A stretch of DNA of 64,000 nt, taken from NCBI GenBank assembly GCA_021292105.1, contig CM037870.1:65928515-65992514 (forward strand). Reading direction: 5' to 3'. The stretch is from Anadara kagoshimensis. Taxonomy: Eukaryota; Mollusca; Bivalvia; Arcoida; Arcidae. A program made the translations under genes and the position numbers. This document shows positions 1 to 64,000 of this stretch, in pieces. Within the stretch, counting starts at the first letter, position 1. Each line of letters begins with the position of its first letter. A model generated the notes under the pieces. It saw nothing but the letters and a program-made list of their open reading frames with translations, had not been told where the DNA came from and searched no databases.

Positions 1-214
1 TCGTTAGCTTGGTGTTAAACTTTCGACAGGTATGTACTGTACATTTTCTATGTATTTATGAAGATACAATAGTACAGACCCATCAAGATGTAACACAGAG
101 CTTACGTAAAGAGAGTTAGAAAAAAGCTTGACTGCTGAGTGGTCGAGATATGGACAATTAGTGACAGAGATAACGTTTGATAAATTTTAGACAGGTATGT
201 ACTCTATCTATATA

Positions 215-428
215 TCAGTCCTGTAGTTCTCTCTCCAACCAACCAGGGACTGTATATTTATGTTCGTTCAAAAATTCAGACAACTGAGCATTGTAATGGC
301 GATAATACGCCCTTAAATACTCCATTGCTTCTTCTTCCATTGGTGGATAGAGACGTCCTTTACCCTTATGTAAACATTTAGTTGTATTCGTTGTTATTTG
401 GCAATAAAATCCTTTCTTAGAGTCAAAT
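215..428 (-). CDS. NDST: NDST coding exon 12, C-terminus and stop
   Basis: Acceptor TTACAG precedes 428 and stop TGA is at 217-215. It encodes [38 protein letters not shown] and [10 protein letters not shown]. The two cysteines correspond to the disulfide pair of NDST sulfotransferase domains. No clear polyadenylation signal was seen in the 214 bp left of the stop. Confidence 0.95.
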
Positions 429-3400
429 CTGTAAGACAAAATTATGTAAAAGTTAATAAACACGTTTGGCATATTGTATTTTTGTTTAATATTTCGTTTT
501 GTGATCTAAAATAAACTTCTTGGCAGTTCACTAGCTATACTAGTTTTAATCTGGTTCATTACTTTTTGGCCAAGAATAAGTGATATAAGGATTCTTCAAA
601 CATGTTATAGTACATAATCCAGACATCATGGATATATTTTACCCAGTTGCTAGAGACACATCATATTCTTAACTTGACCCTATGCTAAGTGGCAGTTGTT
701 ACATCACTGTCAAATCCAAGTATACATTTTGTATGTGGTTGCTAAAAACATTTTGCATATTTATTTCATCTCTAAGTATATATGACTTTGTCTTTGACCT
801 AAGTTTGACTCAAACTGACACTCCCGAAATCATTGAATCAATATGGCTTCTAAAGATCTGTTGTATTATTTTACTTGGTTTGAAAGATCATAACCTTTGA
901 CATTGACAATTGGTGAATCCAAATGTGTATGGCTGCTTTTAACTTTTTTGATGGTTGCCATGAACAGGGGCTGGATAAAACTTGATCATGATCGATCTTG
1001 ACCTCTGCCCTCAATCATACGCTCGTATCATTTACAAATGTCAGAAGTGAAAACCTTGCCGCTCAACTATTATTAAAGATTCACTGATATGGACAAACAA
1101 TTTCTAAAATAATTTCTCTGAACACAAAGCGCCACATATTTTTCGATGGAATTTCACTATTTGTAAACACTATACTCATTTAGACACTGGAGAAGCTGAA
1201 AATCGTGCCAGTTTTTGTACGGCGTTCACGACAGTGAAAGCGTACATTGCTATCGCTTTCTGCTAAGAAGATCGGGCTTCTTTTCTATGAAATAAGTACG
1301 CATGGAAATAGTGCGCCTGGTAAATGAACGTGAAAGAAATATATCTGTTTTATCGTGAGATATGTATTCTGAGACGGGTAATGCATTTGGTTACATATGT
1401 ACATATAGAATAAATTTTCGGATTATATTTCGGAATCTAGTAAAGTATTACGGCGGGATGCATCAAATAACTTGTGCAATCTGGCGAACTGATCTCGTAA
1501 ATACAATAAAAAGTAGTCCGGGAAGTTTGCATTCTACGATGTAAAATCATAACTTTTTATGAAAAAAAAACAACAACGACAGGTGGATTTAACTAATTCT
1601 TTATGAAATCTAAGGTAATTTTAATTTATTTTAAGGGTATAATAAAGTATTTTGGTATTTTGCGGTATTCTGTCATATTTCAAAACTGATTAATCGATTA
1701 CATTTCACTTCCGTGAAAGGGAGATAAATCGTACAGTGTCGTGTGCAAACTGAGCATGTGGATTTTAAATTTGGAAGTAAAATTAGCGTGAATATTGTCA
1801 ATGATAATTAGCAGATTATTAAAAACCAGACTTAACAGCAAATGATCCAGTTACATACTAACGCTAGAAGGAACCCTCTCATAGCAGCGGTCGGTCTGCT
1901 TTCTCTACCCAAAATGACAAACAACGATCGATCAGGTACAATAATAAAACTTTATTAAATTTTAATTACTGATTGTCTTAATTTTTCATATATTTATGGA
2001 ATGATTATGTTCTGCCGTTTTTACTGATGAGCAATACATGGTTTGGTACATTGTTTTCTTTTACAAAACACAATCCGTCTAACTATGTATCGATCGAACC
2101 TATATTCCCCTACATAGAGAAAATTTTACATTTTTTACTAAAAATCAGCTGTAGTATGTTCCCTTGGTGACCCCATATGCATATATTAAAAGGTTCAATT
2201 ACAATTTTAACCAATTAAATCACACTTGTTATTGGCATCGGTTTAGACAAAATCATGGAGAAGAAATATCTATTTCAGATGACGTGAAGTATGTAGTTTT
2301 TAAGTTTTAATTTGTAAAAAGGCATTAGGATCACATTTTTTGAAAGTGGACAAACTGATTAAGTCTATGACACAGGCGTGATTCAGGCGTGAATGATTTA
2401 GAACACAGGGTCCGAAACGGGTGTTTTAGTTCTTAGTTTAATCACGATAATTGTAAATTTGCTGATTTTTTCTCTATATACAGGAATAAATGTAATGGTT
2501 TAGATTTTTCATGTATTTTTTCTTGTTAGTATTTTTGTTTTTTAACACAAATATTGTGGTTATTTCACGAGAAACCATATGATAATATAGCCATTTTAAT
2601 TTAGGACTGTCTCTACTGTTGTCTAAAAGACGAACAGTAGAAAGACGCCCGCTAAATCTTCGCACATAAAGCCTGATCAATCAAAACCATACTTGCAGCT
2701 CCATGTTTAAAACACAATCCAAACAGCAAAGTAAAAAACTTTGAAACTGGCAAATTAAATCAGACACGCGCGCGAGCTTTTACCAGGCAAGTCAGGCCGG
2801 ATGTTCCAAGAGGGTAAGTTACTCCTGCTAAGCTAGCTACAACCGCTACACACGATATCAAAATGGGAGGGTCTCTGTTCGGTCTGGTCATGATAAATGC
2901 TTAAAGATTTGTATTTACCTGATCTGTGTACTATAATTTAAATGTGGTTTTATGTGTAGAAATTTCTGGATATCATCCATAACAACAACAGGGTTACTTT
3001 TTAACTTTTCCCCGTCCACTATAAAGAGCTAAAATATAAGTTTATAACGTGTTAAAACACCTTTTTACAAATGAGAACATTCAAGTCATTGGATTATAAA
3101 ATTACTGTTTATTTGGCCTATTTAGGAGAAAGCAAGATCGCAAAATATTTTATAGATTTCAATATGACTGGTACAAATCCATGATTCCTTTACTTGCATG
3201 AGCCGAGTCGTTACTAAAAATTCTTGTTTCGGCTCCATATATCATTTTATACAACAAAATACAATTTGGATGGGTGTTTACAATGATTTTTTTTAATGGC
3301 GGGGTACTTTATGTTACGTAGTCATGACGAATGAGTCGACTATTGACGTAGGTTAGTACAGCTCAAGAACGGATTGATTTTTTGCGTTTGGATGATCAAA

Positions 3401-6400
3401 TAAAGTAAAAAAGTAAACCACTTTTTTGCATTTTCAAACTTTTAGAACATTTAACATTACTTCAATTTTTTAAACTTAACCCGACCTTTGTCTACCCTTA
3501 ATTGTACCTCATTGCAAACCTACGTAAATTATGAATTCTGCAATAATCAAACGAAAGATACCGCCATTTTGTCAAAATGTTTACCATTGTAAAACTTATT
3601 CAACATACGTTCTGGTGTTTTAAAGGAGTTGAAATGCATGGATTAGATCGAAATTAAGATTATTAGCAACGACGCAGCTCATGTAAGTAAATGATTATTT
3701 GATTTTTAACCGTGCCATTCAAATCTTTGAACTATTAGCATTTTTTCCTTTCTATGCAACATATTAAACAGACAAAAAATAACCATAATCAAAACCAAAC
3801 ATAACAATCGATGCAAAACTCATAAACACAAACATATTTATCCAGGTCCAAATCCCAATCTCAAACATAACAAATCCATGTCCAAATCCAAATCTTTAGC
3901 ACAAACATATCAATCCATGCAAAAATCACATACACGTACATGCCAATTTATTTCCAAATCCCAATCTCAAACATAAACATACCAATTCATGTCTAAATCA
4001 CAATCACAAAGCAAAGTAAAAAAAGTTGAAACCGACAAATTAACTTAAATAGGTGATTTTTGCACTAAAACAGTGAGACCGAGTGTTCCGGAGGGGTAAG
4101 CTCCTCTTATTTTGCTAGCTACACCCTCAACATACGTATTATACGCATTCAAACTTGAGAATGAAAAGTACATGTAACTATGGTAGTTAAAATAATACAA
4201 TGTATATATATTTATAACATGTATATATTATATATTCAATGTAACGAATGAGAAGAACTATCAATAATCGCATGTTATAATTATTTTCTTTTTCATCCAC
4301 AATTTAAAGGCTAGTAGATTCTATTGTTGTTTACTGCCATCAGGGCAAAATTTGTTTGACGCTAGACGAATTTATTCAACTGATTTTGTGTCTTGAAAAT
4401 ACAAAAGTTTACTAAACTTTCACCTATAGTTTGATCACTTTTTCAGTGAGGAAAAAACATGTTTTGAATAGGTGGTGTGATTCACACTTAGATATCTCAC
4501 TTGATATAAGTTCAATAGACTTAATTAATTTTAATTTAATGATTTAAAACTACAAAACTTCCAAGCTCATTTGAAAGAGCCAAGATTTTTTATCTCAAAA
4601 TATGAAGTTATTGGCGATAAGGCATTTAACTACGTGTACCTTTGTTGAATGATAAAGCTTTAACCATCTAGTGAGATGTTCCACATAGATTCCAGGTGTA
4701 AGACATTCATCTCGCAATTGTCTTAATTTAATTGGAGCAGAATCACCTGCTTTAATGATTTCCAAAAAACTATAAGTCATTGCCACTGGATCAGCATGTG
4801 CTCTTCTATGCTACAAAAAGTATTTGCAATAGACATGTATATATGTTTATTTATAGATAAGTAAGTTTTAACATTTGACAAATCGATCAATAATAATAAT
4901 ATTCAAACCGTTCCATCTCCTAAAAATTCTCACAAAGTAAAACTTTTAAAACATGCCAAATTAAGACAAGCACGTGAACTTCCACCAGCTAAGTATAACC
5001 CAGTGCTTCAGGTGGGCAAGCATCTTCTGTTTAGCTAGCTATACCCTCATTGAATATATTTTGATACAGGATCAGCATACGTAACAATATTGCGATGACG
5101 GCCATAAAACACAAAATGATAAAATTTGGACATTACATGTGCATCTCTCCAACCTGACGTCTCATTCACAATATAGAATAATATTGTATCCTTTTGCATG
5201 TAAAATCCTGATCATGTTATATCGTTAACTTTAAGGCACAATAACCACATTCTCATTTCACTTTTATATTCTGAATTTGATCTATAGATTAACAAGAAAA
5301 AAGGCAATTACTACTAAACCCGTTGCAACCCCGCAGTACTAGACCACCGTTTCGGAATATAAATTCTTCACAAGCAGTGTTCGGACTAAAATTGTTGAAT
5401 CCAAATATTTTTTAAGTTGTTGAAATGTTAAAAATAGAAGGACCTAATCTACTCATTGTTTTAAATACAGCGCATAGCTTATTTTTTGAGGAATGCTATC
5501 TCCGCTTTGATAATATAAATTATGGATAAACTATAGTGTATGTGGGCGTATTTGACTGGTAAAATTTCGTTAAACCAGAATCTCTTTCATAACTTGCTAT
5601 TTTTCATCTTTATTTTTGACAATTCAAATCGCAAGCAAACACTACAACCAGTGCCCATCAAAAAACAAAAATTTCACATCTTATTTTTGTACTGGCAAAG
5701 AGTGCTCAACTAGTCTGTCGTGTCGAGAACAACAGCTGTTTTAGGGATTGCAGTGTGTTTCTTTTTTACAAAGGCACATAGTATTCTGTGATATGAATGG
5801 TTATATATATGTATATATATATATGGGAGAATACTGATCAATAAACGACAATTTTTGTGTTTTGTCCAAATGGAAACTGTCAGTTGAAAATGACATACGC
5901 CTTGACAAAGAAAGTACTAGACCTGCCTTAAGATAACAAAAGTTGAGTGTTTTGATATACTTACCAAGAAACGATTTTTGAAAAAAATAAAACACGTAAC
6001 AATATATTATAGCATAAACAAATTTTTACGAATCATATAGCTGAGAGTCTACTGCTCTCAAATCTTAAAAACTCACCTGGTACCAGGAATATGCCCGATT
6101 TGCCGGATGAATTAAGATACACATAATCTTTGCTCTTGGAAGTAAAGCATGAGCTCTCCTAGGAACAAGCACATTATGAAAATACGTTGCACTCTTTTCG
6201 AATACAACATCAGACGTTGCATTAGGGAAGAAATCTAGATACCTATAGACAGGAACAAGAATAAAATATGATTGTTTGCGATAAAAATAACTATATAATA
6301 ATAATTTAAGCTTTAAATTATTTTGTTTTATCTTGATTGTGATTTGGACAGGGATTAGTATGTTTGGTTTGGATTAAGAACATATATTATATTGTTCTTG

Positions 6401-9400
6401 TCAATTACACAAATGCTTGTACACTATCTTCACCGGCAGAATACAAATGTATTTCAAACAGAAAAAAAGTGCTTTGCCTTCTAAACGGTCTACTATGAAG
6501 CATATTATCAAACCTATATATCAAACACACCCATAACAAGCCATGACCACATTAATACCCCAAAGCAAAGTAAAAGCTTTGAAAGCAGGCATATTAAGTG
6601 ACCCAGGGATATTGCTAGCTCAGGCTTATCAGGAACATTACTCGAAGTATTACACTACAAGGTGGGTATTACATTACTTGGTATTTATTACATAACCCGG
6701 CGTAACAGACCTCAAAAAGGTTTATGACAGTCACAGTATTGCTTATATGTATGATGTCTCTGTGTCCAGGATAGTCCTGGATATATTTTACGTCTTATAG
6801 TGCCATGTTCCTTTATTCTCAATTTCGGTTACACACTTGGCGGGTGTAGTTGCTTACCCTTCTAGAGCACCAGCCCTCGTCTTCATCGCGAAAGTTTGTG
6901 TGTTTTAATCTTATTTTTCAGTTTAAGAGTTTTTTACTTTGGGAGTGTGATTTGGACATTGATACGTACGTTTGTATCTGAGTTAAACACAACGAAAGTG
7001 AGGTGCTCTGGAAGGGAAGCACCTTCTGTTTAGCAAACTACACCCGTCACGTATGAAATCGAAATTGAGAACAAAAATATTGTGACGACGGCCATTACAC
7101 GTCTTGAGGGCATGTTTTAGGTAGAAGATGTTTTATTCGACGAGGTAGATTACCTCTTTCACAATAACTATACTGCTATTGTGTCAAAATACCACTTTAC
7201 ATGTACAATAACCATTTAGTCAGAAAAAGTTATAATTGGACTTAATGTCAACAAGATAATTATATAGAAATAAATTACTGAACATTTTTCGATTTACGAA
7301 ATTTATGATGTTAGACAAATCAAAACCAAACAAAGCATTGTATCTTTGGTATGATCTGGTATCATTGTAGATGATTATCTGTTTGATGCACGGCATGTGT
7401 CTATTGATATACCGACTGTCTGTCGGAAAGTTCTTTTGATAAACACAACAAATATGCTATCTATCAAACAATGTGTATAATTGGACATAATGTCAAAATT
7501 ATACAATTAACAGAAACAATAGTCTTCAAATGTTTGATGAACCAAAATAATAGCTAATTATATCTCCGGTGTGTTTGGAAAGTGTATCTCGCTGGTCAGT
7601 ATAACATTTTTAATACACCAACGTGTATTTTGCAGCAAGCGATATGACATTCCCGAGCTGGCAAGCTTAAGGGTATTTTGTCTTCAATACACTAAAAATT
7701 ATGGAATTTAATGACACAACTGAACATGAACCACATCAATTAATCTCAGTTTTATTATATTGGTCAAGATAACGGCTTTTTAAATTTCTATTTGGTCCTT
7801 TTAGTCATCTATTTTACAGAAGTGATTAACGATTATATAGCGTGTAAGATTTGAGCTTTAGTTTAAACAGTGTATGCATCAAATATTGTAACTTTAGAAT
7901 GTGTAATATTTTAATTAAATTATTTAAATGCTATCGCGCATTATTGCGTTTGTCGTGCAAAGGTTTGGCATTCATATCGAATATGAACGCCATTTCAAAA
8001 CAGTTCAAGTTGGAATAGTGTTTATTGAATCAGTAAAACATAATCAAAAACAAACATACTAATCCATGTCCGAATCACAATCCAGACGCAAAGTAAAAAC
8101 TTTGGAACTGACAAGTTAGACACATGAACTTCCATTAGGGAAGTGAGGCCGGGTGCTCCGGAAGGGTAAGCATCTCCTATTTAGCTAGCTACACCCGACA
8201 CGTGTGTAATCAAAATTGTGTGAAGGGAACATGGAACTATGAGACGTCAAATATATCCAGGACAATGATTTTAAAAATGCAAACATGCATTCCCGTTTTG
8301 AAATCACATTCACAAAAGCAACGCAGAAACTGAAATCATTACAACATAAATGATTTTAAAAATACAAAATCATGCATGCCCGTTTTCAAATCACATTCAC
8401 AAATTTAAAAGCAACGTAGAAACTGAAACCGGGTGGTCCGGAAGTGTAAGCGTTTCCCGTCTAATTAGCTAAGCGTTTCCCGCCTAATTAGCTGTGTCCC
8501 ACAACGTGTAAAACCAAAATGAAGAATGAGGAAGATGTGAAACCATGAGATATCCTGGTGTCAAATATATCCAGGAAAATAATGGATACACAAACGGCGT
8601 CTTCCCACTCAGCCTACATTGTTAAATAAACATTTAAGACTTCACCTAGAAAGTTTTTGCTATAGTCTTTTTCAGCAAAATTTGATTTGTTGTGCAATAT
8701 TTTGTAATTTATAATTCAGCAAATTATTCCTTTAAATTTTAATTATTTTATTATATTTTGATGTTAAAAAATTGGTTATCATATAAATAAATAAAATGCA
8801 TTTGAAGCTTAAATAAATAAATAAATAATAAATAAATTAGATGTGTATTATAAAATTCAACTACAGATTCTTTGTCATTTTGAAACTTCAGAATGTACGC
8901 CGAACAAAATAACTTACAAAATGAACAAAAACATAAATAAAATAAATATGCGAGTTATTTTATCAAAAAAATCACTAAGCGTTTTTGATCAAATAATTCT
9001 CATATTTATGGTACACTGATTTATTTATTTATTATTTAATGATACACTATCTTATATATTCATAATTTATAAAATGTTGTTTTTCTTCCCACATGTATTT
9101 TCAACGGTCCAAAAATTGTAACTTTCATATATGAAGACGGGTATAAGCACCTGGCTTGTTCCCGAATCCTAATTTTTTAGAATATTGTACATGTGTATAT
9201 GTTTATTTATTTATTTACTTATGTATTTATGGACTAAATAAAAAACTGTTTAAACTAAACTTTAAACATAAATATTAATTAAACCTTTATTATGTTGTTC
9301 CTAGTTTTAATACAGGGGTTAATACTGAATCATTTTTTATTTCATCACCATATGCCACGTGATACCAGAACAAAACATCACTTTTGTCCACTTCTCATTA

Positions 9401-12400
9401 TCTGATGGTTAGAAATAGTGCGTTGTATTTTCAATGTATCGCTTGCACATATTTTTGCTTCAAATGTGCATTTTGAATGGTTTTCGGCAACAGTTTTAAA
9501 TCAATTCGTACATTGATGAAGTTTTCATAAATTATAATTTGCATTTTGACTGCATAAATCAGTTAAACAGTTAAAAACCTATTAAATTGACTATTTTCCC
9601 TAGAAAATAAATCAATATATTATACATGTACATGTAATGCTTTCATTTTTTATCTTGTAAATCTCCAAATAAAAATTAAGAGAGAGACTAAAATGAACAA
9701 TATAAGGATCTCAAGGAAAGTTCATAGACATTTGATCAAATCTTCTAATGGGATTTGAAATAAAATATAATGACACACAAAATATTTTACTTTACCAATT
9801 TGCCACATTTATAAGTACTCTAAGTTTGTTTAAGGTGGAAATATGTGTAACTTCTAGCATTTTTATGTGCATAAAACCAAATTAAACATTAAAAAAAATT
9901 CATGTAAATTTGTAGTTATTTTATTGATATAGCTTGTAAATCTGTAAAACAATTCAATTATTAAATCGTATTAAGGAATCATTTTATTCACATTTTGAAA
10001 TTATGTTATTGATTTTCTGAAACAGACTTTACTGTCACCTGTAATTAAGACCTTTGTCTTTGCTAATCCAACAACCAACACCAATTCCCACTTAGCCAAC
10101 ATTTAAAATCTTACCTATAAGTACAAAATTTCAGAATGTTGGCTAAGTGGGAATGAACCACAGGGACATCATACTAATCAACAATATCAATGAGGCCATA
10201 AAACTGTTTTAGGGGTTGATAAGCCTTGAAATGTCCATTAATAAATGAAGAAAGAATGGTTGAAAGTAAAAAAAAAAAATTGAAAAAGAAATTTATAAGC
10301 TTTACAATCAAACTAATGCATAAGTAAAAGGTTCTCAAATACATGCTGAAAACAAAATAGTAACAAATGTCATAAAATTGAGCTATCCGCATTAAACGCA
10401 GTGTCAGAACAATTTGTATTTTTCGTCTTGATTAATAAATACGGTATTAACGCATACCGGTACGTACTTGTAAAATGAACATTTTTGCCAATGCCAGGTC
10501 CCAATTCCGATTACTTCGAAGCTATTTTGACCTTTACGAACATATAAGGCACTTTTGATATCACCAACTCAAAGTCAAGCAAAGTTCCCATTCAAAAATA
10601 TCACATTTATCATGTTTTCGACACGATACTGAAATTAAATAAATTTAACACAATCTCTCTATTACAATTTAATTTAGCCACGTACGCAATTGAACAGAGG
10701 AAGCAAAATTCATGATATGTCCAATATACAACTGTATTCATATTGATGTATTGATATACTAGTAAACTAAACATAGTCTGAGTATTAGGGTTTTTTCCCT
10801 AATTACTTACCAATCCAACCCTTTGTAGTAGTTATCACCATTGAAGAATTGTACCTCTTCATATGTTACAGGACTTCTATGGCTACTAGTGATAGCTGGA
10901 TGGATACCAAGGAATGTATACAGAGCCATTGTACCTATAAATGAAACAAGCATATACAGGTCCACGATACAAAGGTTTTCTTATCATTACAGATGTTGAT
11001 GGGGAATCTATAAATGTTTTGATTAAAAGACAGCATACATAGTATAATCCAATAGGTTCAAAACCAGCTGTATCAATTAACAATTTTTAATTTTTAATTT
11101 CGAACAGCCAGGCACAATTTTAAAAAGTATCGCACCAACAAATCAAACATACTAATCCATGTCCGAATAGCAACCCAGAAGCAAATTAAAACACTTGAAA
11201 CTCACAAGTTAGGTAAACACGTAAACTTCCACCAGGGAAGTAAGGCCGGGTGCTCCAGAAGGTTAAGCATCGCCTGTTTAGCTAGCTACACCCGTCATGT
11301 GTGTAATCGAATTTGGTTTGAAGGAACACGGAAATATGGGGCGTCAAATATATCCTTGACTCAGAGATATCACACTTAACAACAATACTGTGATAATGGC
11401 CATACAATTTTTTAAAAAGCCTTGAAAAGCTTGGCTTGAAATATACCTGAATCAACAATTTATTTGCAAGCAGTCTGTTTCGTTGTACAAAGTTCCCATA
11501 GTGGGAACAAGCTCTACCATAGCGTATTACTTGGGAAACAAATACACCATAAGCAGGAGAAGCAGGTATATTGCTGCATAGAAAAGGAAAGTTAAAAATA
11601 GAAAAAATAAAGTCTTCACGTTTGTCATAAAGTTTAAAATGTAGCCTTTCGTGGGCGTCATATTTGAGGTATACGTCTAAATATGAAGCAGAACAACTCG
11701 AGGAATCATTCACAAACACCTTATTAATTATCCCTAATTAAATGGACATAGAGATAACATAATCGAAAACAAACATACCAATGCATGCCCAAGACACACA
11801 CTCAGAGCAAAGTAAAAACGCTGAAACTAAAACTAGTAAATCAAAAAGTTAAATATTTAGTTTTTTTCTTTCTTTGTAACAATTATCAAACTCACCTGTC
11901 TTTTGTGGACCAATCACCAAAAGATTTGGTAATTTTTTGCAATTTTTATTGGCTGACCACATTTTAAAGTGACGTTTGTTCAGACAGGGATTCTACAAAA
12001 ACAGATAATGATCTTTATGTTCTTCGAGAAAATGACATTAATAAAGTCTATAATTAAACATGATCAATTTGAACTAAGCAATCAGACAGGTCCATGTTTA
12101 AACCACACTCCCTAAAAAAGAAAACAATCTTTGATAACTGAGAGATAAAGTTAAACACGCAAGCTTTAATCAGACAATTGAGGTCGGTGACCCGGAAGTG
12201 TACATACACCTCTGTCTAGCTAGCTACACTTACCATGTGCGAAATCAAAACTGAGGGGAAAAAGGATTGTACGCGTCAAACAAATCCAGGATAATTATGA
12301 ATTCTTAGGCATCAAATGTATCAACAATATTGTGTTGATAATTCTTAGAGTCTTATAAATATGACTAAGCTTGGAATTACTAGTAGGATAAATGCCGTTA

Positions 12401-15400
12401 AGATACTTGTCATGCTGTTCTACACTTACCAACCAAAGAGGTTCCTTGTCTTCGGGGAAAATCTCAAAATACTTCTTTCCTGCCTCATATGGCGAAATCT
12501 GCTTTAGTTTGAGATTTGTCCAACACTTTATAAAATTGAACAAACTCTCAAACGTATACAAAGCTAATCTGTCATTACCGTAGTTCTGAATATGCGTCAT
12601 AAAGATATTGATCTACAAAATAGTATATTATAATGGCTATTAATCGTTTTGTTGTCGGCGAATGTTTCAAATTTCAGAAATAGGAAGATTATTAATGAAA
12701 AAGTATATGTACTAGTATTATTTACGCTTTCTGGATCTTTTGGTTATATATTTGCTTTGGTAATGCCGTACTATTACCGAAAATTGTATTCCTTTTATTT
12801 TGTTTCAAAGATATGAATGAAAGTCACATTTTGTATTGAATATAACGTTTACAATTGTAATGATATAAAAGAATAGTAGAAATGGGGCATGATCGAAAAA
12901 TGCAGACGTACAGAACCATGCGTGGTCGTCAAAATACGTTTCGGAATACAGTGAAACATATTTAAACCAGACAATCTGTAAACTTGACAACTCTCTATAC
13001 CGGACAGTTTCTTTCCGCCCGAATTTTTCCTTCTTTGTTATGCTAAACCCAACCTCTATAAACCGCGACACTCTGTATTCTTGACACCGGACGCCCTTTT
13101 AGGTCCTACATGGACAAAATGCTTAAAGTCGAACTCTATCATGGTATGATAATCCGGACAGTGAAATTTTGAAAAGTCAAGATTATATTTTTTTAAAACA
13201 ATTTTTTCTTTTATGTACAATACACCAATCCTCTTTTTATTTACAACGCAGTTTGCACCTACTAAACAAAGCTTACCGGATTTGTAAGTATCGTGTGAAA
13301 GAGTTCTCCCCCTTTTATATTGTTATCTAATCTCGATCTTCCGCCAGGGTACTTATCCAGAAATACAGTAAACGTCCATACTCCACATACTTGGCGAGGT
13401 AAAACCTACAATATCAATACTGGTTACCATTTCAGGAATTCTTTACGTAATCTGTCGTTCACAATAAAGTGAATAATGCGTCTTATTATACCTCACATAT
13501 ATTAAACCACTTTTTATTGGATGTTTTCCAATCACATGACATGTAATAAATGAGACATTTCCCACAGAATCACTGTCAGCGTGTGACAACCTCTCACTGC
13601 CATGTGATAACCTCTCACAGTCATGTGATAATACTATTATCACCCGGTGATAACCCGGTACAAGGGAAATAACTCGTACAACTGGACCGTGGTGTCATTT
13701 TTGTCACAAGGGTTTTCACCCTCGGGTGACAACCGTTCTGTCGGGTGACAATTCTAGATGTCCACATACCTAGAGGGCAATTATTGTATAATATACATTT
13801 TCGGGTTCTACTTTAGAAATCATAATCATGGTGGAATTCACCAATAAGTTTTTCATCACCCGCTTGTTACATTGGGTTTCCGTTTTGAAAAAAAAACGAT
13901 CCTGAAAATCCCAAATAAAACTTGTAAGCTTCGACATATTCCCAAAATTTCTCTGTCGTTAACAATACAGTTAATAATGTGTCATGTACATTTTGTAAAA
14001 GGTCCACCTGTTATATTCACTTGTAGCTAGAAAATGTTGTTTTAATTTTATAATTTGTAAAGAAATTTCAAACGTTTATTACATGATAGTCAAGTCAATG
14101 GATCAGTCAAACCAATGGATATTCTTTTGTAAACTACATAATTATTAATATTATAAACGAACACAATCATAATTTAATCACAAAAACAGGTAAATCAAAA
14201 TATGCACGTGCATTTCCACCAGGGAAGTTATAACGGTTGATCCGGTCCAAAAAGACTTCCCATTCAATAAGTCACAACTTTCAAATGGGATTCGAAGTAA
14301 AGTGGTACAGTTTGTAAGAATCACTAACCATAATATCCTTGTGTATAAACCCCCGTCTTTGCCGCATGGGGTTTCTCCTCGGGTACTCCTCTGTACTGGT
14401 GACATTAATTCCCCATACATTCTTCCACGCGTCGTATAATGATTCATGTACTGGAAATACGCCATCATGCCACGGTGCTATAGAATATGTATATTTTACT
14501 GGGATTCCATGTTCCTAAAAGACATAATGAGAACGACTCCTGTAACAATTTCATATTATAATCCTACAAATGAAGTTTATGGTAAATAGAAATCATCATG
14601 TCCGTCCGTACGTCCAACCGTCTGGTCGTACGACCGAATATAATGTCCGCTCCATTTATTGCATGAATCGATTGTGATCAAATTGGACATGAATGTAAAT
14701 TACATATTGTACCAGCACTCGACGTCTGTTTTAGAATACAATTCCTCGTCAGTAGTGCATGGGCTGAAAAATGTGAATTATGAAACCAATTATTTCCCAG
14801 ATGTTGATAAGATACCCAAAGGACCAAAGAAATATTTTACCAAATTAAGCTAAGGAAATACTTTCTAATTTAAGACATGTTTTGCATACCAAATTATGGT
14901 ACATAGGCAAGATAACAAGGTCAAATTTTAGAAAAAACACCTTGGCAATGTTGAGAATGGGGTATATGTCTCTCAACAGAGTGCTCTAGTTTTTATTCTT
15001 CTTATTATTAGCTTCGGGGGTATTTTGTGTCATATCTCATTGGCTCTACACTACTACGATCAATTATCAATATGATTGTTAACTTTAATGTTAGGGTCTC
15101 GCATCAAATGTAAAATTGTAATGGTATTTTGCCATACAGCATGAATTGAATCCATCTAGTCGATACACTTTTTACCATGTTCTCTAAACCTAAGTTATGG
15201 TAAATTTATAAGTTATAGAAAATTCTAATTCCAAAGATAGAAACTGTATACTGGTTAGTTGAAAGATGTTTGTTTTAATTTTCAACATTATCTCATTAAT
15301 AATAATTTACCCTTGCAAATTGGTGATTTAATCTCATAGATTGTTCTAATTCTTCTTGGGATAATTCATGTGCGTGTGTATGACGCCATGTGTGCCCAAA

Positions 15401-17085
15401 CCACAAAAATCTATTTTTATATTCTGAAAGAAATGTTAAATTGATTTTGTTAAACTTTTCAAACAAGAGTAAAATAAAAATTCTATTATTGGAGAACGGT
15501 AAAAATAATCTATGTTTGTCTCTATGTGTCATTTTTTTACTGTCGTGATTTATTTTATGATTGGCTGTTCTATCAAAGCTTGGATATCATGTTCTTGGTT
15601 GGGTTGCCTACTGCCAAGTACATGATTGGCTGTTCTATCAAAGATTGGATATCATGTTCTTGGTTGGGTTGCCTACTGCCAAGTACATGATTGGCTGTTC
15701 TATCAAAGATTGGATATCATGTTCTTGGTTGGGTTGCCTACTGCCAGTTACATGATAGGCTGTTCTATCAAAGCTTGGATATCATGTTCTTGGTTGGGTT
15801 GCCTACTGCCAAGTACATGATTGGCTGTTCCATCAAAGCTTGGATATCGTGTTCTTGGTTGGGTTGCCTACTGCCAAGTACATGATTGGCTGTTCTATCA
15901 AAGCTTGGATATCGTGTTCTTGGTTGGGTTGCCTACTGACAAGTACATGATTGGCTGTTCTATCAAAGCTTGGATATCGTGTTCTTGGTTGGGTTGCCTA
16001 CTGCCAAGTACATGATTGGCTGTTCTATCAAAGCTTGGATATCATGTTCTTGGTTGGGTTGCCTACTGCCAAGTACATGATTGGCTGTTCTATCAAAGCT
16101 TGGATATCATGTTCTTATTGGGTTGCCTACTGCCAGGTACATGGTTGGCTGTTCTATCAAAGCTTGGATATCATGTTCTTGGTTGGGTTGCCTACTGCCA
16201 GGTACATGATTGGCTGTTCTATCAAAGCTTGGATATCATGTTCTTGGTTGGGTTGCCTACTGCCAGGTACATGATTGGCTGTTCTATCAAAGCTTGGATA
16301 TCGTGTTCTTGGTTGGATTGCCTACTGCCAGGTACATGATTTTCAGTTGCAAACCTTCTCCTATTTATGACGTAAGGCATTACTTTTATTATTATTTAAA
16401 AAAGCTAAATGCACGAAATCATCAGCTATACAAATAGTATATGTTACACATGGAGTGTACTGAATATAAAACAATTCGATTACATGTATGTATTCCCTGA
16501 TACATATTGGAACGCTTCGAATAGTCTTCTAAATATCAATATATGTGGGTTCCATTTTAGAATTCATAATGGTGGAACTAACCGATTAGTTTTTCATCAC
16601 CGGCTTTTTCCATTGGGTTTCCTGTTTGATAAAACGACCCTGAAAATCCTAAATAAAACGTGAAATCCTCGACAAATTCCCGGAATTTTTCTTGAGCTTC
16701 AACCAATGCCTGTTTAAAAACAAAGTTAAAATTAATATCTTTGTATAAAAATGTAACACAGAGTGACTGAAAAACATAGTATAACGGGCATCTTATCAAG
16801 TCAAGGCAGGACCACGTAAACCAAGTGCGCAATTACAAATCACAACACTTATCACTGCATAGGTTCAAATTCCACTCTGACAGATAGTGTGAGAAGGTTA
16901 GTCAGTTTATTTGCTGAAGGTAGGCGGATTTCTTAAGATTACCTTGCTTTTCTAGAACTGACTACTTCGATATAAGCGCATAAATCTTGAATGAGGCAAA
17001 CAACAGCATCATTCCATTTACTCAAAATGTCACGGTCAAATTTAATAAAGTTGATTGAATTACTAATAACTAATAAAAGTAATAA

Positions 17086-17135
<50 letters not shown>

Positions 17136-19326
17136 GTTAACTGTCCTAAATGATTACATGTATAAATAAGTTTTATTTTAGAGAAGTGCATACCCTTTTT
17201 GAGTTCGTGGTCACATTTTCCTTGTTAAAGTATACACACTTTTTCAAAGATTTAATTTGCTCATTGGAATGTTTTAATTTGATTTATTTATTTATGGTGA
17301 CATGTTCTCAGTTGCTTTTGCTGTCTTGTTTACTGTCATTTATTTTTACATGTTTTATTACAAGTAATACAGAAACTATATCTACAGCTTACAACTCAGT
17401 TATCAAGTCTTTCAATTTTATACCTGTTTAAAATACCTCTTTGGTTTCTCTCAAATTCCTTGCTGCTGGCAGGTCGTGATTAGCATTTCATAAAAGCAGT
17501 AGTTTAAAACATGGCATCATTTCATAGGATCTTTGCTTGATCTGAACAAATATTGGCTTTCACGTCCGATTTATCCATATACCCTAAAGCCTCTTTAAAT
17601 GTAGTTTCTTGTCATCGTATGCTAAAATCTTTTTAATGACGATGAGCGGCTTAAGGTATACGTAAAGCGTATGACTAGTGCAAGGTTAGCCCTTTTACTT
17701 GTTCGAATTCACTCAATGGAGCAGTGAAATTAAAAAATTAAAAACTAAAAAGAAATTAAAAAGAAGACCAAAAAGGACATATTAGTTATCCTGTCTGGGG
17801 TCGATGACACAATAATCATTACTCTGCATTCTAATGCACTCGGCTATGTGTCCCCATTGCACCGTATAGTAAAGCCAATAATCCAAAACAAACACACCAG
17901 TCCATATTCAAACCACAACCCCAAAGCAAATGAGGTTCAACACGTGAAATTTCTACATGGAACTGAGACCGAGTGCTCCTAAAGCATATCACCTGTTTAG
18001 CTACCTACATCTGCCACGTGTAGTAAACAAAATTTGAGAATGAAAGGAACAGGTTAGATATGGGATGTCAAACATATCCAGGATGATTTTGAATACGGAG
18101 ACATCATACTTAACAATATTGTGATGACGATCATAAAAATTTTGAGGGCCTTTATAAGCCTAAACTTATTCTATCCTTGTAAATACAAAAATAATTAATT
18201 CTCACCACCGCATCAGAAGCAGTCATCTTCAGTCCCGTTTCTGCTTTAAATATATCGTCAATATTACCTGTATGTATCTATCTAAAGACAAACTAAGTTT
18301 TCCGTGAGATAGGTACGACAGTACATCTACAAAAACTAGTCCATGTAACCAAAACCGCAGGCCATTTCCAAAATAAACACGACGTATTCCATCGTATCCG
18401 TTGTCTTTCAATAGAGGTACCAATTTTTTATTACCAAAAGCTTTAGTCGGCGGGGAATTGGCAAAAGCAAGCGGTTCAAAAGCGGAATGATTATATTCAA
18501 ACACTGTCCATTTGTCGTTGTGTAAATGTTCCCTAGTTATTTTCCCTGGACGAGTTATCCTCCATACATCCGTGTTGTCATTAAGTGTATAATCTATTAA
18601 TTCAGTGTTGTAACGAACAGCTAATGGAAACCCTTGAACTACTTTTGCTTCAACACCATTTTCTTTGGCCGAATTGACAAACAAAACCATACCCACACTA
18701 AAATCACGGCAATATTTATCAATTTTCCTTCTTTTTCATCGTTTAAATTAATATATGCCTTTAAACTATCAAAAATGATGACACTATATCGTCCCCTATC
18801 GTTGTCGATCAACAATGGCAAATTCCCGCCTGTCTTTTCTACTTCAAAATCAAACCGAGTGGACTCAAACATACTTATTATCTGTGATACTACTGTTTGA
18901 GATTCCGAATCAGTTAAAACAAGCACACTTTTCCCGTTAGTAAACTTGCAATAGAATTGTGATCGTTTGGAATAAAGAGCGAAAGGTTTGCTTTATTAAC
19001 ATCACACGTTAACATTGGACGAGGAGGTGTCTTTGGCTTCGATTAGAAAACGATGTCAATGTTTTAATGATTGGTTGGTAGAATATTTCTTTCAGGCGTG
19101 TTGTGGCTGGCTTTTGACCTAGGAGAAAACTCGATGTCCTCGTGCAAGATTTGGATGCCATTATGTAAGATTCCGAAGTAACAAAACAAAATTTCAGCGT
19201 CATAAAAAGATAGCATAACATAGCTAAAATAATAACCAAAAGAAGAAGATTTTTCTTTGGAATAAATCGCAACATAAAGAATCTGCATGGTGGTTGTAAT
19301 GTTTTCTTTTGCTTTTTCATTAACAT
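215..19326 (-). CDS. NDST: Heparan sulfate N-deacetylase/N-sulfotransferase, 12 coding exons; first exon frameshifted
   Basis: Bifunctional Golgi type II membrane enzyme that removes acetyl from GlcNAc in heparan sulfate and then N-sulfates it using PAPS. Coding exons, in gene order: 18206-19326, 16583-16709, 15311-15423, 14329-14514, 13277-13405, 12430-12612, 11896-11992, 10811-10934, 6077-6242, 4640-4810, 2919-3028, 215-428. All eleven introns are GT/AG and the phases fit. The product would be about 914 aa after bridging four frameshifts; vertebrate NDST1 is about 880. An N-terminal hydrophobic anchor is followed by the N-deacetylase domain ([24 protein letters not shown]) and the sulfotransferase domain (PAPS-loop [27 protein letters not shown], and the late FYCQ...KC cysteine pair). 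Family assignment is secure from continuous colinear similarity. Whether the gene is functional is uncertain because exon 1 needs four +1 corrections. It lies head-to-head with the LDL-receptor-like gene. Confidence 0.93.
2682..2872 (+). mobile_element. Family A copy (NDST intron 11)
   Basis: Contains CCATGTTTAAAACACAATCC, a diverged GTCAGGCCGGATGTTCC and AGCTAGCTACAACCG. It ends just left of NDST exon 11. Confidence 0.75.
2919..3028 (-). CDS. NDST: NDST coding exon 11 (sulfotransferase)
   Basis: A 110-bp exon. Acceptor TTTTAG precedes 3028 and donor GTAAAT follows 2919. It encodes [32 protein letters not shown] and the first two bases of an arginine codon. It matches NDST ILVLDGKLLRTEPAKVM...QKFLGV. 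Its phase joins exactly to exon 12. Confidence 0.9.
3780..4165 (+). mobile_element. Family A copy with short degenerate expansion of its first 45 bp
   Basis: The terminal phrase (C)AAACATA..AATCCATGTCCAAATC is repeated about five times with drift between 3780 and 4015. The body follows once: AGCAAAGTAAAAAAAGTTGA, GAGTGTTCCGGAGGGGTAAG, TTGCTAGCTACACCC. Confidence 0.75.
4640..4810 (-). CDS. NDST: NDST coding exon 10 (sulfotransferase)
   Basis: Acceptor TGTAG precedes 4810 and donor GTACAC follows 4640. It is 171 bp (57 codons). It encodes [19 protein letters not shown], then [19 protein letters not shown] and [10 protein letters not shown]. The first histidine corresponds to the catalytic His of the family's WYQH motif. 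Confidence 0.94.
4907..5075 (+). mobile_element. Family A copy (NDST intron 9)
   Basis: Contains ACAAAGTAAAACTTTT, CACGTGAACTTCCACCAG and TTTAGCTAGCTATACCC. Diverged. Confidence 0.7.
6077..6242 (-). CDS. NDST: NDST coding exon 9 (sulfotransferase)
   Basis: Acceptor TATAG precedes 6242 and donor GTGAGT follows 6077. It is 166 bp. It encodes [20 protein letters not shown], then [19 protein letters not shown] and [11 protein letters not shown]. It covers the FEKS motif and the 3'-phosphate-binding NP.DRAYS-type segment, here HPANRAYS. The preceding intron (6243-10810) is the longest in the gene. Confidence 0.93.
6553..7110. mobile_element. Cluster of family A fragments in both orientations (NDST intron 8)
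   Basis: A plus fragment at about 6553-6620 is followed by a minus copy at about 6727-6985 (CGGGTGTAGTTGCTTACCC ... GTGTGATTTGGACATTGAT) and another plus fragment at 6990-7110 (GAGGTGCTCTGGAAGGG, AACTACACCCGTCACG). Confidence 0.7.
8042..8265 (+). mobile_element. Dispersed element, near-complete reference copy (family called A here)
   Basis: Begins AATCAAAAACAAACATACTA, runs through GGGAAGTGAGGCCGGGTGCT, GGAAGGGTAAGCATCTCC, TTAGCTAGCTACACCCG, and ends near GACGTCAAATATATCCAGG. Longer copies continue to an ATTGTGATGACGGCCAT end, for a total near 270 bp. No open frame and no obvious pol III boxes. Class (MITE or SINE-like) unresolved. This family is the commonest repeat in the window. Confidence 0.85.
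8390..8600 (+). mobile_element. Family A partial copy with internal duplication
   Basis: Contains ACCGGGTGGTCCGGAAGTG, followed by a short tandem duplication of AAGCGTTTCCCG(T/C)CTAATTAGCT at about 8447-8493, then a copy end with ATATCCAGG. Confidence 0.65.
10085..10153. repeat. Perfect 19-bp stem hairpin
   Basis: TTCCCACTTAGCCAACATT at 10085-10103 pairs exactly with AATGTTGGCTAAGTGGGAA at 10135-10153 around a 31-nt loop. Lies in NDST intron 8. Could be a tiny MITE remnant or a small hairpin RNA; a related single arm occurs near 8604. Confidence 0.8.
10811..10934 (-). CDS. NDST: NDST coding exon 8 (sulfotransferase)
   Basis: Acceptor TATAG precedes 10934 and donor GTAAGT follows 10811. It is 124 bp. 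It completes the PAPS loop as [13 protein letters not shown] (the usual second threonine is Met) and encodes [18 protein letters not shown], including the conserved acidic residue before QFFNG. Confidence 0.93.
11137..11405 (+). mobile_element. Family A near-full copy (NDST intron 7)
   Basis: From AATCAAACATACTAATCCAT through GGCCGGGTGCTCCAGAAGG and TTAGCTAGCTACACCCGTC to CTGTGATAATGGCCAT. A small partial copy follows at about 11765-11850. Confidence 0.8.
11896..11992 (-). CDS. NDST: NDST coding exon 7 (start of sulfotransferase, PAPS loop)
   Basis: Acceptor TGTAG precedes 11992 and donor GTGAGT follows 11896. It is 97 bp. It encodes [18 protein letters not shown] and [20 protein letters not shown] is the 5'-phosphosulfate-binding loop of the sulfotransferase, with the catalytic lysine present. 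Confidence 0.93.
12077..12300 (+). mobile_element. Family A diverged copy next to NDST exon 6
   Basis: Contains GGTCCATGTTTAAACCACA, GAGGTCGGTGACCCGGAAG and TAGCTAGCTACACTTACC. Ends about 130 bp left of exon 6. Confidence 0.65.
12430..12612 (-). CDS. NDST: NDST coding exon 6
   Basis: Acceptor GTAG precedes 12612 and donor GTAAGTG follows 12430. It is 183 bp (61 codons). It encodes [25 protein letters not shown]-like [10 protein letters not shown], and [15 protein letters not shown]. This is the end of the N-deacetylase region. Confidence 0.94.
13277..13405 (-). CDS. NDST: NDST coding exon 5 (N-deacetylase)
   Basis: Acceptor TGTAG precedes 13405 and donor GTAAGC follows 13277. It is 129 bp, 43 codons, too short to stand out as an open frame. 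It encodes [34 protein letters not shown] and TNP, matching NDST VLPRQTCGLFTHTIF...YPGGSSELDKIINGGELF. Confidence 0.93.
13560..13760. repeat. Clustered GTGATAACC / TCACCCGG inverted motifs in NDST intron
   Basis: Repeated ATGTGATAACCTCTCAC units (13585-13635), a palindrome around TATTATCACCCGGTGATAA, then CCCTCGGGTGACAACC and GTCGGGTGACAATTC. Appears to be a decayed short-repeat or foldback element just left of the duplicated exon. Confidence 0.55.
13805..13965 (-). pseudogene. Decayed duplicate of NDST exon 2 inside intron 4-5
   Basis: On the minus strand this stretch reads [20 protein letters not shown], then after a frame slip in a poly-T run [19 protein letters not shown] followed by a GT dinucleotide. 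It mirrors exon 2 and its downstream intron flank at 16541-16690. It lies between exons 4 and 5, out of order. The in-frame TAA (GAA in the intact copy) and the indel mean it cannot be spliced in productively. It is a local segmental duplication of the exon. Confidence 0.85.
14329..14514 (-). CDS. NDST: NDST coding exon 4 (N-deacetylase)
   Basis: Acceptor TAG precedes 14514 and donor GTTAGT follows 14329. It is 186 bp (62 codons), phase 0 to 0. It encodes [20 protein letters not shown], then [20 protein letters not shown] and [10 protein letters not shown]. These align with NDST APHHSGVYPVH, STEEYP and RRGFIHNGIMV. Confidence 0.93.
15311..15423 (-). CDS. NDST: NDST coding exon 3 (N-deacetylase)
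   Basis: Acceptor TTTCAG precedes 15423 and donor GTAAAT follows 15311. It is 113 bp. It encodes [20 protein letters not shown] and LNHQFAR, matching the NDST WFPHMWSHMQPH segment with its histidines kept. The 65-bp tandem array starts only about 130 bp upstream of this exon's acceptor. Confidence 0.92.
15553..16340. repeat. 65-bp tandem array, about 12 copies, in NDST intron 2-3
   Basis: Unit begins GATTGGCTGTTCTATCAAAG and ends CTGCCAAGTACAT. About 12 near-identical copies differ by scattered SNPs (for example ATATCATG versus ATATCGTG) and one has a small deletion near 16118. The unit is not a multiple of three, so the overlapping open frames it creates are not genes. Confidence 0.97.
16583..16709 (-). 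CDS. NDST: NDST coding exon 2 (N-deacetylase)
   Basis: Acceptor CAG precedes 16709 and donor GTTAG follows 16583. It is 127 bp, starts in phase 0 and ends after one base of a codon. It encodes ALVEAQEKF and then [17 protein letters not shown] and AGDEKLI, matching the NDST segment NFTFNLGYSGKFFHTG...AGDD. A decayed second copy lies at about 13805-13965. Confidence 0.92.
17091..17131. repeat. (GA)n microsatellite
   Basis: About 40 bp of GA dinucleotides in NDST intron 1. Confidence 0.97.
17879..18140 (+). mobile_element. Family A near-full copy (NDST intron 1)
   Basis: Runs from ATCCAAAACAAACACACCAG to CAATATTGTGATGACGATCA and gives one of the best views of the family's 3' end. Confidence 0.8.
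18206..19326 (-). CDS. NDST: NDST coding exon 1: cytosolic tail, TM anchor and start of N-deacetylase domain (frameshifted)
   Basis: ATG at 19326-19324 opens a frame with a basic start and the hydrophobic stretch [16 protein letters not shown], as expected for a type II Golgi anchor. The NDST frame then changes near 19036 (after SFSNR), near 18928 (before VLVLTDSES), at about 18720 (KL to DKYC) and at about 18265 (YIQV to IDDIF). Each change is explained by one missing base. The exon is 1121 bp; adding four bases gives 1125, exactly 375 codons, which matches the phase-0 join to exon 2. Donor GTGAG follows 18206. Recognisable segments include [25 protein letters not shown] and [20 protein letters not shown]. 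Confidence 0.88.
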
Positions 19327-19714
19327 ACTGAGGTATAGATTCTAATATCTTATAAACACAAAATCTCAATGACTTGATCGTTCCTTTTTAAAAGCTAAAT
19401 GAAGTCTTAGACAACTATATGACAATGTCGTGTTTGTGACCGCAATAATGTACTTAATATGATATATTAAGGCATATGCGGATAATACCAAACTAGTTTA
19501 ATAACTAATATTTTGGTTTTAGATTGCTGCGGGTTTTTTCTGTTACTGAAATAAAACATATAACAAAATGTTAAGTTATATCATCACCAGCAAAAAACGT
19601 TAGAGTAATCTCAATAAACAATGCATATCATACCTAATTCGTATACATTACGCATAATTAATATACAGGTATAACACTAATATAACACACATTTTAAACC
19701 TGACAGGAGTCGTA
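19327..19714. promoter_or_regulatory. Shared intergenic interval between divergent NDST and LDL-receptor-like genes
   Basis: Only 388 bp separate the NDST start codon (19326, minus) from the receptor start codon (19715, plus). AT-rich, with no repeat copy or other open frame. It must contain the 5' UTRs or promoters unless upstream non-coding exons exist elsewhere. No convincing TATA box was recognised. The bidirectional role is inferred from layout. Confidence 0.5.
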
Positions 19715-19784
19715 ATGTCGGATTGTAGTATTATGATATTGTTTGTTATATTTTTAACTTGGATTATATCTACATTTGGACAAG
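19715..19784 (+). CDS. Receptor exon 1: signal peptide
   Basis: ATG then MSDCSIMILFVIFLTWIIST and FGQ, a typical signal peptide, followed by donor GTAAGA. Ends after one base of a codon. This start is chosen because it places the hydrophobic core immediately before the propeller exon, in phase. Confidence 0.85.
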
Positions 19785-22700
19785 GTAAGATATACTTTAA
19801 AAATACAAATCTCCTTGAATTCGGATTTTATTTATTTATTTATTTATTTTTGCAAATAACAACTATTCTCTTGATTTTTTGGAGTGAAGAATTTTGGTCT
19901 TGCCAAAAATGTAAGAAAAATATGTTGGGGACACCATGCTTCTCTTCGCTCTGAATTCGTTAAGGCAAATGTTTATTACAAAGACGTTTTCTTCTTTTAT
20001 ACTTTCATTCAAAAGCATATCGATATTATTTTGCAGTCTTCCTTATAACACATTTTATAAGTATGTACTCACGTGATCAATAATATATGCTATATGGATA
20101 ATATCAGATAATAACAATTAACAGATCATTGACCAAGTAGTATTCAACCAACAAATGGTCAACGTTGTTGAGAGGGTTAATAAAAATACTAATAATAGTA
20201 ATAAAAGATAATAATAATAATAATAAGAAGAAGAAAATTATATCTGATAAAGGTAATTTTTTCTTTGTTTATCTCCTAGTTTTCACGGTCTAGTGGAGTC
20301 AAGTTAAACACTATAGATTAGACACTTGTCATGTTAATGCGTAGATAAAACAACATTAATAAGCAGTCTACAATTAAATCCCAACAAATTGTTTATTTTC
20401 CTGACGTAATTAAAATGGTTGTTTTTTTATACATCGGTATAGTAACATGTTAATATCAAATACAGTAAAATGACAAAAGCCGTTAATGAAATTGGAGTAA
20501 TGGAGGTTATCGCCCTAGTCTTCAGTATACTGGACATGAGACGGTCATTTCATGGATAGTTAAGAAAATCGCAGTATCGAACTGGCAAGCTTTCTCATAC
20601 TAGGGTTTTCCCAAGTGTGATTCGGACCTGTTGATTCTAACATCCGTAAGGGTGCGAATTATACCACTCGGCCTCAAACGTCCGGGCACAAACATGGTTT
20701 AGTCGAACGTGAAACAAGAATACAGTTAAAGAGAAATTGTTGATTTGTTGGTTTAATCAGACGTTTATAATGTATCCTCTATAAATAAAAAGAAACAAAC
20801 CAACCATGTCCAAATAGTATCACAAAGCATAGTAAGTATTGGAAAACTGGCAATTCAATATCCACCCAGAAAGTGAGACCGGTTGCTCCGGAAGAGTAAA
20901 CAAACAACACCCGTCAATAAGGAAATCAAAACCGGTCATGACAGGAATTTTGAGCAATGGGACGTCAAATATATCAACGATAACTTTGAACACATACATA
21001 AATGTTGTTGGTATAACAATGGCATTTATTAATTCAAGGAGTAACAGAAAATATTTCCTATTAATACTATTGTAGTAATCACTCTGTGACAGTACGATAC
21101 TCTTTTTTTCATCGAAAATCAGTTCAAACTTGATTAATCGTAGCTGAAAATATGGATGCGCATCCGCGCAGTATTTCTGTAAAAAGGAAAATGTTGAACC
21201 TATGTGGATTTTACATGGCAAAATTGAAATGACTATGTTAACACCGGAATTAATGACTTTGGTAATTTTACGTCATATGCGCAACGGGATCCGCCATTTG
21301 CCTTTTTTTAACATGTTAAATCCCCATAACGCAAACGTTCTACCCTGTGCAGATATATTCTAGGGTAATCGCAGATGCGCATACATATTTCCTGTTACGA
21401 CTAGGTACAAGTAAGTGAAATATATTAGGTACAACTAAGTGAAAAATGACTTTCTATGTCACAGTGATTCCAACAGTAATTATTACCTATAATAAATAGC
21501 TATAGATTTTTACTTTACAATATCTGCTGCATTCCTTTCTTTCACACATTGCATTGAATATTGTCAAATGTTTAAAATTTCAGAAAATGGACAATTTATT
21601 TTTGCGACAGATACAGAGCAGAAGAGAATATATCAGGTGTCATTGGATAATGGGAACATATCTCATATATTTGATATGAATGTAATTGTACCAGGTTTAT
21701 ATTATGACAGAGCCACAAGAAACATGTACTGGACAGATTATTTTGGAAAGCAGATAATACGTTCTCCATTAAAAAACCTAAATGTACGAACAAGTTATAA
21801 AACAGGTAATACTTTTTAAATCTCGTAAGAAAGGAACTTCCAAATTAATGCTTGAAATACACTCGAGACATTAATTGATTTTTGATATCTAGAAACAGTT
21901 TTCTACGGAAGCGCTCTTAGAACATTAAAAAATATTAAGTAATTTATCTGCTCGGACAGAACAACAATCTGCAATTAGTTATTCCGTCCGGGCAGATTAA
22001 TTATTTCGCCCGGACAGATTAGATAATATTCCGCCCGGGCGGATTACTTATTCTGTCCGGGCAGACTGTTATTCCGCCCGTACAAGTAAATAAATAATAC
22101 TTGTTTGTACTACGACTTTATGTATAGTTTTATTCTATAGGCAGTGGTATGCCTGAGCGGATGGCAATGGATTCTTCAACGGGACATTTGTATTACACTG
22201 CGGTGGTAAAATCAAACTATGATAATGAATCATTTGTAGCTGTGCTAGATCCAAAAGGAAGAGGCCACAAAATTCTGGTTGCTGGACTCGATCGACCTAG
22301 AGCAATTGCTTTGTATCCTTCTAAAGGGTAAGTTCAAATGTGAATGAAAAAGGAGTTAATTTAAGTATTTAATCTGCAATAAAAAACCCAAAGATACCCA
22401 TCCATGTCCAAATCACAATCTTAAAGCAATGTTAACGCTTATAAAACTTGAAAATTATGTTTAACACGTGAACTTCTAACAGGGAAGTGAGGTTGTTTGT
22501 TTCGAAAGGTAAGCAACTGTTTAGTCGCGACACCTGCCTCCGTGTTATCAAAATTGAGAATGTACACAGAACTATTGGACGTCAACCTAATCCAGTGCAA
22601 CCCTAAACACAGATATACGTAACCCATAAAGACGACAACCACAAGACTCAAAGTACCGGCAAGCCGAGGATTGCAATATCCCCAGTCAACAACCAATTTT

Positions 22701-25700
22701 AAACAGCCTGTTTCACTGCACCACGTTTCCGCAGTAAGAACATATTCTTTCATATTTGTTAATTAATTAAAACAATTGATTCAATTACTATAAAAAATAC
22801 ATGTAGTAATTTAATAATTTATTTCTCCCATATCAGACAAGAAAATTCCTAGTTTTACCAGGGTAAACTTTTTATGTTTACCCTATAGTAAAACAAGCAA
22901 CATGTGCTACGATGTCACAATATCATTTTGGTTGTGACGTTAATTATTTACATTGTGACTTCATTAGTTGCAAATAAAAAAAAGGAACTAATGACTAATA
23001 AAGGTATTTACTAAATTATTAGTTCAAGGTATTGGTTAAAAGACAGGACAACAATAAAACCCGACAGTACATTCTAATTTATATTCAAGGAAGTGTTAAT
23101 AGTCATGTTAAAAAATCAAAAAGGAAAGAGCGAGATCAAAAAAGAAAAAAAAGGCAACATCTTGAATAACTGTCAAAGCGACTGTTTTGTTTCATCTTTG
23201 ATTTTAGCAATTGATATATAAATATATAAATGCAAATTTTAAACGGAAATGAATTAATTATCTCCATTGTTGTAATTATTTCATTTTTTTTTTATTGATT
23301 TTTCCTTAAATTTGTAGAAAACAGAAAAGTTTAAAAGCGCAGTTGTACGAGCCACTACATGTTGTTTTAAAAACATTGAATGCTTGATCTTTCATTGAAA
23401 TTTAAGTTCAGAAATGGTTATTATCATTAATAGTCTCAATTTGTTGCTACCATATGTTTTGTTTCTAATCTTCACTCACATTGGTGAAGTGGGTTCTTGG
23501 TCATTCTGTCATCCTAAGTTAATCTTTTATTTTTATATAAATATTTTGAGAGGAATTAAAAAATACAATTAGAAGCTACATAAACCGTTGTATCAGATGC
23601 ACATACTTGAAACACATTTACCATTTGTCTAAAGCAACTTTCATAAATAGGTCAGAGTAAATCGGCAAGACATTTGCAACTGATCTATTTATGCATCAGG
23701 TAACAGCGGACGTAACCAAGATCACAACACAATACAAGGCAATAATAAAAATCCTTGAAGAAAAGATGAACGCAATGGGAAACTGATTATAATTAACCCA
23801 CCTTTAAACGGGAAAGGGGCAAATATAGTAATAGTCCAAGAGATCATGGCTAAAATCCGGGTGAACGAGGCCAAAAGGTTTGAAGGTTGATTCTTGTAGG
23901 AAAATGTCCCTAGTTACTGAAAACCCATTTCTTACGCGTCAAATCGTTTCCGATTTTTTAATCAGAAACAGTTTTTGAAGAAAAGCCTCTGCAAATGTTA
24001 AATTTTGGTAAAAAATAAAAATTCCAGATTTTGAAGCATTTTGTGGCAAAAACAACACAAAAATGTTCATTCTATCTTTCATTGTGGACACATGATAGAT
24101 TAAAATGCAAAACATCCTGACAGTTTTCCGATTTTGTGTCAAAATGTTAAAATAAGCGATAAAATCGATGCTGTAAACTGCGTTTTTATCATATCTACCG
24201 TCTTTCGATTCTTGTAAATCTGTTGTTTATGCACTAAATATGACAAACTATATATTTTTATAAAGCCTTGGTAGTGCTTTAGATAAAAATGTTACAAAAC
24301 TTCGGAAATATGGAACCTTAATACCGTAGCAAATTATTATGTTTCCCCTACCCCAAAAATACGAAAATGTCAAAAATTCATTATTTTGGCCCATGCTTGC
24401 CGATAAGTGTTTAAAACAAATCATTATTGTTTGTTACATCTCCCGTCTGTTCCCGACATATTTAAAAAACAATTATATGTAGAGTGTTTGGTGATTTTAT
24501 ATAAAAATTTGCACTTTTCATGTAACAATCCCGACATATTTAAAAAACAATTATATGTAGAGTGTTTGGTGATTTTATATAAAAATTTGCACTTTTCATG
24601 TAACAATAGTTTGGAAAATGAGTTTTCATTAAATCATCTGTACTCTACTTCTTGTAATTTTGTTATATAGGCATTGAATCTCGAGATTTATATATTTCTG
24701 TATTGCCATGGTATTGAGTCTGACAACATAAAAAACTATCGGAAATACCGAAGTTTATAGACGAAACGGATAAATTTATTTCCCCTACCCCAAAATTGAA
24801 AAACATGTGAAAATCCATTTTTATGCAATATATGCCGATTTGTGTTTCTAATGAAGATTTCGAGCAAAAGTACCGCAACAATGATAAAACAAGCTTCGAG
24901 GATTTTAAATATTTGTGAAATGCTTTAGCTTAAGGACAGATAGGACTAACTAATATAATAAAATTGCTTATTTTATTCATTTATATGTAAAATGCTATAA
25001 GAAAAAAGGAGCTTTGCCTCTTGTATTTTTGTTATTTAGGCATTGAATCTCGACTGTTATCTATTGACGTAATTCCTTGACATATAAGAGTCTAATAACA
25101 CCAAAATCTGTCGGAAATAGCAAAGCTTGTAAATAAGGCCAAAAATTTATTTCCCCTACCCCAAAAGTGTGAAAAAAACTTTTTAGGCCATGTATGCTTT
25201 TGGTGAAGGTTTTAAGCAAGTGTCCATGCAACAATTATGTTTTAATGATTCAAAGTCATAGCAAAATGATTTTTTTTTAATTAAGGAAAGAAATTATGAA
25301 ATATTCATATTTAAACTTGAAAATCAAAAACAAACATACCAATCCTTGTCAAGATCACAATCCCCACAAAAGTAAAATCTTCCAAAATAGCAAATTTGGC
25401 GGGGTGCTCCTTAAGCACCTCCTGTTTAGCAATTACACCCGCCACGTGTGAAAAATTAAGAATACACATATCTTTTCGAACAACCTAATACTATAAAATA
25501 ATAATTGCAAATAATGTCATCTCTAGTGAAACATAATATTAAAATATGGTAAAACTTAGTGTAAGGCATTTCTGGTTATGGTTTTATATAAAGCTATTGG
25601 GTTTTATAAGACATATCTCCATTCGATAAAGTTCAATCAGATCCATGAGCTTTCTAAACCATATTCATTATTACCAAAACCCGTCTATCAAAGATTGTAG

Positions 25701-28700
25701 CCACATTTTACAAAACTTTGCAATTTATTCTTGTGGAATCATTTAATTTTGAAGTGACCTAATGTACATTGTCGGTCTCCATTAAATCTTATTTTAAAAA
25801 GTCTGCACACTCCGTAAAATTTTCAATTTCACTTCAAACTGACAAAATTTCTATGTCCAATAACTCCATCTTTGTATCTTTTAAAGGAATTATTAATAGC
25901 TATCACATCACAAATTGCCTGGCCATATTATAATGATAAAACAAAGTGGTATTGGACACCTTTCAACCTTAAGCCTGTTACCAGGTGCCCAGTGCCACGT
26001 TCTTTTAAGAATACAAGTTTTTGAGCAGAGACTGAAATTGTACATTAGGTCAATTCTTAATAAAATGATGGCACCAGAAAAAAGTTGCAAAGTTATGTAA
26101 AATGTGGCTGCAATCTTTGATAAACGGGGTTTTAGTAATAACAAATATGGTTTAGTAAACTTCTTTTGCCATATAATCACGAATAATAGGTAAACACTAC
26201 TACATAATATAGCCGAGGTCATAGAAAACCAGAAAAAAGGAGAATCACGGATATAAGAAATGCTTTCGGATTGAGAATATAAACCCCGTAGATACTTATG
26301 TTTTAGCTAAAATAAGTAGATATGGCCAGCAAAGGACGGATTGAAAAAGTGAATTACTAACATTACCGGAGTTGCAAAGATCGATGGAACAATTGGTATG
26401 ATGATATGAGTAAAGTGTTCAACTGACAAATAGAAAGAGATCAATGTTATAAAAAACATTTTTGAATTGAGGCAATAGAGAACTGATTAAATGCGCTGTG
26501 TAAATCAGTAGACATAAACACAAACATAATTATTATATCACAATAACAAAAACGAAGTTAAAAAACTGGCAAAGTTAAACACGTAAACATTGGCAGGGGA
26601 AAATCCGGGTGCTCGGGAAGGGTAACCGCCTCCTGTCACCACATGTGAAATCAAAATTGAGAGTGAAAGTAGTAACAAGAAAAGTCATTTCAATTCCGAC
26701 CGTTTGGAAGGAAATTGAACAAACAATTTATTGTTAGAGATTGGCAGAAACCAAAGAAGAGCTGATCATAGTAACCACGCTCTGCCATTCCATCAGGTAC
26801 TGTTCGACAAACAGACCTGTGTCACCTTAATGTGTCTTTAATCATTTTAGGAGGAAGGATGTAGATTTATATGCATGTTAAAGTAAATGGTTTGTGATTT
26901 TGAAAATGATTTTAAGGATTTGTCCAAAGACTGACTGACACTGCCTTCCAAATGACAAAGTGTTGATTATTTTAAATGTTTAGAGTGCGTGACACTTACA
27001 CAATTTTTTTGCGCATTGTCTTCTTTGCAAATATTTTGGATTTCTATCAGTTGACTTTTAGTCTTTTGCTAGAGGGTCCAGTCGTTGTTTTAATAGTTAC
27101 GATGTGTTTTACTCAAATGTGGTTCAACATAAAATTCAGTGACTTTCACCCTCAATTTCCATACTTGACCCTGTATTCTATATTCTAGTATGTTTCTTAA
27201 CTTAAATGCGGCATTCATACTGCAACTTTTCAAGTACAGTAATTTACCGATTTGCTAGTGTTCTTCTTGTCATTCTATGAATACAGAGTAGAATGAAAAC
27301 GCATGCATATGGTTCATCACATTGCTTTTTTACCAATCTGAAAACATATTCGTTCACTTACATTTGCACTATTATTTGCCTACATGCCTCAAATACTAGT
27401 ATACCCTTTTGTGAATTCATATGACAATTTTTTTCTAATGCAAAAAGGTAAGCTATGACTTCTTAGCCTGGAGAGGGTTTCTATGTTTTCATATTTTGGA
27501 GACGGGGAAATCAATTGATTCATGACAGCTACCAAAATTGACATTTCCGAAATATGTTCATGTTTTTAATGATTTTAGTGTAAGCGCATTGAATCAATAT
27601 CTGATATTTGAAGGTCAATGCCTATATAACAAAAATACAAACAGCGAAGATTCTTTTTTGCCATAGCACATTGAATTGAAAATGAAAGAAGTAGGCATTT
27701 TTCTATGAATAATTAGACCAATCTGCCATTGAAATGATGCATTTTGTAAATTATTTTGTATCCTTCAAGCATCTTTTCCATTCTTACATGCACATTTGCT
27801 TGAAACTTCCATTAGAAATACTAATTGTTACATATTGGCTAAAACAGGGTTTTCACATTTTTTGCAATTTTGGGGTAGGGGAAATAAATTTATTCGCCTC
27901 ATCTACAAGCTTTGCTACTTCCGACAGTTTTTGGTGTAATTAGACTGTTATATGTCAAGGAATTACGTCAATAGATAAAAGTCGAGATTCAATGCCTAAA
28001 TAACAAAAATACAAGGGGCAAAGCTCCTTTTTCTTATAGCATTTTACATATAAATGAATGAAATAAGCAATTTTATTATATTAGTTAGTCGTATCTGTCC
28101 TTAAGCTAAAGCATTTCACAAATATTTAAAATCCTCGAAGCTTGTTTTATCATTGTTGTGGGTACTTTTGCTCGAAATCTTCAATAGAAACACAAATCGG
28201 CATATATTGCATAAAAATGGATTTTCACATGTTTTTCAATTTTGGGGTAGGGGAAATAAATTTATCCGTTTCGTCTATAAACGTCGGTATTTCCGATAGG
28301 TTTTTATGTTGTCAGACTCAAATATACCATGGCAATACAGAAATATATAAATCTCGAGATTCAATGCCTATATAACAAAATTACAAGAAGTAGAGTACAA
28401 ATGATTTAATGAAAACTCATTTTTCAAACTACTGTTACATGAAAAGTGCAAATTTTCATATAAAATCACCAAGCACTCTACATATAATTGTTTTTTAAAT
28501 ATGTCGGGAACAGACGGGAGATGTAACAAACAATAATGATTTGTTTTAAACACTTATCGGCAAGCATGGGCCAAAATAATGAATTTTTGACATTTTCGTA
28601 TTTTTGGGGTAGGGGAAACAATAATTTGCTACGGTTTTAAGGTTCCATATTTCCGAAGTTTTGTAACATTTTTATCTAAAGCACTACCAAGGCTTTATAA

Positions 28701-31700
28701 AAATATATAGTTTGTCATATTTAGTGCATAAACAACAGATTTACAAGAATCGATAGACGGTAGATATGATAAAAACGCAGTTTACAGCATCGATTTTATC
28801 GCTTATTTTAAAATTTTGACACAAAATCGGAACACTGTCAGGATGTTTTGCATTTTAATCTATCATGTGTCCACAATGAAAGATAGAATGAACATTTTTG
28901 TGTTGTTTTTGCCACAAAATGCTTCAAAATCTGGAATTTTTATTTTTTACCAAAATTTAACATTTACAGAGGCTTTTCTTCAAAAACTGTTTCTGATTAA
29001 AAAATCGGATTTGACGCGTAAGAAATGAGTTTTCAGTAACTAGGGACATTTTCCTACAAGAAACATCCTTCAAACCTTTTGGCCTCGTTCACCCGGATTT
29101 TAGCCATGATCTCTTGGACTATAAAGTATTAACACTGATGCTAACACTACCAACGTAACCAAGAGCACGGCACAATACAAAATATTAAAATAACCTAAAC
29201 AAGAGGTAATTACCCTTCCGGAACACCTGACCTCAATGCCTAATAGAAATTTGGGTATTTAACTTAGATTGTCAGTTTCAAAGTGTTTGTTTTGCTTTCA
29301 GGTGGTTATTTGGACATGAATTTTTTTTTGTCCGAAACAGTAAGGGGATATCAATGATGACCCTATCGTCCGCAGTCAGTACAGATTAAAACAGAGGATT
29401 AAGATACAGCGAATGAAGTATATAACATATTTCAATGTCTTGTTTGCAGTACGGTTAATGTATAGCACGCCTTTGGTTGTAATGATTGGTTTCTTGAAAA
29501 TAAACTTCGACATATGCATTGGCAGTAAAAAGGGGAGCATATGTGTATAATACCTGTAAATAAAAAACATACTTACCATTCCATGTCCAAAGTTAGGAAA
29601 TGCTTAAGATTTGTGTATGATGAGAGGATTTTATTTTGTTTCATTGTTATGCTGTAGGTTCATGTTCTGGACGGATTATGGTAGAACAACCAGTCACATT
29701 GGGCGTGGATATATGGACGGATCAAACTGGTCCTTTATATATACACACACCACAAATCCCCATGGTTTGGCCATTGATTACAAAGGTATTTCATAATTGT
29801 ATAGACACCTTATTCTTGTAGCATAAAAATATTTACTTTGGCTTTAACATTCATTTCCAGATGAAAAATACAAACACATACCAGTTCATGTCGACATCAT
29901 AATGCCACAAACACATAATAGTTCATGTCGACATCATAATGCCACAAACACATACCCAGTCCATGTCGACATCATAATGCCACAAACACATACCAGTCCA
30001 TGTCGACATCATAATGCCACAAAAACATACCAGTCCATGTCGACATCATAATGCCACAAACACATACCAGTTCATGTCGACATCATAATGCCACAAACAC
30101 ATACCAGTCCATGTCGACATCATAATACCACAAACACATACCAGTTCATGTCGACATCATAATGCCACAAACACATACCAGTCCCTGTCGACATCATAAT
30201 GCCACAAACACATACCAGTTCATGTCGACATCATAATGCCACGAACACATGCCAGTCCATATGTCGACATCATAATGCCACAAACACATACCAGTCCATG
30301 TCGACATCATAATGCCACAAACACATACCAGTCCATGTCGACATCATAATGCCACGAATGCATGCCAGTCCATGTCGACATCATAATGCCACAAACACAT
30401 ACCAGTTCATGTCGACATCATAATGCCACGACCACATACCCGTCCATGCCGACATCATAATGCCACGAACACATGTCAGTCCATATGTCAACATCATAAT
30501 GCCACAAACACATACCAGTTCATGTCGACATCATAATGCCACGAAAACATACCAGTCCATGTCGACATCATAATGCCACGAATACATGTCAGTGTATATC
30601 GACATCATAATGCCACTAAAACATACCAGTCCATGTCGACATCATAATGTCACGAATACATGCCAGTCCATGTCGACATCATAATGTCACGAATACATGC
30701 CAGTCCATGTCGACATCATAATGCCACGAACGCATGCCAGTCCATGTCGACATCAAAATGTCACGAATACATGCCAGTCTATGTCGACATCATAATGCCA
30801 CGAAAACATACCAGTTCATGTCGACATCATAATGTCACGAATACATGTCAGTCTATGTCGACATCATAATGCCACGAACACATGCCAGTCCATGTCGACA
30901 TCATAATGCCACGTGTTCCATGACAACATCATAATGCCACAAAGTAAAATCTTTGATAAATGACCAAGAAAGGTGAAAACGTGAACATCCATTAGAAAAT
31001 TGAGGATGGGGGATTCGAACAGGCTTAGCATCTATGATTCCATAACCTAATGATTCATTATTCTGTTGTTTCAAGAATTTCGATTGGTTATATTTTTTCT
31101 AATAGGCGCTAAGTAATGTCATATTGTCTGGAACTACACAAAATTATGGATGCTTATACTATAGCGATGGCACTTAATTTTGATTTTTTTGTTTTAATTG
31201 TAAAAAATTGTAAATAATTGAATGTACTAAATTTAGTGATTAAAAATAATATAAATTGATCATGAAATATATAAAAAAAATAAAACGGAAATATGAAGGC
31301 AATTTGATCACGCATAATAATTCAGATTTTCAAATGTTCAAAGTGTCTATTTCTTTCCTCTTAGCCATAATAAATCGACAAATAAAATTCAGTTGTATAA
31401 CAATATCTTCATATAGCTAAAATCGGGGTTTTAAGGAAGATAAGACCCCATATTTCTTCTATAAAACAGCTCCGTTGTGCCAATACAGTCTACGGTCAAA
31501 ACATTTATCACATCGAAACAGTGCATGTTTACCGAATTTTAGCAAATATCAGTTATGGATTTTTTTCTTTTCTCGACTATACATGAACGAAAAAATTCAA
31601 GCTGTTTATTAGTAAGTAACAGCGAAAAACAAATTGCATATTTTTTGACAATTATTTTTAAAAGAGCAAACGAAAAACCAGGAATTCGGAAAAAAATTCT

Positions 31701-32397
31701 TTAAAAAATTGGGATTAAAAAAATTCATATATCAAATATGTTTAAAAACAAAGCAAAAATCACTCGAACGGAATTAAAAAGTAGAAATAAATATATTTTC
31801 TCTTACCTCTTCCGGGTTTTATATACATTTAGTTATATTATATCGTATGTACATGCATTTGAATAACCACATTTTAATATACATTTGATGCGATTGATTT
31901 TTATGACAGGTGTCTATTTTTTAAAAATCGAAGCTCAATTAACATACAGATTGTGTGAAAAAAAGAATATTTTAGTTTTTGATGTATCGAGATTCCATCA
32001 AAGTTTGATTTGTCATTGTATCGTTAATTGTGTCGTTTAAAATATTGCTATGACGTCATCCTTTGTTCTGTTGACATACTTTCACTGGACCGGTGCCAAC
32101 AATCCAATAGTCCAATATTTTCAAACTTATTGGACTGTTTTCAAAATTTATTGGATTGTTGGCACCAGTCCAATTCAAGTTAAATCGGAAAGAAAAAAAA
32201 AACAAAAACATCAATATATTTATTTTACTAACATCAAAACTAAATGATTTACAATCAAAATCACACAGGTCATAACAACATCCGATACGCGAATGCCAAT
32301 ATCTCAAATGATGCAGGGTTCGTTACAACAACATGGATCTGTTTATTGTCATTTGACCTACAATATATAAAATATTTTTACAACACGGAACATACTA

Positions 32398-32428
<31 letters not shown>

Positions 32429-35139
32429 AACACGCAGACACACATACACGCACACCATTTACTCTTATATACGCAGATAAGACAGGTTGACCAACTTTGA
32501 AAACTGTGTTAATAGTCACGTGAACGACGGGTGATCTACTATATTTAACTCTGTTCACGAATTTATTTAGAGGTTACATTTATATTTTTATTTTCTTATT
32601 TCTTAATTTGTGATACTGATTTTAAACATAAATTTTTCTCTGATATACTTGATTTTTTTTTCTTTTCCTTTTTATGTTTGTTTTTGCAATATTTTAAGTA
32701 AGATATGATTATAAGCCTCAAATTGCCCCGTATGTAAAGTAATGGACTGGCCTTCGCGCCTCGACAAGTCCAATCTTTTACATACAGGGCAGTTTTTCGG
32801 CTTATATCCTTTACATAATTATCAGCCAATATTATCAACATTTTAAGGACATTCTTACTTTATAGTTACATGTTTCCTTCATTCGCCAATTTTGATTGCT
32901 AGCTAATTAGGAGATGCTTACCCATCCAGTATACCGGACTTCACTTCCTTTGTCGAAGGTTTCGTGTTTGACCATATTTGCTATTTCTCAAATTTACTTT
33001 GTTTATTTGAATTTGATTTGTTCGTTTACCGTTACGGTTGCTTTAATTATTTAACAATAGTAAAAGAAAAAATATGGTTTTAGTTGGATAAGAGAATCAC
33101 AACACTGTAGTCAAATTTTGTAAGGGTAAGTGTCTCATGTTTAGTTAGCTTCACCCGCCACATGTGTAATCAAAACTGCGTGAAAGTAACATGGAACTAT
33201 GGGACGCCATATATATCCAGGCCAATCCTGGACACAGAGACATCAAACTTACAAAATCATTTGCGACATTATTTTTAAAATAATTTTTCTGTTACGCGAT
33301 GCTGATGTCAATATAAATAGTGCATCAAGTAGATGATCGCACATCTAGTATGTTGTAGGGAGCTGGTGCTCTTGTACGATACGACAATTTTCATGTTTCT
33401 TATGGTACAATTATCCGAAAACATTTTGTCTTTTGGATATTTTTTGAACTTCTTGAAAAAGTTTGGTTTCACAATGTTGGTCCAAGCACTACTGATGAGG
33501 AATTGTATTCCGAAAGACCATCTAGTGCTGTAAAATTAACACTGGTATAATATGTCATGTAATTTAGCAAAAAAAATGATAATGACAATGGTATTTGATA
33601 AACGATGCTAAAAATGAAGGCACATATGCAATCATCACACTAGTATCTTTTCTGCTGTACACTTTTGTAGAAACCCGATAAACTTTGGCAATATTCATGA
33701 ATTAACAATTAATTGATTTTGGATTGTAAGTTGGACTAAATTTAGTAAGTTTGCTTTTATGCTAAGTAAATTAGGTTTATTTTTATAATCTGTGGTCCAG
33801 ATATATGCCTTAATCTCGTTGACTGTTTTATCATTTAAAGATATAGGTTGTGTTCTTAGCTGTGGTGTCTGTGACCAAGTACATACTTGTCAATTGCAAA
33901 TTTATTTTTTAAATGTGCGTATTTTTGGAACATGGGTCATAAAAGTCGTCGTTTTATTGAGATTTAGGATCAAACTGTATTGTATTATGATTTTTATTTC
34001 ACAGAGGACAGATTGTATTGGTCTGACGCTTATCTAAGCCACATTGTGTCCACCGACTTGGACGGAAACAATTTAAAAGTCTTACTTACAGACGAGGGAG
34101 CTTACATAGAAGACATTATGATTATAGAACCGTTCCTGTATTATACCACCGATCAGGCGTATGTGTGATTTAATCACAACGTAATCATAACAACCCCTTC
34201 CATGTGGATTTCTGTACCGAATCGCCTAATATCCACCCACCCGATTAAAATGTATATAATACCTAGAGAATTATTTCGTTGATATAGTTATGTTCCTTTC
34301 ATTCTCAATTTCGATTACACATGACGGGTGTAGCTAGATAATCAGGAGGTGGCTAAACACCCGGCCTCACTTTTTGGGAGAAAGTTCACGTGTATAACGC
34401 ATTTGTAAGGTTTTGTTTTGTTTGTTGAATTGTAGTTCGTACTGGGAGTGGTATGATTGTCTTTTAATTGCCTACCTGTGTATCGTATTCTGTAGAATCT
34501 CAAACAAAGAGGTCATTTCTTTGACACATTTGTTTTATCCAACATGTAATTGTAAACATATAAGAGTAAACTGTTTACGAAAATCTGACATCCAGCCGAT
34601 TAATTAGTACAAATTAACAGATCCGTAATGACCCCCTTTTTACCACAATACAGAACGTTTATATCTGAAACAGGGACACCCTACCTCACTTCTCTGGTAA
34701 AAATTAACGTGTTTGACTTGATTAGCAAGGTGTGTCAGTATATGTTTGCTTTGTGTTTGAATTGTGATTTGAACCTGACATAAAATGTTATCTTTTTGTT
34801 TGATTCTGTTTATATATTAAGCATAGTAGAGAGTGTAATAAACACCAGTTTTCTATAAGTTTACCTTTGACAAAAATGATTTTAATTTTTCTAGGGAAAA
34901 AATTGTCAAAGTTGTAAAAACTACAGGATCAAAGCAATCCTGGATAAACACGAAAACTTCCGCAACTTTTGGACGACTTCAAGGGTTGACTTTAACGACT
35001 GACGATGATCAACCAGGTATTTACAACATCTTTCTCGTATTTATTTGTGTGGAACTGTGTTCTCTAACAGAAACAAAAAGGTGAAGCAATATTTACATGG
35101 ATCAATTTACAAAAGTGCAACACTGTAATGTTATTGTGT

Positions 35140-35186
<47 letters not shown>

Positions 35187-37912
35187 TGTTGTTGTTGTGA
35201 AAACGAATACACTCGTACTATAAATAACGACGATCCCTGTAAAAGATCGTATGTTATACATAATTATATTATCAGCATGCAAGATACTATGAGTTCAACT
35301 GTCAAGCCTAGATGAGGGATACAATTGGCTAAACGTGTACAAAATTCCCTATTTATGTAGTTTTACTTTATAATTTCAGTAAATGTTTACTGCAAAGATG
35401 GTAATGGTTTATGTAGCACGTTTTGTCTACCGAGAGCAAATCTTTACAGCTGTGCATGTCCAAACAGTATGCCAATGTCACATGATGGTGTAACATGTAA
35501 AGGAGGTAGTACAGAATTTATAACAATTTTATTATGCCCAACCTGTCGTAATTTGTGAAACTTTCAAAATATCTAACCGTAGCAGAATGTTTCAGTAATT
35601 GTAATTATTGCTAATCCTGTTTTTAATTTTGCAGCATTAGACGGCTGTTACGGAATAAAATCCCTCATCATAAGTACTCGGACCAAAAAACTGTGGAAGT
35701 CCAAAGATTTTAAAGATGTTTAAATGAAAAAAATAAAAGTACAAATAAACTACTGAAGGACACAAGAATGTATGTAGGTTTTACGAGCCAGGCTTAGTCT
35801 ATTCCTGTGGTTAAATTAATGTATGTCCGACGCGATTGCTTAGCAAAAAGTGAGACATCAATGACGAAGATGAAAAAAGAAAATAAAGACTGTTTATATA
35901 TTCCTGGATACGGAAGTACACTTTGGACGGTTATGTAATGTTGAAATGATCCCAATGTAGTGGTTAAAGTATTGTTAGAGGACTTTAAACAGTAATACCT
36001 ATAGAAATAAATTTCAATATTATTCTGACGTAACTAACAGTACGGAAAAAACATGTTTTTAACTAACAGTTTACGTAAGTTGGATGCCTTTGTAATGTTT
36101 GGCATTGTGGGATGCGTTTTTGCAAAAGCGTCAGTATGAAAATCGAATATTCTGTATTTTAAGATGAACGTTCTCATAATCACATGAAACAACCCCTAAG
36201 CTTCACAATCAGTTTTTAAGTTTCTTAATTAAAGCTGGCAAAATTTGATATTGTAAGATTTTGTCAATTGTTTAGAATATTCAGGAGTTTAAGGAGTCAT
36301 TGTATAGATCACTCAATTCATATTACAGCCATATTATAACTTGTATTTGTAGTACCATAATTCATTGAGAATATTTACAAGATTTAAGATAATAAGAATC
36401 TTAGTTCAGGAAGGACTGTCAAACAGGTTCTAGATTTATTTGCGACATTTTATTTTATAATCAAAAACAAACATACTAATCCATGTCCGAGCAAATAAAA
36501 ACTTTTGATCTGACATACAATAAACCCTACAAGTGGTTACTCTGAAACCACAAAATGATGCAATTAGAACATGAGAACCGAGCAGTGAATTTAAAACATT
36601 GTTAATATAGTTTTATTCTCATTTGCAGTGATAAGATGTCCGCTAAATATTCCAAATGGACAACTTTCGTCGACGTGCCTGGGTTTTCCGGATAATTATT
36701 GTGACTATTCTTGTAAAATTGGGTTTCTTAAACCATCATCTGTTCGCAGAATCCTCTGTCTAAAAAATGGAACATGGAGTATTCCAATACATTCTTTTTG
36801 TAAATGTAAGTTTTTAAAGTTTAATATAGTTTGATTTTGGCATTATTTACAGCGTGTGTTCAAAGTCAGGAGCTTAACAATCACCTTTTTCACGATGATT
36901 CTTACTGCATACCTTTCTTCATATGTTTGACATGTATAATTGTTATACGGATATACTATTAATGTTAGATGTTTAGCATGCTATAACACACTTGGGTATA
37001 ATTAACAATTTCAATCTAACTGGAGGTGAAAGACTATTTGTTTTACCACGTGGTACACTGGAATATTTCTGCACTCTTTTATTATTTTAGTCTGCATTAC
37101 ATACTATTAATTGTAAAATAGCAAGATGAAATTGTGTAAGACGTTTTAAAGAAGCCAAAAAAGACAATTTCTACATAAATGAATAGTTAAATATTAAATA
37201 AATCAGTAAATAATATAAATCATATTTCAGTTGATGAGAATTACATTGAACCAATTGTATCGGTCCATATAGCTGGTGCTGTTGGAGGGGTATCGCTTCT
37301 GGTATCAATAATCGCAATATTTATTTTAGCAATCTACATATGTCTTATGAATAAAAGGTAAGTTACTCCTAAATAGACATATACGATCTCTACTAAAATT
37401 GGAAGTCGGTTAGTTATGTAGAAAAAAAACCATGAAAAGCGCATAGACTTTAGGCAGCTTAGCGTTTTGCACGGTGTGGTGTAACGCAGGTTTGCGTGCG
37501 TGCGCAAATCATGTATATGCCATAAGAATGATTACAAAACATCGATATGTTCCTTAACAGATCTTCGCCATTTTGACAATTTTTAAAATGAAATAGAAAA
37601 GCCTTATGATTACTTATACAATGTATAATGTTGCAGAATAGTAATTACTAACATTATCACACAATGAAACACGAATTTGATTTTGAACTATATTTAGTCG
37701 TATACTTTTTTGGAAATCAACTGGCAACTGACTTATTGACTTGTTTTGTGTTTATTTACAGAAAAGCGTCTATTGAAAGAATTAACACATCCACAACATT
37801 GGGACTTAGTTTACATGATTCCGGCAATGCTAATCATGCATTTGAAAATAATGTTTATACGTTGGAATTCAACGAGCCAAACACGGAACAGGCAAAACCA
37901 GCGGCAACATAA
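19715..37912 (+). CDS. LDL-receptor-like type I membrane protein (signal, YWTD propeller, EGF, Sushi, TM, short tail)
   Basis: Exons: 19715-19784, 21584-21805, 22141-22327, 29658-29785, 34005-34158, 34895-35016, 35380-35505, 36629-36805, 37231-37357, 37762-37912, plus an alternative last exon at 35635-35723. All use GT/AG sites and consistent phases, giving 487 aa. A signal peptide is followed by about 270 residues with six YWTD-like motifs (FIFATD, MYWTDYFG, LYYTAV, MFWTDYG, LYWSDAY, LYYTTDQ), i.e. one six-bladed propeller. Next come a six-cysteine EGF module, a CCP/Sushi module, a transmembrane helix and a tail with FENNVY. A single-propeller receptor with a Sushi domain is not a standard LDLR, LRP or nidogen layout, so no gene symbol is given. 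Likely a cell-surface receptor; ligand unknown. Confidence 0.88.
20610..20700 (-). repeat. tRNA-like SINE head fragment in receptor intron 1
   Basis: Minus strand reads GAGGCCGAGTGGTATAATTC (A-box-like) then AACAGGTCCGAATCAC (B-box-like), about 70 bp apart. Confidence 0.45.
20785..21020 (+). mobile_element. Family A copy in receptor intron 1
   Basis: Contains CCAACCATGTCCAAATAG, GAGACCGGTTGCTCCGGAAG and GGGACGTCAAATATATC. Short open frames on both strands here are products of the repeat. Confidence 0.7.
21584..21805 (+). CDS. Receptor exon 2: first propeller blades
   Basis: Acceptor TTTCAG, donor GTAATA, 222 bp, phase 1-1. Encodes ENGQFIFATDTEQKRIYQVS, then the clear blade motif MYWTDYFGKQIIRSPL. 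Confidence 0.92.
21945..22085. repeat. GC-rich palindromic tandem repeat in receptor intron 2
   Basis: Four to five copies of a unit of roughly 30 bp with core TCCGCCCGGGCGGATTA or TCCGTCCGGGCAGATTA. The core is itself palindromic, so copies also read as inverted repeats. It ends about 55 bp before the exon 3 acceptor and is strikingly GC-rich against an AT-rich background. Confidence 0.8.
22141..22327 (+). CDS. Receptor exon 3: propeller blade
   Basis: Acceptor TCTATAG, donor GTAAGT, 187 bp, phase 1-2. Encodes GSGMPERMAMDSSTGHLYYT, then VLDPKGRGHKILVAGLDRPR and AIALYPSKG, the usual strand pattern preceding the next FWTD motif in the following exon. Confidence 0.92.
22378..22600 (+). mobile_element. 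Family A diverged copy at start of receptor intron 3
   Basis: Contains CCATCCATGTCCAAATCACA, AACACGTGAACTTCTAACAG and GACGTCAACCTAATCCAG. Confidence 0.65.
23836..25180. repeat. Left arm of a large inverted repeat in receptor intron 3
   Basis: Matches 27845-29122 in reverse complement with few differences by eye, leaving a spacer of about 2.65 kb. The arm is built of three diverged units of about 400 bp, each containing a TTTCCCCTACCCCAAAA motif (near 24345, 24780 and 25150) and a shared 'gcattgaatctcga' segment. Unlike the right arm, it carries a 78-bp tandem duplication at 24452-24607. Confidence 0.9.
24452..24607. repeat. 78-bp perfect-looking tandem duplication, left arm only
   Basis: Units 24452-24529 and 24530-24607 both begin CCCGACATATTTAAAAAAC and end in TTCATGTAACAAT. 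The mirror position in the right arm, about 28430-28510, has a single copy, so the duplication postdates the inverted repeat. Confidence 0.93.
25317..25470 (+). mobile_element. Family A copy in the large inverted-repeat spacer
   Basis: Contains AATCAAAAACAAACATACCA, GGCGGGGTGCTCCTTAAG and ACACCCGCCACGTGTGAAA, with the middle shortened. Another diverged copy lies at about 26515-26680 (TCCGGGTGCTCGGGAAGGGT). Confidence 0.7.
25650..26155. mobile_element. Short foldback (MITE-like) element with about 80-bp inverted ends
   Basis: The segment with TCAAAGATTGTAGCCACATT near 25695 recurs inverted as AATGTGGCTGCAATCTTTGA near 26100. Pairing extends about 80 bp, from TAAACCATATTC to AACTTTGCAA, around a loop of roughly 340 bp. 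It sits in the spacer of the larger inverted repeat. No coding frame. Confidence 0.75.
27845..29122. repeat. Right arm of the large inverted repeat in receptor intron 3
   Basis: Reverse complement of 23836-25180, ending with the segment CACCCGGATTTTAGCCATGA. A fourth, more diverged unit extends further left to about 27470. No transposase frame was found in the arms or spacer. Candidate foldback-type or long-TIR non-autonomous element. Confidence 0.9.
29205..29330 (-). mobile_element. Family A partial copy, minus orientation
   Basis: TTACCCTTCCGGAACACCTG, then GTCAGTTTCAAAGTG and GGTTATTTGGACATG read as the reverse complement of the family body and start. Confidence 0.7.
29658..29785 (+). CDS. 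Receptor exon 4: propeller blade
   Basis: Acceptor TGTAG, donor GTATTT, 128 bp, phase 2-1. Encodes FMFWTDYGRTTSHIGRGYMD and THTTNPHGLAIDYK. Separated from exon 3 by a 7.3-kb intron that holds the large inverted repeat. Confidence 0.9.
29875..31040 (+). repeat. 37-bp tandem array, about 29 copies, running into a family A body (receptor intron 4)
   Basis: Unit reads ACACATACCAGTCCATGTCG followed by ACATCATAATGCCACAA. From about 30945 the last unit continues into AAAGTAAAATCTTTGATAAA, GTGAACATCCATTAG and AGGATGGGGGATTCGAAC, the normal family A body. The array is therefore an expansion of the element's own first ~37 bp, not a separate satellite. Confidence 0.93.
32880..33270. mobile_element. Two opposed family A fragments in receptor intron 4
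   Basis: Minus fragment at about 32885-33010 (TTGCTAGCTAATTAGGAGAT, ACTTCACTTCC). Plus fragment at about 33118-33270 (GTAAGGGTAAGTGTCTC, CACCCGCCACATGTG, ATATATCCAGG). Confidence 0.7.
34005..34158 (+). CDS. Receptor exon 5: propeller blade
   Basis: Acceptor CACAG, donor GTATGT, 154 bp, phase 1-2. Encodes EDRLYWSDAYLSHIVSTDLD and IIEPFLYYTTDQA, a canonical LYW(T/S)D blade followed by a degenerate one. Confidence 0.92.
34265..34790 (-). mobile_element. Two minus-oriented family A fragments in receptor intron 5
   Basis: 34265-34420 has TTCTCAATTTCGATTACAC, GGGTGTAGCTAGATAA and CACCCGGCCTCAC. 34665-34790 has ACCTCACTTCTCTGG and TTGAATTGTGATTTGAACC. Confidence 0.7.
34895..35016 (+). CDS. Receptor exon 6: last propeller blade
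   Basis: Acceptor TCTAG, donor GTATTT, 122 bp, phase 2-1. Encodes AEKIVKVVKTTGSKQSWINT and FGRLQGLTLTTDDDQP, closing the propeller ahead of the EGF module. Confidence 0.87.
35141..35185. repeat. (AC)n microsatellite
   Basis: About 44 bp of AC in receptor intron 6. It produces a spurious cysteine/valine open frame on the minus strand. Confidence 0.97.
35380..35505 (+). CDS. Receptor exon 7: EGF-like module
   Basis: Acceptor TTTCAG, donor GTAGTA, 126 bp, phase 1-1. Six cysteines in VYCKDGNGLCSTFCLPRA, YSCACP and DGVTC. This is the EGF type that follows YWTD propellers in the LDL-receptor family (C...GLC...FCLP...CACP...DG.TC). Confidence 0.93.
35635..35723 (+). CDS. Possible alternative last exon giving a secreted receptor form
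   Basis: Acceptor TTTTGCAG followed by a phase-1 frame encoding ALDGCYGIKSLIISTRTKK, LWKSKDFKDV and stop TAA at 35721. AATAAA occurs 9 and 21 bases after the stop. Exon 9 also starts in phase 1, so exon 7 can join either this exon or the Sushi exon. Including it would end the protein before the membrane span. Usage is inferred; the peptide matches no family I recognise. Confidence 0.5.
36458..36530 (+). mobile_element. Family A 5' fragment before receptor exon 9
   Basis: ATAATCAAAAACAAACATAC and TAATCCATGTCCGAGC with the body cut short after about 70 bp. Confidence 0.7.
36629..36805 (+). CDS. Receptor exon 9: Sushi/CCP module
   Basis: Acceptor TTTGCAG, donor GTAAGT, 177 bp, phase 1-1 as is usual for CCP modules. 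Encodes IRCPLNIPNGQLSSTCLGF, YCDYSCKIGF, ILCLKNGTWS and FCK: cysteines plus the C...G.W pattern of complement control protein domains. Confidence 0.9.
37231..37357 (+). CDS. Receptor exon 10: transmembrane helix
   Basis: Acceptor TTTCAG, donor GTAAGT, 127 bp, phase 1-2. Encodes IVSVHIAGAVGGVSLL and SIIAIFILAIYICLMNKR. This is a single hydrophobic span with a basic stop-transfer end. Confidence 0.9.
37762..37912 (+). CDS. Receptor exon 11: cytoplasmic tail and stop
   Basis: Acceptor TTTACAG, 151 bp, stop TAA at 37912. About 50 residues. The tail contains HAFENNVYTLEF, close to the FxNPxY internalisation signal of the LDL receptor but with Asn in place of Pro. An ATTAAA near 38189 and an AATAAA near 38417 are candidate polyadenylation signals. 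Confidence 0.88.
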
Positions 37913-38832
37913 ACAGTACGAAGTTCATTTCGTAAATGATACAAATTCATCAAATCAATGTATGTCCTCTTTCTATATACACACTCAATCTGATATGTTT
38001 TCCCCTAAATATTCTATTATAAATATTGCAACATCTGTAAGAAACTACTGAAAATGCAATTGACTCTTAGTGTATTGTTTGGTTGTGCTCTGACAGTTTT
38101 TCTATGGATTTGCTTATGGAAGCTGAAAAGACTTAATTACTTTTACATATTGCTTAACCAGCAATGCCAGGGAAATCTTGTAGTTTGTAATTAAATACAC
38201 AAATAGAAACGACCAGAGTACCATACCAAATCAAATAAGACATAGTAAATAAGTTAGATATTTGGTGTTTACCAAATAACTGTTGTTGTGTCTCATAAAT
38301 TCAATCAGTTTTAGAACTTTTAATCTGTTATCATGGTTATAGAAAAGTTAGTTTTTTTATTATTTCTAAATCATTTTTGTACAACTTGTTGTAGAGGTAG
38401 GTAAGAGATATGATTACAATAAAAGTTCATATCATTTTTTTGGTAAAATATTGTAAAAGATTCCGTTGTTAATTTCGCACATGACTTCATTTGACAAATA
38501 ATTTGTACATGGACATGTAGCTGCAGAAGTAAGTGATATGATTACAGTAAAAGCTGTAAGTACTAATGGAACATGCAAATTCAGCTTATCATAAACTCTG
38601 TAGAGTTAAATGTAATCATCCGTATCTGCCAAAGCCGTTATTTGCTATGTTGATTACGTCATTGATTATTATCCATGCTATCCAAGCTGATTGGTATATA
38701 TTAGCGATTTACGGAAATGTGTACAACTGACACTGACAGTGGACATCGGACGATTTACCTGAGGGGGCTGTATCAAAATACCACTAACCTGTTTCACCTG
38801 TCAATCGTTATTATAACGTTATTCAATCTATT
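37913..38832. other. Receptor 3' UTR and downstream flank
   Basis: AT-rich and non-coding. Two related phrases, GTAGGTAAGAGATATGATTA near 38398 and GAAGTAAGTGATATGATTAC near 38526, suggest a short diverged duplication. Candidate polyadenylation signals at about 38189 and 38417. Confidence 0.5.
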
Positions 38833-39382
38833 AAAACTCACAGTGTGGGAACGGAAGTTGAGTCAAACTGTACAGTTTTCGGTAGCTCTGTTCATCGAAG
38901 CGAGAGACGAAATAAAAACAATATGTCTGAAACGGTTGGTGGGTACTTTTAACTTGTATTAAGCATATAATGCAAGATCTGGATAGAAATTTAAATGGAG
39001 AAATTTGACGATGAAAATTATTTACCATTTTAAGAATTCGTTGTCATTTATATCTTATACACTCGACAATAATAACACTTGAACACGAGACAGTGAGATA
39101 AAATACATCGACTTGTAGCGAAAAATGCGTAAATTCTCTAGCGTGATGGATTTTCTAGTGTAACAAACAATACTTAAGACAACTTTTAATATAAAGTTAC
39201 ACATATATTAAGATGACATCACCCTCCTTTAAATGGTTATTGTTATAAATAAGATTTTTCTTCGCACCTTGGAGATTGTTTACTGTACAGGTAGCTCGAA
39301 AAATACTGTACAGGTAGCTCTAAATATCTGTAATTTTTCTGTACAGGTAGCTCAAAATTAAAACAAAATAATTCAAGGTTTA

Positions 39383-39769
39383 ATGCATTATTGTAACAAC
39401 CCCCCCCCCCCGCAAACGAAGTTCAGGGGGTATATAGAAATCAACCTGTCTGTCCGTCAGTCTATTCGCCCGTTCGTGCATCCGTCTGGTTGTCTGTCTC
39501 AATATCGTTTCCATGTCTATCGATGGATTTTCTTAATTTCAAATGTTAATAGAACACCGAAACGATTCCATTGTTTATACTGCAAAAGTAAAGCAAAATT
39601 AATTTTTTCTGAGGTTGTCGACCATTGTATAATATTTCACAAGGATTTGGAACTGAAATTTAATAAAACAGACCTCAATCAAGGAGATATTCGAATTAAA
39701 AATTTTCCACATCATCCCAAGGGAATACGAGAAAGACAACACAATTCGTATACCAAACGAATCAACTGA
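39383..39769 (+). CDS. C2H2-finger-like open frame inside the TIR element
   Basis: The 128-codon frame contains RFHCLYCKSKAKLIFSEVVD and HCIIFH, spacing C-x2-C-x14-H-x4-H, as in a C2H2 zinc finger. The first third lies over low-complexity C-runs and is probably not coding. I know of transposon-linked proteins with this kind of finger in mussels but cannot name the family. No splice sites or promoter were identified, so expression is doubtful. Confidence 0.35.
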   Translation: MHYCNNPPPPQTKFRGYIEINLSVRQSIRPFVHPSGCLSQYRFHVYRWIFLISNVNRTPKRFHCLYCKSKAKLIFSEVVDHCIIFHKDLELKFNKTDLNQGDIRIKNFPHHPKGIRERQHNSYTKRIN

Positions 39770-40254
39770 GGTATATGTTCTGGACTCGATCATTAAGGGA
39801 TTAACAGGTTTCAGCAGAGAAAAAAATTCCTTAATATTTTCATATATAAAACTGTTTTGGAACTAGACATTGCGTTTGAGCAGGGCTCAATCGCTGGGTA
39901 AGTCACCACCCCCAATGGTGGCAAACGTTTACATTAGAAAATACTTGATAGTGTTAATAGTTGCAATGATGGATGTATTTGAATGAAGATGAAAGTGTAA
40001 CAACTTCCGGAAATTGTTATTTTTTCTGCACAGATGCTATATAATTATGACCTTTTTCATTTGCATATTAATAACTAGACGTGTTAAATGTTTTACTATT
40101 TACTACAACCTTCAGGAAAATGCAAAAGGCAACATAAATAACTTTAATTGAAAACATTATTGTTACATGTAGAAAACTTTGACATTCATCCTCTGCAACT
40201 TTATAAATTTCTTTCACTTGATATGCGATCAATGTTGATCAAAATCATCAAACT

Positions 40255-40640
40255 ACTATAAAAGTTATCTAACAAAATCACATGACCACGAAAAACTAGG
40301 TCACAAAGACCAACTTTGTGTTGCCATATGTAAAGCATCCCAAATTGTACCTAAAATCAGGTTTCATAAGAATTGTTTTATTACTTTAAAAATCATCTAA
40401 AAGTCACTGGGTCATAAAAATTTGTCACAATGAGTTGCTTTGTGTTGAAATACATAAAGCATCTAAAAGTTGTACTTGCAAATCAAGTTTCAGCAAAATT
40501 GTCCTGTTAAACTTTATATTATCAAAGAAAATCACTGGACCATGAGAATTAAGTTACAATGGCCTTTTCTGTGTTGCATCATTATGAAAGATGTAAAATA
40601 CCATGAGTTCCATCGCGGAAAAACAGGTTAAGATATGAAA
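40255..40640. repeat. Three diverged copies of a ~125-bp repeat inside the TIR element
   Basis: Phrases TAGGTCACAAAGACCAACTT, GTGTTG..ATATGTAAAGCATC and CACTGGGTCATAAAAATTTG recur three times with drift. This resembles the core repeats of bivalve elements that carry 'gtcacaatgacc' phrases. Confidence 0.6.
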
Positions 40641-41799
40641 GCTGAACGATATTTACCAATCAATGGCCAAATGAACAGTCAAGAACGTAACGTTGTTTAT
40701 TTTGTTTTAAACAAATTTGAGGCTTTATGATATTTAGACAATTTATGCCATAGAGCCTTCTAAAACTGCGTTACCCAGGCGTGATTCTTAACATTCTATG
40801 ATTATATCTATATCCTTTTACTATTTTAGAGACATAATAGTATTCAGTTGTATATTGTTCATAATAAACAATATTAGCCTTAATTTACATAGAGCAGTAT
40901 TGTCTGACCATGTCCTTTTTATGACTTGATGTATTTTAGATCGTTGATGACCTTAGAATATGAATGTCACGCCTGATACACGCATTTTAGATAGCAACCC
41001 TACGTTTATACCCCTGAAACCCAAATACAAAAAATCAAACCTTGTTTTTTTTAAAAAATTAATCGTGATACATGCATTTCTATTAAATGAAAGCGTTCCT
41101 TATACTTTCTATACTTTGAATTTGAATGCCAGTTGCGAGCTACCTGTACAGTACAATTTCATAAAATGTGAGCTACCTGTACAGTAAACAGAAAACCATA
41201 CAGTCCAATAAAATCGTGTTTTGAAGTTTTCTCCAAACTTCTAAGTACTGTAATAAGTCACAAGTTGTTTTTAACATTCATAGCTTGCAAACTGTCTTCA
41301 GAATGGTATTAAATAGAATAGTAATATAGAGAAAATTGAGAATGAATCGTGAATTCATGAAAATTCCGCTGTGATCTATCATGTTCAACAAACGAATAAA
41401 AGTTTTAGGCTTGGTTTTTCACAAAATGTGTTGGATAATTAAAAATTGCTTTAACATAGTGATATCCATGTACCTATAAAAAATCTCACAACACTTCATA
41501 ACAACAATAATTTTACATTTTTTTACTTACGTTTGACTCCACTGTTTTCATTCCTCGCTTCGATAAACAGAGCTACCGACAACTGTACAGTTTGACTCAA
41601 CTTCCGTTCCCACACTGTGAAAACTGGATTTCTTGCTTTAAGGGACCAGAAAACCACTTCCAACTGTAGTTAGAGGAAACAGTGTGATGGCATAAATAAA
41701 GTTGTTGCCTAGTTATGTTTTAGTTGCATTTTTTATACTTCCATCCCAAACTTATCAAACTAAAGACATTTTCATTTTAATATTCATGGTACATTAATT

Positions 41800-42350
41800 T
41801 TTTATTCATTAAAAGTTCTTTATGTCGCATTACAAGACCAGCAATAATTTTTGCTTTTGATTTTAATTTTTGTGTGTGGATTACGCCAAATTCCGTATAT
41901 TGCTTTGTAATTTTAACGTCACCTATCACATGTTCTACTGAATATCTGTTTCTATTTATAAGCCTATTTAGTCCTTTACATTTCCTTTGAAGTCTAACAG
42001 GTTTTCTTAAAATCTGTGCACTAGTAAATGTAGTGACGATTGGTTGGCGATTAGGATAAATTTTGTCTCTAAAATAAACCAGCCATCTGGCAACGCAAAA
42101 TCCTGACCACCAATTTGTGGCATCTGCATGTACTGCTGTGCATCATTCTAATGACCCAGAAATCCACAGTCAAAATATCGTATGGCACCAGTGTTGTAAA
42201 TGATAATTTGAGTGTGGATAGCGTGATATTGTCGGTGTCCGGAAGCTCGTTTTGAGGTCTATAGATTTCTGTTGTTGTACCATCAATTACTCCAACAGCT
42301 TCAGGTAACAATGTCAAGTTATGCCGTAATTGTTCCCATTTATCCAAAGA
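41800..42350 (-). pseudogene. PIF/Harbinger-type transposase fragment, degraded
   Basis: Minus-strand reading gives DKWEQLRHNLTLLPEAVGVI and DGTTTEIYRPQNE, the start of a Harbinger DDE domain. After frame changes it continues GFLGH-stop-NDAQQYMQMPQIGG, DFALPDGWFIL, DKIYPNRQPIVT, then NRYSVEHVIGDVK, the characteristic C-terminal (R)..VEH..G..K motif. At least one stop and two frameshifts show it is dead. It starts about 180 bp beyond the right end of the 2.78-kb TIR element. Confidence 0.82.
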
Positions 42351-42533
42351 AGGCCATATAACAATCTCTAAGCATTGGAGTTAACAAGTTTAACTCATCT
42401 TTCACTGTAGTAACGCTGATTTAAAAAACAATGACATCATGTGATATGTAGGATATGTTCGTACCCACATTAAAACAGTAATATGCGATTCCGAGGCGGT
42501 AGTTTATGATGTCTTCCAGGAGTTTCGCATTAA

Positions 42534-42562
42534 ACACCCATTCTCAGTAATAAGGCCCAAAT
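42534..42562. repeat. 27-bp sequence repeated inverted at 45184-45212
   Basis: ACACCCATTCTCAGTAATAA followed by GGCCCAA here, and its exact reverse complement at 45184-45212. The ends point outward from the intervening 2.6 kb, as if they were the right end of one element and the left end of another of the same family. Confidence 0.75.
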
Positions 42563-43099
42563 AGTGTTATATTACAGTATAATGAATTGGCTTTGGAAAA
42601 GACCAAAGAATAAATGTTCCAACAGAAACTACACATTATATCTACAATTATCAATCACAGTTTTCTAGTTATTCGAATGTATTTGATTATTTTCCAAACT
42701 CATAAACCTTCAAAATGATACAAATGTTACTGTTACCGGGTAAGGTTTTTATGTTTTAAATCGCCAAATCTTCAATATTTGGAAAGTAACAAAAATTTAA
42801 AGAATGCTTTTGTTAGTGCTGCATTGTTGTCATATCTAAAACTGGTTTCTGATGACAATGCAAGCTATTGGTAAAATCTGGTGCCAAATAAAGATGTGTT
42901 ACCAGCTGTCGGATACAAACGTTATCACATATAAAACTGTCTCTATGGTTATCATATATTAATGTCATACTTACCACTGACGTGGGCAAATTGAAGCTTA
43001 TCTTACGCATACTTAACGGAACAATAACATTTTCAACTTAACAGTCGCTATTGGGCCTGAACAAGCATGACACAAAATTGAATGGAAGGTTTTATTTTC

Positions 43100-44035
43100 A
43101 TCAATACTTACGTTACGTCATTCATATGGTTAAATATTTTATCCAAGTCAAAATTAATATATTGTCAAACGAAGTACTTTGATATAATATTTAAAATATA
43201 TCATCTTTATTCCGCACAAGTTCCTATTATTTAAACCACATATTGTAACAGTTGAAAAAAATACATACGTTACCGATACATACGTGATAACATCATTTGC
43301 ACATACACTTAAATCACGTCAGGTGACCACTATAATTTGTATAGTTCTAGATTTAAATTATAGAAGTGTGCATGTGAAGTTTTAACCACATCGATTGTTG
43401 GTAAAATAAAAATTCTCAAGCAAAAGTGAAACAGTCGAAGGTGAGATCTTTGGATGGCAAGAATCCATTAAAAAATTTCAATTTGAAATAATACATCTGA
43501 CTATATAGATAATAAACCTTGTCATTTCCATCAAACCCATGATGGTATGTCTACCCTTGATCCATAGTCTGGAATTCATTTTCCAAAAAATGATATATAC
43601 GTTACTATAGGTAACGTATGTAATTAACACAAGTAACGTATGTATCAGTACTTTCATTTCAATTACAATGAAATAGTTAAGCAAACTATCATAAGATACA
43701 ACAATAAACAAACACTCAAAGTTTCTAGTTTAGTTACGTGTAGAGAAATTAAACAATTTTCAACTTCAAATTGGATTTTGAAACGATAGATGTCACTGGT
43801 CTAATTTATTTGGATAATTTTCTCATAGATTTGAATACAACATTGTTCATTTTAATATTTGTTATACATACAAATTAAATACCTGCAATTTCATAAATTC
43901 TGATTATGAAAGTGTAAATGCAACGTAAAACAAAACTTCAAAGTTCAAATGGGTGGTCAATATACATCCATATATCTGCAGACCCCCAGGTAACGTAAGT
44001 ATTGGTATCTACGTTACTGGTCTGAATTACAAACA
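43100..44035. repeat. Cluster of GTAACGTA / TACGTTAC motifs
   Basis: At least seven copies in both orientations: near 43110, 43266, 43599, 43613, 43633, 43991 and 44011, several extended as GTAACGTATGTA. The spacing is irregular. Probably protein-binding or subterminal sites of a decayed element; function unknown. Confidence 0.55.
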
Positions 44036-44154
44036 AAGTTGCTGTCTAATGTTTCATGATGGATTAATCAAGTCTTGAAATTCAGTCAAATTACAGAGAT
44101 AAAGAAAATGGGATATGATCGGAGTTCTAAATTGAAGAGAAACTAATAATTAAA

Positions 44155-44260
44155 CTGAAAAAACAAACCTACTATTCCATGTGTCCGAATCACAAATCCA
44201 AAAGCAAAGTGAAAACTTAGAAACTGACAAGTTAATAAGTTAAACACATGAACTTCCAGA
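44155..44260 (+). mobile_element. Family A 5' fragment
   Basis: CCATGTGTCCGAATCACAAA, AAGCAAAGTGAAAACTTAGA and ACACATGAACTTCCAG. Truncated after about 105 bp. Confidence 0.7.
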
Positions 44261-45192
44261 ACAGATAGCCGCCAAGGATGTTTCAGATAGTGGTTATGTC
44301 TCCTTGGAACCAGTCCCTGTTACGTCATTAACAACAGTGGTCATACTCTTCTTAGTTTAAGGTTACCTTCTATTTAAACTAGGGGTAAAAACCATACGAG
44401 TTCTGACAACTTCAAAAGCTAAGAGGGAAGCTTAATGTAATGTATCTAAAGACGTTAAAATTTTAAAAGATAAATCATGAGAAAGAAATTTCAGATAGAA
44501 AACTTTCATATTAGAAAGGATGAAAGAGTTACATTTTCAAATGAGAAGTTAACATTATGAAAGCAAACAGAAAGTGATGTATCCATTATTGACTTGACAC
44601 CCAACAAGCAAAGCTCAGCAAGTTCTTCTTGGTACCTCCTTATTGACAAATATTAAATACATGTATAGTGAAAGAATCAACAACAAAATATGAGTGATTT
44701 TGAAAGACACCATATACAAGACATATTTGCATTTTGATTTAAATGTTGATTAATGACTACCTGTTTGAAATTTTGTTTCTGTTACCAACTTGAGAATACA
44801 GAAATAAATTTATTGTATTTTTGCATAAAAATACTTTAATTTCTGTAGACTACAAACATCGTCATTATCATTTCGATATGCCGAAGTGGTCTCAGGCACA
44901 TTTTTAAATAAATAACAATGTAACCTAATGTTCAAGCATAATAAACATATAAATACTACTACCTGGTAACAATATGATGAACTTTAACTACGGTCACGTA
45001 AATATCAACTCATTTAAATACAAATGGTATGTATGTAACAATAAAGTGAAATTACAACCAAAATAATCAATTGGTGTTAATAATTTTGTTGTTTCTGAAC
45101 CTTCTGATATGTCCAGTCTCTGAAAATACCAGAAGTTCATTGCTTGTAAGACTTTTATTTTTCATCATCTTGAAATAGTGAATTGGGCCTTA

Positions 45193-45493
45193 TTACTGAG
45201 AATGGGTGTATAATCTTGCTACCTCTGTTACTAATGAAAGCAAAGTTTCTGGTGTTTCTCCTGTTATTACATAAAATCCATACCTATGACTCGCAAACTG
45301 ACTAACTACGTCCTTGCCATCCCAAACATCAACAGAGCTTTCTAATACACGTAACCTCATGTCGGCATTTGGATCCGGTAGAGGTCTTGCAATCACACCA
45401 ATAGCATTTAAAATTATCCTTAAAAGTGCATCTATTTATAAGTGCTGGTAATGCTGTGATAAGCAATTGTTCATTGTCTGCATCCATGCATAT
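45193..45493 (-). pseudogene. Unrecognised conserved-looking coding fragment with one frameshift
   Basis: After an acceptor-like TTTCAG at about 45494 the minus strand reads ICMDADNEQLLITALPALIN and RCTF, then one base out of frame ILNAIGVIARPLPDPNADMR, LRVLESSVDVWDGKDVVSQF, HRYGFYVITGETPETLLSLV and TEVARLYTHSQ stop. Codon use and composition look protein-like, but I do not recognise the family. The stop codon lies within the 27-bp inverted repeat, suggesting it belongs to a transposon or was truncated by one. Confidence 0.45.
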
Positions 45494-45924
45494 CTGAAAC
45501 TTAATATATAATGAAAGGTAAGAAAGGGTTCTGAAAAATGAGTTTAGCAGAATGTGTCGTAAAAATAAAGTCCAAGCCCTTTATCACCTCCGGTTTGATT
45601 GGAGATGTTCATCTAGACAGTTATGAAGTCTTCAATGCGAAACATAGTGCACTTTGCAATATAAGGGATTAGACACCCCTTTGCAATGCAGTTAAAGTGG
45701 CATTATATAGGATGAACAAAAATAAAAGATTATTTGCCTTAAATGAATTGTGAATTTCAAAGAAAGACTAAAATACAAATATTGTAAACATGTGGTTTCA
45801 CTAATTATAAAACTCCCGACTTCGGACGAGCAACAGCGCGCCCCTTGGTTGCTGTGCTGTACAATCATTTACAATAATTTACACTAAGGATAAATAAGCA
45901 TTATTTTAAAATGCATTTCACTGC

Positions 45925-45990
45925 GATAGCTAGGTTGGTAGTGTGCTCGTTTTGTATGTGAGAGGTGGGATTCGAACCTAAACAAGATCG
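45925..45990 (+). repeat. tRNA-like fragment (SINE head or tRNA pseudogene)
   Basis: GATAGCTAGGTTGGTAGTGT resembles a D-arm/A-box and GGTGGGATTCGAACCTA a T-arm/B-box, but no full cloverleaf was built. Confidence 0.4.
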
Positions 45991-46263
45991 GACAAAAGAC
46001 GCGAAAATGTTAGTAACCGTTCTTTCGCCAAACAATCGAAATTTTTAAAATGAAAGTCACGAATCCTTCGGATGTTGACCTTTATGTTTGTTTTTTTTTA
46101 GAACATTCTCTATCAATTTCATACGATCAAAATCTTTTTTGACTTGATTGTAAAACATTTCATTTCTTTTATTGTATCGTATTTTATTTCACTAGCTTAA
46201 TCTTTTATATTATCCATTCAGAGTGTTTTATTCTAAATGCGTGATATGGCTAAAAATTAGCGG

Positions 46264-46266
<3 letters not shown>

Positions 46267-46312
<46 letters not shown>
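46267..46312. repeat. (AC)n microsatellite
   Basis: About 45 bp of AC repeats in the intergenic region. Confidence 0.97.
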
Positions 46313-46845
46313 CGTGAATGTATGTCTACTCTCCACTCGTACATAATACAGAGAAAACAAAATGCATTGCGCCAGGTGAGCTATAGATAAGCAAAACGTG
46401 GCATTGATTTTAATAAATAATGTTATGATAACATACAGATACAGAGTGCACAGCTTCACAATTTTTATCAACAAAAAAAACCTAATGGACTTATGACCCC
46501 CAGACAAAAACCATAGATAAAACCGAATTAGGTTAAAAAATATGGAAAACCTGTGTTCGATGGCAGGTGTCAAAAGCCCTAAAATGATTGGACCTCATTT
46601 TTAATATATTATATATACATCAATAAATAAAAAATAAAATAAATAAATGAAGTTTCGGTATGATGGAAACAGGACGAATACCTGGTGTAGAATGACAATA
46701 ACATTCACGAAAGCTAATACTACCCGCGTTTATTCACCAGTGAAAGCATGCTATATGTACACGTGTCTATTAAGACAACATTTTCTCGCTTTACTTCGAA
46801 ACGCGGGAAAATAAAAATATCAAGCGTGCTATTTTTACGCCACTT

Positions 46846-47218
46846 GGTTGGTTGGTTGAATGTTGCTTAACGTCGCATCAGCAATTTTTCAGCTATTCGC
46901 GACGAGAACTATTTAATTAATCTCTATGGATTAATCTATGAACAATTTTTGTGTATGCATGTAAAGTGCAAATGTGTTGTATGGTCTGCCTTGTACTAGC
47001 GCGCACTCAGAGCGACTTTACCGTGCTAGCTCACAGAGTCAGTACGCCGCAGACAAGCGTACCACTCCCCAAGTCCATTATACTGATAACAGGTGAATCA
47101 GTAAAGGCCAACGGTAAGGAAAATTCACTTTCCCACATGTGGTCCGAGCGGGACTCGAACTCACAGCGATGAGAGACCCTGGATTTGAAGACTGACGTCT
47201 TATCCATTAGGCCACCTC
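46846..47218 (-). mobile_element. tRNA-derived SINE with 14-bp target-site duplication
   Basis: On the minus strand the head reads GAGGTGGCCTAATGGATAAG (A box) and TGTGAGTTCGAGTCCCGC (B box). The tail ends CATTCAACCAACCAACC. It is flanked by TTTTTACGCCACTT at 46832-46845 and 47219-47232, fixing both boundaries. A second copy of the same family is at 55104-55483. Confidence 0.93.
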
Positions 47219-47269
47219 TTTTTACGCCACTTAGTGAGGAGATACAACTTTGTGAACATTGTATAGGAA

Positions 47270-47578
47270 TAATGAGTGCATCTGGAGATGATGATATTCA
47301 TGGTAAGTTTTATTTTCAATTTCGTTTCATTATGAAAATAATACCTGTAACAAAATTTGGAACCTCTCACAAATAAACTATCCCCGAAAAAAAAATCAGT
47401 GCATAAATAAACTGGCATGCGCGCTATAAACTCTGTCCCCGTGATTTTGAAACTCCGGATATCTTATATGCGTGATTCACTTGCGCATTATGTTCATTTT
47501 TTTTCTATTTTGTTTTATTATGATAATATTACCTGAAACGAAATCTGGAATCTCTAACAATTAAGCTATCTTCTTATA
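47270..47578. repeat. Tandem duplication (~190-bp unit) whose second copy was split by a later insertion
   Basis: Unit 1 runs from TTCATTATGAAAATAATACC through AACTATCCCCG, CAGTGCATAAATAAA to CCCCGTGATTTTGAAACTCC. Unit 2 begins at about 47505 (TATTATGATAATATTACCTG ... AAGCTATC) and resumes at 49524 (CAGTGCATAAATTAA ... CCCTGTGATTTTGAAACTCC). Confidence 0.8.
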
Positions 47579-49520
47579 ACAAGAGGCCCAATAGGGCATG
47601 TGATGCTCAACTGGCAGGTAATTTACATTTTTGTTAAATAACATGCAAATCTTGTGAAATGGCATTCCCCCTCCTTTTTACAATTGAAACTGGAACCAAA
47701 GTGGTTGGAAAACAAATCTGCATCGGTCTTTCACGTTTTGCTATGTATACGAACAGAAGCCACCTTGGATTTTGGCTGATATGCCAGACATAACTTTTAA
47801 GGGACTTTTCATGCTGTATTGGGTTAGAACTGACCAATTCGAAGAAATTTTCAAATGATTTGGTTGAAACAAACATCTTATTTGTACACTGTCTAAAAAT
47901 TGGGTCAACAAATTTTTTTCAGGAAAAGTGAAACCTTCACCTTGACCTCATTTTGAAGGTAATTACAAGAATATTTCACAACTGAAACCCCCATGTCATT
48001 ATCTGATCAAATGGTGAAGATATAACAATTTCAGCAATGTTTTGCATCTGTGACCTTGACCTTTGAATCCATAATCTTTTTCTATACATCAAAATAGTAG
48101 TTGAATTAATATCTACAACATTCTAATATATATGCCTATAGAAAATGTTAATAGTTTTCAAGATAATTAATCATTTCAGTATTATTTCGTCTCTGTGACC
48201 TTGACCTTTGAACCCCTGAACTTAATCTATATATCACAATGATCATTACATCAATACCAACAATATTCTTATATACATGCCTGTACAAATACTTATAGTT
48301 TTCGTGTTAATTAATGTTTTTGATTTTGTTTTGCATCTGTGACCTTGACCTTTGAACCCATGACCATTTACTATATACCAAAATATCAAAGATATTCTAA
48401 TATACATGCCTAATCAAAAAGTTAATACTTTTCAAGATAATTAACCATTTAAGCATTGATGGATTATTTTGCTACCGTGATCTTGACCTTTGGACCCATG
48501 ACCTTTTTCTATACATCAAAATGATCGTTGTATTTATGCCTACAACATTCCAATATACATGCCTATACGAAAAGATTATAGTTTTCGAGATAATGAACCG
48601 TTTCAGTATTCTTTCGTGTCTGTGACCATGACCTTTGAACCCATGACCTTAACCTATACATCAAAATGATCGTTGCATCAATACCAACAATATTCCAATA
48701 TACATGCCTATACAAAAACGTATAGTTTTCGAGATAAAGAACCATTTCGGTATTGTTTTGCTTCTGTGCCCTTGATCTTTGGACCCATGACCTTGTTCTA
48801 TATATCAAAACAATCGTTGTATCAATACCTACAACATTCTCATATACATGCTTATACAAAAAGTTTAAAGTTATCAAGATAATTAACCATTTTGGTATTG
48901 TTTTGCTACTGTGACCTTAACCTTTGGACCCATGACCTAAAACTATACATCAAAATGATCGTTACATGCCTATACAAAAAGTTTATAGTTTTCGAGATAA
49001 TAAATAAAATCAGAAAGGTAAAAAATTAGGTCATGACCTTCACAATTGACCTTGATCCCATTTAAAGGTAATTACAAGAATATGTCAAAACTGAAAACCT
49101 CATGTCCTTATCTGATCTAATAGTCCAGTTATAACAATTTAAAACAAGTTAAAGCCATTTTATGATTTTTTCCAAAATTAAAAGCAAAAACGCGTTACCT
49201 ATTTTTTGTCAGAATTCCACGAAATGTACAAACTTAGAGGTTGAGACCATCTAGAAGCCAAATATCAAATCAGATTTTAGCTCCAATGACTGGTTCTGGA
49301 GAAGAAGATTTTTTAGGTTTTTTCTATTTTTAGTAATGGCAGCCATTTCGGATATCTAATCGCCATGATTTGTACAATCTACAGTCAGTCTCTAGCAAGG
49401 ACCTTGCACAGCAAATTAGGTTTCAAAAGGCCTGGTAGTTTCAGAGTTTTTGCTGTTAACGGACGCACGCACGCATGCATGCATCATGCCAATAGCTCAT
49501 CTGTCTAGACAGATGAGCTA
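47579..49520. mobile_element. ~1.94-kb non-autonomous element with central ~160-bp tandem repeats and terminal palindrome
   Basis: Starts near AACAAGAGGCCCAATAGGGC. The core holds about eight diverged repeats containing GTGACCTTGACCTTTGAACC and ATACATGCCTATACAAAAA. The distal end has a CGCACGCACGCATGCATGC microsatellite and the perfect palindrome from TAGCTCATCTGTCT to AGACAGATGAGCTA. The layout (core repeats, microsatellite, hairpin near the end) resembles bivalve pearl-like or Helitron-derived elements. No protein-coding frame. Confidence 0.8.
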
Positions 49521-49859
49521 AAAAACCAGTGCATAAATTAATTATTTTGCGTGATCTATATTTTCGTCTCCCCTGTGATTTTGAAACTCCGTATATTTCG
49601 TATGCGCGATTCATATTTAACCCGATATATCGGGCCTAGAGTGATTAATCATACAGGTGAGCACATGTCAACTTCAATACTGATCATGGTCATCAAAGCG
49701 TTTGTATACAAGAATACAGTTAAAGAGGAACAACTGGAATCATACAAGAGTACAGTTAAAGGGGCACAACTCGTACGACCTTAACACAAAATACATTACA
49801 CCATATAATACAAAATACAGTATTATATGACTCTAAAGGTTGCTTTTTGCACATTTTAG

Positions 49860-50221
49860 ACACTACCTTACTTCAAAGAAAAAAGAAAAAAGCGACAAAA
49901 ATATCGGAACAAGAGATACTATTAATGCTGCGGGCATAAAGGATGCACCCTTGTTCTTGGAATTTAATTATCCAGAGTATAAAAGACAACCTTCACACTC
50001 TATCTTCCGAAGCACAAAATTTATACAACGCCTCAACAAATAAACAACTGAAGGACCGTCTATCTGGAAAACGGAAACATGAAGAGAACGAAGATCCTGT
50101 ACAAGAAAGCCTAATGCAATTGGTTCGACAGAACCAGGAAAAATATAATAAATTTATTACTAAAGATATGTCCAAGCTACTGAAAGCTCTTGGCGTTTCA
50201 TCATCTGATGTATCAGATTAA
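49860..50221 (+). pseudogene. Unrecognised coding remnant with frame changes
   Basis: After an acceptor-like TTTTAG at 49859 one frame reads TTLLQRKKKKATKISEQEIL, another GIKDAPLFLEFNYPEY, a third SIKDNLHTLSSEAQNLYNAS then KQLKDRLSGKRKHEENEDPV, LMQLVRQNQEKYNKFITKDM and SKLLKALGVSSSDVSD stop. An AATAAA follows about 15 bp after the stop. The third frame (49943-50221) is open for 92 codons and hydrophilic. It could be a last exon or a processed pseudogene; family unknown. Confidence 0.35.
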
Positions 50222-50340
50222 AATGATAAAAAATAAATATTGAAATCCTACTCTGTGTATTGTTTTCTATAATTGTTTTAATACATCGTTTATAATTTCT
50301 CTGAATTTGTATTCCTTCGTAACTCCTTTTAAATAGAATT

Positions 50341-50342
<2 letters not shown>

Positions 50343-50391
<49 letters not shown>
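50343..50391. repeat. (AG)n microsatellite at a SINE end
   Basis: About 48 bp of AG directly abutting the tail-like end of the SINE at 50394-50690, a common arrangement for SINE 3' ends. Confidence 0.95.
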
Positions 50392-50392
<1 letters not shown>

Positions 50393-50393
50393 G

Positions 50394-50690
50394 AGTCATG
50401 GCGTTTAACGTCCCAGTCAAGAATATTTCACTTATGTCGAGACGTCGCCAGCTAAAGGCGAAGGTACAGGTATTTTGCCTGTGCGTTGCGTTGATGACAT
50501 TAATTAAACAGCAGGGGTCTTTATCGTGCCAAGCCTACCGTGACACAGGTCCCATCCGAAAGAACCGTGACTTTCATTTCAGTCACTGCCCACTTTTAAG
50601 TCTTGGGTCAGACCCTGCAGAGATTCAATTGCACGACCTCCCACTGACGGAGCGAGCATTCGGTAAAGGATATAAGCCGAAAAACTGTCC
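50394..50690 (-). mobile_element. SINE-like element adjoining the (AG)n tract
   Basis: Contains the mollusc SINE-tail phrase GGCGTTTAACGTCCCAGTCA near 50400 (inverted relative to the SINE). The open frame across it (50398-50826) is a by-product. The 5' limit is uncertain. Confidence 0.55.
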
Positions 50691-50939
50691 AGTATGTAAA
50701 ATATTGGAATTGTTGATTCCGTACAATGAGACAGTGCGCGACCCGGACACGGTGAAAACATTAAATACAGTCAATGTTGAAATAAACCCCAATAAAATGG
50801 ATTGGAAAGAAACAATTACATGTTGACATTATCGATAGTTTAATAATTAACAGAGTAACAAAAAAAGGTATGAAATTGCTAAAAATATGGCCATTTATCA
50901 GTATCAAAAATAACATAATTTTAAAAGCAGTGCTGCGTA

Positions 50940-51015
50940 TTGTTGTACATGGTGCAATGGTTAGCGCGTTGGCATTCAAACTTGATGGATGGATGTTCGG
51001 ACACAAACGACCTCA
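50940..51015 (+). repeat. tRNA-like SINE head fragment
   Basis: ATGGTGCAATGGTTAGCGCG resembles an A box with D-arm and GATGTTCGGACAC a degenerate B box. No intact cloverleaf. Confidence 0.45.
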
Positions 51016-51644
51016 TTATTTTTTTCCCTCTTCTTTCTCTCTCTTTTTTGGATGTAATTAGGTAACCGTTCTCATCAATGTTCACATTTTTTGTTATTTT
51101 ATACCGGCTTTTCTACTGCATATAACCGTTTATGCCATCATAGTCTGTAGACCCATAGTATCAGTGCACGGTGTCTAGTCAACTTGGTCCAGTTCCGACT
51201 TTTGCAACTCGTTTTATATTTCATGCCAACTTGTTCAATTTTTATGCAATTGTATAATTTCTCAAAATTAAGTATGTATTAACTTGTTCCAACTAAAATA
51301 CCAACTTGTATTGATCAACTTATTTAAAGTTTGTCAGTATTAAATTGTTCAATGTTTTAGTCACGCGGCTGGTAAATTAGATAAAATGTACTTAATATAT
51401 AATACAACATTTCCTAAGAGCTAAAATTTATTACCATGAAAACATATATATTTCGTGGTTCTAAGATTAAATCAACTTTGCTTAGGATAGCAAATTTGTG
51501 TAAGGTAGGTTTTAAATATATACTATTTTGTATTCCTTGGGTATACACAGAAATTTGGAGACAAACGAAAACTTCAATTATTTCACAGTATTTGATTACA
51601 AAGAAACAAATCGCAAACAAATATGCTTTATTATTTCTTGGTTG

Positions 51645-53755
51645 ATAGCTAAACAGCAGGAGCTTACCATTCCGGAGCACCCGACCTTACTTAAAAATGA
51701 AAGTTAAAGTGTTTAACGTAATTCGTCAGTTTCAAAGTTTTTACTTTGGTTTGGGATTGTGATTTGAACATGGATCGGTATGTTTGTTTTTACTTTGGTT
51801 TGGGGTTGTGATTTGAACATGGATCGGTATGTTTGTTTTTACTTTGGTTTGGGATTGTGATTTGAACATGGATTGGTATGTTTGTTTTTATTTTGGTTTG
51901 GGATTGTGATTTGAACATGGATCGGTATGTTTGTTTTTACTTTGGTTTGGGATTGTGATTTGGACATGGATTGGTATGTTTGTTTTTACTTTGGTTTGGG
52001 GTTGTGATTTGAACATGGATCGGTATGTTTGTTTTTACTTTGGTTTGGGATTGTGATTTGAACATGGATTGGTATGTTTGTTTTTATTTTGGTTTGGGAT
52101 TGTGATTTGAACATGGATCGGTATGTTTGTTTTTACTTTGGTTTGGGATTGTGATTTGAACATGGATCGGTATGTTTGTTTTTACTTTGGTTTGGGGTTG
52201 TGATTTGGACATGGGTTGGTATGTTTGTTTTTACTTTGGTTTGGGGTTGTGATTTGGACATGGGTTGGTATGTTTGTTTTTACTTTGGTTTGGGGTTGTG
52301 ATTTGGACATGGATTGGTATGTTTGTTTTTACTTTGGTTTGGGATTGTGATTTGAACATGGATCGGTATGTTTGTTTTTACTTTGGTTTGGGATTGTGAT
52401 TTGAACATGGATCGGTATGTTTGTTTTTACTTTGGTTTGGGATTGTGATTTGAACATGGATCGGTATGTTTGATTTTACTTTGGTTTGGGATTGTGATTT
52501 GAACATGGATCGGTATGTTTGTTTTTACTTTGGTTTGGGATTGTGATTTGACATGGATCGGTATGTTTGTTTTTACTTTGGTTTGGGATTGTGATTTGAA
52601 CATGGATCGGTATGTTTGTTTTTACTTTGGTTTGGGATTGTGATTTGAACATGGATCGGTATGTTTGTTTTTACTTTGGTTTGGGATTGTGATTTGAACA
52701 TGGATCGGTATGTTTGTTTTTACTTTGGTTTGGGGTTGTGATTTGGACATGGGTTGGTATGTTTGTTTTTACTTTGGTTTGGGGTTGTGATTTGGACATG
52801 GATTGGTATGTTTGTTTTTACTTTGGTTTGGGATTGTGATTTGAACATGGATCGGTATGTTTGTTTTTACTTTGGTTTGGGATTGTGATTTGAACATGGA
52901 TCGGTATGTTTGTTTTTACTTTGGTTTGGGATTGTGATTTGAACATGGATCGGTATGTTTGATTTTACTTTGGTTTGGGATTGTGATTTGAACATGGATC
53001 GGTATGTTTGTTTTTACTTTGGTTTGGGATTGTGATTTGGACATGGATCGGTATGTTTGTTTTTACTTTGGTTTGGGATTGTGATTTGAACATGGATCGG
53101 TATGTTTGTTTTTACTTTGGTTTGGGATTGTGATTTGAACATGGATCGGTATGTTTGTTTTTACTTTGGTTTGGGATTGTGATTTGAACATGGATCGGTA
53201 TGTTTGTTTTTACTTTGGTTTGGGATTGTGATTTGAACATGGATCGGTATGTTTGTTTTTACTTTGGTTTGGGATTGTGATTTGAACATGGATCGGTATG
53301 TTTGATTTTACTTTGGTTTGGGATTGTGATTTGAACATGGATCGGTATGTTTGTTTTTACTTTGGTTTGGGATTGTGATTTGGACATGGATCGGTATGTT
53401 TGATTTTACTTTGGTTTGGGATTGTGATTTGAACATGGATCGGTATGTTTGTTTTTACTTTGGTTTGGGGTTGTGATTTGAACATGGATCGGTATGTTTG
53501 ATTTTACTTTGGTTTGGGATTGTGATTTGAACATGGATCGGTATGTTTGTTTTTACTTTGGTTTGGGATTGTGATTTGAACATGGATCGGTATGTTTGTT
53601 TTTACTTTGGTTTGGGATTGTGATTTGGACATAGATTGGTATGTTTGTTTTTACTTTGGTTTGGGATTGTGATTTGGACATAGATTGGTATGTTTGTTTT
53701 TACTTTGGTTTGGGATCGGATTTGGACATAGATTGGTATGGTTGTTTTATTCTAA
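51645..53755 (-). repeat. 49-bp tandem array, about 41 copies, attached to a minus family A copy
   Basis: The body fragment at 51660-51740 (TTACCATTCCGGAGCACCC, ACTTTCATTTTT-type spacer, CGTCAGTTTCAAAG) leads directly into repeats of TTTTTACTTTGGTTTGGGAT plus TGTGATTTGAACATGGATCG plus GTATGTTTG. The unit is the reverse complement of the family's first 49 bp. Variants (GGGGTTG with GGACATGGGTTGG; TTTGATTTTAC) recur in the same order near 52190 and 52730, indicating a higher-order repeat. Regular period but no unique spacers. Confidence 0.96.
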
Positions 53756-55103
53756 GTAAAACGTTGACAAATCTGTACGATAACATTGTAGTATATAGTA
53801 GTTTGAAATATACACTCGTGGGTCATTGTGCTCACTAAAACAACCACAATTGGGGAAACACGAAAAATAATGGAATTCTATGTTCATATGTCAAAACATA
53901 CCACCCCTGACAAAGTCTCAAGTCCATGGTCCACCTGATGTTGTTACTTTTCTAAATAAATGAAAGACACGTGGCAGACTGGGATTATATTTCTAAATCC
54001 TCGCTCGTTTTATTTGTGCCTTCCGTTCAAACCCGCATGTAATATTATATAATCTATGATGTTTCTTTTAAGACGTTGCACATATAACATGGGTAATAAT
54101 TTAAAGCTGATTAGTTTCATTTGATATTATTAAATTTTTGAATTTTTTATACTATTTTTATCCCGACAAGATTATAGATATATATTTAATGTTTTACTTC
54201 TTCATGTTTTATTGCATGTAATATTTGACTTTCAGAAACTAGCTCACTTATTGACCTCATCTACTATGTATAATTTGTAAAAAATTGTCGCGCTCTATTA
54301 TGATTTGAAAATTTTAGGTGTCGTTAAAATAACATTTTTCTAATATTATCTGTCGATAAAGATACTAATAACTTAATACCTGTTCTTCACCTTTAAATAT
54401 ATAGGTAAACAATTTGACCTGTCCGCTTGACCTTTCATTTCAATATTTATTGTGGACAAGTGAATTTATGTATAGGTATTACATGGTTTTATTTTGTCTA
54501 CATAATGCAAACACTACACAAAGACCCTGTATATACCTGATTAACTTTGAATCCTACTACCTATTTATCTGGTGGATCCTTTTGTTTAAATATTCCTAAT
54601 GAAAGGTCAAACAGACAGGTCAAAGTTGTTTACCTATACATTTACCCGTGGTTATGGTCTGTAAAATACAAATAACTATCCTTATAAACTTGTTGACCCT
54701 TTTCTTTCGTGACTATGAACTTGTAACTCTTTATGATATTACATTGAAGTAGCTTTACCGGGGAAATATTTTCTGCTAGTCTTTGTATAGAAAACCAGAA
54801 CTAAGTTATCCATTTTATTTATATTCATTAAACTCAACAAAATTTGAAAATGTTCTTAAAATCTCCGAATATGTACAGCTTATCATTAACAACAGTTAAA
54901 TATTGATAACAGATATATTAGAACATAAAACAACACCCTCTAGGATTTACAGCGGTAAAACTGACAAATGTACCTATAAGCGCTTGAGAGAAAATATACC
55001 TTTTAATGTTGACGTTAGTTACACTTAGAAAACTTGTAATCGTAAGGACTCAAAGTATAGATTTATAAAAAGCGTTATGTCCCCTCACCTTTTAAATGTA
55101 AGT
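53756..55103. other. Intergenic stretch with no gene seen
   Basis: Between the 49-bp array and the SINE. Apart from the MITE at 54395-54643 I see no coding frame, splice pattern or recognised repeat. Confidence 0.6.
54395..54643. mobile_element. ~250-bp MITE with ~44-bp inverted ends
   Basis: AAATATATAGGTAAACAATT and TTGACCTTTCAT at the left recur as reverse complements ATGAAAGGTCAAACAGACAG and GTTTACCTATACATTT at the right, with a few mismatches and one indel. No coding potential. Confidence 0.8.
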
Positions 55104-55483
55104 GAGGCCGCGGTGGCCTAATGGATAGTAACGTACGTACATCTACAAATCCAGGGTCTTTCACCACTGTGAGTTCTAGACCCGCTCAGACCACATGTGA
55201 GAAAGTGAATTTTCCTTGCCGCTGTCCTTTACTGGCTCACCCGGTGTCAGTATAATATGACTGCGGGAATGGTACGCTTTGCGGCGTATTGACTCGGTGA
55301 GCTAGCACCTTAAAGTCGCCATGATTGCGCGCTGGTATACGGCAGAACATACAACACACTCGCACTTCACATGCATACGCGACCTTATTCATAGATTAAG
55401 CCATAGAGATTAATAAAGTAGTTCTCGTTGCGAATAGTTGAAAAATTGCTAATGCGTATTAAACAACATTCAACCAACCAAAC
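55104..55483 (+). mobile_element. tRNA-derived SINE, second copy
   Basis: Head GAGGCCGCGGTGGCCTAATG with A box, B box as degenerate GTGAGTTCTAGACCC, body sharing CACATGTGAGAAAGTGAATT with the 47-kb copy, and tail AACATTCAACCAACC. It ends about 120 bp from the stop codon of the minus-strand serpin. Confidence 0.9.
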
Positions 55484-55574
55484 TTTATATATAATTGACA
55501 GGAATTAGAGAAATTCTAAATATATTAGTTATAATGAAAAACACAAAAGGCAGAGATACAGGTATTGTACAGAA

Positions 55575-55580
55575 TTTATT
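55575..55580 (-). terminator. Polyadenylation signal of minus serpin
   Basis: AATAAA on the minus strand, 27 bp after the stop codon, in a TTGAATAAATT context like that of the paired gene. Confidence 0.75.
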
Positions 55581-55606
55581 CAAAATACCAATGAAAGTAT
55601 ACTATT

Positions 55607-56772
55607 TCAATTTTGTTTTTTCACATACCGACCCATAAAAAGAATAGTTCCACTTTGTTTTTCTGTAATCAAAAATATAAATGGATGGTTTGCATTAAAT
55701 TCTAGAGGGGGTTGCATTGATCCTCCAAAAACCCCAATAATAGTAACAGCTGCAGCTTCTGTCCGCTCCTCATCAACACTCACAAACGCTTTATGTATTA
55801 CTTTATCGACTTTTAAACCGGACGGATTTACGAACATATTGCTGAAGTCTGCTAATCCAGAAAACAAGTCGGTTATCCCAAATTGCTTTAAAGAATTTTT
55901 TAAGTTTTCAAAACTAGATCTCATTTCAAATTTAGGAATGGATATGTTCGTTTCTTGTTCTCGTAAGCTTGATGAAATAGTTGCCAGGGCGTCAGCAGTT
56001 AATTTGGTCTCTAAATCTGCCACACCATCTATTTTGTTAGGCAAAATGATCAGCATATTAAAGTCACCTCCTCTGTACGGCAACTCCAGAACTTTGCAAT
56101 TATATTCTGTATTTACTCCCGAGCGAAATTTTTTCGTTTTCATATTCATCATTTCTACTTTTTCGCTTTCGGCTGAAGAGATAAAGAAATCGCGAATCTT
56201 CGTATTAGTTCTGTTAAATTCCATATCCCAACTGCCTTTGAAGTAAATTGCATTGACAAGAAACATAATGGAATCTCTAGTTAGACTGCCTTTCGGTAAG
56301 ATGTCTTTTATCAAGTTATTGGTTTTATTACTAGCCCACTCATTTATGTATAGTCTTGATGCTTCCGGTTGACCTAAAAAGTCCAATGGTTCTACCTCAG
56401 TTCCGTAATAGCGTTTAGCGTCCATCATGTATTGTTGCTTTAACGCAAATTCTAGCTTTGGAAATAGTCGATTTGCAATAGCTACAATGATAACATCATT
56501 AGTCAAAGCTTTATTTAGATACTCCTGTAATTGTTTATATTCTTGATGGACGTTTCTTCTTACTCCGTTCAAGTGTAACGCGGACATGATTTGACTTTCT
56601 GTGTTTCCACCTGTTCCTAACATTGTCAACATCAAAGCCGCCATTACACTAAATGCTGACATGAACTTCTTTCCGCTTTCATCTCCGTCCGGTTTTGAAA
56701 TCTTAAATAATGAAACAGAGAATTCAGTGATTGAACCGTTTAATGCATCAAGTTTTGGTGCTGGTGTTGTTT
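55607..56772 (-). CDS. Minus serpin exon 3: whole serpin domain
   Basis: Acceptor TTTTGCAG sits immediately before AAACAACACC; the methionine a few codons upstream (MFYF) lies in the intron. The frame is uninterrupted to TGA at 55607. All serpin landmarks are present. Confidence 0.95.
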
Positions 56773-58404
56773 CTGCAAAATAAAACAAAATGATAGGTAA
56801 AAAGAAAAATAATTTGTAAATTTCTTAAGAATGAAATCATTCATAACGAAGATAGATAATTCACGTTTTAATACAGAGAAACAGTATCTGTAATGAATTT
56901 TGCTGTTGATTATTATTAATTTTGTTATTTGCTACCGGCGTCTTTCGTGTGCAGCTCCAATAGACTAAAATGTTTCACTATGAATGCAACTGATGAGGGG
57001 ATCAGTAACCAATTTGATGATTGATAAACCGTTGTTTTTCTGTTCTACGACATTAATTGCATTTTGTAGTCAGTATTACGGTTAGAAATGTTCGACAAAA
57101 TTTAAATAACTTGCTATTGTACTAAGGCGAGAAATTAAAATGACACTTATATTAAGGTTTAAATATAAATACTTTTCTTGTTACTTTCAATTACACTGAA
57201 ATCCTATAATCCTTCGGTTCCTGAGAAAATAGCCAAAAAATTATAGGAAACAAAAATGACCCAAATCAAATTTTGACATCACCTCAGAGGCGTTATAGAA
57301 ATTTCTAATTGTAACATCAATTCTAAAATTATATTAAGTTAATCGAACATCAAAACATAAAACAATGTAACTAAAGAGGCATGTACTTGGCAACTACCGA
57401 TGTAAACAAAACACGGGGTATAATGATAAAAGCAGACAGACAAGTGAAGATTAAAAGGAAAAAAAATGCGGATGATGATTATATACATTTCTAGTATATA
57501 TGCGACAATGTCCAGAGATGTAATTATTCTGCATTATTTTTTTCTGCCGGGCTTATTTAAAACTTTTATATATCAGTTTTATAACATTATATCCAACCAT
57601 TTCTCTTATTTTCAAACAAGTAGGCAATACATATGCCCCATTTAAGAATTTATAAAAGCCTTATCGTACAACAGATCCAAAAATCCATGTACATATATAC
57701 TATTCGATAAATTCAGAAAACATATTTTTTTAATTAATTATCTTGATTTTAATAAACAAATCTAAATTTAAAATATATGTTTAAAAAGAGAACTGTGTAT
57801 TGCGGATAGTTTTTTATCAATAATACTCATACATAATCCTAAAAAAAATAATTTTAATTGTTGACGAGAACACATCGATGTCAATAAACCATTAAATTGC
57901 ATTCGACGGAGATCAGAATTTGCATTTTTAAATTATAATTTATTTACCTTTTACCCTTCCGATCCCTTTTAGATAGCCAAATGCATTGCCTCTTTGCCAC
58001 CAGGAGTGTAAATGTCTCCCAAAATATCTGCTATATATTGGTGTCGATGACAATATACCTACAATATAAAAATATATTTTTATGTCCTAAAAAGCCAAGA
58101 TTTTCATTTAACATGGTATATGTTATCAGATTGTGATATCGACATTACGACAACTATTATTAGAGGAGGTGAAGCAACGTGTATCTATTCTAAGGTTTAA
58201 ACGGAATAAATCAGTGAATTACTTGTTAAACTATATTTCATAAACCCATACCTCTGAAAAATCTTAGTATTTGATAAAGTTTTATATTCATTTTTTTTAA
58301 TTTTAACTCTGCATTCAATTTAGAGAAAAATCTGATTTGATTAACATGTAACTATACAACATACCAAAAACGCAAATGAACCCCAAACATAATGATAAAT
58401 CAAT
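55607..58404 (-). CDS. Secreted serpin (three exons), start codon apparently lost
   Basis: Exons 58365-58404, 57948-58058 and 55607-56772, all GT/AG with phase 1 joins. Exon 3 encodes a full serpin core of about 390 residues: LVNAIYFKGSW, CKVLELPYRGGDFNMLIILP, hinge DEERTEAAAVT and signature FNANHPFIFLI ending FMGRYVKKQN. Exon 1 encodes DLSLCLGFICVF, a signal-peptide core, but its first codon is ATT where the paired gene has ATG. There is no in-frame ATG between it and an upstream TAA. Serpins inhibit serine or cysteine proteases. In the reactive loop, counting from the hinge puts P1-P1' at about Gly-Ser, and P15 is Arg instead of Gly, so inhibitory capacity is uncertain. Divergent partner of the plus-strand serpin. 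Confidence 0.88.
57948..58058 (-). CDS. Minus serpin exon 2: linker
   Basis: Acceptor TGTAG and donor GTAAAT, 111 bp, phase 1-1. Encodes ILSSTPIYSRYFGRHLHSWW and QRGNAFGYLKGIGRVK. Unlike the plus gene's glycine-tyrosine-rich linker in sequence, but occupying the same exon slot. Confidence 0.7.
58365..58404 (-). CDS. Minus serpin exon 1: signal peptide without ATG
   Basis: 40 bp ending at donor GTATGT, the same length, phase and donor as the plus gene's exon 1. Encodes (I)DLSLCLGFICVF versus MDLKLRIAFLCIC. The initiator position reads ATT. Confidence 0.65.
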
Positions 58405-60056
58405 AATCAGCACCGGTGTATTAACTTCAGCAAATTAGACTATAGTCCTATAAAGGTACTGGACTGATATTTATCTCTTGGCAGTTTTTTTTTTTTTGTG
58501 TCCTTGCGTTCAAAAACGCACGTAGCATTTCCTAAATCTGTTGTACGTGAAACGTGACAAGTTATTTTAATTTGATTGGCTAATTTTAATATGGTCGCTT
58601 ATTGCTCTAAGCATGTCCGGCAATTCGGATTAATAATAATATTTATGAACAGGATCTAACACGTTTCATTTTAAATTTTATGTGACATTCAGGTATAGGC
58701 AAAAATACAAGAAACTGAAGGCGACATTTGACATTGCGTATTCATTTCACATTTTCAACAATGCCATGTAGATCGCAGTTGTTTTCATTGTAGGGTAAAC
58801 CGTGATTATAAAAGCAAAATTTCACCTAAAGCTAATATTGTGTTCAGTACCTTTTTTCGCCTATTTAAATCTTGATTTTACATATATATACAACTATACT
58901 AAATTGCAAATTATAATATAGCAACACCTTTTAACCGGAAGGTTAGTTTGGACATTTGTCAATAGGGCTTCAAGTTTATCACGCCACTAAATATATATAT
59001 AATAAATTAGGATCAATAAGCTGCCTTCTGAATTTTAAAACAAAGTCATCAACTTAAGATAACGATTCAAGTCATCATCTTGGCGGACTCATACACCGCA
59101 AAATGATATTTTGTATTTACTTCTAACTCCATTAAGTAGCGGTGATATTATAAAGATGATCTCAATACTAAATATACATGATTAATAGCTACAAAGTATT
59201 ATGGCCGTCATCACAGTATTGTTGATAAGTTTGATGCCTCTGGCATCAGGATTGCCCTTAATATATTTGACGTCTCATAGTTCCATGTTCTTCTCACACA
59301 ATTTTGAATACACACGTGACTGGTGTAGCTAGCTAAACAGGAGGTGATTACCCTTACGGAACACCCGGCTCACTTCCCTGGTGGAAGTTCACGTGTCTAA
59401 CCTAACTTGTCAGTTCCAACGTTTTTACTTTGCTTCTGGATTGTGATTCGGACATGGATTAGTATGTTTGTTTTTGATACATATTTTATGTTTCGTTCAA
59501 AGTTTTTTAACTTTTATAATTATTTATAACTCCATACTTCCGTAACATAAAATAGCGAATCAATTAGAACGAAATGATGGGTAATATATAAAGAATTACA
59601 ACCGATTTAAACAAAAGTTTAATGTTCCAAGAATATGACGCAATACAATTTTATAACAATATATTAAGAGAGTTACATAGCTGCATACACTGGTATTATC
59701 ATGTTATAATATTTGACAAAGAAATGTATCTTTCAATTTTTAACATGTTATTTCCTACGTAATATAACACTAATCGAACGAAATTTAAAAACATCATATA
59801 TGAGTCATCAACTTCTGGGTTTTTTTTCATTACGCCACATGTGCACATAAAAATATAAAAATATATAAACCAATCATCTTAAACTAATAACTCATGTTGG
59901 ATATGTAACGTAATAAACATAAACCGGATTATGTGCATTTACGTGAGTATTTAAACGAATTAAGACTCATAAAACAAGGATGACATTCCCGGCTCTTAAA
60001 AACGTGCGTATGATATTGTTTAAAGTGACTGAAATAGTTGTAAGACAAGATTGGCC
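58405..60056. promoter_or_regulatory. Shared interval between divergent serpins
   Basis: 1.65 kb between the two first exons. Contains the full-length family A copy at 59201-59478 and otherwise AT-rich DNA without coding frames. Both promoters are expected here by position; no specific element was recognised. Confidence 0.45.
59201..59478 (-). mobile_element. Family A full-length copy between the serpin genes
   Basis: Reads from ATGGCCGTCATCACAGTATT through ATTTGACGTCTCATAGTTCC, GTGTAGCTAGCTAAACAGGA, GGAACACCCGGCTCACTTCC to GGATTAGTATGTTTGTTTTT. It occupies much of the 1.65-kb interval shared by the divergent serpins. Confidence 0.85.
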
Positions 60057-60096
60057 ATGGATTTGAAACTTCGCATAGCTTTTCTTTGTATCTGTG
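60057..60096 (+). CDS. Plus serpin exon 1: signal peptide
   Basis: 40 bp, MDLKLRIAFLCIC plus one base, donor GTATGT. Identified by exact phase fit to exon 2 and by homology to the minus gene's first exon. Confidence 0.82.
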
Positions 60097-60646
60097 GTAT
60101 GTAATTTTATGATAAAACATTAATTGAAGCATATCGTTCTGGAATTTTCAACACACAATCTTGCTCTTATTTATTTTGGGTTGTTTGTCAGGTTATATAC
60201 GATCATATTAATCTTCATTTAGTTTACATTTGTCCCATTTAGATTGTTTTGTAATATTATTTTTGCTGAATTGCTGAAAATGAGTAAAATAGGTAATCGT
60301 GTAGTTTTTTCTAAGTTGTTTTTGTTTTAATGACGCTCGGTTGGTTGGTCTAAAACTAACTCATACGGTGTTCAATATTCTGGTTTACTTTTCCGTAATG
60401 TAGTAGATTAAAGTAAAATCTAATTATGACATATACGCGCTTATAAGCAAAGACCTTCCACAATAAATAAGATTCTTACTTGAACTTGATTTAGGTCGGA
60501 CCAGCAGCGGTGCAACGCCGTGGGATTGAAGCCTTACCTACTATAAAATATATACCCCTCTATAACAAACAATTTTTATATTGACAATGTGTAATTTTAT
60601 TTTGTAAAGATCGTCTACAGTATTGTTTAATTGCTAATTATTGTCA

Positions 60647-60702
<56 letters not shown>

Positions 60703-63646
60703 TCTTTAAAATTTAGAAGGAAATAAAAAAACCGTAACAGGACATTTAATTCATTTTAATTTTCGGTAAATAAACCAGTTATAATATCTGATGTTTTTTT
60801 GTTTTTTTAAATGAAAATGATTCTCAATTATTCAATTAATGATTGAATTCACTTTAATCTAGTGATTAGCATAGATAAGCTATGTAACTTGTCTGTTGCT
60901 ATGACAAAAACCCAGCAAAAGACTACAATAAGCTCTGATTAATTATTAATTAGATTCGTTTTCTTGTAGTCGGTTGCCTTTGTGGCTATTGAACAGAAAA
61001 CTGTATTTTGTAAATTTCCTGATTCTATATTCAAAAACATTTACAACAGTCCTTTAGGTATGATATATATTGAGTTTATAACCTTGAGATAAGTGTAATG
61101 AAATATATTCTTTCATTAAGCCATTTAGGATTTGGTAAATTTTTAATAAATGTACTTATGTGAACTTGGTTGTGATTAGTTAGTAATAACGATTAAAAAA
61201 AGGACATCTCATTGCCAAATCATGTAAACATTGGCGATAACAAAACAGGATGAATATGATGTTGTTCATCTCCAGGTTGTTGGTAAACGAGTACCATATA
61301 TAAACCCTGGCACTACACACATCAATAAGCACACATCACAACATCAACATCCACTCCAGGTTTCAATGAATCGAAGCTGGTATTTTTATAACCATCGCGC
61401 ATTGGATTGTTTCGTCACATTAAGAAATAAGATTCTGAAAAGTTCTTTATGTTCTAGAATCACAGTTACATTCATTTGTTCGGCAAATGCGATTTGTAAT
61501 AGCAAACATTATTAATTGTATTACATAATTATGTTAATAGAAGAAATCTTAGTCTCGTTGTCTGACCAGTATCAACTTGTTTTCCCCGCTGCATACAAGC
61601 ATATACAGAATTATAAGGCACTATTTAAATGATGTGTTGTAACAATATACGTTTTGACAAATCGATGGTAACGTGTTTTATCTGACATCAAAATGCAATG
61701 CACAGTTTATAAAATGAATGATTTGGGATCAAACAAAAACAAACATAATGATATGTATGTATATCCATATCATAATTCAAAATCAAAGTAAAAACTTTGA
61801 AACTGTAATATTATGTGAAACATATGTTTAACGTTAAATTCCACCAAGAAAATGAGACCGGGTGCTTTTCGAACCTAATGAAAATTGTTTATGGTTTATA
61901 TTTAAGTATTATGCCTGACATTAGTCAAGGGAGGAAAATTTGGAAGACTCGAAGACATCTTGTGGGCAGGCGGTAATGGCTACGGATATGGGTATGGCAA
62001 CCCAACAAACACAGGTAATGTTTAGACTTTAATGGGTAAATTTAATAAATAGCTATAACACAATAACAAAATACATATTTGGATAATGTTATCAAACTCT
62101 TATCAATTTTATATTTCTGCATCAAGAAACATATTTTTTTAGCATTGATTTTACTAGCTACCTTCTTAAAAAAAACGCATAGAAATTAGTACATTTCAAA
62201 TACACAGGTGTCAGGTGTCTTTATGTTTAAAAAAGTAATTCGTTCCAACTATTTGAACAATAAATATTATAACGGTCACCGAATTTCTAAACATTCGAGA
62301 TGATTTATCAAACTATGACCATATTATCTTGTGTCTCATCTTACCTAAAAGCACGATGTTTAACAATAAGCAAAAACAAACATACTAATCCATGTCCAAA
62401 TCTAAATCAGCATAATCAGCTAGTTTTTACTTCGGCAAGGTTTGCAAACACGAATTCTAAATGCATAACATTTACTTTCGCAGAAACTACCACTTCAACA
62501 CCAGCAGCTACACTTGATGCATTAAAAGATCCAATCACCAAATTTTCAGTTTCGTTATTTAAGATTGCAAAACCGGACGGAGATTCAAACGGCAATAAGT
62601 TTATGTCACCATTTAGTGTAATGACGGCTTTGATGTTGACAATGTTAGGAACCAGTGGGAACACAGAAAGTCAAATCATGTCCGCGTTACAGTTGAATGG
62701 GGTCAGTGGAAACGTCAATCAAAAATATAGACAGCTACAGGATTACCTGAATATGGCTTTAACTAATGACGACATTATTGTAGCAATTGCTAATAGACTT
62801 TTCCCGAAGCTTGGATTTGCATTGCTACAACAATACATCATCGACGCTGCACGTTACTACGAAACTGGAGTAGCACCACTTGACTTTGATGGTCAACCGG
62901 AAATCTCCAGGCAATACATTAATGAATGGGCAAGTAATCAAACCAATAACATCATTAAAGATATCTTACCCTTTGGTAGCATAACCGGGAATACCATTAT
63001 GATTCTGGTCAATGCAATTTATTTTAAAGGTAGTTGGCAAATCGAATTTAACAAAACCAATACAATAGTCAGTACTTTCCATGTCTCTTCTACAATTACG
63101 GAAAAGGTTAAAATGATGAAGATGAGAACGGCGAAATTGAGATCGGGTTTAAATACAGATTTTGATTGTAAAGTACTGGAGTTGCCGTATAAAGGAGGAA
63201 ACTTTAACATGGTGATCATCTTGCCCAATTCTATCGATGGTATAGCAGGTTTGGAGAATGCGTTAACTGCAGAGGCATTTGCATCTATATTTGCTAGTTT
63301 ACAGGAACAAAGAACTGATATATCTATTCCTAAATTTGAAATGCTCTCCAGTTTCGAAAATTTAAACGACTCTCTTCAGCAACTTGGAATAACGGACTTG
63401 TTTACTGGATTGGCTGACTTCAGTAATATGTTTGTAAATCCGTCTGGTTCGGCTGTTGATAAAGTAATACATAAAGCGTTTGTAAGTGTTGACGAGGAGG
63501 GAACAGAGGCAGCAGCTTCAACAGCTGTGGTAATCACAAAGTCATTATTTGTGTTCAATGCAAACCACCCGTTCTTGTTTTTGATAAAAGAAAAACAGAC
63601 TGGGGCTATTCTTTTCATGGGTCGGTATGCGAGAAAACAAAATTGA
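60057..63646 (+). CDS. Secreted serpin (three exons)
   Basis: Exons 60057-60096, 61925-62014 and 62484-63646, all GT/AG with phase 1 joins. ATG at 60057 has a favourable context (GCCATGG) and starts MDLKLRIAFLCIC, a signal peptide. Exon 2 adds a short Gly/Tyr-rich linker. Exon 3 holds the serpin domain: LVNAIYFKGSW, CKVLELPYKGGNFNMVIILP, hinge DEEGTEAAASTA, signature FNANHPFLFLI and FMGRYARKQN. The canonical hinge suggests an inhibitory serpin. The loop after the hinge (VVITKSLFV) is about three residues shorter than in alpha-1-antitrypsin or the paired gene, placing P1 near Lys or Ser. The long open frame starting at 62300 is not the gene start, because it runs through intron and a repeat fragment. 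Confidence 0.92.
60652..60700. repeat. (AT)n microsatellite in serpin intron 1
   Basis: About 48 bp of TA dinucleotides. Confidence 0.95.
61725..61870 (+). mobile_element. Family A 5' fragment in serpin intron 1
   Basis: CAAACAAAAACAAACATAAT, AATCAAAGTAAAAACTTTGA and GAGACCGGGTGCTTTTCG. Ends about 55 bp before serpin exon 2. A shorter fragment lies at 62370-62425 in intron 2. Confidence 0.75.
61925..62014 (+). CDS. Plus serpin exon 2: Gly/Tyr-rich linker
   Basis: Acceptor CATTAG, donor GTAATG, 90 bp, phase 1-1. Encodes KGGKFGRLEDILWAGGNGYG and YGYGNPTNT. Low-complexity tail between signal peptide and serpin core. Confidence 0.78.
62484..63646 (+). CDS. Plus serpin exon 3: whole serpin domain
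   Basis: Acceptor TTTCGCAG before AAACTACCACTTC; stop TGA at 63644-63646. The domain is continuous with no frameshift and is highly similar to the minus-strand exon 3. Confidence 0.96.
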
Positions 63647-63670
63647 ACTTTCAACCTTTCTTTGCATTTG

Positions 63671-63676
63671 AATAAA
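63671..63676 (+). terminator. Polyadenylation signal of plus serpin
   Basis: AATAAA 25 bp after the stop, in TTTGAATAAACTT context matching the minus copy. Confidence 0.8.
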
Positions 63677-64000
63677 CTTTGCTTTATACACACTATTATG
63701 TTTTAAACAATTGAAATTTGATCATCATATTACAGAATGTGTCTTTCTGTCACACTCTTTTCAACTGTCTGAGAAAAAGAAAATATTCTTGAACATCTTT
63801 GACAAAATATTAAAATATTTGTTTCGTTTGGTACGCCAGAACACAGATCTTATATAATTGACATTACCCCTGGATTCTAAATAACAATGCAAAAAACTAA
63901 AATATTTATGAATTCAACATTATCTTCTGAATGATTTCTTTATTTCTAATTGATATAATCCATTTAAAACGATTAATAAAGGAACAATTTTCATCATATG
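63677..64000. other. Downstream flank of plus serpin
   Basis: AT-rich, no coding frame or recognised repeat seen. Confidence 0.5.

Follow-up and report, generated by a model that had tools for sequence, protein, structure and literature searches.

Tandem repeats in the 3' untranslated region of Ogre LTR retrotransposons turn into satellites in Lathyrus sativus, as described by Vondrak et al. (PMC7004042); Ogre elements are LTR elements, and there the repeats lie inside the element. Helentrons of the Cg_HINE and Pearl type in oysters likewise carry short arrays that are dispersed through the genome and vary in copy number, and they are DNA elements with defined ends in which the array forms a structural module at the centre (PMC7492417, PMC8268682). 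Models for the origin of satellites from transposons, as set out in a review (PMC12628747; see also PMC9659126), begin with an initial duplication that is followed by expansion, and invoke microhomology end joining. The start of a tandem array from single-copy DNA is usually inferred after the fact.

Here we describe a 49-bp array in the bivalve Anadara kagoshimensis. The window, by which we mean the whole stretch of 64,000 nucleotides that was analysed (C14:65928515-65992514), has a G+C content of ~33%; genome-wide searches covered the 1.115-Gb assembly of 36 contigs. In contrast to Ogre, the unit here is the 3'-terminal segment of the element, and in young copies a hexamer repeat already stands on both sides of it; in contrast to Cg_HINE and Pearl, the carrier is a reverse transcriptase (RT) element, most of whose observed copies are single-unit.

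Structure of the 49-bp array

Tandem Repeats Finder placed a tandem array at 51737-53748 (period 49, 41.1 copies, 97% matches), and splitting this stretch unit by unit yielded 41 units of 12 sequence types; 39 of them measure 49 bp and the other 2 measure 48 bp. At its low end (51737) the array is continuous with the body of a dispersed family, positions 4-149 of the nhmmer profile matching 51641-51785 (E 8.5e-38). The initial annotation had reported a ~41-copy array joined without a break to such a body and had named Tandem Repeats Finder as a check; both array and junction are borne out. At ≤3 mismatches the window contains 60 occurrences of the end motif, against 0.02 expected from shuffles. 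The locus is made up of the following parts.

51641..51736, + strand: 5'-truncated retroelement body (3' untranslated part) carrying the 49-bp array (nhmmer)
51737..53748, + strand: tandem array, 41 units of 49 bp (Tandem Repeats Finder and unit-by-unit split)
53744..53755, + strand: outer (3') element terminus, degraded relative to the consensus GTTTTTGAT (opposite strand: ATCAAAAAC) (by-eye comparison)

The element sense at 51641..51736 is the + strand. Body and flank are also found in the paralogs L064 and L065, and the outer terminus in L063 and L065. The unit had been equated with the first 49 bp of the element, to be checked by aligning it to the terminal segment. The unit does lie in that segment, at bases 9-57 from the element end (TCAAAAAC / 49 bp / TTTG...); it is not the outermost 49 bp, since it starts 8 bp inside the terminus, and the RT frame described below makes this end the 3' end, so that 'first' does not apply.

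Because the unit is homologous to part of a dispersed element, keeps its register and is attached to the element body, the locus qualifies as a transposon-derived minisatellite or satellite seed. Classical satellite DNA is heterochromatic and extends over tens of kb or more; the window array measures 2.0 kb and, by its length, belongs with the many short arrays dispersed in this genome and not with classical satellites.

Read from the outer end inward, the unit types are ABBCDEDFDCCCCCFDCCCGHCCCIDCCCGHHCJKELJKEC. The block DCCCGH repeats at a distance of 10 units, a score reached by 5 of 5000 shuffles, and if unit I is taken as an F that lacks one base, the repeated block grows to 10 units, CCCFDCCCGH (0/5000 shuffles). 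Under that reading of one unit, the blocks are units 12-21 and 22-31 from the outer end:

52227..53205, no strand assigned: higher-order repeat, CCCFDCCCGH twice in succession, ~490 bp each (unit types, shuffles)

The longest strict repeat by count of non-C units, JKE, was reached in 282 of 20000 shuffles; a blunter lag statistic, the maximum match number over lags 1-20, was not significant (802/5000 shuffles). Variant units therefore do recur in order, and the higher-order amplification proposed from them is present as a block repeat. The pattern fits a single block duplication of ~490 bp.

The carrier is a 5'-truncated retroelement

In agreement with the initial annotation, no repeat found in the window is commoner than the family that carries the array. 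With both arrays masked it gave 28 profile matches, some of which are pieces of one copy, and in a masked self-comparison of the window the highest depth, 15, was reached by family copies. The longest copy retains part of a coding frame:

11134..11745, - strand: longest window family copy, with RT frame at 11285-11737 (-) (reading frame, comparison with L027)

This frame is a 151-aa C-terminal part of an RT frame, and L027 (loci are numbered with an L) matches it with 75.6% identity over residues 13-131. Stop-to-stop RT frames of 555 aa and 723 aa are present in L031 and L032, respectively; they end ~200 bp before the end of the sequence that these loci share and read towards it. The RT frame of related copies accordingly runs on the strand that reads towards the array. 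RVT_1 was matched with E 1.8e-5 by 509 aa of L027 and with E 4.9e-5 by L032, scores (25 and 23.6 bits) that lie under the Pfam curated cut-off of 29.6. The frame contains YIDD, which we take to be the RT motif.

Copies were aligned to the L032 stretch; the loci had been picked by similarity to a 221-bp query, two self rows were omitted, and L027 and L031 are one place. The 3' ends of 27 of the 30 rows coincide within 10 bp, and the 5' ends of the same rows spread over positions 928 to 2563 of the reference (~1.6 kb). An RT frame reading towards the array, a common 3' end and scattered 5' ends together mark the carrier as a 5'-truncated retroelement with the array at its 3' end.

A non-LTR retrotransposon or a Penelope-like element would show such an RT frame, present here with RVT_1 scores below the curated cut-off, and such a common 3' end with variable 5' truncation. 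The frame may resemble Penelope-like RTs, and the element is only tentatively Penelope-like. The GIY-YIG domain had no match within the 723-aa frame of L032, which may not span the whole element, and no LTR was seen on the window-family retroelement, whose copies are 5'-truncated. Searches with the 151-aa RT tail gave no noteworthy match in Pfam or PDB, and neither viral_contigs nor genome_contigs yielded a relative that could be confirmed; the 509-aa frame of L027 was without a PDB match at E ≤ 1. The end motif had no exact match in viral_contigs, and Rfam gave 0 window matches at gathering scores. Target-site duplications gave no signal in 20 window copies (mean score 7.0 versus 6.6 in mispaired controls, largest control 7.7), and the high score of the copy at 29566 came only from the overlap of its two search stretches.

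Several other features of the window were recorded. A separate tandem array (65 bp x 12, 96% matches, no other window copy) lies at 15557-16341, and a diverged one (145 bp x 6.6) that contains TGACCTTGACCTTTGAACC at 48023-48963. At 24451-24607, within 24401-24650, there is a perfect 78-bp direct duplication; the surroundings at 24401-24650 recur inverted at 28388-28559 with 96-98% identity, and the two lie in longer repetitive stretches, 23831-25176 and 27493-29122. A heparan sulfate N-deacetylase exon is found at 18232-18735 on the - strand (PF25119, E 1.9e-36).

Single-unit copies and the AAAAAC repeat

Two more arrays in the window belong to the family of the 49-bp array, and the copy used as query has a single unit:

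29870..30912, - strand: second family array, 37-bp unit x 28 (Tandem Repeats Finder)
30913..31033, - strand: retroelement body joined to the 37-bp array (profile search)
3785..4194, - strand: third family copy, several degenerate terminal units (~33-40 bp, by eye) and body (profile search)
59190..59480, + strand: single-unit family copy used as query (profile search)

Beside the 37-bp array, 30916-31033 matches family profile positions 14-132 (E 4.2e-16), and the array breakpoint differs from that of the 49-bp unit. Multi-unit copies make up 3 of 23 in the window and single-unit copies 20 of 23, after 25 clusters had been reduced to 23 copies because three were pieces of one 37-bp array. Among bystander clusters in L001-L030, 27 of 29 are single-unit (the 2 multi-unit clusters are both in L024), as are all 30 loci nearest the copy at 59250-59470, L001 being that copy itself.

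The single-unit end consists, in order, of TCAAAAAC, 49 bp with final AAAGTAAAAAC, and TTTG, so that AAAAAC flanks exactly 49 bp on both sides. An AAAAAC pair 49 bp apart was found in 33 of the 37 matches to the single-unit end in L002-L032; these matches are close relatives from one subfamily and hence not independent, and two places are counted twice among them (L025/L032 and L027/L031 overlap). Elsewhere in the same loci a six-base match at 49-bp distance occurs at a rate of 0.001. Of 11 older window copies, only 3 show AAAAC on either side of the unit at a spacing of exactly 49 bp. The 49-bp unit is the segment that slippage between two AAAAAC hexamers would duplicate.

Arrays across the genome

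The initial annotation regarded the locus as a snapshot of a satellite being born and proposed a genome search for other expanded ends. That search found the tandem junction pattern (≤1 mismatch) 11,659 times genome-wide (6019 + 5640) and 0 times in a reversed control. Together with the two further family arrays in the window and the at least two units that very probably predate the duplication of the locus (see below), this speaks against a single event. Among the matches listed, exact junctions mark at least 19 sites within the initial 32.1 Mb of C1, and the longest cluster, judged by positions only, spans ~8 kb with gaps (C1:16.122-16.131 Mb).

Thirteen array loci were inspected among L033-L062 (30 loci, many overlapping). 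The family body is clear at the array edge in five of them (L033, L039, L051, L053 and L061) and not clearly shown in six; L045 and L048, which are duplicates of each other, have only about the first 9 bases of the body at the edge. The latter two are alike in the flank stretches compared, and their motif spans are 570 and 430 bp. In L034, L036 and L038 (C1:2.77 and 3.47 Mb) the 49-bp arrays are edged by GACCTTCATGAAGGTCATCG sequence and not by retroelement body; in each of L034 and L036 a distance of 1,210 bp separates array parts, which may mark a larger composite repeat that acquired the unit.

Unit identity was compared in 11 sources (9 of the 13 inspected loci, L063 and the window array), of which the 10 with at least 4 units were kept. 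Mean identity was 0.911 within loci (10 arrays) versus 0.839 between them (45 pairs, one of which is the paralog pair). The gap shows plainly where arrays are more homogenised and vanishes in the oldest ones: L033 units are 0.848 identical within the locus versus 0.852 with L051, and the values of 0.871 and 0.860 within L036 and L038, respectively, compare with 0.877 between the two. Several arrays have private signatures in the variable part of the unit (CCAGAAGC, CCTAAAGC and CCTGAATC), and the L039 array has a private 55-bp unit. Two long arrays on C11, 55 kb apart and chosen by their similarity to the window array, have ~45 (L066) and ~63 (L067) units (37 and 62 motif starts). Their body truncation points differ, and L066 retains the terminus ATCAAAAAC outside the array. 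The unit variant CCCAAACC is common to the large arrays at the independent sites L066, L067 and the window.

Three copies of one insertion

The window region is segmentally duplicated on C14; for instance, L002 corresponds to window 57752-60969, inverted, with 99.5% identity. The block contains two serpin-like frames that have no introns, one at 55607-56824 (-; Serpin PF00079, E 2.1e-106) and one at 62291-63646 (+), the second resembling the first by eye and by a DNA self-match, and parts of the block around them are duplicated on the same chromosome.

The insertion with its array was found three times, body and body-side flank being common to all. The outer flank is shared with the window over >2 kb in one duplicate and over ~50 bp in the other. 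The window array has 41 units, the inverted duplicate (L063/L064) 53 and the third copy (L065, at C14:66.095 Mb) 5. In L063/L064 the array consists of 10 whole units, one split unit and a further 42, and is interrupted by a 13,778-bp insertion (C14:65274150-65287927) with a 3-bp duplication, ATG. This insertion, known from ~3 kb of one end and 0.2 kb of the other, has terminal inverted repeats starting CACTGGGCGAAATA / CACTGGGCG in which 24 of the first 25 bases are alike, and is presumably CACTA/EnSpm-like.

Substitutions in the body-side flank number 4/378 between the window and L063/L064, and 11/313 and 12/311 between L065 and these two, gap columns being omitted (8, 73 and 69, partly from unequal lengths). 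Only unit types C, E, F and K are common to the window and the first duplicate, and L065 shares none. The copies are thus unlike in array length and in unit content, with only 1-4% divergence in their flanks. The outermost units of all three copies start with AACC and the inner units with AAAC, from which we infer that the window array very probably had at least two units before the locus was duplicated. The three array copies may be an assembly artefact instead of real duplicates.

Discussion

We propose, and consider likely, that this is a family of elements with a built-in seed repeat, whose arrays start by slippage and are then enlarged and homogenised in place. Copies of an RT-encoding retroelement family, fixed at the 3' end and truncated to varying extents at the 5' end, are scattered through the genome, and the young single-unit ones have AAAAAC twice, exactly 49 bp apart, in the 3'-terminal 57 bp. 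Strand slippage or unequal exchange between the hexamers may then have duplicated the 49 bp between them as the first step. From two units on, unequal exchange and slippage would lengthen, shorten and homogenise the array where it stands, and the window array would be one such locus, in a segmentally duplicated serpin-gene region. That arrays grow in place, and are not transposed ready-made, we infer from the paralogs, the block repeat and the locus-private units of the younger arrays.

The signatures private to several arrays in the C1 sample, which was taken in order of position, the other periods of the family (37 bp and 55 bp) and the single unit in every one of the 30 loci closest to the 59250-59470 copy also bear on a different history, in which the source element already had a tandem 3' tail that was spread by retrotransposition, copy number varying because reverse transcription could start in any unit. 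These data argue against such a history, and we regard it as unlikely, although it would account for one 49-bp phase at 11,659 junctions, for the terminus left intact outside the L066 array and for the overlap of within- and between-locus identities in the oldest arrays. The CCCAAACC unit that L066, L067 and the window have in common speaks for it too, and may mean either unit exchange or transposition.

Our first hypothesis was a Helitron of the Pearl or HINE kind, considered because of an A|TC end and the bivalve literature; it was rejected on the RT frames that read towards the array. On this account, the element would be a bivalve-type Helitron or Helentron (Pearl, Cg_HINE) copied by rolling-circle replication, with the array as a fixed structural part. 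Arrays on such elements are common in oysters (PMC7492417, PMC8268682), A|TC stands at the end of 9 of 21 copies as counted by eye, and the 20 window copies show no target-site duplication signal. A Helitron, however, is marked by Rep/helicase, 5'-TC and 3'-CTRR with a hairpin, and here we find an RT frame, a ragged other end and no common second end. The body joined to the array comes from the 3' part of an element that bears an RT frame, and copies of this element are common at one end and raggedly truncated at the other. Moreover, the single unit of 20/23 window copies and 27/29 bystander clusters implies that the array is not a fixed part of the element, which leaves a Helitron origin very improbable. 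A pre-existing satellite in or beside which the element inserted by chance, a view that could draw on the arrays with no clear element body (L034, L036, L038 and L044), is less probable still, because the unit shares homology with the terminal segment of the element itself and is joined in register to the body at the window locus and its two paralogs, a register also found at L033, L039, L051, L053, L061, L066 and L067.

The seed-and-growth process proposed here falls within the general models (PMC12628747), and adds to them a seed repeat in unexpanded young copies and array states that can be compared in paralogs of one insertion. Searches of open-licence papers brought up none that deals with this element or describes a fixed seed hexamer, and we claim no priority. 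In our assessment the process is of a known kind, a transposon-derived minisatellite, and the natural experiment is unusually clean.

If every young insertion brings two AAAAAC hexamers 49 bp apart, each copy would be an independent founder able to start an array by slippage. Array birth might then be recurrent and predictable, having occurred hundreds of times in this one genome, and a 2-kb array might be rewritten within ~1% flank divergence; we offer this wider reading only tentatively. A lone array joined to its element may look like a one-off birth and yet have very many counterparts, which calls for caution. One genome here holds unexpanded elements with the seed repeat, many expanded loci and one insertion in three array lengths, and rates of expansion, contraction and homogenisation would be measurable against flank divergence.
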